This document shows, in pieces, positions 1 through 64,000 of a stretch of DNA of 64,000 nt (its first letter is position 1; each line of letters starts with the position of its first letter). The notes under the pieces were generated by a model. That model ran no database searches. It saw only the letters and a program-made list of their open reading frames with translations, and had not been told where the DNA came from. Position numbers and translations under genes: made by a program. Source of the stretch: an uncultured Bacteroidales bacterium (GTDB taxonomy: Bacteria > Bacteroidota > Bacteroidia > Bacteroidales > UBA932); the NCBI GenBank assembly GCA_944322565.1, contig CALUPG010000001.1, forward strand, positions 186,001 to 250,000. The letters run 5' to 3'.

Positions 1-1
1 T

Positions 2-667
2 ACGGAAGTCAATATTGACGATATAAAATACCGAAGAGCCGACAATCAGGACGGCCCCGTATACACTCTGCCCAAAAGCGAGATTTCAACCATCATCTAT
101 GCCAACGGGGCTGTTGAAGTCTTCAATGATGAACCTGCTCCGGATTCAAGGCAATCCGGCAGCATGCAGAATCAGGGAAACAGCCGGAATCAGATAATCG
201 GAATCCTAGGTGCGGGAGGATGCTACTTTGACCCGGACAATCCAATGCCGATAACCCGCGCCAACAACAACTATTTTTATAATGGGGCCGCTATCAATGC
301 CACTACCGCGGAATTGATTATAAGTTCATACGACCCGTCGCTCAGCGACGGATTCAAGTCCGCAAAAAGCAGGATGACAGCAGGCAATGTACTTGCAGGC
401 ATAGGCGGAGGACTCATAGGCGGAGGATTGGGAACACTTATATGGGCCGACACTGAAACTGAAGTCATCGCAGCGAGCGTACTTATAGGCCTCGGAACCA
501 TAATAGGGCTTCCGATAGCCATGCCTATTTTCTACTCCGGCCAAAGAGAATGCAATTCAATTGTCGACAGATACAATTCTCATGTCCAGGGCTATGCAAG
601 AAAACCTTCCTGTGAAATAAACTTCGGAGCAGCTCCGCATGGGATAGGCCTTACAATGGCGTTCTGA
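2..667 (+). CDS. Envelope protein, 5' end outside window
   Basis: The reading frame is open from base 2, so the gene begins upstream of the window; the ATG at 164 is internal. The first ~50 visible residues (…YTLPKSEISTIIYANG) match the N-terminal domain of the next gene (…FTTKAETISRIEFQNG), so both proteins share a small beta-rich module. The C-terminal half has a glycine-rich hydrophobic stretch (VLAGIGGGLIGGGLGTLIW) and a second hydrophobic segment ending at PIFYSG, which suggests two membrane helices or a glycine-zipper hairpin. It ends in GLTMAF. It probably forms an operon with the gene 41 bp downstream. The function is unknown. Confidence 0.75.
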   Translation, partial: TEVNIDDIKYRRADNQDGPVYTLPKSEISTIIYANGAVEVFNDEPAPDSRQSGSMQNQGNSRNQIIGILGAGGCYFDPDNPMPITRANNNYFYNGAAINATTAELIISSYDPSLSDGFKSAKSRMTAGNVLAGIGGGLIGGGLGTLIWADTETEVIAASVLIGLGTIIGLPIAMPIFYSGQRECNSIVDRYNSHVQGYARKPSCEINFGAAPHGIGLTMAF

Positions 668-708
668 GATACAGGAGAGACAAATTATCAATCCCAAAAA
701 TTCGGAAA

Positions 709-1770
709 ATGAAAAAGACACTGATTAGCGCCATCGCAGTATTCATCTGCTGCATCGGAGCATCGGCACAGGATATCATTGTGATGAGAGACGGCAAGAG
801 TATTGAGGCCATTGTCTTGGAAATCTCAACTTCATATGTCAAATACAAGAGATTTGACTATCAGAACGGACCTACATTCACGACAAAGGCAGAGACAATC
901 AGCAGAATTGAATTCCAGAACGGCACGAGTCAGGAATTCAACCCGCAGGAGTCCCGCGCAATGACAGACGCCGCAGGGGAATCACCAGACGGACATAACA
1001 CCTCCGAGAAACAGAATTATGGACAATACAAGCCTGCCGCCAAGCCCGGAGAAAAGCTTCTTAGATTCGGGGTTCATGCCGGAGTGGCGATTCCGACCGG
1101 ACTATACGGCAATTATATAACAGCCCCCGCGACAATATATAGCGAAAAAGGAGCTGCAGCAGGTGCAGGAGCCACATTCGGATGCAAGATGCTTTATGGA
1201 ATCAAGAAAGTCAAAGGGCTCAGCATTGTGACCAACCTGGATTTTGTAATCAATCCGACGAAAAAGGAAGCAGAAAATCTTATCAATGGCATATTTTCAT
1301 CTGTCGCAAACGAATATTATGCATTCCGCGTTGACAAAATGCCCGTCTTCGTGTCTGTCCCGATAACCGCAGGAATCAACTACAAGTATAACTTCAACAA
1401 GACAATCGGGGTCTGGGGAGAATTTGCAGCCGGAGCGAATCTCAGGTTCATAAGTTCTCTTAAATTAATAAATACGGCAGGCTCCCATTATATGTACACG
1501 GAAAACGGGATACAACTATATTCAAGTGACGAAGAAAGCTATAACTACAATCCGAACATACAATTTGCATATCAGACAGGATGCGGCATCCTTCTGTGGG
1601 ACAAGCTGACCCTCGGAATCCTGTTCAACGGCACAAACCGCAGCAAAATCACAGGAACATCAAGAGGTGAAATTTATGACGACAGTATTGATGATTCCAA
1701 GCGAGAACCATTTTACGGCGGTATAGCCGGCTACAGCTGCATCATGATCCGTGCAGGCTATATATTCTGA
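709..1770 (+). CDS. Putative outer-membrane beta-barrel protein
   Basis: 353 aa. Residues 1-21 form a signal peptide (ISAIAVFICCIGASAQ). Residues ~22-80 carry the module shared with the preceding gene. After a low-complexity linker, residues ~120-353 alternate aromatic and polar residues as in a barrel, starting LRFGVHAGVAIPTGLYG and ending in the terminal-phenylalanine motif IRAGYIF. This pattern is typical of Bacteroidota outer-membrane beta-barrel (PorT-like) proteins. Ligand and function cannot be told. Its stop overlaps the 3' end of the convergent HD gene by 13 bp. Confidence 0.7.
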   Translation: MKKTLISAIAVFICCIGASAQDIIVMRDGKSIEAIVLEISTSYVKYKRFDYQNGPTFTTKAETISRIEFQNGTSQEFNPQESRAMTDAAGESPDGHNTSEKQNYGQYKPAAKPGEKLLRFGVHAGVAIPTGLYGNYITAPATIYSEKGAAAGAGATFGCKMLYGIKKVKGLSIVTNLDFVINPTKKEAENLINGIFSSVANEYYAFRVDKMPVFVSVPITAGINYKYNFNKTIGVWGEFAAGANLRFISSLKLINTAGSHYMYTENGIQLYSSDEESYNYNPNIQFAYQTGCGILLWDKLTLGILFNGTNRSKITGTSRGEIYDDSIDDSKREPFYGGIAGYSCIMIRAGYIF

Positions 1771-2453
1771 CTTGAGTATATCCTCACGACTTCAGCGCGG
1801 GCTGCGTCCGGGTCAGCAAGCAATGATCGCAGCTCAAGGAGACGGACGGCATTGCCGCTCCATGGAATCCAGAGCTTCAGATAGCCTTCCTGACCGTATT
1901 TGTCGTAAAGATGGTCAAGGGCACGGTCTATCTGCTCTTGAGGGGACATTCCCGGATATCTTGACATGCCGTACTGGAGAGTCCTGCGGATGATTGTCCC
2001 GGAATCTATCAGACGGTCAGCCTCCGCCACCATCTTCCCGCAGATGCTCCTCGGCTCATAGTCGAGCGATGCCCTGTGGTCTTCTGCAGCCTGTGCGACT
2101 GCCTCAATCTGCTCCGGAGAAAACCACCTCCGGAGACTGGCGTCAGCCCTTATCATCTTCCCGGAATCCGTATGATGGTTCTTCTTGCCGTTGATGCGCC
2201 CGAGGTCATGGCAGGCGGCAGCCACAAAGAGGATTTCAGGGTCAAGCTTCCCCTTCACCTCCTCCGGCGCCCGTCGGTACAGGTCCATGGAATTTTCAAT
2301 CACATCACAGGCATGGTCCTCGCGATGGGCAGGGTCAAAGGCCGCATACCGAGGGACTATCTCGCCAAAGACATATTCCACGATGCCGGGCCTTATCTCC
2401 GGGAAGGAGGATATGAATGATTCTTTGTTTCTGTATGCTTGAGCAATATTCAT
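1758..2453 (-). CDS. HD-domain phosphohydrolase
   Basis: 231 aa cytosolic protein. The metal-binding HD signature is complete: histidine in REDHACDV near residue 47, then the HD pair in AACHDLGRING, then a later acidic residue in AEADRLID. This is the layout of small metal-dependent phosphohydrolases acting on nucleotides or related phosphate esters. The substrate cannot be predicted. The gene is monocistronic, convergent with the beta-barrel gene and divergent from the HAD/beta-galactosidase pair. ATG start at 2453. Confidence 0.8.
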   Translation of the reverse strand: MNIAQAYRNKESFISSFPEIRPGIVEYVFGEIVPRYAAFDPAHREDHACDVIENSMDLYRRAPEEVKGKLDPEILFVAAACHDLGRINGKKNHHTDSGKMIRADASLRRWFSPEQIEAVAQAAEDHRASLDYEPRSICGKMVAEADRLIDSGTIIRRTLQYGMSRYPGMSPQEQIDRALDHLYDKYGQEGYLKLWIPWSGNAVRLLELRSLLADPDAARAEVVRIYSSQNI

Positions 2454-2541
2454 GACACAGGAAATTTATCCGGTCACCGGACTCTGCAAAAGTATAAAAT
2501 TCTGAATAATGTCCTGCGGTCAGAATAAAAGAAAATTTTCT

Positions 2542-2549
2542 TATCTTTG
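2542..2549 (+). promoter_or_regulatory. -7 promoter box of the HAD/GH2 operon
   Basis: TATCTTTG matches the Bacteroidota -7 consensus TAnnTTTG and lies 22 bp before the ATG at 2572. Confidence 0.55.
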
Positions 2550-2571
2550 GAGATTGTGAATCAGGACTGAA

Positions 2572-3411
2572 ATGAAAAAGACACCGATAGTAGCCCTCAT
2601 CTATGACTTTGACGGGACACTTTCTCCAGGCAACATGCAGGAGTTCGGATTTATCCAGGCCATCGGGAAGAGTCCGGCGGAATTCTGGGAAATGAGCGAC
2701 GAGATTGCCATCGGACAGGATGCGAGCAACATTCTCAGTTATATGAAACTGATGTTCGACGAGGCCAGGAAGGCAGGCATAAGTCTCCAGAGAGAGAAAT
2801 TCAGGAGCTTCGGCAAGAGCATCGAACTTTTTGACGGAGTCAGGGAATGGTTCGGGCTAATCAACGAATACGGCCGTCAGCATGGGGTCAGCATCGAGCA
2901 CTATATCAATTCTTCGGGACTTGCAGAAATGATAGAGGGCTCTCCCATCGCAGACGAGTTCAAGAGGATATTCGCCTGTTCATTTCTCTACGATGCGGAC
3001 GGGAATGCGGTATGGCCCGGCGTTGCCGTCGACTATACGGCCAAGACCCAGTTCATTTTCAAAATCAACAAGGGTATCCTAAGCATCAGGGACAACAAGC
3101 TGGTCAACGAAAGCCAGCTTGAGGAGAACAAGAGGATACCTTTCCCCCACATGATATATTTCGGAGACGGAGAGACAGATGTCCCCTGCATGAAGATTGT
3201 CAAGATGTTCGGAGGACATTCCATCGCCGTGTACAATCCTCTCACCCCGGGCAAGCACGAGACCGCCAAGAAACTGCTGAAACAGAAGAGGGTGAATTTC
3301 ATTACTCCCGCCTGCTACACGAAGGACAGCAGGACATACAAGGTCGTCTGCTCCATCATAGACAAGATAAAGGCCGACCATGAACTTCTGAGACTCTCGA
3401 ATTTCAAATAA
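2572..3411 (+). CDS. HAD-family phosphatase
   Basis: 279 aa, no signal peptide. HAD motif I is IYDFDGTLSPG (nucleophile and acid/base aspartates, residues ~12-16). Motif II is probably INSSG near residue 113, and motif III/IV is FGDGETDVPCMK near residue 200. The insert between motifs I and II is helical, as in C1-capped HADs related to phosphoserine-phosphatase-like enzymes. Substrate unknown. The beta-galactosidase gene starts 18 bp after its stop, so the two are probably co-transcribed. Confidence 0.8.
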   Translation: MKKTPIVALIYDFDGTLSPGNMQEFGFIQAIGKSPAEFWEMSDEIAIGQDASNILSYMKLMFDEARKAGISLQREKFRSFGKSIELFDGVREWFGLINEYGRQHGVSIEHYINSSGLAEMIEGSPIADEFKRIFACSFLYDADGNAVWPGVAVDYTAKTQFIFKINKGILSIRDNKLVNESQLEENKRIPFPHMIYFGDGETDVPCMKIVKMFGGHSIAVYNPLTPGKHETAKKLLKQKRVNFITPACYTKDSRTYKVVCSIIDKIKADHELLRLSNFK

Positions 3412-3429
3412 TACATAAAGCCACAATTG

Positions 3430-5943
3430 ATGAAACACTCCTATCTATTCCTTACCCTGCTGACGGCAGGACTGGCATCATGGATGATGCCTTGCGGGGC
3501 TGCGGCACAGTCCAGGACCGAAACCCTGCTGGAAAAAGGATGGAAATTCACGAGGGAAGATGCCCCGGAATTCTCCGCATGCGCTTATGACGATGCCCTA
3601 TGGCAGGATGTGACTGTTCCGCACGACTGGGCCATCTGCGGACCTTTCAGCGTCCATAACGACAAGCATCATACTGCGATTCTCCAGGACGGGCAGACTG
3701 ACCCGATGGAGCACGCCGGCCGCACGGGAGGCCTCCCGTTCACAGGAGCCGGATGGTACAGGACATACTTCGATGTACCGGAAATGGACGGAGGACTCAG
3801 ATGCACCCTCCTTTTTGACGGGGCGATGAGCCATGCCAGGGTATATGTCAACGGGGAAGAAGCCTGTTTCTGGCCATACGGCTACAATTCATTCCATTTT
3901 GACGCGACCCCTTATGTGAAGCCCGGGAAAAACACCCTGGCCGTCAGGCTGGAGAACGAGACTGAAAGTTCACGGTGGTATCCGGGGGCCGGCCTGTACA
4001 GGAATGTCCACCTCATATTCACCCAGGACGCACATGTTCCTGTCTGGGGAACCCAGGTGATTACCGAGGAACTCGGAGAAAACTTCGCCAAGGTGTCACA
4101 AAAGACAGCACTCGATGTCCCTGAAGGCAAGTCATTCGGAGACTACAGGATAGTGACTGAAATAAAAGACATGGAAGGCCGAATCGTAGCAGAGGCTTCC
4201 TGCTGCGGGACAGAATTCGACGGAGGAGTATTCAGACAGAATTTCACGGTGCCTGACCCGAATCCGTGGACTCCCGAGACCCCTTATCTGTACACATCCG
4301 TGTCAAGAATCTATGAAGGTGAGACCCTGAAAGACGAATATTCAACCGTCTTCGGAGTACGCACCGCAGAGATAATCCACGGCAAGGGCTTCTACCTCAA
4401 CGGAGAGAAGGTAATATTCCGAGGAGTCTGCAACCACCATGACCTCGGGCCTCTTGGCGGCATCGCCAACGAAGCGGGCATCAGAAGGCAGATACGCATC
4501 CTCAAGGACATGGGATGCAACGCCATCAGGACTTCCCACAATATGCCGGCCCCGGAACTGGTGAAAGCATGCGACGAAATGGGAATGATGCTCATGGCCG
4601 AATCTTTCGACGAATGGGCTACGGCAAAAGTCCAGAACGGATACCACAAGGTGTTTGACGAATGGGCTGAAAAAGACCTTGTCAACCTCCTGCGCCATTT
4701 CCGCAACAGTCCGAGCATAGTCATGTGGTGCATCGGCAATGAGGTGCCTGACCAGTGGAACGGTGACAGCGGTCCCAAGCTCTCGCTGATGCTCCAGGAC
4801 ATCTGCCACAGAGAAGACCCGACCAGGCCTGTCACACAGGGTATGGATGCTCCGGATGCCGTGGTAAACAACAACATGGCCGCCGTGATGGATGTGCCGG
4901 GATTCAACTACAGGCCGCACAAATATCAGGAGAACTATGCCAAGCTGCCCCAGAGAATAATTCTCGGCAGCGAGACTGCCTCCACCTTGAGTGCAAGGGG
5001 CATCTACAAGTTCCCTGTCGTACGCCGCTCAATGTACAAATATCCGGACCACATGGCATCTTCATACGATGTCGAGCACTGCGGCTGGTCCAATCTTCCT
5101 GAAGACGACTTCATCCAGCATGACGACCTTCCGTACTGCATAGGAGAATTCGTCTGGACCGGCTTCGACTACCTCGGGGAACCTACCCCGTACTATTCGG
5201 ACTGGCCGAGCCACTCGTCCCTCTTCGGCATCATCGACCTTGCAGGCATTCCAAAGGACAGATACTGGCTCTACAGAAGCCACTGGAACAAGGATGCCGA
5301 GACCCTGCATATACTGCCGCACTGGAACTGGAAAGGTCGCGAAGGTGAAGTGACCCCGATTTTTGTCTACACCAGCTATCCTTCCGCCGAAGTCTTCATA
5401 AACGGCAAGAGCCAGGGCATCCGTACCAAGGACACTACCGTGACCGTATTCAACAGCGCGGATTCAGTCTCAATGGCCAATCTCAAGAGACAGACACGAT
5501 ACCGCCTGATGTGGATGGAGACAGTCTATGAGCCGGGAACAGTCCGTGTAGTCGCCTACGACAAGGATGGCAATCCTGCGGCAGAGAAAGAAATCCATAC
5601 TGCAGGCAAACCATACAGAATCGAGCTTGTGGCAGACAGGACCGTCATCAAGGCAGACGGCAAGGACCTCTCGTTCGTCACAGTCCGTGTGACAGACAAG
5701 GACGGAAACCTCTGCCCTCTCGCAGACAACGAAATCAGCTTCAAGGTCAAGGGCAAAGGCTGGTACAGGGCAGGGGCCAACGGCAATCCGACCTCCCTGG
5801 AACCGTTCCAGAAGCCACAGATGAAGGTATTCTCCGGAATGATGACAGCCATCGTGTCCTCTACTGAAGAGCCCGGCGAAATCATCCTTGAAGCGACTTC
5901 CCGAGGACTGAAGAAGGCGACAGTCACCATTGTCAGCGAGTAG
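3430..5943 (+). CDS. Secreted GH2 beta-galactosidase
   Basis: 837 aa with a signal peptide (LFLTLLTAGLASWMMPCGAAAQ). Domain order is the N-terminal jelly-roll (LLEKGWKFTREDAPEFS…VPHDWAI), an Ig-like domain, the TIM barrel, then two C-terminal beta domains (DUF4982-like and a bacterial Ig-like domain around residues 610-837). The acid/base glutamate is E438 in MWCIGNEV. The nucleophile is likely E515 in ILGSETAS, followed by GEFVWTGFDYLGEPTP as in Bacteroidales GH2 enzymes. It should hydrolyse terminal beta-galactosides of dietary or host glycans in the periplasm or at the surface. The ATG at 3430 is preferred over a TTG one codon earlier. No SusC/SusD pair is nearby. Confidence 0.9.
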   Translation: MKHSYLFLTLLTAGLASWMMPCGAAAQSRTETLLEKGWKFTREDAPEFSACAYDDALWQDVTVPHDWAICGPFSVHNDKHHTAILQDGQTDPMEHAGRTGGLPFTGAGWYRTYFDVPEMDGGLRCTLLFDGAMSHARVYVNGEEACFWPYGYNSFHFDATPYVKPGKNTLAVRLENETESSRWYPGAGLYRNVHLIFTQDAHVPVWGTQVITEELGENFAKVSQKTALDVPEGKSFGDYRIVTEIKDMEGRIVAEASCCGTEFDGGVFRQNFTVPDPNPWTPETPYLYTSVSRIYEGETLKDEYSTVFGVRTAEIIHGKGFYLNGEKVIFRGVCNHHDLGPLGGIANEAGIRRQIRILKDMGCNAIRTSHNMPAPELVKACDEMGMMLMAESFDEWATAKVQNGYHKVFDEWAEKDLVNLLRHFRNSPSIVMWCIGNEVPDQWNGDSGPKLSLMLQDICHREDPTRPVTQGMDAPDAVVNNNMAAVMDVPGFNYRPHKYQENYAKLPQRIILGSETASTLSARGIYKFPVVRRSMYKYPDHMASSYDVEHCGWSNLPEDDFIQHDDLPYCIGEFVWTGFDYLGEPTPYYSDWPSHSSLFGIIDLAGIPKDRYWLYRSHWNKDAETLHILPHWNWKGREGEVTPIFVYTSYPSAEVFINGKSQGIRTKDTTVTVFNSADSVSMANLKRQTRYRLMWMETVYEPGTVRVVAYDKDGNPAAEKEIHTAGKPYRIELVADRTVIKADGKDLSFVTVRVTDKDGNLCPLADNEISFKVKGKGWYRAGANGNPTSLEPFQKPQMKVFSGMMTAIVSSTEEPGEIILEATSRGLKKATVTIVSE

Positions 5944-6706
5944 AATTGAACAGTGCTGTGGTGCCGAGCATTATGCGTTCGAGCTCCGCAGCATGTTTCT
6001 TCTTGAATTTCAGACTCCGCAGCATATCAATCTGGGCAAGGGAATGAAGGTCTGTACCGACATACGAGTACAGGCCTTTTTCCAATATGGCCCCGGCCTT
6101 GACGAAGGCGCCCCTGCCGTAGAATCCTCCGAGGGAAAGCAAGTTCAGCTGGAGCTCACATCCCTTGTCAATGAGATTGCAGATTCTTTTCAAATCGGCC
6201 GGATAGAAGATATAGCGTTCCGGATGTGCAAGCACGGGATGAAAGTCCAGGCACACCAACTTGAAAATGACCTCGTCGATATTGGCGGACTCGTATGCGT
6301 ATGACATTTCTATCAGGATATGCTTTCCCGGCAACAGCAGCATCGGCGCAGAGAAAGTATCCTCAAAGCCTTCGTAGACCATGTGCTCTCCGGCTATCCT
6401 GAAATTAATCACATTGGATGCATCCTGAAGTACGGGCTCCTCTTTCCGGAAGCAGGCCTTGATGAAATCATGATTATTCTCCGGATACAGTTCCGGATAA
6501 ATGTGCGGAGTAAGAATCATGTTGCGGACACCGATGGACGCAAGCCTCGCAACTGCCTTGCAGGAATGCTCCGATGTCCGGAAGCCGTCATCCACTCCCG
6601 GAAGCACATGGGAATGCATATCCGTCTCAAAAGGAAGGTCGGAAAGAGACGGTCCCTTTGAGAACAATGAATGCCAAAAACCTCCTGTAGACTTGTTGTC
6701 CGCCAT
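5933..6706 (-). CDS. PHP-domain tyrosine phosphatase, CpsB/YwqE-like
   Basis: 257 aa. Metal-binding PHP motifs are present in order: DMHSHVLPGVDDG (residue ~30), TPHIYPE (~66), AHPERY (~160) and GTDLHS (~218). This is the set found in bacterial Mn-dependent phosphotyrosine phosphatases that act on capsule tyrosine kinases. In Bacteroidota they often dephosphorylate Wzc-like kinases, but no capsule locus lies in the window. It is last in a leftward run behind purT (44-bp gap), and its 3' end overlaps the convergent GH2 gene by 11 bp. Confidence 0.85.
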   Translation of the reverse strand: MADNKSTGGFWHSLFSKGPSLSDLPFETDMHSHVLPGVDDGFRTSEHSCKAVARLASIGVRNMILTPHIYPELYPENNHDFIKACFRKEEPVLQDASNVINFRIAGEHMVYEGFEDTFSAPMLLLPGKHILIEMSYAYESANIDEVIFKLVCLDFHPVLAHPERYIFYPADLKRICNLIDKGCELQLNLLSLGGFYGRGAFVKAGAILEKGLYSYVGTDLHSLAQIDMLRSLKFKKKHAAELERIMLGTTALFNSTR

Positions 6707-6750
6707 AATGCTCTCTTTATGGCTCCTACGGCAGAAGGAGCCCGGTCATG

Positions 6751-7935
6751 TCAATATACCTTCACCGAGAGTTTTGCATACGCACGCCCGACTTTGGCGA
6801 GGGCCTCCTCGACAGAGTCTGCGGTCGCAAGCAGGACTCCGAGACGGCGATGCCCGGCAATTTCCGGCTTGCCGAATATCCTCATCTGGACTCCCGGCTC
6901 TTCAAGCACCTTCTCGAGGTTCTGGAATTCGTATTCCCTTGTGTTGCCCTCGACAACAACGGCTTTTGATGCGGAAGGACCGAAGAATCTGACTTCCGGC
7001 ACAGGGAGACCGAGGATTGCCCTTGCATGCAGAGCGAATTCGGACATGTCCTGGGAAATCATCGTCACCATCCCTGTATCATGAGGCCGCGGAGACACTT
7101 CGCTGAAAATCACCTCGTCACCCTTGACGAAAAGCTCCACTCCGAAGATACCGTATCCTCCGAGGGCCGCGGTTATTTCCCCTGCGATATGCTCGGCCTT
7201 GGCCAATGCCTCAGGGGACATTGCCTGCGGCTGCCAAGACTCCCTGTAGTCACCGTCCACCTGATGGTGGCCTATCGGCTTGAGGAATGTAGTCCCGGCA
7301 CAGTGGCGGACAGTAAGGAGAGTGATTTCATAATCAAAGTCCACAAAGCCCTCTACAATAACTTTTCCGCTGCCTGCACGACCGCCTTCCTGAGAGACAT
7401 GCCAGGCCCTGTCGACATCGGCCTCCGATCTGAGGGTGCTCTGCCCGTGGCCCGAAGAACTCATGACAGGCTTAACCACACAAGGGAAACCTATTTCTTC
7501 CACGGCGGCATCGAACTCTTCCCTTGTGGAAGCGAAGCGGTACCGTGAAGTTGGCAGTCCGAGCGTCTCTGCCGCGAGACGGCGGATTCCTTCCCTGTTC
7601 ATCGTGATTCTTGCTGCCTTGGCCGTAGGGATGACATTGAAGCCTTCGCTCTCCAGTTCGACGAGCTTGTCGGTGGCAATCGCCTCTATCTCAGGTATAA
7701 TATAGTCGGGCTTCTCCTCTTCTATGATTTCTTTCAGGGCAGCCCCGTCAAGCATTGATATTACATGGTGAGAATGCGCCACATGCATTGCAGGAGCATT
7801 CTCATATTTGTCTACAGCCACCACCTGAACCCCAAAGCGCTGGAGCTCGATGGCCACTTCCTTTCCGAGCTCACCCGAGCCGCACAGCAGGGCCTTCTTG
7901 CCGTACTTAGTGAATGTTGTCCCTATTTTTGTCAT
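6751..7935 (-). CDS. purT: Formate-dependent GAR transformylase
   Basis: 394 aa ATP-grasp enzyme that makes formyl-GAR from GAR, formate and ATP in purine synthesis. It is recognisable along its whole length: [18 protein letters not shown] at the N-terminus, [53 protein letters not shown] and [14 protein letters not shown]. The ATG at 7935 is chosen because an upstream in-frame start at 7968 is TTG and the family begins close to MTxxGT. Length fits E. coli PurT (392 aa). It lies between aguB and the PHP phosphatase with short gaps. Confidence 0.96.
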
Positions 7936-7974
7936 GGTCCCTATTGGTTTAATCGTCAATTTCCGCAATGTCTT

Positions 7975-8859
7975 TCAGCGCCCGTATCTCTTCAGGATAT
8001 CCTCATAGGCATCAATCCTGCGGTCCCTGAAAAATGGCCAGCCCCTGCGCACATACTCGGTCCTGCCAAGGTCTATGTCAACGACCTTCACCCCTTCTTC
8101 CTCTTTGCCGAACTGTGCGAGAATCTCTCCCTGAGGACCTGTGGCAAACGAGTTGCCCCAGAAATCAAGTCCGACAGTATTTCCGGACGGGTCATCCTCA
8201 TGTCCCGTGCGGTTGACCGTGATGACAGGCAGTCCATTGGCCACTGAATGGCCTCTCTGGACAAGCTTCCACGCATCGCACTGGACCATCTGTTCCTCGA
8301 CAGGATCGGTACCGACGCCGCCTATGGCAGTAGGATAGATGAGAAGCTGTGCCCCGTTCAAGGCCATCAGTCTCGCCGCCTCAGGATACCACTGGTCCCA
8401 GCACACAAGGACTCCGAGAGTCCCGACTGAAGTCTCTATCGGTCTGAAGCCCAGGTCTCCGGGAGTGAAATAGAATTTCTCATAATAGCACGGGTCGTCC
8501 GGAATGTGCATTTTCCTGTATTTGCCTGCAATCGTACCGTCTTTCTCGATTACGACAGCCGTATTGTGATAGATACCGGCGGCACGACGCTCGAAAAGAG
8601 AAAGCACGAGCACTATGCCGAGCTCTTTCGCCAATGCCCCGAATATCTCTGTGGACGGTCCCGGTATCGGTTCCGCGAGATCGCAGAGCGCCGCATTCTC
8701 AGTCTGGCAGAAATACACGGAATTGTGAAGTTCCTGCAGCACGACGAGCTGAGCGCCCTCCGATGCACACTTTCTGATATTGCCCTTGAGCTTTTCAATA
8801 TTGGCAGCAATGTCAGTACCGCATGACTGCTGCACCATCCCGACCTTAAGTATATTCAT
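7975..8859 (-). CDS. aguB: N-carbamoylputrescine amidase
   Basis: 294 aa nitrilase-superfamily enzyme that hydrolyses N-carbamoylputrescine to putrescine, CO2 and ammonia. The Glu-Lys-Cys triad is visible as E43 (VLQELHN), K116 (KYRKMHIP) and C153 (VLVCWDQWYPE). The C-terminus (GWPFFRDRRID) is typical of plant- and bacterial-type AguB. It sits 84 bp downstream of aguA, so the two encode the complete agmatine-to-putrescine route. Confidence 0.95.
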   Translation of the reverse strand: MNILKVGMVQQSCGTDIAANIEKLKGNIRKCASEGAQLVVLQELHNSVYFCQTENAALCDLAEPIPGPSTEIFGALAKELGIVLVLSLFERRAAGIYHNTAVVIEKDGTIAGKYRKMHIPDDPCYYEKFYFTPGDLGFRPIETSVGTLGVLVCWDQWYPEAARLMALNGAQLLIYPTAIGGVGTDPVEEQMVQCDAWKLVQRGHSVANGLPVITVNRTGHEDDPSGNTVGLDFWGNSFATGPQGEILAQFGKEEEGVKVVDIDLGRTEYVRRGWPFFRDRRIDAYEDILKRYGR

Positions 8860-8943
8860 TTTCTGTTTCCCTGTTATTCAAGTTTATAATAATATTTTCG
8901 GCCGTTTCCCGGCTTATGCCCGAGTCTTCCGGCAAAGTCTCTG

Positions 8944-9990
8944 TCAGTCAAGCCTGAGATACCCTTCGGGGAACTGCATTGTCACGCAATGCAGGGAGCC
9001 GTGACCTGACAGAAGGGCACGGCAGTCTATCACTCTGACTTCCCTGTCCGGGAACACTTCCTGCAGCCTCTTCCGGGCCACCTCATCCTTGGGAGAAGCA
9101 GCACCTGGAACAAGAACTCCTCCGTTGACTATGAGGAAATTGGCGTATGACGCAGGAAGCCTGTAGCTATCCAGCCAGAGAGGGTCAGGAAGCGGAAGCG
9201 GAACAAGCCTGTACGGCTTCCCGTCGGCTGTCCTGAATGTCTCCAGCTGCTTCTCCATGGCGTCGAGCTCCGCGAAATTGTCATCGTCCGGGTCTTCGCA
9301 CTTCGTATATGCTATCGTGTGAGGAGAGCAGAAGCGGGCAAGAATATCCACATGGCTGTCCGTATCGTCTCCGATGATTCCGCCGTGGTCCAGCCACAGT
9401 ATGCGTGACAGGCCGAAAGCCCCCGTCAGTTCCTCCTCTATTTCTTCCCGGTCCAGATATTCGTTTCTGTTGACCGAGCACAGGCAGGAGGATGTGGTGA
9501 GCATAGTGCCGCATCCGTCAGAGTCAATGCTTCCTCCCTCAAGGACATAAGGGCGCATGTCCACGCCAGAGACATCATCATTGAATGCCCCCTGGCTGAA
9601 TATGGTCCTGGTCAGCTGATTGTCAAGGTCAGAGGCGAATTTCAGCCCCCAGCCGTTGAACACAAAGTCATAGATATACTTTTCCCCGTTATCCCCATGT
9701 ACGGAAATGCCGCCGTGGTCCCGTGCCCAGGTGTCATTGAGCGGAGCCTCATAAAACATTATCCTGTCCGTATCAAGCGTCATACCTGTCCTCGCACAGA
9801 CTTCAGCGATGTCCTTCTTCGCCTCATCGATGTCCCTTGCCACTATCATCAGCGGCTCAAAATCCAGTATGTTGCGGGCTATGTCGACATAACATTCAAG
9901 CACCCTGTCTATCTGATACCATTCGGTATCCCTGTGCGGCCATGTCAGCTGTACTCCGCTCTGCCTTTCCCATTCTGCAGGAAGTCTCAT
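8944..9990 (-). CDS. aguA: Agmatine deiminase
   Basis: 348 aa guanidine-modifying enzyme converting agmatine to N-carbamoylputrescine and ammonia. Diagnostic features are the N-terminal MRLPAEWERQSGVQLTWPH, the LEGGSID block, LDHGGIIGDDTDSHVD with the catalytic acid and histidine, and the C-terminal nucleophile in GHGSLHC (C335). It is first in a leftward operon with aguB, and probably purT and the PHP phosphatase. Confidence 0.95.
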   Translation of the reverse strand: MRLPAEWERQSGVQLTWPHRDTEWYQIDRVLECYVDIARNILDFEPLMIVARDIDEAKKDIAEVCARTGMTLDTDRIMFYEAPLNDTWARDHGGISVHGDNGEKYIYDFVFNGWGLKFASDLDNQLTRTIFSQGAFNDDVSGVDMRPYVLEGGSIDSDGCGTMLTTSSCLCSVNRNEYLDREEIEEELTGAFGLSRILWLDHGGIIGDDTDSHVDILARFCSPHTIAYTKCEDPDDDNFAELDAMEKQLETFRTADGKPYRLVPLPLPDPLWLDSYRLPASYANFLIVNGGVLVPGAASPKDEVARKRLQEVFPDREVRVIDCRALLSGHGSLHCVTMQFPEGYLRLD

Positions 9991-10090
9991 CTCTACAAAT
10001 TTTTATAAAACGAGGCCAACCTGTTGCGGTCAGCCCCTCCCGAAAAGTTTTACGGCCAAAATCATAGTTAAGCATTGCGCGGCCGCAGTG

Positions 10091-10098
10091 CAAATATA
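10091..10098 (-). promoter_or_regulatory. -7 promoter box of the aguA operon
   Basis: On the minus strand this reads TATATTTG, a match to TAnnTTTG, ~100 bp before the aguA start. The rest of 9991-10211 holds no gene. Confidence 0.45.
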
Positions 10099-10211
10099 TG
10101 TACTTTTGACACCAAAATGAAATTTTATTCCTTAAAAAAGTAGAGTTTGCGCAGGAACGGTCTATTGTCAATGTGCAGGAGGAATTTTTACACTCTTGTC
10201 TGAATGATGCA

Positions 10212-11111
10212 CTACCCTCTTGACAGGATGACCTCAGCATGCCGCCTTATCTGTTCCCTGAGATGTGCCGGGGACTTGACCTCCACATTATAGCCGTGTG
10301 AAAGGATTTCCTGGATAAAGTCATATGTCGGAGCCAGATAATAGCGGAATACGGAATAGTCCTCGCCGGGATCAATCTCCTCCTGGGAATGATGGAGAGG
10401 CAGAGTCCTGAAATACTCCCGCTGCGTGCCATACACCTTCAGCTCAATGATTTCCGGCGGGCATGCATCTTCCACTATCACGCCGAACGCATTGTAGAAA
10501 TATGCATCCGGGCTGAAATCCGCCGGAACTTCGAAGGCATTTTCTGTCTGCGAAAGCCCCTGGATCCTGTCAAGCGCATATATCCTCATGACATCCCTGC
10601 TCACATCCCTCGCTATCATATACCATCTCTGCCTGAAGATCTTGATGAAATAAGGTTCCACTTCCGTGACATACCGGCTCTGCCTCCAGAAGCTCTTGTA
10701 TGTCATTTCAAGGGTCCGGCCGTCACGCATCGCTTCAATTATCGGTGTTAGATATTTCTGTCCTGACGGAATCTGCTCAAACATGATGCGGCGTTTCAGA
10801 TGATGGCTCTCATTGATCAGATTGTTTACGGCAAAGGTATTGAGAAGCCATGTCCTCACCCCTCCCCTTTTCATGTCATCCGCATTTTCAATATGATACC
10901 GGTAACCGTTCTTCTTGTCACATACGATATTGATATCGAATGTGTCTTCTATGGCTTTCCTGTGGTTGTGGAAAGTCTTGAGCGGCAGATCCTCGCCTCC
11001 GCTCATGCTGCTGCGTGTCCATTTCTCATTGATTTCCTCAAATGTAATCCCATCGGCCCGGTATATGGTGTCCACCAGCCAGATATACCTGTTAAACAAG
11101 TCTTTTGCCAT
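10212..11111 (-). CDS. WYL-domain transcriptional regulator (WYL1)
   Basis: 299 aa. An N-terminal winged-helix region (residues ~1-75; FNRYIWLVDTIYRADGITFEEI) is followed by a WYL domain (~130-200; YFIKIFRQRWYMIARD…RIYALDRI) and a WCX-like C-terminal extension. This is the architecture of BrxR/CapW-type repressors, which sense a ligand through the WYL pocket. ATG 11111 (MAKDLF) is chosen because a -7 box (11133-11140) and the island operator (11150-11168) lie inside the longer reading frame that opens at 11144. A copy of the operator therefore sits in its own promoter, which predicts autoregulation. It marks the left edge of the island. Confidence 0.85.
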   Translation of the reverse strand: MAKDLFNRYIWLVDTIYRADGITFEEINEKWTRSSMSGGEDLPLKTFHNHRKAIEDTFDINIVCDKKNGYRYHIENADDMKRGGVRTWLLNTFAVNNLINESHHLKRRIMFEQIPSGQKYLTPIIEAMRDGRTLEMTYKSFWRQSRYVTEVEPYFIKIFRQRWYMIARDVSRDVMRIYALDRIQGLSQTENAFEVPADFSPDAYFYNAFGVIVEDACPPEIIELKVYGTQREYFRTLPLHHSQEEIDPGEDYSVFRYYLAPTYDFIQEILSHGYNVEVKSPAHLREQIRRHAEVILSRG

Positions 11112-11132
11112 AATATCGTAGTTTCGTTCCTG

Positions 11133-11168
11133 CAAATATGGCATAAAGTTATGCCAAAATTTGACACA
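11133..11168 (-). promoter_or_regulatory. Island operator 1 and -7 box, before WYL1
   Basis: Plus-strand 19-mer TATGCCAAAATTTGACACA at 11150-11168. Fourteen nt separate its CAAA from CAAATATG at 11133-11140, which is the -7 box CATATTTG on the minus strand. The predicted transcript starts about 15 nt before the WYL1 ATG. Confidence 0.75.
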
Positions 11169-11188
11169 TCAGATATTTTTATGGAAAT

Positions 11189-12448
11189 TTACTCTGCAGC
11201 CTTGAAATTGAATACAGGACTGATGACATTGACGACATCGACGGTATCGGTGATGTTTGCCATAATTTCCTCTTTCGGCTTGTAAACCATCGGAGACTCG
11301 TCTATTGTGGATTCGGTCACGGTCTCGCTGTAGATTCCTGACATTGAAGTGCGGAAATCCTCCATGGAGAGCTCCCTGAAGGCCTGCCCGCGGCTCATGA
11401 TTCGTCCGGCACCGTGCGGGGCAGAGCAATTCCAGTCGGGATTGCCTTTTCCCAAGCATATCAGCGAACCGTCACGCATATTGAGAGGGATAATGCATTT
11501 CTGCCCCTTCTCCGCTGATATGGCCCCTTTGCGGATAAGATTGTCATCGCTGATATAATTATGTACGCTTTCAAACGCCTCCCCGGTCTCTCCGACAGCG
11601 TCGTAACTCCGCAAATGCTCCATTATCATGGCGACAATCATCCTGCGGTTGATGACTGCCCATTCCTGGCACAGGCGCATGTCGTGGAGATAGTTGTCCC
11701 TGTGGACACCTTCAAGCCAGCACAGGTCCTGCGGAATGGAAGGTTTCTGCATCCTGAATGAATTGTGCAGTTCCCTTATGGCATCCTGCAGTTCCTCTTT
11801 CCTTCCCGCAGCCTTGTATTCCGCTATCATCCTGTTCTGCTCTTCAAGAAGCCTGTCCCAGCCGGACATGTTCTTGAGGGCAAGTTTCTGATAGATGTCC
11901 GCCACCTGCTTGCCGAGATTGCGGCTGCCTGTATGTACAACAAGGTATGACATCCCGTCGGCATCAGTGTCCACCTCAATGAAGTGGTTGCCTCCACCGA
12001 GAGAGCCTATTCCGCTGATCACCCGTTTGGAGTCTTTCAGTTCACGGTAGCACACCAGTTCCTTGACAAGGTACTTCGAGCGGGAATAATCTTCCATATA
12101 CTGATGCTTCAGCTGGGCGAAATTCTTGTCCCGGACATTTCTTCCCACCGGGATGTTTTCCGTTATAAATTCATTCAGCCAATGGAATTTCAATTCTTTC
12201 TTTGCCCTGAACGGCTGCACAAGTATGCCGCAGCCGATGTCCACTCCCACTATGTTAGGGATGACCTTGTCTCCGAGGTCACCAGTAAAGCCTATCACGC
12301 ACCCGGCTCCGGCATGAACATCCGGCATCACCCTGATTCTGCAGCCGCTGAACACGTCTATTGACAGGAGCTTCCTTATCTGCTCCATTGCTGCCTCTTC
12401 AATGTTGTCGGTGAATATCTTCACGTCGTGGTTCTCTATTGTCTTCAT
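11189..12448 (-). CDS. rtcB: RNA-splicing ligase RtcB family
   Basis: 419 aa. RtcB joins RNA ends bearing 3'-phosphate or 2',3'-cyclic phosphate to 5'-OH ends using GTP and Mn2+. Active-site blocks are all present: MPDVHAGAGCVIGFT, GVDIGCG (metal cysteine), LGGGNHFIE, VHTGSRNLG, VHNYISDDN and the guanylylated histidine in SAPHGAGRIMSR. ATG 12448 (MKTIENHDVKIF) fits the family start; the frame extends upstream to 12559 without homology. No archease, RtcA, RtcR or Ro60 gene is near. It lies 348 bp downstream of a DIP1984 gene on the same strand. An 88-bp remnant of its 3' end is found at 22117-22204. Confidence 0.9.
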   Translation of the reverse strand: MKTIENHDVKIFTDNIEEAAMEQIRKLLSIDVFSGCRIRVMPDVHAGAGCVIGFTGDLGDKVIPNIVGVDIGCGILVQPFRAKKELKFHWLNEFITENIPVGRNVRDKNFAQLKHQYMEDYSRSKYLVKELVCYRELKDSKRVISGIGSLGGGNHFIEVDTDADGMSYLVVHTGSRNLGKQVADIYQKLALKNMSGWDRLLEEQNRMIAEYKAAGRKEELQDAIRELHNSFRMQKPSIPQDLCWLEGVHRDNYLHDMRLCQEWAVINRRMIVAMIMEHLRSYDAVGETGEAFESVHNYISDDNLIRKGAISAEKGQKCIIPLNMRDGSLICLGKGNPDWNCSAPHGAGRIMSRGQAFRELSMEDFRTSMSGIYSETVTESTIDESPMVYKPKEEIMANITDTVDVVNVISPVFNFKAAE

Positions 12449-12796
12449 TGTACACGCATTACAAAATCGTATAATAATTCCCCATTCCCGCCCTCGTATC
12501 ATTACAGTCAGCATCCGGTAATGCAGTTTGAATGGAATCTCTGTCCTTGCGTCTTGCATTTATGAATCGCCTCTCGGCAATATGCTGGAAATGCTTCTTG
12601 ACTCACGACGCTCCCGGTTCCAGCCGGCAGCTCCTTCGTGTCCATATCCTTTGCCCGGTATGAGAAACGGCAAGAATCGTTTTTCTGCCATTTTCGACCA
12701 GAATTATGCTCGCCCTGTATGTGATACTACTCCCTTTCAGGTATGCCATACGGGCCGGGAACAACCGCCCCGCACGCACATGCCTGTATTATTATG
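12449..12796. other. 348-bp gap between DIP1984 gene and rtcB
   Basis: No convincing gene is seen on either strand. A degenerate operator-like sequence (TATGCCATACGGGCCGG) lies at 12742-12758 but has no -7 box at the usual spacing. The minus strand could be a long 5' leader or an untranslated spacer of the DIP1984-rtcB transcript. I could not fold a tRNA-like structure with confidence. Confidence 0.4.
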
Positions 12797-13261
12797 TCAA
12801 TCGCCGGTTTCTTCCAGCTCGACTGTCCAGTTGATTTCCTGTATCCTGAGTTCGACTTTCCGCAACTCTGCCGATAAAGTGTCTATCTTCTTCCTCAGCC
12901 TTGCGGTATCTATTACCTTGACGTACTTTATCTCGTTATGGCTATACCTGGTTTCCCTACCTGCCGCTGTCTTGAGGACATTGCGCAAAGTATTGATATT
13001 TAAAGTCAGGGCATCTTTCCTGGCAATCATCCTTGTGATTGACTCCCCGTCCCTGACAGTGTGCAGGTTGGTCAGATTGATTTTGAATACAAGATTCTCA
13101 AGCTCCCCTATCGCCTGCTGCAGTTCGGCAAACAGATCTTCCGGGGTTTCCTCCGGTTCATCTCCTTCCTGCACCTTTGCTACTGCCTGGAGGCGTTCCT
13201 CCAGCCGGGCGACCTTTTTCTGCAGGTCTGCCCTGACGCTCAATGCTTCTGCTAATTTCAT
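12797..13261 (-). CDS. DIP1984-family protein
   Basis: 154 aa, largely helical and coiled-coil. The N-terminus MKLAEALSVRADLQKKVARL and the block AKVQEGDEPEETPEDL match the DIP1984 family, whose role is not established. It probably shares a transcript with rtcB, since operator 2 is directly upstream and no strong promoter separates the genes. Its first 14 codons and ~20 nt of leader are duplicated at the start of the gene at 31429-32514. Confidence 0.8.
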   Translation of the reverse strand: MKLAEALSVRADLQKKVARLEERLQAVAKVQEGDEPEETPEDLFAELQQAIGELENLVFKINLTNLHTVRDGESITRMIARKDALTLNINTLRNVLKTAAGRETRYSHNEIKYVKVIDTARLRKKIDTLSAELRKVELRIQEINWTVELEETGD

Positions 13262-13279
13262 ATCTGTTATCTTTTATGA

Positions 13280-13315
13280 CAAAGATAGCCCGCAGGTATG
13301 CCAAATCGCGGCACA
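13280..13315 (-). promoter_or_regulatory. Island operator 2 and -7 box, before DIP1984 gene
   Basis: Plus-strand 19-mer TATGCCAAATCGCGGCACA at 13297-13315, then 14 nt to CAAAGATA at 13280-13287 (minus-strand -7 box TATCTTTG, perfect consensus). Start codon 19 nt further on. Confidence 0.8.
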
Positions 13316-13325
13316 AGTTTAAGAT

Positions 13326-14099
13326 TTACTTGTTCCATTTAATGTCATTCCCGTAATTCCTTACTTTCAGATAAATATTGCCCATTTTCTTCAACGCCTC
13401 ATCAATCGCCTTTATGTTTTCAGCAAGTTCCATCAGTTTTGTCATATCCATTTCCGGCTTTAGCTTGATACACAGACAGCGATGATATGGTAATTTCACA
13501 TAAAGGTATGTATCACCCGATTGGTATTCGATATAATATGGATAACCAAGCTCTTCCAAAATCACAGGAAGAACCGATTCTATTGTTGAAGCACCGACAT
13601 TGAGCCGCTTGCGCAATTTCAATATATCCGCATTCATTTTCTGCCATTCGGCGTTCCATTGCGGCAGTTCTGCCGCTATCTGTAGCAATTTAGCCCCGAA
13701 TCCGTCGGAATCATAGCCTGTTTGAATCGGATGATATGGACTTACATAAAACTCCATATCATCCAAAGTCAGGAAGCTGCTCATATAAAAAAATGGGCGT
13801 GTGCCGAAAGTCCTGTACAAATGTATGCAGTATTTGAGCCGGTCACCCAAAAGGATCTCTTGACCTGAAAGAAAGTTGTTGCCCTGGGAACCATCATTTG
13901 GTATAACCCGGCAGTTCAGACCGGAAGTTCCTGACAGATTCTTCACGATTTCTCCGAAATCGGCTTTCGTACACCTGCAATAATTGTAATAGCCAGACAC
14001 ATAGCATACATCTGACAATTTGGTTTCATAAAATTTTTTCCTGATATTGCTTATGTCTTCGCCTTGTTTCAGACGTTTGGTGACACTCTTGTTTTTCAT
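13326..14099 (-). CDS. Hypothetical protein, last gene of MoxR/VWA operon
   Basis: 257 aa, no signal peptide or membrane helix. It starts with a basic segment (MKNKSVTKRLKQGEDISNIR), has a cysteine cluster around residues 32-43 (CYVSGYYNYCRC) and an amphipathic helical stretch (AEWQKMNADILKLRKRL) in the middle. I do not recognise the family. It is 27 bp downstream of the VWA gene and so probably the fourth member of the leftward operon headed by the metallopeptidase. The cysteines might bind metal, but no standard zinc-ribbon spacing is present. Confidence 0.65.
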   Translation of the reverse strand: MKNKSVTKRLKQGEDISNIRKKFYETKLSDVCYVSGYYNYCRCTKADFGEIVKNLSGTSGLNCRVIPNDGSQGNNFLSGQEILLGDRLKYCIHLYRTFGTRPFFYMSSFLTLDDMEFYVSPYHPIQTGYDSDGFGAKLLQIAAELPQWNAEWQKMNADILKLRKRLNVGASTIESVLPVILEELGYPYYIEYQSGDTYLYVKLPYHRCLCIKLKPEMDMTKLMELAENIKAIDEALKKMGNIYLKVRNYGNDIKWNK

Positions 14100-14126
14100 A
14101 TTAATATATACTTCATATTCAACTGA

Positions 14127-15473
14127 TTATTTCAGTTCCATGTAGCAAACCCGTCCTAATTTTCTCATCCATTCGTGGTGCTGTTCATACGAATGACGGT
14201 CTTCGCATACCCATGCTATCTTCAACGGAAAATACTTTGGCAAAACAGGTTCAGGAGCATAGCCATCAGTAAGGAATATCAGACCGTCGTATTCTTTCCC
14301 ATGTTTCGCCGCATAGTCAATGGCAGGCTGAAATGACGTGCCTCCTCGTCCTGATACGTCCATTTTCGCTACTGCCTTCTCCAATGTGACCGCATCGCCA
14401 TGAAGCTCCCAGTCAAACTGGATTACATCTATGGTCTTGATACCATATTTGAAAAACCTGTTGATGACACCGAAAAAATATTCCAGCATATCTGATGAAA
14501 TAGAACCACTCGTATCCACTGCTATCAGAAGGCCTGTAGTAAAGTCGAATTTGCTGCCCATCTGCTGGAAACCGTATCTCCGGCTCGGTCTCATACGCGT
14601 GAGACAACGTTTCGTCGAGATAATGGAAGCACGGAAAGAATTGAGGATTTTCCTGTAGTCGATACGGGAACGGCTGCTGGCCACTATCTGCTCTGCCATA
14701 CTGCCCGCAAGCGACCCCCAATCCTTTATATTTCTGACTATGTCGTTTATCATTTCCGACATGGAACTGTCCTCCTCCCACAATGCAGTCCTGTCTTCAG
14801 CTGATTCTTCCGTCATGGCTTCTGCAACACCGTCGCTTTTCATTCCCAGCTCTGGATCACCATTTCCACAATCCTGCTCACTCACATCCTGCTTCTGTCC
14901 TGCATTAGAATCAGCCGGTCCGGTTCCTGAATCCGGTTCTGAATCCGGACTGCCATTGTCCGCTGTCATACCTGAATCCGGATCCATTTCCGAACCTTCA
15001 ACAACTCCCGTCTCCGAATCAGAACTTGTCTGGTCGTCTCCCCCAGTGGACAAATGAGCCAGATACCATTCATAGCTTTGTCCTTCAGGCAATCCCGCCG
15101 AGTCAGGGGAATCAATGACGCAATAGCTGAACCTGTAGTTTGACCATATCGCCATATCGCTGGCAGCCAACATCCTGCTTCCGGAGCAATGTTCCGGTCG
15201 TCGTTCATACGGATGCTTCAGAAAAAGGCGGATCATCTCGATACCGACCGTCTCTTCCAAAGCATTGTCGCTAAGACTGCCAATCATACCAGGATTGTAC
15301 TCTATCCGCCCTTTCCCTGTTCTGACCGCACAGCAGATATTGGGATTCATCACCAATTTGTGCGTACAATAGACGGCAAAGAAAGCAGGCTCTGACAAGA
15401 ACCATTGTTCCGCCAGATGCCTGAACCGCTCTTCGGCAGCGACCGTCAGTCTGCTTTCTTTCATTGTTTTCAT
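14127..15473 (-). CDS. VWA-domain protein, DUF2201-like
   Basis: 448 aa. Residues ~1-130 resemble the DUF2201 N-terminal metallopeptidase-like domain, but the expected HExxH helix reads VGIEMIRLFLKHP, so the metal ligands are lost. Residues ~165-240 are an acidic, low-complexity linker rich in D, E, S and G. The C-terminal ~170 residues form a von Willebrand A domain with MIDAS motif DTSGS (LLIAVDTSGSISSDML), the threonine in GRGGTSF and the aspartate in LTDGY. DUF2201 proteins act with MoxR ATPases in chaperone-like complexes; the MoxR partner gene is 12 bp upstream. Confidence 0.8.
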   Translation of the reverse strand: MKTMKESRLTVAAEERFRHLAEQWFLSEPAFFAVYCTHKLVMNPNICCAVRTGKGRIEYNPGMIGSLSDNALEETVGIEMIRLFLKHPYERRPEHCSGSRMLAASDMAIWSNYRFSYCVIDSPDSAGLPEGQSYEWYLAHLSTGGDDQTSSDSETGVVEGSEMDPDSGMTADNGSPDSEPDSGTGPADSNAGQKQDVSEQDCGNGDPELGMKSDGVAEAMTEESAEDRTALWEEDSSMSEMINDIVRNIKDWGSLAGSMAEQIVASSRSRIDYRKILNSFRASIISTKRCLTRMRPSRRYGFQQMGSKFDFTTGLLIAVDTSGSISSDMLEYFFGVINRFFKYGIKTIDVIQFDWELHGDAVTLEKAVAKMDVSGRGGTSFQPAIDYAAKHGKEYDGLIFLTDGYAPEPVLPKYFPLKIAWVCEDRHSYEQHHEWMRKLGRVCYMELK

Positions 15474-15485
15474 GACCGACCGGCT

Positions 15486-16553
15486 TTACAGATTTTTGAC
15501 AAACTTCATAATATCCTTATACAGAGCCGGTTTCTGTGTCATTATAAACAGCACCGCATGAGGATAATCGTTGCTCCCGAACAATGATACCCAATGGGCG
15601 TATGCTTCATTTTTCTTGTTCGAGGCAAGATGTTTAAGGTATGACTCCAAGGCAGAAGATATGACATCCTTGTTTTCTTCTACATCATTCCCTGTTTCGA
15701 GGAAACGGAACATGGATTCGTTAAGCATGGACAATTCGTGCAGATGGAGTTTATAGACTTTCGAGCGGTACTTGTCCCATTGGAGCAGGACATCGCTTCC
15801 TGCCAATGTATTTTCAGAAGTGACGAACTGGATGAATTTTGCAGCGGTTTTCGTCCCCACGATTCCGGAAATGAGCTTTTTGTCTATTGGTTCCAACTCC
15901 GGCCTGCCGCTGATAATATCCGACACACGCTTCCAGCTGCGTCTGTCCGGATGTCTGTCCAAGTCTGTCCCTTCCCCGCTGTCATCATCATCCAACCAGT
16001 TCTGTTCCTTCGAAATAAATGCTATGATTCTCCTGTCCACTCCGTTTTCTTCTGCCCAAATAAGCCATTCGGATACAGTCGGCCTGAACCAGTAGATATT
16101 GAATCTGGAGACTAATGCCGGGTCAAGGTCCGTCAGCTGATATTCGTCTCCGTCATTCACGGCAGAGATGATGCGGCTTCCTGCAGGGAGTTTCCGTCCC
16201 GCCAAAGTCCTGTTCAGCGTCAGGTCCATGACTGTCTGCAATATCTCCGGTCTGGACCTGTTCAGTTCATCAAGGAAAAGGACAATCGGCTCACCGTCGG
16301 TCGGAAACCAGTATGGTGGGAGAAAGTCGGTCTTGCCGGATGCTTCGTTCTTGTGAGGTAGCCCGATAAGGTCTCCGGGGTCACTCATCTGTCCCAAGAA
16401 AAAGGATATGACTTTCTGCCCTTTCGACAGATAGTATTCTGCAAGGATTTCGGACTTGCCTATCCCGTGCCGTCCGACGAGCATGATATTCTGTTCTGGT
16501 GGCGTCAGGTCGAGAATCTTCTTCAGTTCTCTGGTGTTTACCGTTACATTCAT
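15486..16553 (-). CDS. MoxR-like AAA+ ATPase
   Basis: 355 aa. Walker A is GRHGIGKS (residue ~28), Walker B is IVLFLDELNR (~95), sensor 1 is ISAVND and an arginine finger is likely in DPALVSRFN. This is the MoxR/AAA_5 arrangement, whose members remodel VWA-protein clients. An acidic insert (WLDDDDSGEGTDLD) lies around residue 195. It sits between the metallopeptidase (21-bp gap) and the VWA gene (12-bp gap), which strongly implies a functional complex. Confidence 0.87.
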   Translation of the reverse strand: MNVTVNTRELKKILDLTPPEQNIMLVGRHGIGKSEILAEYYLSKGQKVISFFLGQMSDPGDLIGLPHKNEASGKTDFLPPYWFPTDGEPIVLFLDELNRSRPEILQTVMDLTLNRTLAGRKLPAGSRIISAVNDGDEYQLTDLDPALVSRFNIYWFRPTVSEWLIWAEENGVDRRIIAFISKEQNWLDDDDSGEGTDLDRHPDRRSWKRVSDIISGRPELEPIDKKLISGIVGTKTAAKFIQFVTSENTLAGSDVLLQWDKYRSKVYKLHLHELSMLNESMFRFLETGNDVEENKDVISSALESYLKHLASNKKNEAYAHWVSLFGSNDYPHAVLFIMTQKPALYKDIMKFVKNL

Positions 16554-16574
16554 ATTATTATGTTTACCATGTCA

Positions 16575-16925
16575 TCATTTGAAAATTGAACTGCGCCCCA
16601 AATATCCTTTGGACTCGGCAATGGCGAGCAATGCCTTGTGTATCAGCCGAAATTCGTATCCATGCGACTTTTCGAAAGCTCCGGAACTTCTTTCCGTGAA
16701 ATGGATATGATGTGCATATTCATGGATAGCAGTACCTATGTTCATAATATCGTCACCCCATCCTCCATGCACATATATCAGATGCCTGACCGGATAATAC
16801 GTTCCGAGCCTCCGTCTGTATTTCCTGTCTGTCAAGACAATACTGAAATCAACTTTCGGCTGATAGATATCCAGGAGTATCGCTTTCAATTTTTCCGCCG
16901 TCATATCAAGTTTTGGGAACTGCAT
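16575..16925 (-). CDS. Small SprT-like zinc metallopeptidase
   Basis: 116 aa. The zinc-binding motif HEYAHH (HExxH, residue ~70) follows IGTAIHEYAHH, and a second acidic/histidine region (SHGYEFRLIHKALL) may provide the third ligand. The size and layout resemble a minimal SprT/zincin core. As first gene of the MoxR/VWA operon it may supply the peptidase activity missing from the degenerate DUF2201 domain of the VWA protein; this is inference. Confidence 0.7.
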   Translation of the reverse strand: MQFPKLDMTAEKLKAILLDIYQPKVDFSIVLTDRKYRRRLGTYYPVRHLIYVHGGWGDDIMNIGTAIHEYAHHIHFTERSSGAFEKSHGYEFRLIHKALLAIAESKGYLGRSSIFK

Positions 16926-16959
16926 TTTCTAGTATTTTCTTTCAGAACATTTTGTCCGG

Positions 16960-16995
16960 TAAAAATAAATACCGGCTGTGCCATATCGTGACACT
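16960..16995 (-). promoter_or_regulatory. Island operator 3 and weak -7 box, before metallopeptidase operon
   Basis: Plus-strand TGTGCCATATCGTGACACT at 16977-16995, an inverted repeat with arms TGTGxC and GxCACx. Fourteen nt away is TAAAAATA at 16960-16967 (minus-strand TATTTTTA, one base off consensus). Confidence 0.6.
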
Positions 16996-17166
16996 GTCGG
17001 AAAATTATTGTAAAGTGCCACGAATGGCTTATACGGCCAAATATGGACACAACGATTGCAATGGTTGCAATATCAATGAAAATTGGGCAGTATTCAGAAC
17101 TATTTGTTATTTTTGTATGAAATGAGTCAGCCTGCGGTGTCCATAGCACGGTGGTGAACAGCACCA

Positions 17167-18729
17167 ATGGCTACAAAACATGATTTTATGCTGTACCCTA
17201 TCGGAATCCAGAATTTTGAGGACCTCAGAAAAGGAGGTTATATCTATGTGGACAAAACCGAACAGATACACAGGCTTGTATCTACGGGCAAATATTATTT
17301 CCTGAGCCGTCCCAGGCGCTTCGGGAAGAGTCTGCTCGTGTCCTCGATAGAGTCGTACATGAGCGGCAGGAAAGACCTTTTCGGAGGGCTTGCATTGGAA
17401 AAACTGGAGACGGAATGGGCTGCATATCCGGTGCTGCATCTCGACTTGAGCGGAAAGGCGTACAATACTGAAGAGGCTCTCCCGAATGTATTGAATTACC
17501 ATTTGGAGCAATGGGAGAAGGCATATTCAGCAGAATGTATAGACAACAATCCTGAAACACGGTTCAAAAGAATCATAGACGCAGCATACACTGCAACGGG
17601 ACGCCAGGTAGTGATTCTCATTGACGAATACGACAAGCCGATAATCGACAACCTGGACAATATAGAACTTCAGGAATATTTCAGAAGCCTGCTGCAGGGA
17701 TTCTACGGAGTGATGAAAGCCAAGGACGGCAGCATTCGGCTGGGATTCTTGACAGGGGTGACCAAAATCGGGAAACTGAGCGTATTCAGCGGGCTCAACA
17801 ACCTTAACGACATTTCAATGGACCCTGAATACTCGGACATCTGCGGTATCAGCGGCTCCGACCTGCACAAGTATTTCCCCGAATCGGTCAAGGAACTCGC
17901 AGAAAGGAACAGTCTGACCGAGGATGAATGCTATTCCAAACTCAAGGAAATGTATGACGGCTACCATTTCAGCGAAGACTCTGAAGGGATGTACAACCCG
18001 TTCAGCCTCCTGAACACGCTCCAAAAAAAGAGATTCAGCGAGTACTGGTTCGAGACCGGCACACCGTCATTCCTTGTAATGGTCATGCAGCGGACATCAT
18101 TCGACATCACTACGCTTTCCGACGAGGAAGTGGATTCGACGCTCTTGAGCAGCATAAACACGATATTTGAAAACCCGATTCCTCTGCTGTATCAGAGCGG
18201 ATACCTTACCATTACCGGCTATGACAGGGAATTCGGTCTTTACCGGCTCGGATTCCCGAATTCCGAAGTCAAGACTGGTTTTCTGAACTTTATTTTCCAG
18301 TATTACATTCCGGGTGAGCCTACATCCGGAATCACCCTCATCTCAAAACTGGCACGTGCAGCGTGTACAGGCAAGCCGGAAGAGATGATGCGCCTCCTAG
18401 AAGGCCTGTTCGCAAGGGCAAACTACCAGATCCAGGGTGATGCCGAGCGCGACTTCCAGTATGCCATGTACCTCATATTTGAACTCCTCGGAGAATATGT
18501 CCGGACTGAATACCAGACAAGCAACGGACGCATCGACATCCTACTGCAGACCGAAAGCTACATCTACATCATTGAGATCAAGACCGACGGCAGCGCCGAC
18601 GAGGCCTTGGCACAAATTGAGGAGAAAGGCTACGCCAAAGCATTTGCCGACGACAGCCGCAGGATCTTTAAAATAGGCGTGAATTTCGACAAGTCATCCC
18701 GCAGAATCGAGGAATGGAAAGTCGTATAA
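17167..18729 (+). CDS. AAA ATPase with PD-(D/E)XK nuclease domain
   Basis: 520 aa. The N-terminal AAA-ATPase-like domain begins PIGIQNFEDLRKGGYIYVDK and has a P-loop in SRPRRFGKSLL and Walker B in VILIDEYDKP. The C-terminal DUF1703/PDDEXK_9 nuclease core is at ~440-500 (GRIDILLQ…IYIIEIKTDG). This family is multicopy in Bacteroidales and its role is not settled. It may be a lineage-specific parasite-like or defence gene. It carries its own -7 box, TATTTTTG at 17108-17115, and no clear island operator. Confidence 0.88.
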   Translation: MATKHDFMLYPIGIQNFEDLRKGGYIYVDKTEQIHRLVSTGKYYFLSRPRRFGKSLLVSSIESYMSGRKDLFGGLALEKLETEWAAYPVLHLDLSGKAYNTEEALPNVLNYHLEQWEKAYSAECIDNNPETRFKRIIDAAYTATGRQVVILIDEYDKPIIDNLDNIELQEYFRSLLQGFYGVMKAKDGSIRLGFLTGVTKIGKLSVFSGLNNLNDISMDPEYSDICGISGSDLHKYFPESVKELAERNSLTEDECYSKLKEMYDGYHFSEDSEGMYNPFSLLNTLQKKRFSEYWFETGTPSFLVMVMQRTSFDITTLSDEEVDSTLLSSINTIFENPIPLLYQSGYLTITGYDREFGLYRLGFPNSEVKTGFLNFIFQYYIPGEPTSGITLISKLARAACTGKPEEMMRLLEGLFARANYQIQGDAERDFQYAMYLIFELLGEYVRTEYQTSNGRIDILLQTESYIYIIEIKTDGSADEALAQIEEKGYAKAFADDSRRIFKIGVNFDKSSRRIEEWKVV

Positions 18730-18751
18730 CATTATTCAGACTTCAGTCCGA

Positions 18752-19240
18752 TTACAACAACTTCAATGCAATGGCGGCACAGGCTTCCGCATCGGCAAGC
18801 GCATTGTGGTGGTTCTCCATGCTGTAGCCGCAAGCAGCTGCCGAAAGATGAAGCTGATGACTCGGAATGTCAAGGCATCTACGTGAAGCCGCAAGAGTAC
18901 AATAAAATTCGTATCCGGGGTATTCCATCCCATATTCTTCAAATGCAGCCTTCAGGCAACTTTCATCAAAGGGACGATTGTGGGCGACAAGGGGAAGTCC
19001 TGCAATTCGTCCTTCTATCTGTGCCCAGACTTCAGGAAACCTGGGCTGATTGTCTGTATCCCCGTGCGTAAGCCCATGGACCTCCGTTGTCCAATAAGTG
19101 TAATAATTGGGTGTCGGCTGGATTAGACTGTAAAACTTATCGACAATCTTTCCTTCCCGGACTACCACTACTCCGACACTGCATATGCTGGAACGCCGTC
19201 CGTTGGCTGTTTCAAAATCTATTGCTGCAAAATCCTGCAT
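18752..19240 (-). CDS. DEDDh 3'-5' exonuclease
   Basis: 162 aa DnaQ-like fold. Exo I is AIDFETA, Exo II is VAHNRPFDESCL and Exo III is HHNALADAEA, with the His that defines the DEDDh class. Metal-dependent 3'-5' hydrolysis of DNA or RNA ends is expected. ATG 19240 is two bases past the TGA of the upstream WYL2 gene, so the two are translationally coupled. A TTG at 19246 is a less likely start. Confidence 0.87.
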   Translation of the reverse strand: MQDFAAIDFETANGRRSSICSVGVVVVREGKIVDKFYSLIQPTPNYYTYWTTEVHGLTHGDTDNQPRFPEVWAQIEGRIAGLPLVAHNRPFDESCLKAAFEEYGMEYPGYEFYCTLAASRRCLDIPSHQLHLSAAACGYSMENHHNALADAEACAAIALKLL

Positions 19241-19242
19241 GG

Positions 19243-20148
19243 TCAATCATTTTTATACAAGTTATACATGTCAGCCACCCATCCTTTCATTGTCTTTCTC
19301 AAAGACGCCGGAGAGATGACCTCTATCATTGCGCCTACATGAAGCAATCTCATGACAAAGTCATAGGTTGGAGTCAGGAAAAACTCAAAATCCGCATACT
19401 CCCCATTATCTTCCAGCAACTTCTGGCTGTGATGCAGAGGAAGAGATTTTATATATGGGATATGGTTTCCGTATGCCCTGATGACTATACGCTGAGGCTT
19501 CATGCTCTTGTCCGTGACAATTCCGTAATAATTCGAGAAATAATCCGAAGCGGAAAAATCTTTCGGAAGCTTGAATGTGTCATCCGTCATTTCCAAATCC
19601 TCTATGCGGTCAAGCCCGTAAATCCGCAAATCATCATATTGGACATTGCGTGCCAAAACAAACCAGCGGTCTTCAAACAATTTTACGCAGTATGGCTCAA
19701 TGGCAAACTTATGGCTTTCAGTTTTGTTGAACCGGCAATAAGTGATTGATACAACACGACTTTCCCTCATAGCATCAAGCAATGCCGACAAGTGGTTGCG
19801 TGCTGACGGAATGCTGTTGACGATAATACGGTCCTTCAGTGAAAAGTTCTCGCTGATGAGATTGCTTACGGCAAACGAGTCGAGCATCCATTTTTTAAGC
19901 TCATCCTCGTCAATATCCTCCGGATTCTCTATATAATAGAGGTAGCCGCCTGCCCTCTGGCATGAGATTATTATACCGAACTGACTGAAAATGGCATCTT
20001 TCCAGCGGTTGAAGGTAGAACGGCTCAAGGGTTTATAGTCACTCAGGTCCTTATTGCGCTCCCAGCGCTCGGAAATCTCCTCCAAAGAAATTTTTCCTGC
20101 TCTCCTGATAGTGTCTATCAGCCATGTGTACTTTTGAAGCTGTTGCAT
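19243..20148 (-). CDS. WYL-domain transcriptional regulator (WYL2)
   Basis: 301 aa, a full-length paralogue of WYL1 with the same layout: winged helix (YTWLIDTIRRAGKISLEEI), WYL core (AIEPYCVKLFEDRWFVLARN…RIYGLDRIEDL) and C-terminal extension (LPLHHSQKLL, TPTYDFVMRLL). It is co-transcribed with the DEDDh exonuclease and divergent from the AAA+ gene. Its own promoter has no clear copy of the island operator, so it may bind a different site or act downstream of WYL1. Confidence 0.85.
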   Translation of the reverse strand: MQQLQKYTWLIDTIRRAGKISLEEISERWERNKDLSDYKPLSRSTFNRWKDAIFSQFGIIISCQRAGGYLYYIENPEDIDEDELKKWMLDSFAVSNLISENFSLKDRIIVNSIPSARNHLSALLDAMRESRVVSITYCRFNKTESHKFAIEPYCVKLFEDRWFVLARNVQYDDLRIYGLDRIEDLEMTDDTFKLPKDFSASDYFSNYYGIVTDKSMKPQRIVIRAYGNHIPYIKSLPLHHSQKLLEDNGEYADFEFFLTPTYDFVMRLLHVGAMIEVISPASLRKTMKGWVADMYNLYKND

Positions 20149-20329
20149 ATTTCAGTATGTTTGGTTTCCGTAAAATTAATAAAACTATGGCATTTATATG
20201 TCGTCCAATACTCCGCCGGTAAAATTCATCGCAAATTAATGCCCAACATGTCTCACTTTTATACACAACTCCAGATTTGTTGAGGGCTTTCCATAGATAG
20301 TTTTAGGGAAAAGTTATTTTTTCGATACT

Positions 20330-20365
20330 TGTACCAATAAATGGAACATCATGGCTGTATCTTTG
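20330..20365 (+). promoter_or_regulatory. Degenerate island operator 4 and -7 box, before AAA+ gene
   Basis: TGTACCAATAAATGGAACA at 20330-20348 keeps the TGTxCC…TGG core. The 14-nt spacing to a perfect -7 box TATCTTTG (20358-20365) matches the other sites. Confidence 0.45.
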
Positions 20366-20391
20366 TGCTGAAATTCCCAAAGTAGCACATA

Positions 20392-22110
20392 ATGAGAATG
20401 TTAAAAATCCACAAGGAAGCTGACACCCCTATAGACATAATGAATCCGGCACAAATCATGAATCGGATACGAATCAAAAGAATCAAAAGTGTGCTTGAGG
20501 CATTCGAGCATATCGTTGAACTGGCTAAAGACAGTAATCTTGACGATATTTACTTCAGGACTGCTTCCAAATATATCAAGTACGCATCCCGCAAGCTGGC
20601 TTTGTCACAGATGCAGACTGTCCTGTTGGCGCTCTTCGTGGACAGGAGCGAGGATAATCAAATCAGAATTTCTGAAATCGCATCTTACTCAGGATGCCGC
20701 ACGACCAAAATACTGAGGCTTTCTTCAGAAATAGATGTGCTTGAAAGCAAACACTATCTGCGGGCTTCACGTTCGCACGACAGGCTTTCCTACCGCGTTC
20801 CCGGAGCTGTCCTGAAAGCCCTGAAGGAGAACCGCCCATATATCCACACAACAGAGCCTATATCCGACCTTCATTCGTTTTTTGAGAGGTTCAATGATTT
20901 GATGGAAGAAATGAATGACAATGAGACAACGCATGAGGTACTTCTTCATCAGACCGATGAATACCTTTCCGAAATCAAGGATTCTTATTTTGTGCGGTCG
21001 CTGAAAAGGTTCAGCCTCGACGATGAAAACAGGCTGCTGTTCATCTACATGGCTCATCTTTTTGTGGAAAACAATGATGACCGTATCGGATTCGTTGACC
21101 TGGAGAACCTGTATGACGACAATAAAATCCCCAACTGGTGCAAAACCGAACTCCGCGGACATACCTCGGAACTGTTTGACTGCAATTTGATTGAAAATGT
21201 GAATGAGGAAGGCATGGCCCGTTCGGACTGCTTCAAGCTGACAGAATATGCCAAGTCCGACGTGCTTTCGGAATTGGATTTGAAAATCAAGGCAAAGTCC
21301 AGGGAAAGTCTGATAAAGTTTGACTCGTTCTCTGAGAAAAAGTTGATTTACAATCCTTCCGAGAGAAGCCAGATAACCGAACTTTCCTCCATTCTTTCCG
21401 CAGACCGCTTTTGCGAAATCCAGTCACGGCTGCGCAATGCAGGAATGAGGACTGGGTTCTGCAGCCTTTTCTACGGCTCTCCCGGTACGGGAAAAACAGA
21501 AACGGTATATCAGATAGCACGTGCTACTGGACGCGACATACTGCGGGTGGATGTTGACAAAATCAAAAGCTGCTGGGTCGGCGAAAGCGAGCAGAACATG
21601 AAAAAATTGTTCGACAGATACCGCAATATCTGCAAGGATTCGTCTCTTGCCCCGATTCTTCTTTTCAACGAGGCCGATGCCATTCTCGGCGTGCGTATGG
21701 AAGGGGCTACCCGCGCCGTGGACAAAATGGAAAATTCTATACAGAATATCATTCTTCAGGAGATGGAGTCCCTTGAGGGCATAATGATTGCCACGACAAA
21801 CCTCACAGGCAATCTTGACAAGGCTTTTGAACGCCGCTTCCTTTACAAGATTCAGTTCAACCGTCCCACTGCCGATGCACGCTACCGAATCTGGCAAGCC
21901 ATGCTGCCGTCGCTGACGGAAAACGATGCGCAGACTCTTGCTTCCCAGTTTGACCTTTCCGGCGGAGAAATCGAGAACATTACCAGAAAATATACAGTCA
22001 ACGCCATCCTGTCGGGGCAAGATGGCATTGACCTGCAGTCGATAATCGAAATTTGCCGGAACGAACGCATTTCCGATTCCGTCCGGGCAAAAATAGGATT
22101 CCGGATATGA
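20392..22110 (+). CDS. AAA+ ATPase with N-terminal winged-helix region
   Basis: 572 aa. Residues ~60-150 look like a winged-helix module (ISEIASYSGCRTTKILRL). The AAA+ domain is at ~355-520, with Walker A FYGSPGTGKTE, sensor-like TTNLTGNLDKAF and an arginine finger in FERRF. Walker B reads ILLFNEADAI: the usual first aspartate is asparagine while the catalytic glutamate is kept. This belongs to the single-domain AAA ATPases related to ARC/FtsH-type remodellers. Partner unknown. It is divergent from WYL2, separated by 243 bp. Confidence 0.82.
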   Translation: MRMLKIHKEADTPIDIMNPAQIMNRIRIKRIKSVLEAFEHIVELAKDSNLDDIYFRTASKYIKYASRKLALSQMQTVLLALFVDRSEDNQIRISEIASYSGCRTTKILRLSSEIDVLESKHYLRASRSHDRLSYRVPGAVLKALKENRPYIHTTEPISDLHSFFERFNDLMEEMNDNETTHEVLLHQTDEYLSEIKDSYFVRSLKRFSLDDENRLLFIYMAHLFVENNDDRIGFVDLENLYDDNKIPNWCKTELRGHTSELFDCNLIENVNEEGMARSDCFKLTEYAKSDVLSELDLKIKAKSRESLIKFDSFSEKKLIYNPSERSQITELSSILSADRFCEIQSRLRNAGMRTGFCSLFYGSPGTGKTETVYQIARATGRDILRVDVDKIKSCWVGESEQNMKKLFDRYRNICKDSSLAPILLFNEADAILGVRMEGATRAVDKMENSIQNIILQEMESLEGIMIATTNLTGNLDKAFERRFLYKIQFNRPTADARYRIWQAMLPSLTENDAQTLASQFDLSGGEIENITRKYTVNAILSGQDGIDLQSIIEICRNERISDSVRAKIGFRI

Positions 22111-22116
22111 TTCCAA

Positions 22117-22204
22117 TTATTCTGCAGCCATGGAATTTAATACAAGTCTGATGACATTGACGACATCAACGGCATCGGTGATGTTTGCCATTATCTCCTC
22201 TTTC
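22117..22204 (-). pseudogene. Remnant of rtcB 3' end
   Basis: This 88-bp stretch aligns without gaps to the last 88 bp of rtcB (11189-11276). On the minus strand it still reads MANITDAVDVVNVI and ends AAE-stop, against MANITDTVDVVNVI…AAE-stop in rtcB. No upstream rtcB sequence remains. It lies just after the AAA+ gene, so a second rtcB copy once stood here or the fragment was carried by a recombination event. The rest of 22205-22301 holds nothing recognisable. Confidence 0.85.
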
Positions 22205-22301
22205 TATGATTGTATACCCAGAAGTGCATAAAAGACTTCCGGACAATCCGGAATTTTCCTAAACCTGTCAGGGAACAGTGGATCGGAACGGGTGATGGTT
22301 T

Positions 22302-23672
22302 TCATAAATGGGATTTCTTGAAGTCTTCATATTTTTCCAAATATCTTCTCATCAGCTCGGCACGCCTTTCCAACAGTTCGTTGCGATTATCGTTATCCAT
22401 ATCCTCCAGTCCAACCGTAAAATCATACTGCTCCCTGATTTTTGAATCGAAAAGGAGATAAGGGAACCGATGCTGCAGATATAGAATTGCTTCCTCGACT
22501 ATTTTCGGACCGTTGTCAATGTCGGTGTCATAATAAAATGCTAATGGAATACTTTCATCTGTCATTTGTTCGTAAGGCAGTCGCTCAAATTCTTCAACAG
22601 TATATTGACCTTTCGCAGAAAACAGTGATGCCGACCACCAGTAAGTGTCTTCGCGGAGATATACATCGTATGTCCTGCCGTCCAATTCATTGTAAAAGCA
22701 GGCATCCCATTGTCCCGGACACGGGCCGGTGATTTTCCATTCCAGGTTTATAACTGTCTTTACAGAATCAGGCGTCTGGAAACACACTCTGTCTGGATTG
22801 AACTGCAGCAGCGTACTTTCTGGCAATACAGCACCATTCTTTGCAACATATATTTTTGTGTAATCTGTATCGACGGGAATTGGGTGTGCATAACGCTTTA
22901 CGATTTGGCTTTCGTTTTCCATAAAAATTATGGTATCGGATAGATCTACGATATAATCACATTTATATTCAATGAATTTATTCACAAAATCATTTCTTAA
23001 TATACCAGTATTCCGTGGTATCTGAGAAATGGCAACGACAGCAATCCCGAATTCTTTGGCAGTGGACTTCAGGGACTTTAATATAGCCTGTACTTCCTGT
23101 TTGCGATCTTTTATCTTACGGATTCCTTCTGGTCCCGTCATTAACTCAAAATAATCAACTATCTCCAATTTTATCCATTTATCTTCGACAAGATGCTTTA
23201 CCTTATCATGAAAGTCCTCTGTCTTCAAACAAGACGTGTCATCCATGTATAACGGAGATTCTTTCAAATTACGGCAAAGACAATCCAAATCATCCGATTC
23301 TTCTCGTGTTATCTCCACGGCTCCGTTCAACTTATGAATGGAAATTCCTGATTCGGTCTTTATCAATCGCTTGGCAATCTGCACTGCAGGTGCTTCCAAA
23401 GAAAAGTATGCCATCGGAATATGACTATCAACGGCAACATTTCTGGCAATATTCAACGCAAGTGCTGTCTTCCCTACGGAACCCCTACCGGCAACAATTA
23501 CCAGTTCAGAAGGATGCAGTCCTCCTGTTATCTTGTCCAAGTACGGAAATCCTGTCGGAATGGAGTTTTCTTGCATAGCTGTGCCCTTGCTTTCTGCTTC
23601 CATAGTAATCTCTTGATTTAATTTTTTTTCTTCAAAGAGAACACGATGATATGCTAAATTATAACACGACAT
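22302..23672 (-). CDS. DnaB-like RecA-fold ATPase, truncated paralogue
   Basis: 456 aa. Residues ~38-290 are a DnaB C-terminal helicase domain: TGFPYLDKITGGL, Walker A GRGSVGKTALALNIA, Walker B LEIVDYFELM, then AVVAISQIPR. The N-terminal DnaG-interaction domain of true DnaB (~450 aa) is missing. The arginine-finger loop AKxRNG reads AKNGAV, so the finger is lost. A ~160-residue C-terminal extension (WDACFYNELDGRTYDVYLRED…) is foreign to DnaB. It lies 19 bp behind the inactive DnaE-like gene, which suggests a complex. Helicase activity is unlikely; ATP binding is plausible. Confidence 0.82.
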   Translation of the reverse strand: MSCYNLAYHRVLFEEKKLNQEITMEAESKGTAMQENSIPTGFPYLDKITGGLHPSELVIVAGRGSVGKTALALNIARNVAVDSHIPMAYFSLEAPAVQIAKRLIKTESGISIHKLNGAVEITREESDDLDCLCRNLKESPLYMDDTSCLKTEDFHDKVKHLVEDKWIKLEIVDYFELMTGPEGIRKIKDRKQEVQAILKSLKSTAKEFGIAVVAISQIPRNTGILRNDFVNKFIEYKCDYIVDLSDTIIFMENESQIVKRYAHPIPVDTDYTKIYVAKNGAVLPESTLLQFNPDRVCFQTPDSVKTVINLEWKITGPCPGQWDACFYNELDGRTYDVYLREDTYWWSASLFSAKGQYTVEEFERLPYEQMTDESIPLAFYYDTDIDNGPKIVEEAILYLQHRFPYLLFDSKIREQYDFTVGLEDMDNDNRNELLERRAELMRRYLEKYEDFKKSHL

Positions 23673-23691
23673 CCATATAGGATGGTTTTGA

Positions 23692-25911
23692 CTATAATTT
23701 GCAATAATGTTCGGTCAATTTTTTATTGTATTTCTGGTATGTTTCAGGGAAATGTGCCTTGAGATAGCCGCACAAATATGCGAAATAAATATTACACAGA
23801 AAAAAGTTCTTGTCTAAAAAAGAAGCTGAAAGATCATACCGCAAATTTTCTGCCCAGAATTTTGCCAGTTCCTCTTCTGTGTAACCGTTTGCAATCCCAC
23901 CACTGATGAACCGTCGTTTCATCTCAAAAAGATCTTCTTTTATCCAGTTGCCTACTGACGCCATTAACCGTTCTGACTCTTCAGGCGTAAACCCCGCTAT
24001 CCTCTGCACTATCTGCATCAGCTGCTCTTCATAGACAAGCACACCATAAGTGTCGTCAAGAATATCAGATATGCCGGACAGAGGATAAGAAATTTTTGAC
24101 GGGTCAATATAATGTGACATCAATCCCGGGAATTTATCACTTTGCGACAATATTCCGGAAAGAGCAAGTTTTTGAAAATTGTCCGGTTTCACTCTGTGCA
24201 ACATCCGGATACTGTCTTTGTCGGAGAAACAAAATATATCGTCTGTCCTTCCCTCCGAAAACAGGGCAAATGTCATTTCATCATCCAAAGGAATAGTATG
24301 ATAATCTATATTGCACTCTCTTGTCACATTCCCTATCAGTTCCAAAAGAGCGCTTTGTACGAAACAAAATATGACCGGACCTGTTTCTATTAACCCGGTA
24401 TATTGACTTACTATATCATTATCTGAAGAATCCGATGTTATCGGCACATATTCAGATATTGGCTTCTTACTGAGCAGAATCTCTTTTCCGTAGTCAGTAA
24501 CAGTAGAATGAATTGTATAGATCAGTTTGTTTTCGCAATCTGATGATATTTTATATTTTTTCAGAACCTGATTTATTTTAACTTTATCTTCTCTGTCAAA
24601 ACCTATGAACCTGACGACTTTCGCCACATTATCATTCCCATATCTGCACTTCAGGTGATTAATGGCTGATTCACGACTGCCTTCTTTGTCAAGAATTAAC
24701 CATAGAATTGGATAATTGGAATCTGAATCATTGAGAAACCTCTCATTTAAACCGTATTTTACGGGGTCAATTTCCGTAATATCAAGCAAGTAATTTATCA
24801 GAGAACTGAAAATCTCGCAAAAACTCGATGATATAACTCCACCATTTTCCCTGACAGCTTGAAACAAATCGTATAATATCAGGAAATAATTGGTATAGCC
24901 CAATTCCTTCACCATACGGAGTTCGCTTTCAAGCCGACTCCAATGCGCTTCGTCATCGCATCCTTTAGCTGTAAGAGCGGCAGTGCAGAGATGCTCCAGA
25001 TATTCAAACTGGGAACAGTTGTCAGGTACAGGATAATCCGGCAATTCCGGAGGGCACTCTATACTGTACCGTTCTACCTTATCCAAGACTTTCATCGTAT
25101 TGCTGACGGCTTCAGGATGATCAGTGAAAAGCGCAAGCATCTGTTTCTCGGACTTGATATACTCTTCACCCGTGTATAATGGACTATATTTTTCACCTTT
25201 GTAGAGATATTCTTTAAACATCACATCCTGCAGGACTGCATCTTTTTTCAAAACGAAATGCACATCATTAGTGGCGACGACATCCACGCTGTGCTTTTCA
25301 GCAAGGTCGAAAATCACAGCATTGACTTTGTCCTGCATTTCCTTGAGATTGTGTCCCTTGCCTGATTTTGACCATTTGTGCGACATGACCTCAAGGTAGA
25401 AATCGTCTCCGAAAACCTCCCGATACCATTCTATGGCAGCCACTGCCTTGTCCAAGTCATCATGCAGCACAGCCTGCGGAATCTCTCCTGCAATGCAGCC
25501 CGACAGTGCTATCAGTCCTTCATGATGGGCAGCCAGCACATCGTGACTTATACGTGGCTTGCCATAATATTCACCTTCAATATTGCCTAAGGTCACTATC
25601 CTGACAAGATTCCTGTATCCGGCAAGATTCTTCGCCAAAAGTGTCAGATGAAAGCATTTCCTGTGGAAAATATCTTTGATTTTGTGGTCATAATGGTCTG
25701 TAAGATTAATCTCGCAGCCGACAACAGGTTTGATATCCGGAAACCTTTGTGCTATCTCCAGAAATTCAGGGACACCATACAGTGCTCCGTGGTCTGTCAA
25801 AGCCAGCCCAGCCTGTTCTAAGCTTCTGGCCCGCTTGAAAAGCTCATAAATATTTGCGACTCCGTCACAAACAGAGTATCTGGAATGAACATGAAGATGT
25901 GCAAATGCCAT
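23692..25911 (-). CDS. DnaE-like protein with intact PHP but dead polymerase site
   Basis: 739 aa against ~1100-1250 for housekeeping DnaE. The N-terminal PHP domain is well kept: HLHVHSRYSVCDG, ALTDHGALYG, VGCEINL, LSGCIAGE, ATNDVHF. The palm follows (DPVKYGLNERFL) but the catalytic PDxDxD motif reads YPILWLI (residue ~400) and the third aspartate in KFDFLGL reads IFCFVQS (~513). The finger NALYRPGP block is GILSQSDKF, while YGVLVYEEQLMQIVQRIAGF is kept. The protein ends after LKAHFPETY, so beta-clamp- and tau-binding parts are absent. It may bind DNA and cut it through PHP. Operator 5 is upstream. Confidence 0.88.
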   Translation of the reverse strand: MAFAHLHVHSRYSVCDGVANIYELFKRARSLEQAGLALTDHGALYGVPEFLEIAQRFPDIKPVVGCEINLTDHYDHKIKDIFHRKCFHLTLLAKNLAGYRNLVRIVTLGNIEGEYYGKPRISHDVLAAHHEGLIALSGCIAGEIPQAVLHDDLDKAVAAIEWYREVFGDDFYLEVMSHKWSKSGKGHNLKEMQDKVNAVIFDLAEKHSVDVVATNDVHFVLKKDAVLQDVMFKEYLYKGEKYSPLYTGEEYIKSEKQMLALFTDHPEAVSNTMKVLDKVERYSIECPPELPDYPVPDNCSQFEYLEHLCTAALTAKGCDDEAHWSRLESELRMVKELGYTNYFLILYDLFQAVRENGGVISSSFCEIFSSLINYLLDITEIDPVKYGLNERFLNDSDSNYPILWLILDKEGSRESAINHLKCRYGNDNVAKVVRFIGFDREDKVKINQVLKKYKISSDCENKLIYTIHSTVTDYGKEILLSKKPISEYVPITSDSSDNDIVSQYTGLIETGPVIFCFVQSALLELIGNVTRECNIDYHTIPLDDEMTFALFSEGRTDDIFCFSDKDSIRMLHRVKPDNFQKLALSGILSQSDKFPGLMSHYIDPSKISYPLSGISDILDDTYGVLVYEEQLMQIVQRIAGFTPEESERLMASVGNWIKEDLFEMKRRFISGGIANGYTEEELAKFWAENLRYDLSASFLDKNFFLCNIYFAYLCGYLKAHFPETYQKYNKKLTEHYCKL

Positions 25912-25954
25912 ATCGTTTCAATTATAAAGCATTATCCGTACTGATTATTTTGTG

Positions 25955-25990
25955 CAAAATAAATCCGATGATAAGCCAAAACACGGCTCA
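25955..25990 (-). promoter_or_regulatory. Island operator 5 and -7 box, before DnaE-like operon
   Basis: Plus-strand TAAGCCAAAACACGGCTCA at 25972-25990, then 14 nt to CAAAATAA at 25955-25962 (minus-strand TTATTTTG). The arm TGAGCC/GGCTTA makes a clear inverted repeat. Confidence 0.75.
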
Positions 25991-26019
25991 AGTATACAAT
26001 AAAACGAGTTTAAAATAAA

Positions 26020-26060
26020 GCCGGAAATTCACTGAAAAAACATTGTCAGAAATTTCCGGC
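26020..26060 (-). terminator. Intrinsic terminator after DUF262 operon
   Basis: GCCGGAAATT and AATTTCCGGC form a 10-bp perfect stem; on the minus strand it is followed by a T-rich tract (TTTATTTT). It separates the DUF262 genes from the DnaE-like operon. Confidence 0.7.
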
Positions 26061-26096
26061 CGCTCGCCTATTCAAGTCAATGATTTTCGTACAAAT

Positions 26097-28475
26097 CTAC
26101 CGCCCTTGTTCATCAGCCGATTTCAGAAAATCATTGAAAATTTCCGTTATATATGCGTCATTGCATTTAAGGATATCATCCGGCACCTGCCTGTTCTTGA
26201 AGCTATCGTAATCAGCAATTTTTCCAGGGGCATACAACGGACGGTCAAGAAGAACCGGATTGTCATGTCCGTTTTTATCCGCATAGCGGACACCGTCTCT
26301 GTAAATGTAACCGGCAGAGGAATTGCCGACTGAAAACTCGCAATTAATGTTAATTCTGTTGTCGTAAGCGTTCTTGTAACAACCAATAGCTTTGGCAGTC
26401 CAATATGTAATCTTTTCTTCGGCCTTGTTGGCAGCAAGGACTTTTAGAAGGAGCCAAACGCGCAGGTAATTGGCAGGAGTAAATGTTTCAGAAGTCATGA
26501 TGATGTCCGACTCCTTATATTCCTCTCTTACTGCTTTCTGCAAGGACACGACCAAGTCCTGAGAAGACAATAAACTTGAAAAGCGCTCGTCCCGATATTC
26601 ATTATTATATGCCTGCAAATAATCATACTTGCCGAAAGACATGCCGGAAGCATCCCATGTATGATAATAGATATGCCCCACCGCATCACTCCACCCGCAG
26701 AGGAAGCGATATAGCCGGTAGAAATTGGAAAGCCTGACATCGTCACTATGGGAAAGACCTTCTGTCGCACACTCATTGTCAATACTGTCATACAACAGCC
26801 TGAAATTGTCAAATCTGTTCTGAAGTTGTCGGACTGAGTCCTGTGTCCAACTGCCGTCATCAATTTCGCTCCAAAGGACAGACATGTCGAAGAGAATACT
26901 TGGATGTCCCTCATATTGCAAAATGATCCTGTCAGCCTCTTCTTCTGAAGCAGAATCCTTAACGAAATTGTAGAATGAACGTTTCATTCTCTCGTCATGG
27001 TCAAACCAGCATGAGACTTTCACATTAGGAATCTTTTTTGAGAAAGCATCATCCCTCAAGCTGTCGAATGACAGCAAAGCACCGATATTTTCAGCCTGTT
27101 CTATAATCTGAACAACATAACGCCAATCAAGAGTGGTTTCGGAATCGTTTCTGCGCACGCGTCCATATTTCTTGTCAAGTACATTTTTGGCCATACGACA
27201 GGAAAATAAGAAAATATCATGCTTGAATGAATTGTAGTCGCCGAACTTCTCGCAGAAACTGATAAGTGGCAGCAGCATGTCTGCATTTTTTCTCAATGCA
27301 TTAAAAATAAAGACTATATCATCTCCTGCCTTATTATCAAATGCCTTATTGAATGATGAAAGCACCTTCTTTAACTTCTCATCACTATCGATAGTTTCAT
27401 ATAACTTTTTCAATGCCCTGAATCGTCTATGCACATTGGCAAGGCTATCATTCCACCTATGAGTGGAATCATATTCTTCTGATTCATCTCCAGCAGTTTC
27501 TGTCTTTTTCAAAAACATGTCCTTGGGGAGAATATCATACTCCGTGCCTTCCTTCCACACCTTCTCCTGAAGCAACTGCAACTGCCAGTACCAAACATAA
27601 AAGTCATTGCTCAGGTTGTCAGAAGTCGCTTCCTTATCTTTATTACGATGCTTCCAGAACCAGTCTTCTCGTTCCTCCCATTCATCTGAAAATTGTTTTC
27701 TCTGGCTTTCATCTTTCAGATTGCCTATCAGGACCGGTTTCAAATTTTCTGTTGCAGTCAGCGGCTCTCCTGTTGTGTTTATGACAACGAATGTCTCTTC
27801 CCCATGCAGCCGGTCACCCATGTCAAAATAGACAAAGTGAAGCTTGTTGATGACAAAGTCTACAAATGAGGACAATTCATAATTACGTTTTCTTAATTCG
27901 TACAGAGCGTCCTCTATATGCTTGACTGCGCTGATTATGGCCTGTATTGACGCATCTTGGTCGTATTCCCTATAATACCAGTCAACATCGGTAATATTTT
28001 CAACTTTATGGTCTTCCATAATGAAGCAATGGTAAACCAGGTCACTGAGGAAAGACAAAGTGCTTTCCCTTATCGCATATTGCAGTTGAGGTTCCTGATC
28101 ATCCTTTTTTTCAAAATCAGTCATCAGCAATGATTCCAGCTGTCTGTTGTGGTTTGCCATCATATTCAACACACCCAACATGAGATAAAGGGTGGTCAGA
28201 CGCTGCTGCCCGTCACACAACTGAATCTGACCTTTAGGCTCTTCATATCCGTAAAGTATTCCCAAAGTCATAGCATCACCTTTTTTATAACCGTCAATGA
28301 TGCCTTCAATAAACTGTGTCACGAGTTGGCCTTGACCTTTTTTGTTCTGATCGTACGTCTGCCGTCCCCAGCAGTAGTCCCTTTGCAAATCGGGGATTAC
28401 AATTTTCCAGTTTCCGGAAAACAAATCTTTGAGACTATATTCTTCTCCACTTGTCAAATGGTTATTATTTTTCAT
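26097..28475 (-). CDS. DUF262 protein, GmrSD/type IV-like, no HNH seen
   Basis: 792 aa. The N-terminal DUF262 ParB-like nucleotidase domain shows PDLQRDYCWG (residue ~32) and the signature LCDGQQRLTTLYL (~88). The long middle and C-terminal parts have no clear DUF1524 HNH motif. DUF262 proteins include the GmrS-type subunits of type IV restriction enzymes that cut modified phage DNA, and other defence proteins. Its start overlaps the stop of the second DUF262 gene by 11 bp, so the two proteins are likely made together. Confidence 0.82.
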   Translation of the reverse strand: MKNNNHLTSGEEYSLKDLFSGNWKIVIPDLQRDYCWGRQTYDQNKKGQGQLVTQFIEGIIDGYKKGDAMTLGILYGYEEPKGQIQLCDGQQRLTTLYLMLGVLNMMANHNRQLESLLMTDFEKKDDQEPQLQYAIRESTLSFLSDLVYHCFIMEDHKVENITDVDWYYREYDQDASIQAIISAVKHIEDALYELRKRNYELSSFVDFVINKLHFVYFDMGDRLHGEETFVVINTTGEPLTATENLKPVLIGNLKDESQRKQFSDEWEEREDWFWKHRNKDKEATSDNLSNDFYVWYWQLQLLQEKVWKEGTEYDILPKDMFLKKTETAGDESEEYDSTHRWNDSLANVHRRFRALKKLYETIDSDEKLKKVLSSFNKAFDNKAGDDIVFIFNALRKNADMLLPLISFCEKFGDYNSFKHDIFLFSCRMAKNVLDKKYGRVRRNDSETTLDWRYVVQIIEQAENIGALLSFDSLRDDAFSKKIPNVKVSCWFDHDERMKRSFYNFVKDSASEEEADRIILQYEGHPSILFDMSVLWSEIDDGSWTQDSVRQLQNRFDNFRLLYDSIDNECATEGLSHSDDVRLSNFYRLYRFLCGWSDAVGHIYYHTWDASGMSFGKYDYLQAYNNEYRDERFSSLLSSQDLVVSLQKAVREEYKESDIIMTSETFTPANYLRVWLLLKVLAANKAEEKITYWTAKAIGCYKNAYDNRININCEFSVGNSSAGYIYRDGVRYADKNGHDNPVLLDRPLYAPGKIADYDSFKNRQVPDDILKCNDAYITEIFNDFLKSADEQGR

Positions 28476-30300
28476 ATAGTGTTTCAGTTTGCTTGATTAT
28501 CTCATTATAATTTTCAACTATTTCCTTCGCCCGCCAATCTGATTTGGCGAATTTTGAAACCGAATGCAGAAGATTCCTGCTTTGGAAACCAGCATTAACA
28601 TCGAAGAATGTCCTTTTCTTTTCTTCGAAAGTCTTATTCCCGAATTCGGAATTGTTACCTTTATACAACAGCACCAGATTTCCGATGGAGTGCTCGGTAA
28701 TTTTAGCCTCTGACTCACTTTCTATCTCCTCTCGTGCAAGCCATGTGCCGTCTCCTGCCGTTATTGCGGCCTTTTCTTCTTCTGAACATTTTTCGTCATC
28801 ACCCCTCCAATAATCTCCAGTCTCATCCGTATGATAAACTTTCGACTTCGGAAAAATATGCTCTAGAGACTTCTCTGTCCATACAGTAAAGTCGAATTTC
28901 CTTCCGCAAAACTTTCCGGAAACATTCAGTCTGTTGTCTTCAACAACATTCAAATACATAAGATATACATAACATTGTCTTTTTGCGGTATTGAACGCAG
29001 CCTTGTCCAAAAGTGCGGAAAGGAAAGACTGTTGGACACTGTCAAGTTCTTCTTTTTTGTCGGGAGTTATTATCTGCAGGTGTGTAGCCCCGGCCATTTT
29101 GCATTTGGCATACCATTCCAAAGCCTTTTTGTCATTCTTGTTATTCAGAAAATACCTTATTATATCATACTTTTCATTTTGTATATCACATTTAAAACTC
29201 AATCCGAGCCAATTATGAACTATCGGGTCATCATACATGTCCTCAAATGACTTCTGGAGATGCCTGAGTTCTTTGAAAACATGTTTTGTACGGATGTTTA
29301 TTTCCAACATTTCGGCATCACTTTCAATAGCCGCCGTTTTTGTATCTTTCAATAATTTTGAAAACGAACTGAAGCTGAAAACCTGTTTTTTGTTTTCTTC
29401 TTTGCCTCTATGAAAGTAATCCAAAAGCAGCCCCATCGGAGTATGCGTTCCGAAAAAATTACCGACATCTTCCCTGTTCCACCAATAAAGCCATCTGTCC
29501 CATTCTCTTGCATATCTGCTTCTTAAATTAGTCGTTTCCCAGTCTTCAGCACAGATATCGCGCAACAAATCCAGACCATAGTCAATGGACGTTACTGTCT
29601 TCACTTCCTTCGGAAGAGGACGGGATACTTGTCTGAGAAGTTCTGCCTTTACAAGTTCTTCGTCCAGCATAGTAGCCTTGGCTCCGTTCATCATTGTAAA
29701 AGTACGGACAGCTTTTTCCTGAGAATCTACAGTGATGTATATGACTTTGAGCCTGTTTTTAATATAGTTTACCAGTTTGACAACTATATCCTTCTTTTTT
29801 GCAAGGAATCCGTGTATCTGCCCGATAGCCTCCTTGAAATAATAAATATCCTGCTCGTCGGAATCTGAAGGCTTAAATTTCTGGTCAATCTCATCCGAGT
29901 TCATGACACCTGGACTTTCGTCTGATTTCAGACCCGTAAGAAACGTTTCCGATTTTTCCCTGATATCATACTTAAAATTGATGTCGGAAATTGCGGCCTT
30001 GCCTCCTGAATACCATATGAGCAGGTAAATTGTTGTCAGACGCTGCTGCCCGTCTATGACTATTAAGTTATTCTCATCTTCTTGTACAGTAATGCCTTGC
30101 AGAAAATAATCATAATCGTTCCGGCAAGGATTTTCAATGTCTGCCAACAATTTTTCTACAGATGATACTCCGTTATTGCTTTTAACGGCCCACTTGTACC
30201 CTCGCTGATAATTTGGAATGACAATCTCCTTATATCCTGGCTTACCAGCCAACGGCCGATAAAGAATTTCCCCGATTGTCTTGAATGTAGCATTGTTCAT
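28465..30300 (-). CDS. DUF262-DUF1524 GmrSD-like endonuclease
   Basis: 611 aa. DUF262 at residues ~20-200 with PNYQRGYKWA and VIDGQQRLTTIYL, then a helical region, then a C-terminal DUF1524/HNH domain with SLEHIFPKS (~475) and HSIGNLVLLYKGNNSEFGN (~555). This is the single-chain GmrSD layout: NTP-dependent cleavage of modified DNA is the known family activity, not shown here. It follows a ~82-aa gene by 10 bp and overlaps the next DUF262 gene. Confidence 0.88.
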   Translation of the reverse strand: MNNATFKTIGEILYRPLAGKPGYKEIVIPNYQRGYKWAVKSNNGVSSVEKLLADIENPCRNDYDYFLQGITVQEDENNLIVIDGQQRLTTIYLLIWYSGGKAAISDINFKYDIREKSETFLTGLKSDESPGVMNSDEIDQKFKPSDSDEQDIYYFKEAIGQIHGFLAKKKDIVVKLVNYIKNRLKVIYITVDSQEKAVRTFTMMNGAKATMLDEELVKAELLRQVSRPLPKEVKTVTSIDYGLDLLRDICAEDWETTNLRSRYAREWDRWLYWWNREDVGNFFGTHTPMGLLLDYFHRGKEENKKQVFSFSSFSKLLKDTKTAAIESDAEMLEINIRTKHVFKELRHLQKSFEDMYDDPIVHNWLGLSFKCDIQNEKYDIIRYFLNNKNDKKALEWYAKCKMAGATHLQIITPDKKEELDSVQQSFLSALLDKAAFNTAKRQCYVYLMYLNVVEDNRLNVSGKFCGRKFDFTVWTEKSLEHIFPKSKVYHTDETGDYWRGDDEKCSEEEKAAITAGDGTWLAREEIESESEAKITEHSIGNLVLLYKGNNSEFGNKTFEEKKRTFFDVNAGFQSRNLLHSVSKFAKSDWRAKEIVENYNEIIKQTETLYEK

Positions 30301-30310
30301 AAATCTAGTG

Positions 30311-30559
30311 TTATATCAAAATTATGTAATCTATTCCGACACAAAAAAGCGTGGCACCGATGCCCATTTCAGGATACAGGCTCTGGAAAGCCTTGAAGAT
30401 GAAATAAGCAACAGCCCCACGCGCATACCACAAGTGATATGACGTGAGAAGATGTCCGCCCATTCCCTCTTCCTTGAATTTTCCAGATTCGTATCCGGGA
30501 ACAGACTTACACTTTCCGTGTCCGTCAATATTTCTTTCAAATTTAGAATTGTTTTCCAT
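30311..30559 (-). CDS. Small protein, paralogue of the gene at 40950
   Basis: 82 aa from ATG 30559 (a TTG at 30568 is less likely). The core SGKFKEEGMGGHLLTSYHLW and RGAVAYFIFKAF is nearly the same as in the product at 40950-41201, including long identical DNA stretches. The family is unknown. The hydrophobic C-terminus (GATLFCVGIDYIILI) differs from that of the paralogue. It is tightly spaced to the DUF262-HNH gene, so it may be an accessory part of that operon. Confidence 0.65.
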   Translation of the reverse strand: MENNSKFERNIDGHGKCKSVPGYESGKFKEEGMGGHLLTSYHLWYARGAVAYFIFKAFQSLYPEMGIGATLFCVGIDYIILI

Positions 30560-30604
30560 TTTTTTCAAAAGTTTTGCCAGAGCGGGCTGTCGCCTTTTTA
30601 AATC

Positions 30605-31375
30605 CTATTCCCACCATTCACGCATCTTGTACAGGCGGATCCTGTAATACAGACGTTCCATTTTGCGGACATATAGTCTTGTGCCAAAATAGATTTTGTC
30701 TGGATATATGTCATCATCTTCTTGTTTTGCCGGAGCCTGCAGGAAATTCACAAGTTCGCCTTGTGTTACAATATCGCCGAGATTGCGTACATTCATTTTC
30801 TCAATCTGCGCTTCTGAAATGGCCATTCCGTCATCTTTGATATACTTCAGCAGGCTTATGCATGTATCTATCCACCTATTGAAGCCATAATTCCCGTCTT
30901 CATCCGCAATAAGCGAATGGGGAAAATATGCCCTCATGCATATAAGCTTCTTGTATTCAAGTTCATAGAGGTACCGCCAATCATACTGGGGAGCATTTCT
31001 TGCCGTATCGACAAGGTCATCGACAAGAGGCTGAAGATGCTTCTCTTTCCATGCCCGGAACCTCTTCCTGTGATACCAGAGAGAACGTTCATACGCAGCA
31101 CAAGACATTATATCTTCCTTAGTTTCTTCGCTGTCCGGATCAGGCTTCAGGACTGTTCCGTCAGTCAGGATTGCTCCTTCCAGGACATTCCTCGGAGCAA
31201 ATACAGCGACCCACTGTTCAAATTCCTCATCGGAATTCAACTCATTTCTCGCTCGAATTCCACGTATCCTCAAAGCATCTTTCTCCTCATCCGAAAGATG
31301 CGAAACATCTGCAAGAGGATAATCATAATTGCTCTCATTCAGTCCGACAAGAGCCTTTGGTTTCAAATCTCCCAT
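30605..31375 (-). CDS. Hypothetical protein
   Basis: 256 aa, soluble, charged and helical; rich in W, Y and R toward the C-terminus (RLYVRKMERLYYRIRLYKMREWWE). No recognisable motif. It is 45 bp upstream of the small protein gene and 53 bp downstream of the chimeric DUF6557-like gene, so it appears to be the second gene of a five-gene leftward operon ending in the two DUF262 genes. Confidence 0.6.
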   Translation of the reverse strand: MGDLKPKALVGLNESNYDYPLADVSHLSDEEKDALRIRGIRARNELNSDEEFEQWVAVFAPRNVLEGAILTDGTVLKPDPDSEETKEDIMSCAAYERSLWYHRKRFRAWKEKHLQPLVDDLVDTARNAPQYDWRYLYELEYKKLICMRAYFPHSLIADEDGNYGFNRWIDTCISLLKYIKDDGMAISEAQIEKMNVRNLGDIVTQGELVNFLQAPAKQEDDDIYPDKIYFGTRLYVRKMERLYYRIRLYKMREWWE

Positions 31376-31428
31376 ATCTGATTATTTTACGGTGTCGACT
31401 ATTATTAAGTGGGATAATGCTCTTCTGT

Positions 31429-32514
31429 TCATTGCATTTTGTTCAGCAGAAGGACTGCCCTGATTTCCCTGCCGCATCCGGTGTCGCAAACAGTACCTGT
31501 GCGGATATCTTCATACCCGAAAAAATTCCTGATTTCAGTCCAGAATCCAGAAAGGGCAAGATGTCCGACCGGATATTCAGGGGAATAAAATATGCCGACC
31601 ACGGCATTGTCATATTGCGTCAAGTCCAGACTCTGGTATTTTGTGATGGAGTCCAGGATATAGTCCAGCCGCTTGTCATGATCTGCCTCCATGTTTGTCT
31701 CTGTCGGCCTCTTTTCCACACTTTCCATGGTGTCTGAAACGGAGTCCCTCGGCCCTGTCACTGAACGATAATCATACCTCATTCCATATTTGACTTCAAG
31801 GATGAAATCAAGGTCTCTGCGGACGAAAGTGCTATTACCTTCCATAAGGTCGAGGATGTTGTTTTCCCTCCGGCTCATTGATTTCAGGTATTTCTTACGT
31901 GTTTCCTGTCGATGCTCTCTCATCCTCTTGGGCCTATTCAAGCCTTTTCTGTACAAGTCTCTACCACTCCATTCTCCGCTGATAAACCTCATACCGTCAT
32001 GTTTTGAGCGATATTTACTTGGCACCTGATGACGCCATTCGCTCTCTTCAAGCCGATCCAATAGTATGTCAAACCGGTTTCTTTTTTCCGCGCCGTGCAT
32101 TTCATCGAATGTCTTGGTTATCTCGTTAGGAGAAAATCCGTAGAAAGTTATTTCCCATAGACATTTGGCGGCAATCTCTTCCATGGTCAGATTGACATTC
32201 TCTCCGATGACTATCCTCTTGGCAAGAGCATTCTCCCAAATGTCTCCGTCAAGGTGAAAAACTCCAATCCATTGATTATTCCCGTATGCCTCTCCACTCC
32301 ACCTGACCATAGCTTCGCCCTCAAAGTCCGCTGACGGTTTCATATTTCTGAGAATGTCATATGCCTCCCGAAAACTATATATGGTATTAGCATAACGTTT
32401 ACCGTATGATTTCAGATAAGGAATAAGACTATCGAAATCTACCTTGTCAAAAAGTTCTTTAAGCGTCATATTCTGCAGGTCCGCCCTTACGCTCAGTGCT
32501 TCTGCCAATTTCAT
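31429..32514 (-). CDS. DUF6557-like protein with DIP1984-derived N-terminus
   Basis: 361 aa. Residues 1-14 (MKLAEALSVRADLQ) are identical to the start of the DIP1984 protein at 12797-13261. From M16 the protein reads MTLKELFDKVDFDSLIPYLK, which I recall as the start of the Bacteroidota family DUF6557 (name not verified). A native ATG would be at 32469. The DNA just upstream also matches the DIP1984 leader (CATAAAA…AACAGA). So the 5' end of one gene was fused in frame to another. Middle part basic (RMREHRQETRKKYLKSMSRR). Function unknown. Confidence 0.75.
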   Translation of the reverse strand: MKLAEALSVRADLQNMTLKELFDKVDFDSLIPYLKSYGKRYANTIYSFREAYDILRNMKPSADFEGEAMVRWSGEAYGNNQWIGVFHLDGDIWENALAKRIVIGENVNLTMEEIAAKCLWEITFYGFSPNEITKTFDEMHGAEKRNRFDILLDRLEESEWRHQVPSKYRSKHDGMRFISGEWSGRDLYRKGLNRPKRMREHRQETRKKYLKSMSRRENNILDLMEGNSTFVRRDLDFILEVKYGMRYDYRSVTGPRDSVSDTMESVEKRPTETNMEADHDKRLDYILDSITKYQSLDLTQYDNAVVGIFYSPEYPVGHLALSGFWTEIRNFFGYEDIRTGTVCDTGCGREIRAVLLLNKMQ

Positions 32515-32540
32515 TTTTCTGTTATTTTATGCTTTGCATA

Positions 32541-32579
32541 CAAACACGCTGCGCCTCGGCATAGCCAAAATAAATTTTG
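32541..32579 (-). promoter_or_regulatory. Possible degenerate island operator 6
   Basis: Plus-strand ATAGCCAAAATAAATTTTG keeps one half-site (TTTTGGCTAT on the minus strand). A possible -7 box CGTGTTTG (32541-32548) is 17 nt away instead of 14. Weak. Confidence 0.3.
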
Positions 32580-32629
32580 TCTCTGTACTCGGCTTGCAGT
32601 TTATTTTAAATTTCACATACCTGCCAAAC

Positions 32630-33382
32630 TCAGTCTTTATCGCAAAGCCTCATATGCTCCCCGTTCCGGTCTGAGATGAGCTGGTATACACCTTTTACTT
32701 CGCACCAGAAATAATTCATCCGCAGAAGGTCAGCTACTGAATAGCCGTTTTCGTATACGCATATTTCATTGACTGCATTGCATATCTTGATGCCTTCGAG
32801 TTCCGGTATCCATATCTTTATTTCACCCCAGTCATTGTAATCATACCTGTTGGCAAGCTCCAGTTCACTGTCTGTCATTTCCGGACGGTCCGTCTTTCCG
32901 AAACTTTTTGAATATGAGGCGCCGACATTAGGAAAGTCCTTGCAATAATCATATATGACATTCATCATATAATTGAAATCCGACCCATAGTATTCTTCAT
33001 CTCCCAAGATAGCTACCGATTCCGGTCCATTGTACACAAACCTCAGATCGGCATCTATCATGAAGTCATCGTCGAACTCTTCGTCCATACCATAAGTAAG
33101 GTACTGCCTGTAAATCCTCGCACCCTTCATGTAAAGGCGGTCGGACAGATCTTTCAGGCAAGCATTGACCTTCCGGAAACGCTCCACTCCTTCAGGATCC
33201 CGTCTGAAAAGCATGTCGAGACTATGACGCCTGGACATCAGAAGCTCCTTCAGGCGCCCACGGGCTGCGCATTCCGGAATATTGACATAATCGACATCAT
33301 TTCCGGACTGGCCGATCATGGACTTTATCTCAGCTTCGATCCCTTTTACTTCTTCCCTGAGTTTTTCAATATCCAAATCCAT
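32630..33382 (-). CDS. Hypothetical protein
   Basis: 250 aa, soluble. The N-terminal ~65 residues are helical and probably coiled-coil (IEKLREEVKGIEAEIKSM…RGRLKELLMSRRHSL); the rest is acidic and aromatic-rich. No family recognised. It is 12 bp behind the SpoU methylase gene and therefore probably translated from the same message under operator 7. Confidence 0.6.
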   Translation of the reverse strand: MDLDIEKLREEVKGIEAEIKSMIGQSGNDVDYVNIPECAARGRLKELLMSRRHSLDMLFRRDPEGVERFRKVNACLKDLSDRLYMKGARIYRQYLTYGMDEEFDDDFMIDADLRFVYNGPESVAILGDEEYYGSDFNYMMNVIYDYCKDFPNVGASYSKSFGKTDRPEMTDSELELANRYDYNDWGEIKIWIPELEGIKICNAVNEICVYENGYSVADLLRMNYFWCEVKGVYQLISDRNGEHMRLCDKD

Positions 33383-33394
33383 AATTCCCGGAAT

Positions 33395-33913
33395 TCAATG
33401 ACTGTTTCCCATAGAAGCGAAACCGAACCCTCCCCTTTTCAGCAGCCTGTCATATATTACAATTGACCCGGCAACAGAGACATTCAATGAAGCCTCACCC
33501 GGTAACTGTACAATATCATCGCAAGTGGCAATCACCTCCGGAGGCAGGCCGAAATCCTCAGCTCCGAGCAGATACACTGCCCGCTGCGGATGAGAATATG
33601 TAGCCAGAGGCACGCTCTGCTCATCCAGTTCGATTCCGACAAGCTTCGCTCCTTTCGGCAGGCTTGAACGGAATGTCTCATAATCCGGATACTCGAAAAG
33701 AGGAACATGTCTCCAGCTCTTGCGTGTGTCAGTTCTCATATTCTCGTACCGTTTTCCTATGATGAACATGAAATCTGCACCGAGGATATGAGCGGTACGC
33801 CATAATGTCCCTATGTTCTTGGTCACTTTCGGACAATGGATTCCGATGCCGAAATAGCCCCTTCCGTGCTGGGGCACAACCACATTCGGATAGATTTTCT
33901 TCAATGATTCCAT
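33395..33913 (-). CDS. SpoU/TrmH-family RNA 2'-O-methyltransferase
   Basis: 172 aa, minimal SPOUT domain. Motif 1 is KNIGTLWRTAHILGADF, motif 2 is VYLLGAEDFGLPPEV and motif 3 is LPGEASLNVSVAGSIVIYD, which together form the trefoil-knot SAM site. The size fits small TrmL/TrmH-like enzymes that modify tRNA or rRNA ribose. The target cannot be told; island context near RtcB could suggest tRNA modification or protection. Operator 7 is directly upstream. Confidence 0.9.
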   Translation of the reverse strand: MESLKKIYPNVVVPQHGRGYFGIGIHCPKVTKNIGTLWRTAHILGADFMFIIGKRYENMRTDTRKSWRHVPLFEYPDYETFRSSLPKGAKLVGIELDEQSVPLATYSHPQRAVYLLGAEDFGLPPEVIATCDDIVQLPGEASLNVSVAGSIVIYDRLLKRGGFGFASMGNSH

Positions 33914-33935
33914 AGCTGATGAATTTATTTTTCAG

Positions 33936-33971
33936 CAAATGTCGGCTCATGCTATGCCAAAATATGACTCA
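33936..33971 (-). promoter_or_regulatory. Island operator 7 and -7 box, before SpoU gene
   Basis: Plus-strand TATGCCAAAATATGACTCA at 33953-33971, then 14 nt to CAAATGTC at 33936-33943 (minus-strand GACATTTG). Confidence 0.75.
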
Positions 33972-33982
33972 ACAATATTTTT

Positions 33983-34333
33983 TCATTTGACCTCAACTGG
34001 ACAAGGAGGCTGCATGGAAATATACCCGTCTTGATAATTTCCCTCGCTGAACACCTTGTCTGCAAACAGTTCCACATTGAACTCTGCATCTATACTGAAA
34101 GTCGCCCAATACTCGGACATGGCCGAGATCCTTGCTATATCGAAAGCTATGGCCCAGTCTTTATGATCCAAAGCCATCAGATATTGCCGTCCATTGTTCT
34201 CCCTTATACAAACCGGTGCGGCAACGAAATAAAACTTACTCCCGTCATCAATCCTATAGAACAATTCCAATACAACTCCTTTCCTGATTGCCTGTTCAAT
34301 TTTTCTTGAAGCACTCTTAAAATTCATAGTCAT
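33983..34333 (-). CDS. Stand-alone WYL-like domain protein
   Basis: 116 aa. The whole protein resembles a WYL sensor domain without a DNA-binding part: basic helix (ASRKIEQAIRKGVVLELFYR), then VAAPVCIRENNGRQYLMALD and AIAFDIARISAMSEYW, which line up with the RxxxPxxxxxxxxxWYLxA…FxLDRI pattern. It could modulate the full-length WYL regulators by heterodimerising or by sharing their ligand. Assignment rests on the pattern only. ATG 34333 or 34327. Operator 8 is upstream. Confidence 0.55.
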   Translation of the reverse strand: MTMNFKSASRKIEQAIRKGVVLELFYRIDDGSKFYFVAAPVCIRENNGRQYLMALDHKDWAIAFDIARISAMSEYWATFSIDAEFNVELFADKVFSEGNYQDGYISMQPPCPVEVK

Positions 34334-34346
34334 TTATTTTTTAATA

Positions 34347-34382
34347 CAAAGATGGAACTGAGATATGCCATAGCATAGCACA
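34347..34382 (-). promoter_or_regulatory. Island operator 8 and -7 box, before WYL-like gene
   Basis: Plus-strand TATGCCATAGCATAGCACA at 34364-34382; 14 nt to CAAAGATG at 34347-34354 (minus-strand CATCTTTG). It stands back to back with operator 9. Confidence 0.75.
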
Positions 34383-34399
34383 GGTTTAAAAATTTATGC

Positions 34400-34435
34400 T
34401 ATGCCTTGTTTTGGCATATCTTCGCTTTTTATTTG
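34400..34435 (+). promoter_or_regulatory. Island operator 9 and -7 box, perfect palindrome arms
   Basis: TATGCCTTGTTTTGGCATA at 34400-34418 has perfect 6-bp arms (TATGCC/GGCATA) around 7 nt. Its TTTG is 14 nt before TTTATTTG at 34428-34435. The gene starts at 34453. Confidence 0.8.
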
Positions 34436-34452
34436 TAAAAAGACAGAAAATC

Positions 34453-35163
34453 ATGGGAAAGATAACAATGACAGTACGGGCGGATTCACATCCTGAATAC
34501 GGAAACATCGCCTGCTTCCGGCTGATGCTCAATGGTGGCTTCTGCATAGTCAACTGGGGTGACGGCACTACTACGACACACCATGCCGAAGGGGAAGAAC
34601 AGCATATAAGACATACATACCCGGAAGAATGTATAGAAACCGGAAAGACATTCGTCATCACGATATCTTCAGATGAGGATAATATTGTCGGCATCAGTAT
34701 AGGAAACCAATTTGCCTATATGAATGTCACGGACATTGACATCAGCAAGTGCCAGTCTTTACGATATTTTGCATCATTGTTTACATCAACGACGCATTTT
34801 GACCTTAGGACCAATCCGGGAATAACAAAAGTCAACCTGCAGGGTGATGTTAGTGGAATTGCGAACTTGTCAAACAGCTTGGAATTGAAGGAACTTTCCA
34901 TTAATTTTTGTTTTGCATGCAGTGACTCTGAGCAATTGTTCGAACTGGATTTGTCCAAATGCAGTAAATTGGAAAAATTAAAATGCACTGCCATTATAGA
35001 ACCGATTAATGTAAAATTGCCGAAATATTTTCCGTTAAAAGTATTTGTATATGACGATAGTGTAGATTTCTGCATTTCAAAACGGAAATTTAAAAAGATC
35101 GTGAACATTGTAGAGCAAAACAATGGTAGAATCATAAAGAGCAAACGAGGTAAGTGTAAGTAA
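34453..35163 (+). CDS. WGDG/leucine-rich-repeat protein, one module
   Basis: 236 aa from ATG 34453 (MGKITMTV), which follows operator 9 and a -7 box; the longer frame from 34396 would start inside the operator. Residues ~1-90 form a PKD-like beta domain with the motif FCIVNWGDGTTT. Residues ~95-200 hold short LRR-like repeats (DIDISKCQSLRYF, FDLRTNPGITKVNL, ELDLSKCSKLEKL). No signal peptide, so probably cytosolic, unlike most BspA-like LRR proteins. A 183-bp segment is identical to the gene at 37469. Confidence 0.7.
   Translation: MGKITMTVRADSHPEYGNIACFRLMLNGGFCIVNWGDGTTTTHHAEGEEQHIRHTYPEECIETGKTFVITISSDEDNIVGISIGNQFAYMNVTDIDISKCQSLRYFASLFTSTTHFDLRTNPGITKVNLQGDVSGIANLSNSLELKELSINFCFACSDSEQLFELDLSKCSKLEKLKCTAIIEPINVKLPKYFPLKVFVYDDSVDFCISKRKFKKIVNIVEQNNGRIIKSKRGKCK
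34515..34697 (+). repeat. 183-bp segment identical to 37531-37713
   Basis: I compared both copies base by base and found no difference over 183 bp, while the flanking coding sequence diverges sharply. It encodes the FRLMLNGGFCIVNWGDG region. It suggests recent gene conversion or duplication. Confidence 0.92.
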
Positions 35164-35177
35164 ATAAACAAAATAAT

Positions 35178-35792
35178 ATGGACAAGAAAGAAATAATGAA
35201 ACACATTGTCGGAAACGATTCCGATGATGAGATAAAATGGGAATTTTATCACGAGATAATATATTCCCAGTTCAAAGTCTGTTCCTTGTGGACAGATTCT
35301 TACGATAAAACAAATTTGGTTGAAGCAGAAGAATGGTTTGCCGAACTGAAGCAGCAGTTGGAAGTTGCCGGTTTTACCTGTGTTGACATCATTTCAAATG
35401 ACAATTCCAATGAATATATATACAGGCTTGAAGCCACGGATGCCTACATAAAACTCTGTCAAAGAATATACAGCATCCGTTTCCATAATGATCAAGAAAC
35501 ATGTTCCATATATATGGCAATATATCTGGACCAGTTCAAAGGCAAAGTCTTATCCTATTCAAACGGGGAAAATAATGCAGGATTTGATATAGGCGACCAA
35601 AAAGATGCAGTCAGTTTGGCAGTGTCATTCATCCGCAACATCCCTCAATATGAAAAACAATGGGAAAGACTTGACATTGCAGCCATCCACAAGGAACTGG
35701 AGAAATTCATAAGAAATTCAGCCTCGTCATGCAGCCGCCTCGGAGATCTGTACTTCAAAATCAGAACAGAACAGAACAGAACAAGAGAATGA
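35178..35792 (+). CDS. Hypothetical protein
   Basis: 204 aa, soluble, acidic. It starts MDKKEIMKHIVGNDSDDEIK and ends in a polar tract (RTEQNRTRE) encoded by a short tandem repeat (aacagaacagaacag). No recognised motif. Fourteen bp behind the WGDG/LRR gene and so probably its operon partner. Confidence 0.6.
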   Translation: MDKKEIMKHIVGNDSDDEIKWEFYHEIIYSQFKVCSLWTDSYDKTNLVEAEEWFAELKQQLEVAGFTCVDIISNDNSNEYIYRLEATDAYIKLCQRIYSIRFHNDQETCSIYMAIYLDQFKGKVLSYSNGENNAGFDIGDQKDAVSLAVSFIRNIPQYEKQWERLDIAAIHKELEKFIRNSASSCSRLGDLYFKIRTEQNRTRE

Positions 35793-35855
35793 CGAAGACT
35801 TTGTATTTGGTGATATGTATGGGAATTGGCAAAATCCTGATGAGTTGCAATGAAT

Positions 35856-35890
35856 GACAGAAAAATCATTGGAAAGACAACAATGACACT
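35856..35890 (+). pseudogene. Decayed copy of a WGDG/LRR gene start
   Basis: GACAGAAAAATCATTGGAAA then GACAACAATGACACT matches the leader and first codons of the gene at 34453 (34442-34474) with a few changes; the ATG has become ATT. The copy stops where the AAA/DUF4143 gene ends at 35898. Confidence 0.6.
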
Positions 35891-35897
35891 CAAACAT

Positions 35898-37247
35898 TTA
35901 TAGTTGATTTTTTCTCTCGGACAAAAATCTCTTCAGCAAAAATGTCAAGAAATATGGGAATGTATAGAACTTGCCATTGAAACCAATGTTCTTATATCCT
36001 AACTTGATACCGTATTTCACATCAGGATACTTCTCGTCCCTTATCAGATTGTTCAAGGATGCCGTAGCCCCATCCTTAGCCTTTACTTCCACCGGTATAA
36101 GCGAATCCGCATCTCTTACAAAGAAATCCATTTCAACAGACGGCTTGTCGCTATTGTAATAAAAAAGTTGATAGCCCTGTTTTACAAGCATATCGCCGAC
36201 GATATTTTCATATATCGCTCCCTTATAAGTGCCGAGATTCTTGTTTGCCCTCAAATCATTCTGTGCCTCATCGTCAAGTGATGCAATAAGAAGTCCGGTA
36301 TCTTTAAAAAATATTTTATACAATTTTGGGTCATAATTACCTTTGAGAGGAAGTTCAGGCAGATTCATGCAATAGCATACATTGATAACACCGGTATCCG
36401 CAAGCCATTCCACACAACCGATGTAATCCCTGTTCCGTGCATTTCTTGCAATCTTTGTCACTTGAAAACGCTTGTTTTCTTTAGCCAAAAAAGTTGAAAT
36501 ATGATTATATACAGCTTTGACTTTTGCTTTGTCCAATCCTTCCACATATTTGGTAATGTCTTCCTCATAGTCTTTCAGCAATTGCTTCTGAATTTCCAAT
36601 GTGCCGCTGAAGTTCTTGTTTTTGATGTATGTATTTACAACTTCCGGCATCCCTCCGAGAATCACATAATCACGGAAGAGCTCCGAAAGTACATCCATCT
36701 GCAAAGCTGAAAGCGGTTCAATGCCCAGCATGTGCCTGTAAAGTTCCCCCACGAAATCTTCCGAATATCCTTTTGCCCAAAGAAATTCCTCGAAATCCAT
36801 TGAATGCATCTCATAATCATCTTTGTACCCTACACTATTGGATTCGATTTCCCTATAATTGATTCCCATAAGTGAACCAGAACAGATGACATCAAAGCGT
36901 CCGTCCAATTTGAAAAATTTCAAGGAAGTGGCACAATTCGGACAAGCCTGAATCTCGTCAAAGAAAAAAATTGTATTTCCCGGTATAAATTTGAAGTCCG
37001 GATTCAGCAATGAAATATTTTTGAGTATGGTATCAACCTCAAATCCGTCATTGAAAATATCCCTGTATTTTTTCTGTTCGACAAAATTTAACTGGATGAC
37101 GCTCGCATAATTACATGTCGCAAACCATTCGACAGATCGTGTCTTGCCAATCTGACGGGCGCCTTTGACAATAAGAGGTTTTCTGTCAGGATTATTCTTC
37201 CATGCAATCAGGTATGCATCAATTTTCCTTTTCAACATTTTATCCAT
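35898..37247 (-). CDS. AAA_14/DUF4143 ATPase
   Basis: 449 aa. Walker A is KGARQIGKT, Walker B is TIFFFDEIQACP, followed by the typical FEEFLWAKG and GGMPEVVNTY, then a C-terminal DUF4143 PD-(D/E)XK-like core (SVEMDFFV…LIPVEVKAKDG). This is another multicopy Bacteroidales family of unsettled role. ATG 37247 (MDKMLKRKI) is chosen because a -7 box TATATTTG (minus strand, 37271-37278) lies within the longer frame. Three 13-bp repeats at exact 33-bp spacing lie just upstream. The gene splits the LRR family and has no island operator, so it may be a later insertion. Confidence 0.88.
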   Translation of the reverse strand: MDKMLKRKIDAYLIAWKNNPDRKPLIVKGARQIGKTRSVEWFATCNYASVIQLNFVEQKKYRDIFNDGFEVDTILKNISLLNPDFKFIPGNTIFFFDEIQACPNCATSLKFFKLDGRFDVICSGSLMGINYREIESNSVGYKDDYEMHSMDFEEFLWAKGYSEDFVGELYRHMLGIEPLSALQMDVLSELFRDYVILGGMPEVVNTYIKNKNFSGTLEIQKQLLKDYEEDITKYVEGLDKAKVKAVYNHISTFLAKENKRFQVTKIARNARNRDYIGCVEWLADTGVINVCYCMNLPELPLKGNYDPKLYKIFFKDTGLLIASLDDEAQNDLRANKNLGTYKGAIYENIVGDMLVKQGYQLFYYNSDKPSVEMDFFVRDADSLIPVEVKAKDGATASLNNLIRDEKYPDVKYGIKLGYKNIGFNGKFYTFPYFLTFLLKRFLSERKNQL

Positions 37248-37283
37248 ATCAGCGAACTTTCCACACATTGCAAATATAGTTAT

Positions 37284-37362
37284 TTTCACATTTTCCGCAC
37301 ACTTTCAATCTATAAATTTCACATTTTCCACACCATTTTTACCTATAAATTTCACATTTTCC
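37284..37362 (-). repeat. Three GGAAAATGTGAAA repeats, 33-bp period
   Basis: Plus-strand TTTCACATTTTCC occurs at 37284, 37317 and 37350. The second and third copies also share a TATAAA extension. They stand directly upstream of the -7 box at 37271-37278, so they are likely regulator sites on one face of the helix, or iteron-like elements. Confidence 0.75.
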
Positions 37363-37414
37363 CATTTTATTTACTTTATCGATTTTTCCTCAAATAGACA
37401 ATTTATTACTCACC

Positions 37415-37450
37415 AATGCCTTGTTTTGGCATATCCCCGTTTTTTATTTG
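37415..37450 (+). promoter_or_regulatory. Island operator 10 and -7 box
   Basis: AATGCCTTGTTTTGGCATA at 37415-37433, 14 nt to TTTATTTG at 37443-37450; the gene starts at 37469. Nearly identical to operator 9, so it was duplicated with the gene. Confidence 0.78.
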
Positions 37451-37468
37451 CAAAAAAGACAAAAAATC

Positions 37469-39001
37469 ATGGGAAAGATAATACTGACAGTACAGGAGAA
37501 TTCATATTTCAAGTACGGAAACATCGCCGACTTCCGGCTGATGCTCAATGGTGGCTTCTGCATAGTCAACTGGGGTGACGGCACTACTACGACACACCAT
37601 GCCGAAGGGGAAGAACAGCATATAAGACATACATACCCGGAAGAATGTATAGAAACCGGAAAGACATTCGTCATCACGATATCTTCAGATGAGGATAATA
37701 TTGTCGGCATCAGCACCATATCAGAATCAGCCAATATGCATGTCACGGACATCGACATCAGCGGATGCCAGTCTCTGCTGTATTTCGCAGCGGGTTGGAT
37801 TGAGCACTTTGATATCACGGCAAATCCCGGAATCAGGGAAGTTGAACTTGAAACCGAAGCGTGCTGGATTGCAGATTTCTCCAACAGTCGGGAGCTCAAA
37901 AAACTATCACTAAATTCAGCATTATGGGGAGCACCAGATGATGACATCCTCGCAATAATTGATTTGTCAAAATGCTGTAAACTTGAAATTCTTACCTGCA
38001 TGTATAATCTTTATATGGAAATAGTGTTGCCGAAACATTCTGCTTTAAAAGAATTTGTATATTCAGAGACGGTTTTCCCCAGAAGTTCCATAAGAAAAAT
38101 AGTCAGAACCATAGAACAAAACAAAGGCAGAATCAAAAGGCACAGGCGCGACAGTTTTGTATTCAGAGGAAATTTCGGGCAACTCGAACGGGAGTCTTTC
38201 ATGCCTCTCAAACAAAATTTCTCAGACACCGTCAATCCTGTTCCGCAACAGATAAAGATGACCGTCAATACATTTGGGAACGATAAATTTACCGGATACG
38301 CCGGAAATGTCTATGTCCTGCTTGACGGAGGTTCGTGCCATATCGACTGGGGTGACGGACACGCATCTGAACTCTATGCAAACGGGACGGAATTGCTTTA
38401 CGGGCTGCATGTATATTCCCCGAAATGCACAAGCCGGCAGATAACAATAACTTCAGATAAGGAAAATATCATCGGAATAATTGCCGATGACGACAATTCC
38501 ATATATGCACACATTGAAGCCATCGACATCAGCGGATGCCAGTCCCTTAAATACTTCGGAACGACATCAGACAATTTTGACATCAGCACCAATCCCGGAA
38601 TAAAGGCGATAGACCTTGTGCAAATGCGTTGTCCATCACTGGATTTTTCCCATAGCAATGAGCTCGAAAGCCTTTTTATCCAATCCTGCTTGGGCGGCAG
38701 GGAAAAGGTACAGCAACTTGACCTGACAAAATGCAACAAACTGGAATATCTGGCTTGTTACTGCAATTCAGACCTGACAGACATATCGGTAAGCGATGAT
38801 TCTGCCCTGAAAACACTTATATACGAAATGACTCCGCTCAGCGATTCGTCTTTGGACAGGCTCAGAAAGGTCATAAACCGCAACGGAGGGGAAATCAGAA
38901 AACTGGAGACGGAGGGATCTTCTCTCACCAAGTTTATATATGACATCGAAACATCTGCAACGGAATCAAGGACAGAAGACACTGAAACTAAAAATGAATA
39001 A
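37469..39001 (+). CDS. WGDG/leucine-rich-repeat protein, two modules
   Basis: 510 aa from ATG 37469 (MGKIILTV). It holds two copies of the module seen at 34453: WGDG domains at FCIVNWGDGTTT (~residue 40) and CHIDWGDGHAS (~295), each followed by short LRR-like units (DIDISGCQSLLYF; AIDISGCQSLKYF; QLDLTKCNKLEYL) and a KIVRTIEQNKGRI / KVINRNGGEI end motif. No signal peptide. First gene of a three-gene rightward operon under operator 10. Function unknown; the shape suggests a ligand- or protein-binding surface. Confidence 0.72.
   Translation: MGKIILTVQENSYFKYGNIADFRLMLNGGFCIVNWGDGTTTTHHAEGEEQHIRHTYPEECIETGKTFVITISSDEDNIVGISTISESANMHVTDIDISGCQSLLYFAAGWIEHFDITANPGIREVELETEACWIADFSNSRELKKLSLNSALWGAPDDDILAIIDLSKCCKLEILTCMYNLYMEIVLPKHSALKEFVYSETVFPRSSIRKIVRTIEQNKGRIKRHRRDSFVFRGNFGQLERESFMPLKQNFSDTVNPVPQQIKMTVNTFGNDKFTGYAGNVYVLLDGGSCHIDWGDGHASELYANGTELLYGLHVYSPKCTSRQITITSDKENIIGIIADDDNSIYAHIEAIDISGCQSLKYFGTTSDNFDISTNPGIKAIDLVQMRCPSLDFSHSNELESLFIQSCLGGREKVQQLDLTKCNKLEYLACYCNSDLTDISVSDDSALKTLIYEMTPLSDSSLDRLRKVINRNGGEIRKLETEGSSLTKFIYDIETSATESRTEDTETKNE
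37531..37713 (+). repeat. 183-bp segment identical to 34515-34697
   Basis: Second copy of the exact 183-bp repeat; sequence after position 37713 diverges at once. Confidence 0.92.
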
Positions 39002-39053
39002 TTAAGACAATCGTTGACAGCTCAATCCGGACATCCTGATAAAACAAGTAATT

Positions 39054-39650
39054 ATGATTGACATGAAACTTTTTCAGAAATTGAAAGATGAAGGCATCAG
39101 AGCCTCCGGTAATTTTTCATATGCCGATACTGAATTGTCCTGGGTGCTGACGGGCGACGGCACATTGATAATCATAGGCAAAGGTGATATGAGTAAAATC
39201 GATGATGACTTTGGCGACAGAGTAGATGAAACTGACTACGACATTCATGCATTTTATTATCCGATTGTATGTTGTTATCCCTGGTTCTCTTACCATGATG
39301 CAGTCAGGACTGTAGTGATTGGAGAAGGAATCGAAAGCATACAGGGAGAAACATTCATGAGGTACGTTAATATTGAACGGGTAATATTGCCATCCAGCTT
39401 AAAAGAGCTCGGCTTTTGGACTTTTTATCGTTGTTATCAACTTAGGGAAGTAGTATGCTTTGCAGAAGTCCCTGCCTCTATTGACTCAGTCTCATTTGAA
39501 GGCATTGCCGAGGATGCAGTACTGTATGTTCCGGAAAACAGTGTGGAAGCATACCGGAGAGATGCCAATTGGAACAAATCCTTCAGTGAAATCATGGGTA
39601 TCAGTCAGGGCAACAAAGAATGGATAAAGCAAATCACTAATTATGAATAA
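39054..39650 (+). CDS. BspA-type leucine-rich-repeat protein
   Basis: 198 aa, no signal peptide. The N-terminus has a beta motif LSWVLTGDGTLIIIGKGDM common before BspA-like repeats, followed by LRR_5 units (AVRTVVIGEGIESIQGETF, NIERVILPSSLKELG, QLREVVCFAEVPASI). It ends DAVLYVPENSVEAYR, the usual end of BspA-like repeat arrays. The lack of a secretion signal is unusual for the family. Its stop overlaps the start of the next gene by 8 bp. Confidence 0.8.
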   Translation: MIDMKLFQKLKDEGIRASGNFSYADTELSWVLTGDGTLIIIGKGDMSKIDDDFGDRVDETDYDIHAFYYPIVCCYPWFSYHDAVRTVVIGEGIESIQGETFMRYVNIERVILPSSLKELGFWTFYRCYQLREVVCFAEVPASIDSVSFEGIAEDAVLYVPENSVEAYRRDANWNKSFSEIMGISQGNKEWIKQITNYE

Positions 39651-40296
39651 AGAAATATACTTGGACTTTGAAGGGTACTGGTATCATATTAACTTATTGA
39701 CTCCTGCCGGAAGCGTTTGGATTGTGGAATGGGGTGACGGCGCATCAAAACGGCATATAAGCACAGGTGAATGGCAATGGGACAGTCATGGTTACGATTT
39801 TTCCGAAGGAAGCTTCCACACCATTCATATCTTTACAGAAAATGGAGAGGACATTGTCGGATTCGGTGCCTCGACGGACGTTGGACAAACATTAAAGAAT
39901 GTAAATATATCCAATTGTCCATCCCTGATGTATTTTCAGAATGCCTATGCTGAAAATATTGATACATCACACAATCCGTTATTGAAAGAGCTGCATTGTA
40001 AACACGGGACTTTTGACGCATTGGACCTCCGCAACAATCCTATGTTGGAAAAACTGACCTGTTATTCCTGCAAAAACTTAAATGAGCTGAACCTGTCCCG
40101 GAACTTGGCCTTACGGGAACTGGAACTGAATTATTCAGGAATCAAAAGACTTGGACTGCATAACCGGTCATCATTGCAGAATGTCAAATTGTTCGATGTG
40201 GAACTGGATGAGCGTTCAGAAAAATATCTTCGCCAGGTGGTCGGACAGAACGGCGGCAACATCATAAAAGATTACAAAGATTACTACTTTTTATGA
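39643..40296 (+). CDS. WGDG/leucine-rich-repeat protein, third family member
   Basis: 217 aa. The same design as the genes at 34453 and 37469 but diverged: VWIVEWGDGASKRH (~residue 30), then regular LRR-like units (NVNISNCPSLMYF, IDTSHNPLLKELHC, ALDLRNNPMLEKLTC, ELNLSRNLALRELEL) and the end motif QVVGQNGGNIIK. Overlaps the BspA-type gene, so translational coupling is likely. Confidence 0.72.
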   Translation: MNKEIYLDFEGYWYHINLLTPAGSVWIVEWGDGASKRHISTGEWQWDSHGYDFSEGSFHTIHIFTENGEDIVGFGASTDVGQTLKNVNISNCPSLMYFQNAYAENIDTSHNPLLKELHCKHGTFDALDLRNNPMLEKLTCYSCKNLNELNLSRNLALRELELNYSGIKRLGLHNRSSLQNVKLFDVELDERSEKYLRQVVGQNGGNIIKDYKDYYFL

Positions 40297-40332
40297 TGAG
40301 CCGTGTTTTGGCATACCGGCGGATTACTTTTG
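40297..40332 (+). promoter_or_regulatory. Island operator 11 and -7 box
   Basis: TGAGCCGTGTTTTGGCATA at 40297-40315, then 14 nt to TACTTTTG at 40325-40332 (perfect TAnnTTTG). The gene starts at 40363. Confidence 0.8.
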
Positions 40333-40362
40333 CATCAGAAACAAAACAAATAAGTAAACATT

Positions 40363-40875
40363 ATGGAAACAAACATTTTTGACGGCGCATTCGACCGGAT
40401 GATTGAAGACGAAGCGTGGCAGAGGCTTTCTTCGTCGTACCCTTTCTCTGCCGAACTTCTTGAACAATACAAGGACAGACTTGACTGGCACAGTGTCAGC
40501 GGGAACAGCAATATATGCTGGACAGTAACGATGCTGGAAAAATTCAAGAAACTGATTGACTGGAGAGAACTTTCAGACTCCTCCCAGGAAAGTCTTTTCT
40601 CTGCAGAAATCCTTCTGAAATTCAAGGATTGCTGGGACTGGTCGGTAATATCCGGCAGGCAGGACCTTTCAGATGACACAATTTCCAAAGTAAAGGACTT
40701 CATTGTATGGAGAGAGTTCATATCCAACTACCACAATTCTGAAAGATGCACAAAAGAGTTCTATGACAAATACAAGGAGTACATCCCGTCAGCACTGCTC
40801 AAGGACAGCTATTTCTACAGCAACATGGTTGACATGAAGGTCAAGGAAATGGAGCAGATGCTGTGCCGTCAGTAA
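40363..40875 (+). CDS. Hypothetical protein with internal DWxxxS repeats
   Basis: 170 aa. A ~28-residue unit recurs about three to four times, each with an aromatic/helix part and a tryptophan turn: LLEQYKDRLDWHSVSGNSN, MLEKFKKLIDWRELSDSSQ, ILLKFKDCWDWSVISGRQD, ISKVKDFIVWREF. Such helical tandem repeats usually form a binding scaffold. No catalytic motif. It is monocistronic or leads into the genes at 40950-44248; operator 11 is upstream. Confidence 0.65.
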   Translation: METNIFDGAFDRMIEDEAWQRLSSSYPFSAELLEQYKDRLDWHSVSGNSNICWTVTMLEKFKKLIDWRELSDSSQESLFSAEILLKFKDCWDWSVISGRQDLSDDTISKVKDFIVWREFISNYHNSERCTKEFYDKYKEYIPSALLKDSYFYSNMVDMKVKEMEQMLCRQ

Positions 40876-40930
40876 GCCTTTTGCACTGCAACAGCCGCAC
40901 GCTTTTACGCACGATACTGGCATCGCAGAT

Positions 40931-40938
40931 TAGTTTTG
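40931..40938 (+). promoter_or_regulatory. -7 promoter box before the 40950 gene
   Basis: TAGTTTTG fits TAnnTTTG. A half-site ACTGGCATC lies upstream at 11-nt rather than 14-nt spacing, so island-operator control is doubtful. Confidence 0.45.
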
Positions 40939-40949
40939 CATTTCGAGAT

Positions 40950-41201
40950 ATGTTTGCTAATTTTGAGAGACATATTGACAAACACGGAGAGTGTAAGTTT
41001 ATTCTCGCGGACGAATCTGGAAAATTCAAAGAAGAGAGGATAGGCGGACATCTCCCCATGTCATATCACTCGTGGTATGGGCGTGGGGCTGTTGCTTATT
41101 TCATCTTCAAGGTATTCCAGAACCCGTCTGCTGAAATAGGCTTCGGTGCCACGCTTTCTGCATATCATAGACAACCGACCTTCGGCATCGGGGAACACTA
41201 A
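40950..41201 (+). CDS. Small protein, paralogue of the gene at 30311
   Basis: 83 aa from ATG 40950 (MFANFERHIDKHGECKF), placed 12 nt after a -7 box. The core GKFKEERIGGHLPMSYHSWY and GRGAVAYFIFKVF matches the 30311-30559 product; at DNA level, stretches such as ggggctgttgcttatttcat are identical. The C-terminus (AYHRQPTFGIGEH) differs. Unknown family; possible membrane-associated helix in AVAYFIFKVF. Confidence 0.6.
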   Translation: MFANFERHIDKHGECKFILADESGKFKEERIGGHLPMSYHSWYGRGAVAYFIFKVFQNPSAEIGFGATLSAYHRQPTFGIGEH

Positions 41202-41212
41202 AACGATATTAT

Positions 41213-41470
41213 ATGCTTTACAGAATTACTATCAAGCACATGGAGCGAAACAATTATGCTAAAGCCGAAATTGGCATGAATGTGGAAATTAGTTCAAAGC
41301 AACTTTCATCATTTTTTGGTAATTATATTAACCCATTCAAAATCCAAAATAATTCGGACATGAAAGTTATACATACTGCTTTCATGGATAAGTATGGAGT
41401 TGATTTATATAAAGAAGGCGTGTTGAACTATTCATCAGAACGATATCTTAAATGTGAACCAATAGGGTAA
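41213..41470 (+). CDS. Small hypothetical protein
   Basis: 85 aa: starts MLYRITIKHMERNNYAKAEI and contains GMNVEISSKQLSSFFGNYIN. Short, soluble, no motif recognised. It sits 11 bp after the preceding gene and 25 bp before the FtsZ-like gene, in the same operon. Confidence 0.6.
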   Translation: MLYRITIKHMERNNYAKAEIGMNVEISSKQLSSFFGNYINPFKIQNNSDMKVIHTAFMDKYGVDLYKEGVLNYSSERYLKCEPIG

Positions 41471-41495
41471 TTGATATTACTTTTTTGGATATAAT

Positions 41496-41966
41496 ATGAA
41501 CAGCCTCAAAATCATAAGCCTCGGAAACGGCGGCACAAACATCCTCAATGGCATCCGTAAGCATCTTCCACAGGAAGTTGCCACTGCATCGCTCTGCTCA
41601 GACAATGGCAAGATTGACGAACCAGACATTGACCCGCTGTTTCCGGATGATTTGTCTGAAGTCGTACTGATTACATGCCTTGGCGGCAGATGCAGCAAAA
41701 TAGCCCCGAATGTACTCAAAACCGCAAAAGGGAAAAATATAGAATGCCTGTGCGTATGTATCATGCCTTTCTCCAGTGAAGGCGAAGAGACCTGCCGGTC
41801 AGCAGAAAAGACTTTGGAAGACATCCGAAACGAAACGGATATTCTTATCGTCCTGAAAAATGACTGGCTCAATGAAAAATATGGCAATCTGCCGATAAAT
41901 GTGGCTATGAGGGAAATGGACATGATGGTCTGGAAACTGATTGGCACTTACATTAATGACAATTAA
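41496..41966 (+). CDS. Truncated FtsZ-like GTPase-fold protein
   Basis: 156 aa against ~320 for the FtsZ core. The N-terminus KIISLGNGGTNILNGI matches the FtsZ T1 loop (GxGGxGxNxVN). A central part (ICVCIMPFSSEGEE-type: CVCIMPFSSEGEETCRSAEK, then ETDILIVLKNDWL) follows FtsZ PFxxEGxxRxxxA…DxLIVIxNDxL closely. The GTP signature GGGTGTG reads CLGGRCSK, and the chain ends at helix H7 before the T7 catalytic loop. It can hardly polymerise or hydrolyse GTP as FtsZ does. It could act as an FtsZ inhibitor or decoy. Confidence 0.75.
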   Translation: MNSLKIISLGNGGTNILNGIRKHLPQEVATASLCSDNGKIDEPDIDPLFPDDLSEVVLITCLGGRCSKIAPNVLKTAKGKNIECLCVCIMPFSSEGEETCRSAEKTLEDIRNETDILIVLKNDWLNEKYGNLPINVAMREMDMMVWKLIGTYINDN

Positions 41967-41981
41967 ATAAATTCACATATC

Positions 41982-42680
41982 ATGGGAGAATATAATTCAA
42001 ACCAGCCGGAATTCTATTACGGAATAGGCAAAGACGGTATTGTCAAAGAGGGAATATTCGAACGCTTCCCTGAACTGATTCCGGCTATAGGTGATCACTA
42101 TTGGAGAGAAGATAGTGCACACAAGAATATGCTGCTCGTAGGAGAAAGCAACTATTTCAATGACAATGATGTACCTCATAGTGACTTTAAAAATGCTGAA
42201 GCATGGTACAAATCAACTGAAGCCAAACTGATCCCGGAATATCGTAGAAAAGATGTAAGTAACTGGATAGGATACGAAACTTTTAATAAAGTCTTCAATA
42301 TTATGGATAAAGTCTTATCCAGCTCTGTCATTGAACATGAAACAGGACTTCAAGAAGCCGCTTTCTATAACTATTTCCTGCGTCCGGCATACAACAACGG
42401 CAACAGCAAAGGCTTCATTCCGCAGAGTATTGACAGGGAAATATCCGGAACTGCATTGGTTGACATCATCAGAAAAATCTGTCCGAGCCTGATAATATTC
42501 CTGAGCAAAAAAGCATACACGGAATTCAGTCAGTTCCTCCGGCGTAACAATCTTGTTTATGAAGGAATCATCATCGAACATGTCTCACATCCGGCAAGTA
42601 TATGGTGGAACCGGGACGGCGGAATTCATGGAAAAGTCAAATTCGAAGACTTGCTGAGAAAATATTGGATAAACAAATAA
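41982..42680 (+). CDS. Hypothetical protein, faint uracil-DNA-glycosylase resemblance
   Basis: 232 aa. LLVGESNYF near residue 50 and HVSHPASIWWNRDG near 205 recall the GExPG/VGESP motif I and HPSP motif of the uracil-DNA-glycosylase superfamily, with ICPSLIIFLSKKAYTEF between them as a possible beta-helix unit. The catalytic Asp/Asn is not obvious, so the assignment is tentative. It lies between the FtsZ-like and FtsK-like genes with gaps of 15 and 5 bp. Confidence 0.55.
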   Translation: MGEYNSNQPEFYYGIGKDGIVKEGIFERFPELIPAIGDHYWREDSAHKNMLLVGESNYFNDNDVPHSDFKNAEAWYKSTEAKLIPEYRRKDVSNWIGYETFNKVFNIMDKVLSSSVIEHETGLQEAAFYNYFLRPAYNNGNSKGFIPQSIDREISGTALVDIIRKICPSLIIFLSKKAYTEFSQFLRRNNLVYEGIIIEHVSHPASIWWNRDGGIHGKVKFEDLLRKYWINK

Positions 42681-42685
42681 AAAAC

Positions 42686-44248
42686 ATGGAATCAGGCATT
42701 TATATTTTCCCTTCGCTGGAACTTCATGAGGGACATGAAGATGAGGCATATATGGTGTCTGAAGAAGAGATCCTCGAAAAGAGCAAAAGAATCATAGAGG
42801 TTCTTAAGGACTTGAAGATAAAGGTGGAAAATGTGTCCACTCTTGTCGGTCCCACAGTCACCCTCTACAAAATTGTACCGGCAAAAGGAATAAAGATATC
42901 CGCCATCAGGAACATCGAAGAGGATATCGCCTTTGCATTGAACACAAAGTCCGTCAGAGTCGTACGCCTCTCCGATTCTGTCTGCATAGAGGTGGCTAAC
43001 AACCGCCAATCGGCAGTTCCGCTCAAGGCCATGCTGAGTAACGAAGCATTCCTGAACAGTACGGCTGAACTGCCGGTAGCGATGGGAGTTGACATTTTCA
43101 ATAAGGTCAAAGTATTTGACCTTGCGGATGCTCCGCACCTTCTGATAGCAGGTGCGACAAAGCAGGGGAAGACTGAAGGAATCAATGACATAATAACTTC
43201 CCTCCTCTATGCAAAGCATCCTTCAGAGCTGAAATTCGTGCTCATTGACCCGAAGATGGTCGAATTCACCCGGTATTCCATGCTGATAAGGCATTATCTT
43301 GCCGTATTTCCGGATGCTGCTGACGAGAAGGTGAAAATAGACAATGCCATAGTGACGCAGCCGAAGCAGGCGGAAGATATGCTCAGTTCCCTCTGCGCGG
43401 AAATGGACATGAGATTTCAGCTAATAAGTCAGGCCGAAGTGAGAAACATAAAGGAATACAACAGCAAATACAGCGACGGTCTTCTCCGTCCGGAGGACGG
43501 ACACCATTTCCTGCCGTACATCGTGGTCGTGATTGACGAATATGCCGACCTCATCAAGGCCGGGCAAATGGGAGTGAAAACCAAGAGTATGGCAACCAGC
43601 ATAATGGCTTCAATCATCCGGCTTGCCCAGAAAGGCCGTGCCGCCGGTATCCATGTCATAATCGCCACGCAGCGTCCGTCAGCGGATGTCATTACAGGTC
43701 TCATCAAGGCAAATTTCACAACCCGCATAGCGTTCAAGGTGAGCACCAGAGCCGATTCTTTTACGATTCTCGATTCTCCGGGAGCGGAACATCTCATCGG
43801 AAAGGGCGACATGCTCTATTCTGTCGGCAAGGAAATGGAAAGGATGCAGTGCGCATACATTACACCCGACGAAATATCTAAGATTGTGAATTTCATAGCT
43901 GCACAGACAGAATCCGCTGAAGGCCCATACATTCTTCCGAAACCTCATGATGAGGCAAATGAGGACGCAAAGAAGGCATCAGTTCCTGTGACCGAATTTG
44001 ACCCTCTTTTTGAAGAAGTCGCAGAATATGTTGTCAAGCGAGCGGAGGTATCGGTTTCCGATCTGCAGCGTAAGTTTGCCGTCGGGTATCTCAGAGGCTG
44101 CCGTATCATGGAACAGTTGGAAAGCGTCGGCATTGTGACCTCCGGACAGCATCCCGATAGTGAACATAATCCAAACGACAAATATAGCGTCCTGGTCAAA
44201 GGAAAGAAAGAACTTGCCAAAATCCTGTCCGGAATAAACTCTCAGTAA
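42686..44248 (+). CDS. Soluble FtsK/SpoIIIE-like DNA translocase
   Basis: 520 aa from ATG 42686. It lacks the four-helix membrane anchor and long linker of FtsK. The alpha/beta motor is complete: GPTVTLYKIVPAKGIKIS, Walker A GATKQGKT, SELKFVLIDPKMVEF, Walker B IVVVIDEYADLI, RLAQKGRAAGIHVIIATQRP, then the gamma winged helix (SVSDLQRKFAVGYLRGCRIM) that reads KOPS in true FtsK. So it should translocate DNA in the cytosol, perhaps on plasmid or phage DNA. It ends the operon that contains the FtsZ-like gene. Confidence 0.9.
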   Translation: MESGIYIFPSLELHEGHEDEAYMVSEEEILEKSKRIIEVLKDLKIKVENVSTLVGPTVTLYKIVPAKGIKISAIRNIEEDIAFALNTKSVRVVRLSDSVCIEVANNRQSAVPLKAMLSNEAFLNSTAELPVAMGVDIFNKVKVFDLADAPHLLIAGATKQGKTEGINDIITSLLYAKHPSELKFVLIDPKMVEFTRYSMLIRHYLAVFPDAADEKVKIDNAIVTQPKQAEDMLSSLCAEMDMRFQLISQAEVRNIKEYNSKYSDGLLRPEDGHHFLPYIVVVIDEYADLIKAGQMGVKTKSMATSIMASIIRLAQKGRAAGIHVIIATQRPSADVITGLIKANFTTRIAFKVSTRADSFTILDSPGAEHLIGKGDMLYSVGKEMERMQCAYITPDEISKIVNFIAAQTESAEGPYILPKPHDEANEDAKKASVPVTEFDPLFEEVAEYVVKRAEVSVSDLQRKFAVGYLRGCRIMEQLESVGIVTSGQHPDSEHNPNDKYSVLVKGKKELAKILSGINSQ

Positions 44249-44296
44249 CAAAGGGAAATCTGAAAACTTACATTGTGACAAAAAGATTGTTCAAAA

Positions 44297-44344
44297 GGCT
44301 GAAAAAACAGAAGGCTCAATCTGTCCATACCTGTTTTTTCAGCC
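44297..44344. terminator. Bidirectional intrinsic terminator
   Basis: GGCTGAAAAAACAG (44297-44310) and CTGTTTTTTCAGCC (44331-44344) form a perfect 14-bp stem with A/T tracts, between the convergent FtsK-like and phosphatase genes. Confidence 0.85.
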
Positions 44345-44413
44345 AATTTATCTAGAATCCTATCTTTTCCCTTCCTGTCCTGTCAGCACATCCACTGTCT
44401 TAACACATGACCA

Positions 44414-44965
44414 TCAATAAAACATCCTGTTCAGCTCAGAAAGGACATGTGAATTCGGGATGGCATATTTGCCGTCCACATTCACTGCATCGATACCGTA
44501 TTTGAACTTGAGCCAGTCCTTCAGCCAGCGGGAAACGGCACCGCTGCGGCTGATGCCGGCACTGCAGTGGACAATCCAAGTGCGGGCCTCATGATTGGCA
44601 TCCACGAAGTCAGCGATTTCCCTGGCCATATCCTGGTCAAAGAGGACATAATCCTTCTCTGCAGAAGCGTTTCCGGACGAATCATCAGAGTGCCGGGAAT
44701 TTCCGAACTGCGAGAGGAGCTGCCATTTCTCCGGAGAAGTGATGTCGTCAAATGTCATGTTCAGGACATTCCTGTGCCGGCGGGCAAACCATCTTGATGA
44801 AGGGCCGTTGGAAAAGATGTCATCAGGGTCGAAATCGTCAAAGGAATTGCCTATCGATATGACGGCAAGTTCCGGCATGGACTCTATTGTACTGTCGTAC
44901 AAGTCATTGTTCCGCATCGTGTGCTTGAAGTCGGCGACTGAAAGTGTGTGTATCTGTACCATCAT
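44414..44965 (-). CDS. Dual-specificity-type Cys phosphatase
   Basis: 183 aa from ATG 44965. The phosphatase loop is VHCSAGISRSGAV (HCx5R with following Ser/Gly), near residue ~135, and the general-acid aspartate may lie in NMTFDDITS. The likely substrate is phosphotyrosine/serine on protein, or another phosphate ester. It is the last gene under an island operator and marks the right edge of the island. A start at 44962 is equally possible. Confidence 0.82.
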   Translation of the reverse strand: MMVQIHTLSVADFKHTMRNNDLYDSTIESMPELAVISIGNSFDDFDPDDIFSNGPSSRWFARRHRNVLNMTFDDITSPEKWQLLSQFGNSRHSDDSSGNASAEKDYVLFDQDMAREIADFVDANHEARTWIVHCSAGISRSGAVSRWLKDWLKFKYGIDAVNVDGKYAIPNSHVLSELNRMFY

Positions 44966-44980
44966 GGATGATTTTTGCGG

Positions 44981-45016
44981 CAAAGATAAACACTGCATGT
45001 GCCAAACTGCTGCACA
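44981..45016 (-). promoter_or_regulatory. Island operator 12 and -7 box, before phosphatase
   Basis: Plus-strand TGTGCCAAACTGCTGCACA at 44998-45016 with arms TGTGC/GCACA; 14 nt to CAAAGATA at 44981-44988 (minus-strand TATCTTTG, perfect). Confidence 0.8.
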
Positions 45017-45054
45017 TGCAGAAGAAAATCAAATTATTGAATCAATCCGGAATT

Positions 45055-47406
45055 TCAGTAGATGTATTCCACATCTGATTTCTTGAATCTCAGGATACGG
45101 GTGTCATTGTTCCCTGCCCCGTTCTTGTGCAGATAAAGATTCTCCATCCCGCCGGCTATGAACCATCCTTGCCCCTGCGGAGAATGCACTCCGAAAAGGA
45201 TATTGTTGTGATGACCGTTATGGCGGATGCCGTCGGAGGTATTCCACTGCGCGCCCGGGCCGTACCACACCACCGGCTCATGCTCCGGATAGTCCGGCGA
45301 GTACATGGAGATGTAAATCAGGTCTGACAGTTCCAGGGAACCCACCTGAATGCCGTTCTTGCGCTTCTGCACCCTCTTTATTTCATAATGGCCGTTCCAT
45401 GGATTCTTCAGGTGATGGGTGCCGTTCCACATGACCCATACATAATCTGTGGCATCAAATACCCTGTTGAAATCTTCCATCGAAGGCAGTTCATAGCCGT
45501 CAGGCGACAATGCGTCGGCCGGGAGCTTGTTTATATGCACTGTCTGTCCGCCCTTGTAGCCTTCAAGGGCCGGGATTCCATTGTCGTCGATGACCTGCAT
45601 CCCGGTGCCGGTATCCCCTATGTATGACCATCCCCACAGGCGGCGGTACTCTTCCGGACTGCATGACGACAGATAGTCGAAGAGAGTCATGCCGGCCTCC
45701 GCCGCAGGGTCTCCGGAGGAAAGTATCTGGTCCTCAAAGGACCTGGAATCTCCCATCGCATTGTATTTGCACCACCAGACGCCATGCAGCCATGTCACGG
45801 GCAGTCCGTAATTGCGCCTGACGATGACATATTCTTCCCTGTCCGACCCGTCTGCGGCATTGCGGATGACGATTGCAGCCCTCTGCTCCCTTCCGTCCGC
45901 CTTAGGGTCATTTGGTCTCCATCCTCCGAGCACCCTGAAGGCCCTTCCTCCCGGGGAAAGCGCTCCGTCCTCCACGGCCGAAACCTTAAGCCACGGATCC
46001 TCACCTTCCGGAAATTCGGCAAAAATCTCCTTGCCGTCGGGCAAAGTGAACACACCGAACTCATTGTCCGCATACCGGCCGAAATCATGCATGTATTTCT
46101 CATTGTCAAAAGACATGTTTCCTTCAAACAAGGTAGGATTGGCCTCGAGCCTGAGAGTAATGGCGTCATCAGGATAGGAGTGAGACAGACCTTTCCTGTG
46201 GAACCTTATCTCCACATCCCGTGCAGCCACATTCGGGGCGTAAAGGCCTTTCCTCACCAGAAATCTGTTGACACTGCCGAATGAAGTTCCGACTCGCGGA
46301 CGGACAGTCTGCACAGATACTTCACCAGAGACATCCGTACCGCCGTCACCGGCAGGAGCAATGCTGAGGAGATGCCCTTCAAAAGGAAGCACTTCCAGCT
46401 CGTCATCGCTGTCTATCGAGAGGATGAATTCAGACATGCCGTAGGGCAGGGACAATGTCCTGCCGTCATCCGAAAGTACGGCTCCCTCAGGCAACGCCCC
46501 GGAAACAGGATCCACTGCAATCGGCCTGTCCCTGTCGGGAAACATGCCGGTCTCGCCTCCGTCACCCCACTCGGCCACGGAAAGGGAAAGACTTCCTCCG
46601 ACACTGTCCTTCCTCAAGGTGAGGGAATATACGGTGTTCCTGGAAATCTTCTCAGGCAGCGGCGACTCCAGCACATGTTCCGTGCCGTCAACGACAGCCG
46701 TCACCGACACTGACAGCGAAGCATTGTCCTGCGGCAGGATGTACGCCACACCTTCCCTGGAAGAGGTCAGCGGCTCATCAAAGTCCACCCTTATGCTTCC
46801 TTCGGATGCATCGTCGTGATTCAGTTTCCCGCCCGTAAGGGAAGGACCGAAAAGATAGGCGTCCTGTCTTGCATTCAGGAAGACAATCTCCTTCACTTCC
46901 GCATTTCCCTTCACATCAACATCCAGGTCGAACCTGGCCACTCCTCTTTCAAGCCTTACAGGGATGACAGAGGAGACGGCACCGTCCAGATCAGCCTTGC
47001 CGGTATAGTATATTCCAGTACCCCCGTCTCCTGCAGACACGACTGACAGAAGCCATTCTGATTCTGAAACTCCGCTACCGGGCTTCTCATACCCCGGTGC
47101 CCCGGGAGTGCCGGCCACAACATACACGGTACCGGACAACTTCTCAAGGGCAAGGTCAAATGCCTGTCCGGGCTCCGGGTGGAATGTGCCGGCAAGACGG
47201 CCTCCGACAAAATGGAAAGCGGCAATTTCTGAAACGGATTCTTCGGAAGGGAGGGCCGGGACCTCTCCTGCGTACCCGGAGAATTCCGTCATGAAAGTTC
47301 CTCCTCCGGCAGGAACGGCATCCGGTCCGTTCCGGATGCCGTCACAGGAAACCGATGACAGCAGAAATGCCGCTGACACCAAAATATGATCAAGATAATT
47401 CTTCAT
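45055..47406 (-). CDS. Fimbrillin-like lipoprotein, large C-terminal domain
   Basis: 783 aa with an SPII signal (AAFLLSSVSC). Residues ~30-270 form the fimbrillin-like domain that ends with the conserved RNTVYSLTLRKD and a tryptophan strand (VAEWGDGG). Then come beta domains and a C-terminal ~280-residue region (VWWCKYNAMGDSRSFEDQI … DVEYIY) shared with the gene at 48383. This C-terminal part resembles Fibrobacter-paralogous-type lectin-like domains found on fimbrial tip proteins. Last gene of the four-gene operon; likely a surface adhesin or pilus tip. Confidence 0.75.
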   Translation of the reverse strand: MKNYLDHILVSAAFLLSSVSCDGIRNGPDAVPAGGGTFMTEFSGYAGEVPALPSEESVSEIAAFHFVGGRLAGTFHPEPGQAFDLALEKLSGTVYVVAGTPGAPGYEKPGSGVSESEWLLSVVSAGDGGTGIYYTGKADLDGAVSSVIPVRLERGVARFDLDVDVKGNAEVKEIVFLNARQDAYLFGPSLTGGKLNHDDASEGSIRVDFDEPLTSSREGVAYILPQDNASLSVSVTAVVDGTEHVLESPLPEKISRNTVYSLTLRKDSVGGSLSLSVAEWGDGGETGMFPDRDRPIAVDPVSGALPEGAVLSDDGRTLSLPYGMSEFILSIDSDDELEVLPFEGHLLSIAPAGDGGTDVSGEVSVQTVRPRVGTSFGSVNRFLVRKGLYAPNVAARDVEIRFHRKGLSHSYPDDAITLRLEANPTLFEGNMSFDNEKYMHDFGRYADNEFGVFTLPDGKEIFAEFPEGEDPWLKVSAVEDGALSPGGRAFRVLGGWRPNDPKADGREQRAAIVIRNAADGSDREEYVIVRRNYGLPVTWLHGVWWCKYNAMGDSRSFEDQILSSGDPAAEAGMTLFDYLSSCSPEEYRRLWGWSYIGDTGTGMQVIDDNGIPALEGYKGGQTVHINKLPADALSPDGYELPSMEDFNRVFDATDYVWVMWNGTHHLKNPWNGHYEIKRVQKRKNGIQVGSLELSDLIYISMYSPDYPEHEPVVWYGPGAQWNTSDGIRHNGHHNNILFGVHSPQGQGWFIAGGMENLYLHKNGAGNNDTRILRFKKSDVEYIY

Positions 47407-47425
47407 GATACATCACATCTTTCAT

Positions 47426-48334
47426 TCAAGGCATGAGTTCCGTGTCACTGCCCGGCTCCCACTCATCAAAAGACACTTCAAGGCTCACATCGATGGTATC
47501 CTTGCGCAAGGTCAGAGTATAGATTGTATTGCGTTTGAGGGGTTCCTCCAGCTCCTTCGTCAGCACCTCGGTCTTCCCGTCTATCACCGCATCCACGCTG
47601 ATCACGACACGGTTTCCGGTGCTCTGCTCATATACATGGAGCACACCTTCCGTATCAGATGTGAGCGGCTGCTCCCTGAATTCTGCGGAATAATCCTTTC
47701 TGGACACATCTTCCGGGGAATACTGGCCTGAAACCGGGAAAAGGAAGACAGATTCGGCTGCATTGCGGAGAGTCACCCTGTGGACTTCAGCCTTGCCTGC
47801 CGTATTGAACTTGAGGTCAAACCTGGCCATTCCTCTCCTGAGCGAAAGCGGAATCCGTGTCTGTGACTTGTCCATCCCGTCGAGAGAAACACTTCCGCTG
47901 AAGAAATCGGCCGGTGCCCCGTCTTTCATCGCAACGGTTGTCCTGAGCCATTCTGTCTCGGAAATCTCCTCTGCCTGGAGCGCGGCAAGGTCGATGAGCC
48001 CGTCAGTATTGGCAAGCATATACAATGTGCCTGAATGCCCGTCGATGGCAAGGTCGCAGCTGCCCCCGGACAGGGAAAGATTGTCAAAGATGCCGGTCAT
48101 CCTGCCGCCCTCGAATATGCAGGCCTGCAGGTCCCTGACAACATTGTCCTCCCCTGCGGAATGATCCTCGCCATAGTATCCGGCGATACTCGCCCTCACC
48201 GTCACGCTCCCTGCGGCTCCGCCATCAGTATCCGGAAGAGCCACCCTGTCTTTTGTACATGAAACTGAAAGTGCCATTGCCGCAAGTCCTGCCGATGCGG
48301 CAATAGCCGCAGTTTTTGTCACATTTGTCTTCAT
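47426..48334 (-). CDS. Fimbrillin-like lipoprotein, short
   Basis: 302 aa, SPII signal (AAMALSVSC). It consists only of the fimbrillin-like N-terminal domain found in its neighbours, ending RNTIYTLTLRKDTIDVSLEV then FDEWEPGSDTEL. The short form without tip domain would fit a stalk subunit or anchor. Gaps to neighbours are 19 and 48 bp. Confidence 0.75.
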   Translation of the reverse strand: MKTNVTKTAAIAASAGLAAMALSVSCTKDRVALPDTDGGAAGSVTVRASIAGYYGEDHSAGEDNVVRDLQACIFEGGRMTGIFDNLSLSGGSCDLAIDGHSGTLYMLANTDGLIDLAALQAEEISETEWLRTTVAMKDGAPADFFSGSVSLDGMDKSQTRIPLSLRRGMARFDLKFNTAGKAEVHRVTLRNAAESVFLFPVSGQYSPEDVSRKDYSAEFREQPLTSDTEGVLHVYEQSTGNRVVISVDAVIDGKTEVLTKELEEPLKRNTIYTLTLRKDTIDVSLEVSFDEWEPGSDTELMP

Positions 48335-48382
48335 ATCTTCTCCTTTTTTTAATTGTCTTCATAAGTAACTCATTCATAAAAT

Positions 48383-50698
48383 TCATTCGTAAATATATTC
48401 CACCGGCGTCTTTACACACCTTATCATTCTCGTCTTCACGGAATTGTTCTCCGCGAACTTGATCCAGTTCTGTCCCGGACGGTCCGATGACGCATAGCCT
48501 TCCATGACCCAGGTCCTGCCGGAATTCCCGTATGTGGCAAGCAGCAGGGTCTTTACCGCTATTTTTCCGGGCTCCGTATTCCACTGGTGGCCGAGCCCGA
48601 ACAGTGTCCAATGGTTTCCCTCATGCTCGAAGTCGTAGAAAGACAGAATGCCGTACTCATGTCCGAGGAAATTGACCTCCCTTTCCGCTATCCTCACATT
48701 GAGCCTCCGTCCGGACATATTGTTGAAAGACCTCTCGCCTATGCCTCCGATATTGAAATTGTCGCTTGCTGAAAAGAACGCATAGTCGTCATAATCAGGT
48801 ATCCTGTAGCCTTCAGGAGCCATTTCTTCCGGATCCAGAAGTCCGAAGTTCATCGCTTGGGACTTCATGCCCTCATGAAAGAAGGCGGTCCCGTCATGGC
48901 TCAGCGGCAGCCCGTCATGATTACCTGCCTGGTACTGGTCTCCCATCAGCTCCAGAAGTTCATCTTCGGAAAGGGTTGCGAGCATTTCATAAAGTCCGCC
49001 GTCCGGAGCCGGATCCATGCCGTTGGTGATCTGGTCCTCAAAATCCTTCACATTGCCACGGAGATTGTATCTGCACCACCAGGTCTCCCCCATCTTCACC
49101 ACCGGAAGCCCCCAGTTAAGCCTCCTGACCGTATATGTCTCCCTGTCCGAACCGTCCGGAGCCGAAATTACCAGAATCCCTTCCTGCACTCTCCCGTCTG
49201 CCTCCGGGTCATTTGGCTTCCATCCTCCGAGGAGCCTGTATGATTTCCCTGAGCCGGTCTCCCGCATTCCAGTGCCTGCCTGCACCTCTTCCGCCTTCAT
49301 CCATGAAGCCTCGCCGGAGCCGAATTCAAGGCTGAGCTCCCTGCCTTCAGGCAGACTAATCACTGCCAACTCCCCCTCCACATATCTTCCGAAATCACAA
49401 ATGCCTTCATCATCGAATCTCAGGATGCCGTCTATCTTAACCGGATTGGCACCGAACACCAGCACCACCCTTCCGGAATGGACATTTCCCTCACGCACAT
49501 CAAGATGAATCCTCTCTGCACCTCTCCCCGGCATCCGTAAAGCCGATCTCACCGATACGGCGGCGGCAGGGACAAGCGTCTTTCCTCCGGAAGGCATGAA
49601 GCTGATTTCCACTCCGCGGACCTTGCCGTCCACTGTCACCTCCGCAGAAGGCTCCGCAAGCAGGGACAATACAAAGTCATTCTCAAGATGGCCGACAAAG
49701 ACAGTATCCCTTGTCGCATTCACCCTCACTCCGTCACCGAAGACAGAATTGTCCACATCCACAAGCCCTTTCAGTGACGGCGACGAATCGGAGGAATCCC
49801 CTGATTGCCAATCCCCGTCAATGACAGAGACCGAAATGCCCGCGCCGTTGCCATGTACTGAAAGAGTATAGACCGTATTCCTCCGGATTTTCGCCGGAAG
49901 TTCAGCCGTCAGCCGGTGAAGCGCTCCTCCGAATGCAGCAGTCACCTCAACCGATACGGCCACACCTTCCTGTTCCGGAACATAGACAAGCTTCCTGCGC
50001 GAATTGTGCAGCGGGCTGTCAGAAAAATCCGTCACATGCTCAGTACCGCCGGCCGGCACGGTCATTCCAGCCGTCTTTCCTGCACCGGAGACCTGTACAT
50101 CATCTCCGGATGCATCCGAATCCTGCGGATTGACCGGCCCCCTGTCGTGCAGCCCGCGGACGATTACCCTGTGGACAAAGACATCCTTCTCTTCCGAAGA
50201 GATGTCAAGTCTTGCCACGCTCCTTGTCATCTGTACATCCGTGACAGTCCCTGCTGCCTGGCCGAGGACGGTCCTTCCGGTCATAGTCAGCCCTTCAGCC
50301 GTCATTTCATCTGCTGATGCCTCCATCCGGAGGAAGTCTGCAAGAGTAGTTTTCCCCGGCTCAAGGTCTCCGGCGGCCTCAAGGAAAGAGGCATTTGCAA
50401 TCACATGCAGTATTCCGGACATCCTCTCTGTCTCAAAAGAGCAGATTCCGGAAGCATCAGGCGGCTGAAGCCGGAGAATCTCCATGAGCATCCCGTCTTC
50501 GAACCTGCAGGCTGTCACATCATTTACCCTGCTGTCCTCCGACGCATCCCCCGTCATTGCAGAAGTCCTGAACCTGAACTTCACGGGAGATGTTCCCTCT
50601 GTATCAGCGGCAAGCTGCCTGTCAGAACATCCTGTCATGGCCGCAAAGACAGGCAGCACAAGCCCCACAAGCATATTCTTCAAAATTTTCTTTTCCAT
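48383..50698 (-). CDS. Fimbrillin-like lipoprotein, large C-terminal domain
   Basis: 771 aa, SPII signal (LPVFAAMTGC). N-terminal fimbrillin-like domain (RRNTVYTLSVHGNG at its end), middle beta domains, and a C-terminal region paralogous to the 45055 product: LLGGWKPNDPEADGR, ETWWCRYNLRGNVKDFEDQI, QWNTEPG and PVEYIYE. Probable surface adhesin or tip component made together with the other three. Confidence 0.75.
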   Translation of the reverse strand: MEKKILKNMLVGLVLPVFAAMTGCSDRQLAADTEGTSPVKFRFRTSAMTGDASEDSRVNDVTACRFEDGMLMEILRLQPPDASGICSFETERMSGILHVIANASFLEAAGDLEPGKTTLADFLRMEASADEMTAEGLTMTGRTVLGQAAGTVTDVQMTRSVARLDISSEEKDVFVHRVIVRGLHDRGPVNPQDSDASGDDVQVSGAGKTAGMTVPAGGTEHVTDFSDSPLHNSRRKLVYVPEQEGVAVSVEVTAAFGGALHRLTAELPAKIRRNTVYTLSVHGNGAGISVSVIDGDWQSGDSSDSSPSLKGLVDVDNSVFGDGVRVNATRDTVFVGHLENDFVLSLLAEPSAEVTVDGKVRGVEISFMPSGGKTLVPAAAVSVRSALRMPGRGAERIHLDVREGNVHSGRVVLVFGANPVKIDGILRFDDEGICDFGRYVEGELAVISLPEGRELSLEFGSGEASWMKAEEVQAGTGMRETGSGKSYRLLGGWKPNDPEADGRVQEGILVISAPDGSDRETYTVRRLNWGLPVVKMGETWWCRYNLRGNVKDFEDQITNGMDPAPDGGLYEMLATLSEDELLELMGDQYQAGNHDGLPLSHDGTAFFHEGMKSQAMNFGLLDPEEMAPEGYRIPDYDDYAFFSASDNFNIGGIGERSFNNMSGRRLNVRIAEREVNFLGHEYGILSFYDFEHEGNHWTLFGLGHQWNTEPGKIAVKTLLLATYGNSGRTWVMEGYASSDRPGQNWIKFAENNSVKTRMIRCVKTPVEYIYE

Positions 50699-50719
50699 AT
50701 ACTCACAATAAACCGTTTA

Positions 50720-52660
50720 TCATTCCGCCCCGCATATTCCTGCATGTCCCATCCTGACATGGCCCTCAGAGATGCTTTTGGGCTGTGAGGCATACAGGTA
50801 CGGGCTGTTGCGGCTGTCCAGATACTCCGGAGAATCCACCGGCATTGAAGAAATGTGGGAAACATAAAACCTGTTCATAAGTTCCTGTGCCCACGGACCG
50901 TATGTGAAAGCGCTGCTGTGGCTGTATCCCATTACATGTCCGAGCTCGTGGAACATCACCTCGCAGGCGTATTCCGAGGTATAATGGTTGAACCATCCGC
51001 CCTGATATGCCCCGAACACATTTCCTCCTCCGAGCCCCAGGACACCGTTCCCGGTATAGACAAGCCCCACATTTATGCTCCTTTCCTGCCTCATCTGTGC
51101 AAGCACCGTCTCCGGAGTGACCTTGTCATCAGGCCCGCCGTTACCGTACAGACGGTCCTGGTTCTCTTGCAATATCTCCTCATGCTCAGGCATGTCTATC
51201 ATATAGGTGAAATTCAGGAAAAGGGCCACCGCCTCCCGGCAATGCACAGGGCGTATTCCCATCCAGTTTCCCGCCGGACCGCCGTCTTCACGGTCAGGAT
51301 CACCCCCATAGAGGGAAAATGTTATGTTCCATCCGTGCCTTATATCCTGGAGCTTAGACCAGTAAGGGTCTTCTGACTCCACCTTGAACCCGGTAATGGA
51401 AATGTCCTGCGCATCAGTTGCCGGTATCTCCACAAGCCTGCCCGACTCGGATCTGTACAAGGCTGTCCGCATGGCCATGGGCAGGGTCTCATAAAAGTCA
51501 GCGAACGCCGGAATCCTGTCAAACCATGCCAGATCCACATATTCTCCGTCCGTACCCGGCAAGACAGCCTTCACCAGCACATCGGACAACGGCTTCGGAG
51601 AATAAAACCTCACATGCAGCCTGCCCTCCTCTACTGAAATCTGCAGCGGCTCCGAAGTATTGAAACGCCTCTGCGATGCATCCGTATATACGGAATGATG
51701 CTCATCGTCGCTGAGAATGGTACCGTGGCCGCTCTTGATGTAATGCTTTTCTGTTATGAACATCGTCCCCGTCTCATCATCCGGATGCACGGCTTCAATC
51801 CTCACTCCATTGACATGATTCGGGGCGATCCCCGCGCCGGCGAACGAATAAACCCGTCTGACCCGCACCCCTCGGTAATCTCTCGTAATGATTTCATTTT
51901 CACCGGATATGCGTTCTCCTTCCACAGTGGGCATGAAAAGAAACTCCTTCTTCTCCGCTGCATCAAGGACAATGCGTCCGGCGCTGCTCGTGCCGGTAAA
52001 TGCCCCATCCGCAGACATTCCGGTGAAAAACCGAGGGGAATCAAGAATCACCACATTGGACAATACGGCGGATTCAGTATGAGGATTTGCAAATTCATGC
52101 GAAAAATCCAGCCTCCCCACTACCCTTCTCTGACTTATCGTCCCGGTGACATCCGCCACGAACTCTTTCCCGTCACCAGTATGCACCGCCTTCACCGAAA
52201 ACGGGGTTGACGAGTGGAAATATTCTGCGGAAAGAGCACTTTCCATATCCTCCGGAAAGGATATCCATGTGTCGGAGACATCGGATATCCTGCCGAATTC
52301 CACCCCGTCCCTCTCATAGTCGCCCTTCACCCCGAGAACGAGAAGGCTGTAACTTCCTTCCCTGAGTCCTTCTATATTGACAGACGATGACTGCGGGTCA
52401 TAAAATCCCTTCAATCCGCCCACGGCCTTCCCTTCCATGTCAATAACCGCGAACTCCACCCTGTCGTATCCGTCCGGTCCTGCGGATGTCAATTGAACAG
52501 GGCCGGAATTTCCGGCACCTGCATAGTCTTCCGGTGACAATGTAAAGGAAATCCCTTCGTCCAACGGCCAGGGAAGTGTCACCACCCCATTTTCCCTGAT
52601 GCAGGAAACGGACACTGCGGCCGATACCGCCGCCATAAACATGATATTCTTGAATTTCAT
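50720..52660 (-). CDS. Lipoprotein with fimbrillin-like and metzincin domains
   Basis: 646 aa, SPII signal (AAVSAAVSVSC). The N-terminal ~270 residues resemble the Mfa2/FimB-type fimbrillin anchor fold. The C-terminal ~200 residues hold a complete metzincin zinc motif, HELGHVMGYSH (HExxHxxGxxH), with a possible Met-turn at SSMP about 25 residues later. A protease fused to a fimbrial lipoprotein could process fimbrillin or act on host matrix. First gene of the operon; a promoter box and a Crp-type palindrome lie upstream. Confidence 0.78.
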   Translation of the reverse strand: MKFKNIMFMAAVSAAVSVSCIRENGVVTLPWPLDEGISFTLSPEDYAGAGNSGPVQLTSAGPDGYDRVEFAVIDMEGKAVGGLKGFYDPQSSSVNIEGLREGSYSLLVLGVKGDYERDGVEFGRISDVSDTWISFPEDMESALSAEYFHSSTPFSVKAVHTGDGKEFVADVTGTISQRRVVGRLDFSHEFANPHTESAVLSNVVILDSPRFFTGMSADGAFTGTSSAGRIVLDAAEKKEFLFMPTVEGERISGENEIITRDYRGVRVRRVYSFAGAGIAPNHVNGVRIEAVHPDDETGTMFITEKHYIKSGHGTILSDDEHHSVYTDASQRRFNTSEPLQISVEEGRLHVRFYSPKPLSDVLVKAVLPGTDGEYVDLAWFDRIPAFADFYETLPMAMRTALYRSESGRLVEIPATDAQDISITGFKVESEDPYWSKLQDIRHGWNITFSLYGGDPDREDGGPAGNWMGIRPVHCREAVALFLNFTYMIDMPEHEEILQENQDRLYGNGGPDDKVTPETVLAQMRQERSINVGLVYTGNGVLGLGGGNVFGAYQGGWFNHYTSEYACEVMFHELGHVMGYSHSSAFTYGPWAQELMNRFYVSHISSMPVDSPEYLDSRNSPYLYASQPKSISEGHVRMGHAGICGAE

Positions 52661-52693
52661 CTGCCGATATCCTTTTTTATGTTATCTTTGTAC

Positions 52694-52705
52694 CCGTCCG
52701 GACGG
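52694..52705. repeat. CCGTCCGGACGG palindrome in the fimbrial leader
   Basis: A perfect 12-bp palindrome followed by another CCGTCCGG. It lies inside the predicted 5' leader of the fimbrial operon and could form a hairpin in the RNA or bind a protein. Confidence 0.5.
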
Positions 52706-52728
52706 CCGTCCGGGGGATTTTTCGGATG

Positions 52729-52772
52729 CAAAGGTATATCCCGGGGAAAAGATAATCCGTAACATTTGTTAC
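52729..52772 (-). promoter_or_regulatory. Fimbrial operon promoter with Crp-type palindrome
   Basis: Minus-strand -7 box TACCTTTG at 52729-52736. Upstream at 52759-52772 is the perfect palindrome GTAACATTTGTTAC, centred near -36 for this promoter and also between it and the divergent Crp-family gene. It is a good candidate site for that regulator. Confidence 0.6.
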
Positions 52773-52848
52773 CGGCATACGAAAATCCGCAAAACACAAG
52801 GAAACACATTCCGCGGCCACATGGATTGACAGAACAAAGCGAAAGGCC

Positions 52849-53463
52849 ATGGTGCATTACGACATCTGCGACATGCCACTGTTCCGAGGGGGAGACAGGG
52901 AAGCCATAAGGAAGATATTTGAAGAATCTCCCGGAAGATATTCCACATACGGCAAAGGAGACATCATTGCCATGCAGGGTTACGCCTGCCGTTCCCTGTT
53001 CCTGCTCTGCAACGGAAGCGTATATGCGAAGATGGTCAGTGAAGAAGGCAAGGAATTCACGCTCGACACCCTCTCTGCCCCGGATGTGCTCGCCTCATCA
53101 TTCATATTCAGCAGCGAAGGGATATTCCCCGTCACGATTCTCGCATCTACGGACTGCAGCATCTGGGTTGTGGGCAAGGAAAGCATCCGCAGGATCATAG
53201 AGACAGACAAGACAGTGCTGCACAACTATCTCACGGTCATCTCCGACCACAGCATGTTCCTGAGCCGCCGCCTCAATGAATTCGCACTCCAGACGCTTTC
53301 TTCAAGAATTGTCAGCTACATAGAACACAACGGACCGCTGGACAATCTCCAGGAGGCAGCCTTCATCCTCGGCGTCGCCCGCCCGTCTCTTTCAAGGGCC
53401 GTATCCCAGCTTGTCAGCCAGGGCACTCTCACAAAGTCCGGAGAGGGATATGTACTGGCTTAG
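52849..53463 (+). CDS. Crp/Fnr-family transcriptional regulator
   Basis: 204 aa. N-terminal cNMP-binding-like beta roll (GDIIAMQGYACRSLFLLCNG) and a C-terminal winged helix (LQEAAFILGVARPSLSRAVSQ LVSQG region, residues ~165-195). The residues that bind cAMP in Crp are not kept, and no FNR cysteine cluster is present, so the ligand is unknown. It is divergent from the fimbrillin-like operon with a shared palindrome, so it probably regulates that operon. Confidence 0.88.
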   Translation: MVHYDICDMPLFRGGDREAIRKIFEESPGRYSTYGKGDIIAMQGYACRSLFLLCNGSVYAKMVSEEGKEFTLDTLSAPDVLASSFIFSSEGIFPVTILASTDCSIWVVGKESIRRIIETDKTVLHNYLTVISDHSMFLSRRLNEFALQTLSSRIVSYIEHNGPLDNLQEAAFILGVARPSLSRAVSQLVSQGTLTKSGEGYVLA

Positions 53464-53511
53464 GCAGACCGTTCTCTTGCTGCAGGAACTCCACTGACGG
53501 GAGTGACAGGT

Positions 53512-54405
53512 TTATTGCGCAATGGCATATTCATATACCACCTGAGATATGTCGGCGATTATTTTTGCGGTGGCCTCTGGCGTCTCCGAGGAGTCTTTGA
53601 CGAACACGGCTATCGTATAACGGCTTCCGTCGGGAAGAAAAACGAATCCGATGTCATTGGTGCCTATGAGTTTGCCTTCGGCATTCCGGTCTCCCGTCCC
53701 TGTCTTGTGTCCTATGGCTGCATCTGTTCCGAGCAGTGGTTTGACAAGCCTGTCCTGCCCCGTGGTGCATTCAGTCATGGTTTTCCTGATGAAATCGCCA
53801 TATTCCTCTTGCAGAACATCCTGCGTGATGAAAATTTCAAGCAGCCGCGCTGCGTCGAGTGGAGTGCTCCAGTTGTCGTAGCAGCGGCTGAGGTCTTTGT
53901 GCATGTCATCCTCATTTGCTGAAATTGAAAACTTTTCGAGTCCGAGCGAACGGATGAAATCATCTGTTTCATTCACGCCTGCAATATATTTGAAAAGGAT
54001 ATCACAGGCGTTGTTGTCGGATAACTGAAGGGTATATTGCAGCAATTCAGCGATGCTGATGTCGAAGTTGCCGTCAGGAAATTTGTCCCTGAGGGGACTG
54101 TAAGTGTCTTTTTGCAGGTCTTCCGGCTCTATGTGTATCCTGTCACTGAGATGTTTTCCTGATTTTGCGAGGTGGTCGGCGACAGCCAGTGCCTGGTGGA
54201 ACTTGAACACGCTCATCATCGGGTAATGATTGCAGTTATTAAGGGCAAGAGTGTCTTTACCGTTGAAAATCACAGCAATTCCCACTTCGGCATCCTTTCC
54301 GGAGACAATTTCCATCAACCGCTGTTCCAAATCTCCCGCCCGGCCGCACGCAGTAGTCACAAATACCGTAAAAATCAATGACATACAATAAAATACCCTC
54401 ATCAT
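53512..54405 (-). CDS. Class A beta-lactamase, A2-like
   Basis: 297 aa with an N-terminal export signal (LIFTVFVTTAC). Active-site motifs are complete: SxxK in MMSVFKFH (residue ~65), SDN in LQLSDNNACD (~130) and KTG in GHKTGTGDR (~235). The sequence context resembles the Bacteroidota CblA/CepA/CfxA branch. Hydrolysis of penicillins and cephalosporins is expected; spectrum cannot be told. The gene is chromosomal with no mobile-element marks. Confidence 0.93.
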   Translation of the reverse strand: MMRVFYCMSLIFTVFVTTACGRAGDLEQRLMEIVSGKDAEVGIAVIFNGKDTLALNNCNHYPMMSVFKFHQALAVADHLAKSGKHLSDRIHIEPEDLQKDTYSPLRDKFPDGNFDISIAELLQYTLQLSDNNACDILFKYIAGVNETDDFIRSLGLEKFSISANEDDMHKDLSRCYDNWSTPLDAARLLEIFITQDVLQEEYGDFIRKTMTECTTGQDRLVKPLLGTDAAIGHKTGTGDRNAEGKLIGTNDIGFVFLPDGSRYTIAVFVKDSSETPEATAKIIADISQVVYEYAIAQ

Positions 54406-54468
54406 TCCCTGAATTTTTTACAAAAATAAATAAATTTGTAAGCATACAATTAAAGTAATTACATCACC

Positions 54469-55032
54469 ATGACAGAAAAAGAAAAGGCTGCGGCAGGAAT
54501 GCTGTACGATGCGAACAATGACCCGGAACTCCTCGCCGAAATGGCGGCCGGGGCGACAAAATGCTTTGAACTCAATTCCCTGCCCCCGACAAAGGCTACA
54601 GAGAGGAAGGCGCTCATAAGGCAACTTCTCGGCAAGACAGGCGAAAACTTCGAGATACGCTCCCCTTTCCAGTGCGACTACGGATACAACATTGAAGTCG
54701 GAGAAAACTTCTTCATGAACTTCAACTGCGTCATCCTTGACGGTGCCAGGGTCACTTTCGGGGACAATGTGTTCGTCGCCCCCGGATGCGGATTCTACAC
54801 GGCAGGTCACCCACTGGATGCAGAGCAGCGCAACAAAGGGCTTGAATACGCCCGTCCCATCAAGGTCGGCAGCAATGTATGGATCGGAGGCAATGTCTGC
54901 GTGCTCCCCGGAGTGACCATAGGCGACAACTGCGTCATAGGAGCCGGCAGCGTGGTCACCAGAGACATCCCTTCAGGTGTGGTCGCCGCCGGAAACCCCT
55001 GCCGGGTGCTCCGAAGAATTGAAGCCGTATAA
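54469..55032 (+). CDS. Maltose/galactoside O-acetyltransferase family
   Basis: 187 aa. N-terminal Mac domain (EKEKAAAGMLYDANNDPEL) and left-handed beta helix with hexapeptide repeats (VGENFFMNFNCVILDGARVT…IGGNVCVLPGVTIGDNCVIG). The catalytic histidine is in TAGHPLDAEQR. It transfers acetyl from acetyl-CoA to a sugar hydroxyl; the true acceptor is unknown. Confidence 0.92.
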   Translation: MTEKEKAAAGMLYDANNDPELLAEMAAGATKCFELNSLPPTKATERKALIRQLLGKTGENFEIRSPFQCDYGYNIEVGENFFMNFNCVILDGARVTFGDNVFVAPGCGFYTAGHPLDAEQRNKGLEYARPIKVGSNVWIGGNVCVLPGVTIGDNCVIGAGSVVTRDIPSGVVAAGNPCRVLRRIEAV

Positions 55033-55059
55033 CCCGAAGAATCAAAAAATGATATTTAT

Positions 55060-55205
55060 CGCGCCCGATGGATATATAAAATGGCTTCCGACGGGCGCGA
55101 TTTTCCCGCAAAAGTGCGGCCGATGGGAATTTGAAAATGCCATCGGCCACGAAAATTCCGTAAAATCGCGCCCGATGGAGCAAAAAATGCTTTCCACCGG
55201 GCGCG
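55060..55205. repeat. Triple-hairpin intergenic repeat, copy 1
   Basis: Three successive imperfect hairpins: 55060-55099 (arms CGCGCCCGATGG / CCGACGGGCGCG), 55114-55150 (GTGCGGCCGATGG / CCATCGGCCAC) and 55167-55205 (CGCGCCCGATGG / CCACCGGGCGCG). The same design recurs at 57277-57422. The remainder of the 383-bp gap 55033-55415 holds two palindromes, a -7 box and a terminator-like hairpin. Confidence 0.82.
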
Positions 55206-55283
55206 GTTCTGCATATTGTGCAGAAAAATTTTGGGAGCAGACGAACTTTCTTGTAAATAAACATATTTTTTCAAAATATTTTG

Positions 55284-55311
55284 GTTTATAAAATAAACTT
55301 GTTTATATTTG
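55284..55311 (+). promoter_or_regulatory. Palindromic operator and -7 box
   Basis: Palindrome GTTTATAAAATAAAC at 55284-55298 directly before TATATTTG (55304-55311), a perfect -7 box. A second identical palindrome lies at 55364-55378. A site for the winged-helix regulator encoded at 56021 is likely. Confidence 0.65.
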
Positions 55312-55320
55312 CCAACAAGA

Positions 55321-55351
55321 AGCAGGAGAGATGCGCACTCCCTGCTTTTTA
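55321..55351 (+). terminator. Terminator- or attenuator-like hairpin in leader
   Basis: AGCAGG…CCTGCT stem followed by TTTTT, located between the promoter at 55304 and the gene at 55416, so it may attenuate the transcript. Confidence 0.4.
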
Positions 55352-55363
55352 AAGCCGGCTAAA

Positions 55364-55378
55364 GTTTATAAAATAAAC
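55364..55378. promoter_or_regulatory. Second GTTTATAAAATAAAC palindrome
   Basis: Exact second copy of the 15-bp palindrome, 80 bp after the first and 38 bp before the start codon at 55416; a two-site arrangement permits looping. Confidence 0.6.
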
Positions 55379-55415
55379 CAGACTGTCGCCTCGGCGGCAG
55401 AAAAACCGAAAAGAA

Positions 55416-56024
55416 ATGAAAACAGATGAACTGACTGAAAAGGAGAGCATAGAACTGATCTCCAGGATGATTGAAAAGACAAGAAACGAGATGAACGGGG
55501 ATGACTTCAATTCGTTTCTGGCATACGGATATGCGGCAGTAGCCATTTCAATAGCCGTATGGCTGCTTACACACTTCACGGGCAACGATATGTGGTGCTT
55601 CGGATGGTTTGCGATGTTCATCCCATACCTCCTGTCCTTCTTCAAGAAAGGGAAACCGGAAGTGGTGACCTACATGGACAGGATGATGGACAGCGTATGG
55701 AAGGTCATCGGATCGATGTTCGGCATCAGCCTCCTCATCATCGTAGTGGCGGGAGCCATATCCGGAATCATTGATTTCTCGATGATGATGCCTCTGTCGA
55801 TAATCTATGCAGGAATCGGCACTTCCATCACCGGACTGATAATCAACGAGAAATGGTTTGTATGGACTCCGCTTGCCGGACTCGCCGCAGCCATCTGGAT
55901 GCTCACATGCGGATGGACAGGAGGGAGTTACGACAATTCATGGAACCTGCTCTTCGCGGCCTCGTTCCTCATCTACATGGTGCTCCCGGCACATATTGTA
56001 AGACATAAGATAAGCAGGTCATGA
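55416..56024 (+). CDS. Multi-pass membrane protein
   Basis: 202 aa. A charged N-terminal helix (~35 residues) is followed by five to six predicted membrane helices (AYGYAAVAISIAVWLLT, CFGWFAMFIPYLLSFF, ISLLIIVVAGAISGIIDF, LSIIYAGIGTSITGLII, TPLAGLAAAIWMLTC, LLFAASFLIYMVLPAHIV). Its stop overlaps the start of the winged-helix regulator by 4 bp (ATGA). Such membrane-protein/regulator pairs are common in Bacteroidota; role unknown. Confidence 0.85.
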   Translation: MKTDELTEKESIELISRMIEKTRNEMNGDDFNSFLAYGYAAVAISIAVWLLTHFTGNDMWCFGWFAMFIPYLLSFFKKGKPEVVTYMDRMMDSVWKVIGSMFGISLLIIVVAGAISGIIDFSMMMPLSIIYAGIGTSITGLIINEKWFVWTPLAGLAAAIWMLTCGWTGGSYDNSWNLLFAASFLIYMVLPAHIVRHKISRS

Positions 56025-56302
56025 AAGAACTGGACCCTTTGCTGCATTCGCAGCTGCGTCTGGCGATAGTTTCCCTGCTGCTGACGGTGGAAGAGGCGGA
56101 TTTCGTCTGGCTGAAGGAAAAGACGGAAGCCACTTCCGGCAACCTCAGCGTGCAGCTGGACAAGCTGTCCGAAGCCGGGTACATTTCCGTCAGGAAGGAA
56201 ATCGTCGGCAAGAAGCCGCGCACGACCTGCTCCCTGACCCCTAAAGGGCGGGATGCCCTCAACGAATATGTCAGGACTCTGAAAGAATACCTTCATATAT
56301 GA
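56021..56302 (+). CDS. Winged-helix transcriptional regulator
   Basis: 93 aa, HTH_34-type: HSQLRLAIVSLLLTVEEADF, helix-turn-helix ATSGNLSVQLDKLSEAGYIS and wing KPRTTCSLTPKGRDAL. Small size means DNA binding and dimerisation only. It is translationally coupled to the membrane protein and likely binds the GTTTATAAAATAAAC palindromes in front of the operon. Confidence 0.88.
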   Translation: MKELDPLLHSQLRLAIVSLLLTVEEADFVWLKEKTEATSGNLSVQLDKLSEAGYISVRKEIVGKKPRTTCSLTPKGRDALNEYVRTLKEYLHI

Positions 56303-56413
56303 CAGGCATCTGAAAATCCGATTGTTCCCGCTCAACGGCAATGGCCCCGGCCCCAATCAGGCACGGAATGCCATCAGGGACACTTTTGCGGATAACCGTT
56401 TTAGAAAAATTCC

Positions 56414-56421
56414 TATTTTTG
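56414..56421 (+). promoter_or_regulatory. -7 promoter box of folP
   Basis: TATTTTTG, a perfect TAnnTTTG, 18 bp before ATG 56439; it rules out the longer reading frame from 56322. Confidence 0.6.
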
Positions 56422-56438
56422 TCCCGCAATCGTCAGGG

Positions 56439-57263
56439 ATGAAGATGGAGAAGGATAGAAAAATAGAAATAATGGGAATTGTCAACATCACTGACAATTC
56501 CTATTTTGCTTCCAGCCGGTGCCTCGGCCGGGACGGGAGCGCAGACATGGAAAAGGTGCTCGGAAGGGTCAGCCGTATGCTTGAAGAAGGCGCAGACATC
56601 ATTGATATCGGGGCATGCTCCACCAGACCGGGTTCGGATCCTGTCGGAGAGCATGAGGAATGGAGAAGACTCGAACCTGTCCTGTGTGCGGTCCGGAAAG
56701 AATTTCCGTCAGTACCCGTTTCCATAGATACATATTGGGCTTCAGTCGTGGAAAAGGCAGCCGGCCTCATCGGCCCTTTCACCGTCAATGACATTTCCGC
56801 AGGCGAAGATGACCCGAAGATGCTCCCGACCGTCGGAAGGCTCGGACTTAAATATATCGCAATGCACAAGAGAGGCACACCCAAGACAATGCAGAGCCTC
56901 TGCGAATACGGCAATGTCACGGAAGATGTGCTGCAATATTTCCGTGAATTCGGGGAAAAGGCAGCACAGGCCGGCATCAAGGACTGGATTCTCGACCCCG
57001 GCTTCGGCTTTGCCAAGACTGTGGAGCAGAACTGGCAGATGCTCCGGGAACTTGACCGGTTCCGGACTCTCGGACATGAGATTCTCGTCGGCGTATCCCG
57101 CAAAAGCATGATATACCGTCTGTTCGGCATCACCCCGGAAGAATCCCTCGCTCAGACGCAGGTTCTGCATTTCGCCGCTCTGGAAAAAGGTGCGGCTATA
57201 CTCCGCGTACATGATGTCGCCGAGGCAACAAGGACAATAGCGGCCTACAGGAGACTGATGTGA
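56439..57263 (+). CDS. folP: Dihydropteroate synthase
   Basis: 274 aa TIM barrel that condenses DHPP with p-aminobenzoate in folate synthesis; the sulfonamide target. Motifs: MGIVNITDNSYF (the usual VTPDSF is altered to ITDNSYF), IDIGACSTRPGS, VSIDTYW, VNDISAG, DPGFGFAKT and VGVSRKSM. The start is set by the -7 box 18 bp upstream. Neighbours are unrelated; triple-hairpin repeats lie on both sides. Confidence 0.93.
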   Translation: MKMEKDRKIEIMGIVNITDNSYFASSRCLGRDGSADMEKVLGRVSRMLEEGADIIDIGACSTRPGSDPVGEHEEWRRLEPVLCAVRKEFPSVPVSIDTYWASVVEKAAGLIGPFTVNDISAGEDDPKMLPTVGRLGLKYIAMHKRGTPKTMQSLCEYGNVTEDVLQYFREFGEKAAQAGIKDWILDPGFGFAKTVEQNWQMLRELDRFRTLGHEILVGVSRKSMIYRLFGITPEESLAQTQVLHFAALEKGAAILRVHDVAEATRTIAAYRRLM

Positions 57264-57276
57264 GACCTGCGGACAT

Positions 57277-57422
57277 CGCGCCCGGTGGACGACAATTTAC
57301 ATATCCGACGGCCACGATTCTCCTGCAAAAGTGTGGCCGATAGCATTTTCAAAATGCCGATGGCCGCGAAAAACATGCAAAACCGCGCCTGGCGGACAGA
57401 GAAAACAACTCCACCGGGCGCG
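57277..57422. repeat. Triple-hairpin intergenic repeat, copy 2
   Basis: Three hairpins as in copy 1: from CGCGCCCGGTGG (57277), from GTGTGGCCGATAGC (57331) and from CGCGCCTGGCGG (57384) to CCACCGGGCGCG (57411-57422). The first hairpin's right arm ends GGCCACGA as in hairpin 2 of copy 1, so the units appear to recombine. Confidence 0.8.
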
Positions 57423-57472
57423 ATGATTCTCTCAATGGATATCTTTGCTTAAAAGAATACCATTTTTTTGAC

Positions 57473-57480
57473 TATCTTTG
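57473..57480 (+). promoter_or_regulatory. -7 promoter box of purB
   Basis: TATCTTTG 22 bp before the purB ATG; another TATCTTTG at 57440-57447 may be an alternative promoter. Confidence 0.6.
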
Positions 57481-57502
57481 CCTCCTGAAAAACACACGGA
57501 CA

Positions 57503-58843
57503 ATGGACAGTCATTCACTTTTGGCGGTATCTCCCGTGGACGGGAGATATGCGCGCCAGACAGGTATTCTCAGGGAATATTTCAGCGAATATGCACTCAT
57601 ACGCTACAGGGTGCGGGTGGAGATTGAATATTTCATCGCGCTGTGCGAACTGCCGCTCCCGCAGCTGGCGGATTTCGACCACGGGAAGTTCGAGGCTCTG
57701 AGGGACATATATAGAACCATGACTCCGGAGGACGCCGCCAAGGTCAAGGAGATAGAGAAGGTGACGAACCACGATGTGAAGGCGGTGGAATATTTCATCA
57801 AGGAAAGATTCAGAGAAATGGACATCCTCCAATGGGGGGAATTCGTGCATTTCGGGCTCACTTCACAGGACATAAACAACACTTCCGTTCCGCTTTCCCT
57901 CAAGGAAGCCATTCATGAGGCTTATCTTCCGCTGATGAAGGAAGTCCTGGACATAATCAAATCAATGGCGGAGGAATGGAAGGACATCCCGATGCTTGCC
58001 AAGACTCACGGGCAGCCGGCCTCCCCTACCCGCGTCGGAAAGGAGTTCAGGGTATTCCAGGTGAGGCTTGAGGAGCAGCTCCGCCAGCTGGACACACTCT
58101 CATACCCCGCAAAGTTCGGAGGAGCTACAGGCAACATGAATGCCCACAAGGTGGCATATCCGGACATCGACTGGATTGCGTTCGGAGACAGGTTTGTGGC
58201 ATCGCTCGGACTGAAGAGATCTTTCCCGACCACACAGATAGAGCACTATGACAACCTTGCCGCCATCTTCGACAACATCCGCCGCATCAATACAATACTC
58301 ATTGATTTCTGCCGCGACATCTGGACCTACATCTCGATGGAATATTTCCACCAGAAAGTCAACAAGAACGAGGTGGGATCGTCGGCGATGCCGCACAAGG
58401 TCAATCCGATAGACTTCGAGAATGCGGAGGGCAACCTCGGCATGGCTGATGCGGTCTTCACGCATCTCTCGCTGAAGCTTCCGATATCCAGGCTGCAGCG
58501 TGACCTTACTGACTCAACGGTACTGAGAAATGTGGGAGTCCCTGTGGCCCACACGATGATTGCCCTGAACTCTCTCAAGAAAGGACTTGGCAAGCTGATT
58601 CTCAACACACCGGCAATAGACGCAGACCTGCAGAGGAACTGGGCGGTGGTTGCAGAGGCCCTGCAGACAATTCTCAGGAGAGAGAAATATCCGAATCCAT
58701 ACGAGACCCTCAAGGCCCTGACCCGCACGGGAGAAGCCATCACTCATGAGACCATCGCGGCATTCATCGAGGGACTTGATGTAAATGAAAGCGTCAAGGC
58801 GGAGATGAGGGCCATCACGCCGATGACATACACCGGATTCTGA
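57503..58843 (+). CDS. purB: Adenylosuccinate lyase
   Basis: 446 aa. It catalyses two steps of purine synthesis (SAICAR to AICAR and adenylosuccinate to AMP). The family signature loop is GSSAMPHKVNPIDFENAEGN with the catalytic serine; other blocks are TNHDVKAVEYFIKE, HFGLTSQDINNT and KTHGQPASPTRVG. Length is normal for the E. coli-type PurB. Confidence 0.97.
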   Translation: MDSHSLLAVSPVDGRYARQTGILREYFSEYALIRYRVRVEIEYFIALCELPLPQLADFDHGKFEALRDIYRTMTPEDAAKVKEIEKVTNHDVKAVEYFIKERFREMDILQWGEFVHFGLTSQDINNTSVPLSLKEAIHEAYLPLMKEVLDIIKSMAEEWKDIPMLAKTHGQPASPTRVGKEFRVFQVRLEEQLRQLDTLSYPAKFGGATGNMNAHKVAYPDIDWIAFGDRFVASLGLKRSFPTTQIEHYDNLAAIFDNIRRINTILIDFCRDIWTYISMEYFHQKVNKNEVGSSAMPHKVNPIDFENAEGNLGMADAVFTHLSLKLPISRLQRDLTDSTVLRNVGVPVAHTMIALNSLKKGLGKLILNTPAIDADLQRNWAVVAEALQTILRREKYPNPYETLKALTRTGEAITHETIAAFIEGLDVNESVKAEMRAITPMTYTGF

Positions 58844-58897
58844 CGACAAGTGAATTTTTCCGGGCAGCTGCGGCTGATTCAGCCCCGGGAAACGGAA

Positions 58898-59203
58898 TCA
58901 TTCTTCAATGATATAGACATCATCGCCCGGCTCGGCAAGATTGAATTGCTCCCGGGCGAATTTTTCAAGGGTATCCCTGTCTGAAGTAAGCATGCGGATA
59001 CGCTCATTCATATCATTTATCTGCTGCTGGTATTCGCGAATTTCTTTTTCTTCCTTTTTTATTTCAACGGCCGCACCAATCCATCGGATAACATTGTTGC
59101 CCGGCCAGAATATCATCAAAAGAATGAATATTCCTGTCGTCCATGCAACAAATTTGGCAAAGTCCCCATGCCTGCCGCTGAATATTTTTCTGAACACATT
59201 CAT
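58898..59203 (-). CDS. FtsB/DivIC-like septum protein
   Basis: 101 aa from ATG 59203. One membrane helix (FVAWTTGIFILLMIFWP) and a coiled coil (IKKEEKEIREYQQQINDMNERI) followed by the DivIC end TLEKFAREQFNLAEPGDDVYIIEE-type motif (EKFAREQFNLAEPGDDVY). It is part of the FtsQ-FtsL-FtsB divisome subcomplex. It is convergent with purB. Confidence 0.9.
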   Translation of the reverse strand: MNVFRKIFSGRHGDFAKFVAWTTGIFILLMIFWPGNNVIRWIGAAVEIKKEEKEIREYQQQINDMNERIRMLTSDRDTLEKFAREQFNLAEPGDDVYIIEE

Positions 59204-59231
59204 TTCAGAGGGAAATTTCCACAAAAATAAT

Positions 59232-59239
59232 TAATTTTG
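59232..59239 (+). promoter_or_regulatory. -7 promoter box of the nucleotidyltransferase
   Basis: TAATTTTG fits TAnnTTTG, 65 bp before ATG 59305. Confidence 0.45.
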
Positions 59240-59304
59240 GAAGATTTTATATAAAACTCCATTGTCATGACTGACAAAAGACATCATAAATAAACAAAAA
59301 TAAA

Positions 59305-60231
59305 ATGAAACCTACATTGCTGGTCCTTGCTGCCGGAATGGGCAGCCGCTACGGAGGACTGAAACAGATGGACGGGCTCGGTCCGAACGGAGAAACAATC
59401 ATTGACTATTCAATCTACGATGCCGTACATGCCGGATTCGGAAAAGTCGTATACATCGTCAGGGAGCATTTCAAGCCACAGTTTGAAGAACTTGTAGAAA
59501 AGAAATACAGTCATGTGCTCTGCACTGACGGAACGCCTCTGAGATTTGAATTCGTGACACAGGAACTCGACAAGATTCCGGCCGGACTCACATACAATCC
59601 CGAAAGACAGAAGCCATGGGGAACAGCACATGCCGTTCTTATGGCAAAGGATGTCATCAATGAGCCGTTTGCCGTCATCAACGGAGACGATTATTATGGA
59701 AAAGAATCATTCGCCATCATCGCCAAATGGCTGACAGCGCATGATAACACGTCAGGACACTACTGTATGGTAGGATTTGAACTTGACCACACCCTGTCGG
59801 AATCGGGAGGAGTGTCAAGAGGAATATGCTCTGCAGACAGGAGTCATTTTCTGACACATGTGGAGGAACATCACAACATCTCTAAGGCCGGCGACGGGAA
59901 TGTCTACGGGGAAAACAGCAGGGGAGAAAGAGTCTGCCTTGACGGCAAGGCCTTGGCTTCCATGAACATGTGGGGCTTCACCCCGGATTATTTTGAAAAG
60001 AGCGAGGCGATATTCAAGGATTTCATCGCAAAGAACCTGAACGAACTGAAGGCAGAATTCTATATCCCATACGCCATCGACTGCATGATAAAGGACGGTT
60101 CCGCCAAGACAGAGCTGCTATCCACCCCATCCCACTGGTTCGGGGTCACTTTCAAGGAAGACCGCCCTGGAGTCGTCGCCAAGTTCAAGGAATTTGCCGA
60201 CAAAGGCATCTATCCTTCGCCTTTGTATTGA
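59305..60231 (+). CDS. Sugar-phosphate nucleotidyltransferase
   Basis: 308 aa, Rossmann-like NTP-transferase: LLVLAAGMGSRYGGLKQMD (nucleotide loop), KPWGTAHAVLMAKD and VINGDDYYGKESF (metal aspartates). The family includes glucose-1-phosphate and related transferases; sugar not determinable. It lies 30 bp before the CPBP protease gene. Confidence 0.88.
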   Translation: MKPTLLVLAAGMGSRYGGLKQMDGLGPNGETIIDYSIYDAVHAGFGKVVYIVREHFKPQFEELVEKKYSHVLCTDGTPLRFEFVTQELDKIPAGLTYNPERQKPWGTAHAVLMAKDVINEPFAVINGDDYYGKESFAIIAKWLTAHDNTSGHYCMVGFELDHTLSESGGVSRGICSADRSHFLTHVEEHHNISKAGDGNVYGENSRGERVCLDGKALASMNMWGFTPDYFEKSEAIFKDFIAKNLNELKAEFYIPYAIDCMIKDGSAKTELLSTPSHWFGVTFKEDRPGVVAKFKEFADKGIYPSPLY

Positions 60232-60261
60232 TGAGAAACCGGTACGGCTATTATAAAATTT

Positions 60262-61188
60262 ATGTCAGCATTTTTTCAGAAGACAAGAAAGAAATCATAC
60301 GACCTGTTTTCAGGTTATTCCCACTATGTTCCCGGGATAATGGGGACTGCAGGCCTGATACTCCTGCTTATGGCCGGATTTCTCATGGGAAATGCAGTCG
60401 TAATGCTGTTCCAGATGTTTTTCGGCAATGATGCCGCAATGACCTACGGATATCTTCTTGCATATCCGGTCATGTTCATCCCGCCGATGGCCTACGCCTC
60501 GTTCATGAGCCGGAGGAATGAACTCTTTGATACAGGATATGCACTGGACAGCAACAATTTCGGGAATGTCGGCGGATGGCTCATGGCCATAATGGTCTCG
60601 GTCGCCACGCTTGCGGCAGGATTCCTGATGGACCCGATCAGCGCGGTGCTGCCGGAGATGCCGGAAAACCTTGAAAAAGTCATGGAGAATATGGTATCTG
60701 ACGGCCCGATATGGGTATCATTGCTGTCCGTGTCAGTAATGGCACCTATCTTTGAGGAATGGTTGTGCAGAGGCATGATACTGAGGGGTCTTCTCCAGAG
60801 GATACATCCGGTATGGGCAATGGTGATTTCATCATTATGCTTTGCCCTTATTCATTTCAACCCCTGGCAGGGAATCCCTGCATTTGTTCTCGGAATGCTC
60901 TTCGCATATGTGTACTACAAGACAGGCTCTATCAGGCTGACGATGCTGATGCACTGCGTCAACAACACATTTGCAGTGATTACAGGGCAGATTGACAGTC
61001 TCAGGGATGTCGACTTCCTGTTCCAGATTATGGACAGGTGGCAGTACATTTCACTGCTGGCCGCGAGCCTGATAATCATAGTGCTCTTTGTGGACATTGT
61101 CTGGAAGAACATCCCGATGAAATCTCCGGAAGGCAACATCGATGTCATATCTGCAGAAGACCTTGCGGCATCCGGAGACAGGAAGTAA
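60262..61188 (+). CDS. CPBP-family intramembrane glutamic protease
   Basis: 308 aa, about eight membrane helices. The CPBP (Rce1-like) catalytic motifs are FEEWLCRGMILRGLL (EExxxR), FALIHF and a later HCVNNTF. These proteases cut within membranes; substrate unknown. Its stop is 4 bp from the convergent murU-like gene. Confidence 0.9.
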   Translation: MSAFFQKTRKKSYDLFSGYSHYVPGIMGTAGLILLLMAGFLMGNAVVMLFQMFFGNDAAMTYGYLLAYPVMFIPPMAYASFMSRRNELFDTGYALDSNNFGNVGGWLMAIMVSVATLAAGFLMDPISAVLPEMPENLEKVMENMVSDGPIWVSLLSVSVMAPIFEEWLCRGMILRGLLQRIHPVWAMVISSLCFALIHFNPWQGIPAFVLGMLFAYVYYKTGSIRLTMLMHCVNNTFAVITGQIDSLRDVDFLFQIMDRWQYISLLAASLIIIVLFVDIVWKNIPMKSPEGNIDVISAEDLAASGDRK

Positions 61189-61192
61189 TATT

Positions 61193-61990
61193 TTATACAG
61201 CCCCCGGACAGTCAGGCCGGGCCGGCTTCAGGACAGATTCAATTTCATGAAGGGACTGCACCTTGCCGACATCGGCGATATGCAGTCCTTTCATTTCTTT
61301 GCCATAAATCGGACAGGCGGCAGCCGCACGAATATAAAAATCCATTATCGGGAAACAGTCCCCGAATGCCCGGCCTTTTCCAGAAGCTTCCGACTCGGAG
61401 TTCATTCTGTCAATTTCAGAGAAAATGCCTGCCGACACATAATGTATTCCGGAGAAGGCAAGATGCCGGCACGACCTGACATCAAGCCCGGGAAACGGAG
61501 TGCGGACCTCGCCGGTGGAGACATTGGTCCAGCCGACAAGACGCATGTCGTCATTGAACAGGAGGTATCTTGATGTCTTCCTGTCGCTTACAAGCAATGT
61601 GGCAAGAGCCTCCGGCCTGCTGTCGGCAACAAAGGCACCGAGGTCGGCATCGGAGATTATATCCACATTGTGCACAAGGAATCCCCTCCCCGGCGTCTCC
61701 AGATATTTTCTTGCATGCATGAGGCCGCCTCCGGTGTCCCTCAGCAAATCCCTTTCGTCAGAGACAGACATTCTGACACCGAAATTATTCTCCGACTTCA
61801 GATAATCCTCTATCTTGTCGGCAAAATGATGCACATTAATCACAATGTCATCAAACCCTGCCGAAATGAGCCTCCGGGCGACATGATACAGGAGCGGCTT
61901 CCCGCACAAAGGCACAAGAGCCTTCGGAAGGGTGTCCGTCAATGGCCTGAGCCTCGTCCCGAGGCCTGCTGCAAAAATCATTGCCTTCAT
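61193..61990 (-). CDS. murU: MurU-like nucleotidyltransferase
   Basis: 265 aa from ATG 61990. The N-terminus MKAMIFAAGLGTRLRPLTD and TLPKALVPLCGKPLLYH is the standard NDP-sugar pyrophosphorylase core, with the metal aspartate in VHNVDIISD. In MurU this activates MurNAc-1-phosphate to UDP-MurNAc in cell-wall recycling. The role is supported by its position 8 bp behind the AmgK-like kinase gene. Symbol given on context, not on specific residues. Confidence 0.75.
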   Translation of the reverse strand: MKAMIFAAGLGTRLRPLTDTLPKALVPLCGKPLLYHVARRLISAGFDDIVINVHHFADKIEDYLKSENNFGVRMSVSDERDLLRDTGGGLMHARKYLETPGRGFLVHNVDIISDADLGAFVADSRPEALATLLVSDRKTSRYLLFNDDMRLVGWTNVSTGEVRTPFPGLDVRSCRHLAFSGIHYVSAGIFSEIDRMNSESEASGKGRAFGDCFPIMDFYIRAAAACPIYGKEMKGLHIADVGKVQSLHEIESVLKPARPDCPGAV

Positions 61991-61998
61991 TGTTCCAC

Positions 61999-63459
61999 TC
62001 AATAAGTCCTCGTGACATTCTGCTCGCGGTGCACGAGCCTGACTCTGACACCGAATTCCTGCGCCAGATGTCGGGCAGTCCTCTCGGCACAATATACTGA
62101 GCGGTGCTGTCCGCCTGTGCAGCCGAAAGAAATCATCATATGCGTAAAGCCTCTGTCAAGGAACCGCCGGAGATGTGCGTCAGCCAGGCTGAACACAGAT
62201 TCCAAAAAATGCGGCATTTCCGGCTTGTCAATGAAAAAATCCTCCACTTCACGGTCCATTCCGGTGAACTTGCGGTAATATTCGTATTTTCCGGGATTAG
62301 GCAGCGCACGGCAGTCAAAGACATAGCCGCCTCCATTGCCAGAAGGGTCTTCCGGCAATCCTTTCCTGAAAGAGAAACTTGTGACAAGTACCTCCAGACC
62401 GGTTTCAGAAGACAGGCCTGGCCCACGCAGTCCCGAGAGTGATGCCGGGAAGGCATCCGCAGACAATCCGGCCTGGGGAAGCCCCGCAACTGATTCGAGT
62501 ACAGACCGGAGATATCCGCATTCTTCAGGCACGCAGCCAAGTACAGACCTTAGATTGGCTACGGCATACGGAATGCTTTCCAGAAAATGCGGTTTTCTTT
62601 CAAACTTTCCCCTGAACCCGTATGCCCCGAGCACCTGCAGAGTCCTCAGCAGCACGAACATCCCCAGTCTTTTACTGAAAGCCCTTTCATCCACATGGAC
62701 ATATTTTCCAAGGGCTTCCATATAGGCTTCTACAAGGCTGCGGCGGAATTCATCCTGATAGCCCGCCCTTGCCTGCCACACGAACGATGCCACGTCATAA
62801 TAGACCGGTCCGTACATTCCGCCTTGAAAATCAATAAAATACGGCATTCCATCCTTAAGCATCACATTCCTTGCCTGAAAATCCCTGTACATGAAGGCCG
62901 ACTGATTTTCGGAAAGCAGTTCCGTGGCAAGGCGTGAAAAATCATCTTCAAGCCTCACTTCATTGAAACTGACTCCCGTCGTCTTCAGAAAACAGTATTT
63001 GAAATAGTTCAGGTCAGCTGTCACAAGCCTTCGTCCGAACTCCGGTTCAGGCCAGCAGACATTGAAGTCCAGACCCTCAGCCCCAAGGAACTGGATGTCC
63101 GGCAACTGTGAAATGACTTTGGTCAGAAGAGCCTTCTCCTTCTCCGAATATTCCCCCGTTTCCCGTCCTGACGCGACTGCATCATAAAGAGACTCTCTCC
63201 CGAGGTCTTCCTGAAGATAAGCCATGCCGTTGTCACTGACGGCAAAGACTTCGGGGACATTGACTCCCTTGCTGCGGAAATGTTCTGAAAGCACCACGAA
63301 AGCCCTGTTCTCACTGGCTTCAGTGCCTTCCGCACCAATCAGGGAACAGCCCCCGCCTGTCAGCCGCCAATATTTCCTGTTGCTTCCTGAAGCCGACAGA
63401 AGGGCTGTTTCTTCCGGCCTGCAGCCGGTGAATTTTTCAAAAAGGTTCTCAATTTCCAT
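61999..63459 (-). CDS. AmgK-like kinase fused to RapZ C-terminal domain
   Basis: 486 aa. Residues ~1-330 are an aminoglycoside-phosphotransferase fold with catalytic FMYRDFQARNVML (HxD variant with aspartate) and FIDFQGGMYGPVYYD (metal aspartate), as in AmgK, the MurNAc/GlcNAc anomeric kinase. Residues ~360-486 match the RapZ C-terminal domain: VTSFSFRKGLP, FDCRALPNPG, FGCTGGQHRSVY and VHREQ. RapZ senses glucosamine-6-phosphate in E. coli. The fusion links peptidoglycan recycling to aminosugar sensing. The N-terminal P-loop half of RapZ is absent. Confidence 0.9.
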   Translation of the reverse strand: MEIENLFEKFTGCRPEETALLSASGSNRKYWRLTGGGCSLIGAEGTEASENRAFVVLSEHFRSKGVNVPEVFAVSDNGMAYLQEDLGRESLYDAVASGRETGEYSEKEKALLTKVISQLPDIQFLGAEGLDFNVCWPEPEFGRRLVTADLNYFKYCFLKTTGVSFNEVRLEDDFSRLATELLSENQSAFMYRDFQARNVMLKDGMPYFIDFQGGMYGPVYYDVASFVWQARAGYQDEFRRSLVEAYMEALGKYVHVDERAFSKRLGMFVLLRTLQVLGAYGFRGKFERKPHFLESIPYAVANLRSVLGCVPEECGYLRSVLESVAGLPQAGLSADAFPASLSGLRGPGLSSETGLEVLVTSFSFRKGLPEDPSGNGGGYVFDCRALPNPGKYEYYRKFTGMDREVEDFFIDKPEMPHFLESVFSLADAHLRRFLDRGFTHMMISFGCTGGQHRSVYCAERTARHLAQEFGVRVRLVHREQNVTRTY

Positions 63460-63519
63460 CAGACACTGTTGAATGACAAATATTATGTTGAACGGATGAC
63501 AAAATTACAAAGAAAAGAG

Positions 63520-63527
63520 TACATTTG
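63520..63527 (+). promoter_or_regulatory. -7 promoter box of pncB
   Basis: TACATTTG, a perfect TAnnTTTG, 45 bp before ATG 63573. Confidence 0.55.
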
Positions 63528-63572
63528 CACAATTATGACTTGGTCATACCATTAATATACTTCGGGATACCT

Positions 63573-64000
63573 ATGATGAATACGGCTTATTGCTCGGACA
63601 AGTACCAGTACACGATGGGAAAGTCATTCTATGACTGCGGCATGAAGGACAAGACCGCAATTTTCAACATGTTCTACCGCAAGGCTCCGGAAAACAACAA
63701 CTGGGCTGTCGTCAGCGGCGTGGATGAAGTGATTGAAATGGTCGGAAATCTCGGAAAAATGCCTGAAGATTTCTATGAAAAATTCCTTCCCGGTCCTGAA
63801 TATTCCGAATTCAGGAAATACCTTTCTGCAATGAAATTCACTGGGAACATATACGCAATGAGGGAAGGAGAAATAGTATTCCCGTCCCAGCCCGTCATCA
63901 TTGTAGAAGGTCCGATGATTGAAGCACAGGTACTCGAGACTCCCATTCTCTGCATAATGAACCACCAGATGGCAGTGGCCACAAAGGCTTCAAGAGTCTG
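63573..64000 (+). CDS. pncB: Nicotinate phosphoribosyltransferase, 3' end outside window
   Basis: 142 residues visible. MNTAYCSDKYQYTMGKSFYD, then IFNMFYRKAPENNNWAVVSG and IIVEGPMIEAQVLETPIL match the N-terminal part of NAPRTase, which makes nicotinate mononucleotide in NAD salvage. The catalytic histidine would lie beyond the window. ATG 63573 or 63576. Confidence 0.9.
   Translation, partial: MMNTAYCSDKYQYTMGKSFYDCGMKDKTAIFNMFYRKAPENNNWAVVSGVDEVIEMVGNLGKMPEDFYEKFLPGPEYSEFRKYLSAMKFTGNIYAMREGEIVFPSQPVIIVEGPMIEAQVLETPILCIMNHQMAVATKASRV

Follow-up and report, generated by a model that had tools for sequence, protein, structure and literature searches.

A stretch of 64,000 nucleotides of an uncultured Bacteroidales bacterium, the whole of which is called the window below, encodes a truncated paralogue of the replicative polymerase DnaE (DnaE*) that has lost its three catalytic aspartates, has kept its PHP site and is under purifying selection. 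The DnaE* family is mobile and was found, in the searches made in this analysis, only in Cryptobacteroides, where islands of this type carry degraded copies of four replication and topology enzymes: DnaE, DnaB, GyrA and GyrB. The reading that we favour, tentatively, is that DnaE* mimics the structure of the host replicative polymerase without its activity and belongs to the cargo of a defence island that is mobile and jointly regulated.

A truncated DnaE with an intact PHP site

The gene (23692-25911, minus strand) has an intact, open frame with an ATG start, as checked in the window, and encodes 739 aa, while the host DnaE encoded elsewhere in the genome has about 1,268 aa (frame of 1,301 aa, G000:C2). 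Three Pfam domains are recognized, PHP at residues 5-178 (1.4e-48), DNA_pol3_alpha at 303-470 and DNA_pol3_finger at 530-676. An AlphaFold model (pLDDT 80.5, pTM 0.75) superposes on crystal structures of DnaE with TM scores of 0.79-0.83, normalized by query length, and the DnaE fold has therefore been kept; the alpha-epsilon chimera structures 4gx8 and 4gx9 are among the fold matches. Compared with a replicative DnaE, DnaE* thus has the PHP-palm-fingers homology and the fold but neither the catalytic aspartates nor the C-terminal part. An Rfam search of the window found no family.

An earlier note on this DNA had claimed that the PHP motifs are kept, that PDxDxD and the third aspartate of the palm are lost and that the C-terminal clamp- and tau-binding regions are gone, and alignment to the host DnaE bears out all three. 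In the PHP region (residues 1-290; 25042-25911, minus strand), all nine HHDHEHCDH ligands are present (H7, H9, D16, H41, E67, H88, C139, D216 and H218), the nine-residue signature HHDHEH[C/H]DH being the published definition of an "active" PHP (PMC12926913). Where the host has PDIDIDF, the palm of DnaE* reads P401-I402-L403-W404-L405-I406-L407 (24691-24711, minus strand), and the host KMDFLGL has become VIFCFVQ, with C516 (F-C-F; 24361-24369, minus strand) at the position of the third aspartate. The triad is hence I/W/C, with none of the three aspartates of replicative DnaE. Three further polymerase motifs, absent from the list of the earlier note, are gone: GRGSAAGS (now SFCEIFSS), YRPGPM in the fingers and RKAMGKK in the dNTP site (now MASVGNW). 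The earlier note had allowed for other acidic residues taking over the palm site; the predicted structure is that of DnaE and, as judged from the sequence alignment, the aligned strand offers no acidic replacement, D408 being aligned with a non-catalytic aspartate also present in hosts. As DnaE* stops where the host tail (to about 1,268 aa) starts, the clamp-, OB- and tau-binding regions are missing.

The DnaE* family

Two other bins of the genus, G404 and G465, have near-identical copies, the G465 protein being 98.5% identical. In G404, which belongs to another species bin, the whole 19.7-kb contig (L088, C44) is 100% identical to positions 13140-32881 of the window; this possibly reflects recent transfer or cross-binning and the copy was consequently left out as an independent one. 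A 60%-identical DnaE* of 520 aa in which the fingers have been dropped is present in Ca. Cryptobacteroides excrementipullorum and Ca. C. avistercoris; the DnaE* of G398 and G254 retain the PHP domain and have entirely lost the fingers. G044, G286, G327, G368 and G442 encode more divergent members, and G218 has a broken one. When 84,980 GTDB species genomes were scanned with patterns derived from DnaE*, only the four loci with the near-identical and the 60%-identical copies were retrieved, a result which speaks for the sub-lineage of the window at that sensitivity.

The polymerase aspartates have been lost in nine of ten members, with the triads IWC, IWC, ERN, ERD, TDN, ADN, CDD and PDN; in the broken G218 gene the first aspartate reads N, and G442 is the sole member with DDD. 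Conversely, DDD is found in all 22 host or order DnaEs, in 80/80 viral DnaEs and in four DnaEs from plasmid or phage collections. The DnaE of the Prevotella plasmid pE2-28, a short one, likewise has DDD. Over nine DnaE*, 77 of the 81 ligand positions of PHP are conserved, against an overall identity of about 51% for the domain. The site is intact in six of the nine, has one change in two (D to E in G254, D to N in G368) and two changes in the remaining one, G442, where it is clearly degenerate (HLEHEHCDH). The PHP domain is absent altogether from relatives that are themselves under selection, namely the G218 form and the fingers-only forms of G032, G365 and G471.

Between close relatives, dN/dS is 0.245 (window versus its G465 orthologue) and 0.21 (the G398/G254 pair). 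For the deeper split between the window and G398, dN is 0.18 in the PHP region and 0.50 in the remainder, dN being used instead of dN/dS because dS is saturated. With dN/dS of about 0.2-0.25 and intact frames, DnaE* is the product of neither chance nor decay, which rules out a pseudogene. Selection on a protein devoid of the triad also lends good support to the earlier proposal that the protein was repurposed after loss of polymerase function. The same proposal had looked to orthologues for a conserved PHP site: the lower dN of this region and the six intact sites point to constraint, while G442, and G254 and G368 at one residue each, depart from it.

In a tree of the PHP domain, DnaE* is sister to the DnaE clade of the genus itself (support 96/99 for the host clade, 99/100 for DnaE* plus host), and the monophyly of all nine DnaE* is weakly supported (54/57, or 80/90 without G442). 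A search of IMG/VR with patterns of DnaE* itself retrieved no relative; together with the DDD triads of the 80 viral DnaEs and of the pE2-28 DnaE and the sister position to the host, this led us to reject a phage or plasmid origin.

Other DnaE-like frames were encountered in the genus. The divergent 687-aa relative of G442 (L093, contig C16, 8738-10801, plus strand), which combines the kept DDD with the degenerate PHP, adjoins TIR-domain and zinc-ribbon genes. Copies cut down to the fingers domain (170-237 aa) lie at L102 (8602-9294, minus strand), L101 (8908-9420, minus strand) and L100 (1502-2215, plus strand); selection acts on them (0.24 for one pair), and they have the operator described below. 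A number of short "DnaE" frames of relatives proved to be contig ends or frameshifted host genes and were discarded. In three relatives (L045, L046 and L053), host dnaE is in two overlapping frames with differing break positions, probably owing to assembly or sequencing frameshifts.

Neighbouring genes

The next gene downstream of DnaE* (22302-23672, minus strand) is a copy of the C-terminal ATPase of DnaB without the N-terminal domain (DnaB*), the more likely start of which is Met24 (23603). Walker A and Walker B are kept and the arginine-finger stretch AKHRNG reads AKNGAV. Its identity is 47-50% to DnaB of the genus versus about 40% outside it. DnaB* ends in an extra C-terminal domain (22302-22757, minus strand) that is free-standing in G254 and G257, evolves with a dN/dS of 0.105 and is modelled with a pLDDT of 70.7; no match to it was found in Pfam, NCBIfam or PDB folds. 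A 95.8%-identical block common to the window and G465 corresponds exactly to DnaE* plus DnaB*, the DUF262 proteins encoded upstream being about 27% identical, and since the block spans just these two genes, they move as a pair.

Upstream of DnaE* are a DUF262 (GmrSD_N) gene resembling tgvA (26097-28475, minus strand) and a DUF262 plus DUF1524/HNH (GmrSD_N plus GmrSD_C) gene resembling tgvB (28465-30300, minus strand). By their sequences, the two would form a pair of the TgvAB type, a two-protein anti-phage restriction system (PMC11411939): the QR, DGQQR and FxxxN motifs are in both proteins and DUF1524/HNH in one partner only, as in TgvAB and GmrSD type IV restriction. DnaE* and DnaB* are however no part of TgvAB, and pairs like that of the window occur without them; indeed, the seven other DUF262 pairs examined are all devoid of DnaE*, which led us to reject an obligate four-gene system.

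On the other side lie an AAA ATPase gene (20392-22110, plus strand), which recurs in the islands and is distantly like the anti-phage IteA/IetA, below cut-off, and, by domain matches, a WYL-domain regulator gene (19243-20148, minus strand) paired with a gene for a 164-aa DEDDh (DnaQ-like) exonuclease (18752-19246, minus strand). A second WYL regulator gene is located at 10212-11144 (minus strand). Forty further DEDDh loci carry no degraded replication enzyme, and DEDDh was dropped as a marker of such islands.

Two repeats were also observed in the window. An inverted repeat of 201 bp (86%) occupies 30346-30546 and 40957-41157, one copy being immediately upstream of the DUF262 operon, and a similar segment precedes DUF262 in G398 and G254. 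A direct repeat of 272 bp (93%; 34426-34697 and 37442-37713) covers the start of two related operator-bearing genes.

Degraded copies of other replication and topology enzymes

Beside the broken DnaE* and a DUF262 pair, G218 encodes a 687-aa fusion of DnaB_C and GyrA (L094, contig C3, 8098-10161, minus strand), in which the Walker-B aspartate is changed to asparagine and the GyrA arginine preceding the catalytic tyrosine is lost, the tyrosine being kept. It is the only non-standard GyrA match among 61 complete genomes. Short copies of the GyrB N-domain (about 200-210 aa; GyrB*) lack the GHKL catalytic glutamate, the asparagine and the ATP lid. They adjoin DUF262 in G106 and G243, directly follow DnaE* in G327 and accompany WYL-DEDDh in four genomes. 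The loci of these short copies are L097 (11472-12098, plus strand), L149 (6680-7315, minus strand), L143 (4573-5199, plus strand) and L150-L153. A longer GyrB copy is found in G032 and G365 together with the fingers-only DnaE and with PLD-like and PD-(D/E)XK nuclease genes. The GyrB copies evolve with a dN/dS of 0.04-0.15.

Eleven of 13 independent groups of degraded copies are near WYL or DUF262, eight of them within 5 kb of WYL and five within 8 kb of DUF262, for a background of 107 WYL and about 45-54 DUF262 matches in 61 genomes. A model of uniform placement gives p of about 1e-14 (WYL) and 3e-9 (DUF262), values which overstate the proximity, since clustering in islands is in any case usual for accessory genes.

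Two further genes are worth recording. Within the DnaE* island of G286, an extra ClpP (L095, contig C71, 3332-3997, minus strand) carries the shared operator, has its catalytic triad intact and scores slightly under the Bacteroidota ClpP equivalog cut-off. A 214-aa FtsK/SpoIIIE-like ATPase piece (L149, G106:C97, 3166-3810, plus strand), which shares its short contig with GyrB* and DUF262, is possibly another mimic of a host enzyme.

A shared promoter-operator

DnaE* is preceded by a palindromic promoter-operator (25955-25988, minus strand) of the form AGCCGTGTTTTGGCTTA-N13-TTTG. The general element, the palindromic TGCCnnnTTTTGGCA-N15-TTTG, has a -7 element of the Bacteroidota type, TAnnTTTG, at a fixed distance from TGCCnnnTTTTGGCA. 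It is found upstream of WYL genes (window, G218, G254, G089 and G327), AAA genes (G286, G068, G090 and G082), DUF262 genes (G243 and G218), DnaE* and GyrB*. Pattern search located further copies in the window at 11133-11166 (minus strand; C1:197133-197166), at the 5' end of the second WYL gene, at 13280-13313 (minus strand), at 33936-33969 (minus strand), upstream of a SpoU-family gene, and, on the plus strand, at 34402-34435 and 37417-37450 (both exact matches) and 40299-40332. Over ten genomes, the 34-bp pattern with up to two mismatches has 108 matches versus 18 for the reversed pattern. The sites are clustered, with 7 of 13 in the source genome lying within 29 kb around DnaE* and 8 of 9 in G286 within 30 kb.

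A position weight matrix (PWM) was trained on non-mimic genes only and calibrated on 463 mechanically chosen control genes, some of which are not real genes (95% level 2.6, 99% level 16.6). The upstream regions of DnaE* score 30.5 in the window, 36.4 in G465, 28.5 in G368, 25.5 in G327, 22.5 in G286 and 10-15 in G398, G254 and G044; eight of ten exceed the 95% control level and five the 99% level. In G465, the DNA upstream of DnaE* differs from that of the window except for the operator, and in G218 an operator site is located 209 bp ahead of the called start. Four GyrB copies score 12-25 and the free-standing DnaB-tail gene 24.5, while host dnaE and dnaB score -7.5 and -11. Scores were at background level for four short GyrB copies, the DnaE* of G442 and the G218 fusion.

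WYL regulators have been shown to co-localize with phage defence islands and to control them (PMC9122601, PMC9122588). Here also, WYL genes accompany a palindromic operator repeated at island promoters, and the repeated palindrome is probably the signature of a WYL regulon; from its position, we infer that a WYL-type regulator binds the operator and controls the gene set. As in BrxR-type systems (PMC9122601, PMC9122588), a WYL gene is next to defence genes and a palindrome is at the promoter; what differs is that the palindrome, with WYL as its putative binder, stands before many separate genes, including those of degraded enzymes. Given the defence-type neighbours and the operator common to DnaE*, GyrB*, WYL, AAA and DUF262 genes, DnaE* is best viewed as cargo of a defence-type regulon.

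Possible functions of DnaE*

If DnaE* is a structural mimic of the host polymerase, a phage (or toxin) protein that has evolved to seize DnaE, DnaB or gyrase would bind the mimic instead. The attacker might thereby be titrated away from the real replisome or, in a manner akin to guards and decoys, its binding to the mimic might release a neighbouring effector; in the subfamily of the window, the PHP site, being intact, may contribute nuclease activity as a further output. Mimicry is favoured because the activities of DnaE*, DnaB*, GyrB* and GyrA* differ and are mostly lost, whereas resemblance to host enzymes, joint regulation and nuclease-rich defence neighbourhoods are common to them; four different degraded enzymes are hard to explain by one enzymatic role. 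The resemblance to host targets follows from the position of DnaE* as sister to the DnaE of the genus and from DnaB* being closest to the DnaB of the genus. The replacement of the polymerase site by several different residues, while it is invariant in host, order and viral DnaEs, the purifying selection on DnaE*, GyrB* and the DnaB* tail, the defence context (DUF262 pair, WYL regulators, PLD and PD-(D/E)XK nuclease genes) and an operator shared with island genes, while host dnaE and dnaB score far below zero, all argue in the same direction. Phage proteins are known to seize replication factors, including lambda P acting on DnaB (PMC4926192) and a phage protein acting on DnaI (PMC4887207).

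Several observations fit a bait less well. Conservation of the PHP ligands goes far beyond what a pure decoy would require, G398 and G254 have no fingers, G442 has kept the polymerase triad, the DUF262 pair is common without DnaE* and hence not an obligate partner, and none of the 40 other DEDDh loci has a mimic. In addition, WYL and the operator are linked by position, and the control genes of the PWM were picked mechanically. The earlier note had also suggested a DnaB-binding decoy. The decoy part is close to the picture given by the neighbourhood; for the partner, mimicry of host targets is preferred over DnaB binding, because the gene that follows is a degenerate DnaB in its own right and the sister cargo consists of dead GyrB and GyrA. 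The origin of the DnaB copy, the DnaE* family and the common operator were no part of that note. A broader proposal, plausible though somewhat doubtful, is that a WYL-controlled regulon of Cryptobacteroides deploys dead DnaE, DnaB, GyrA and GyrB replicas as interchangeable bait modules together with swappable nucleases, as a modular "replisome decoy" immunity that would be a bacterial counterpart of plant integrated decoys.

The strongest competing reading, which we consider possible but rather unlikely and which is compatible with bait in one protein, is that DnaE* is a PHP nuclease effector, i.e., the C-family counterpart of noncanonical PolX, having lost synthesis and kept a PHP 3'-5' exonuclease. 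Remnants of the palm and fingers would bind DNA ends and the PHP domain would degrade phage or damaged DNA upon induction of the island. All nine ligands in six members, their conservation well above that of the domain, the lower dN of the PHP region, its retention in G398 and G254 where the fingers were dropped, and nucleases among the neighbours are in line with this reading, as is the biochemically supported precedent of PolX, in which a polymerase site was likewise lost and a PHP site kept (PMC9226535). PolX is however of another polymerase family (X), and DnaE*, a putative exonuclease, sits in defence-type islands with DnaB, GyrA and GyrB copies. Since the host PHP is also fully conserved, retention in DnaE* may be partly inherited, and the co-occurring dead DnaB, GyrA and GyrB copies are left unexplained. 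The PHP nuclease or phosphoesterase of the earlier note is thus possible for members such as that of the window, but seems unlikely to be the common function of the family, because the site is degenerate in G442, substituted in G254 and G368 and absent from the selected fingers-only and G218 forms.

An improbable alternative is a dominant-negative brake, whereby induced dead DnaE, DnaB and gyrase parts would enter host or phage complexes and halt replication in an abortive infection. DnaB* with Walker A and the Walker-B aspartate and no arginine finger, and GyrB* without its catalytic glutamate and asparagine, do have the look of poison subunits and are jointly regulated by the operator. But DnaE* has no clamp/tau tail and DnaB* no N-terminal domain, which makes their entry into a holoenzyme or hexamer doubtful, and divergence from the host amounts to about half of the sequence.

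In E. coli, the proofreading subunit docks on the PHP domain. A regulatory or repair accessory, for instance a docking factor for the DEDDh exonuclease or a sensor of stalled forks, could be imagined from the DEDDh and WYL genes of the same islands, but is very improbable: at 164 aa, the DEDDh protein is too short to include a C-terminal segment that binds alpha, and most DEDDh loci have no DnaE*. Least probable of all, and disfavoured, is that remnants of the replication genes of a phage-plasmid or integrated replicon are drifting in a hypervariable island, since, although phages and plasmids do carry DnaE and one copy (G218) is broken, all examined plasmid and phage DnaEs have DDD, while DnaE* is sister to host DnaE, has dN/dS well under 1 and possesses its own operator.

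Relation to known systems and outlook

Relative to the host DnaE (Pol III alpha, C family), DnaE* is alike in PHP/palm/fingers homology, in fold (TM about 0.8) and in its PHP ligands, and differs by the loss of the triad, the dNTP motifs and the clamp/OB/tau region, by its mobility and by its control by the operator. Among C-family polymerases, the inactivated part is usually the PHP domain and not the polymerase site (survey in PMC12926913); the DnaE* family is the reverse of this pattern, and under selection. The decoy and guard systems PARIS, Ronin and Panoptes (reviewed in PMC12409349) follow the logic proposed here, in which a bait senses an attacking protein; the proposed bait differs in consisting of catalytically dead replisome and gyrase paralogues. 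Polymerase-dead PHP polymerases in family X, WYL-controlled defence islands and decoy logic in immunity are already known. A search of the open-licence literature on DnaE- or gyrase-type decoys returned nothing on the DnaE* family, an absence that is no proof, and we found no earlier account of a family of replisome and gyrase replicas that are catalytically dead, kept by selection and governed by a single operator.

In the islands, a single operator brings together inactive versions of four enzymes of replication and topology with restriction-type nucleases. If DnaE* and its relatives are PHP nucleases, they would extend to the replicative family the theme of lost synthesis and kept nuclease known from PolX. 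If they are bait, they would exemplify an integrated-decoy immunity directed at replication takeover, and the mimics would reveal which host proteins are the targets of the phages, largely unknown, that infect these gut bacteria.
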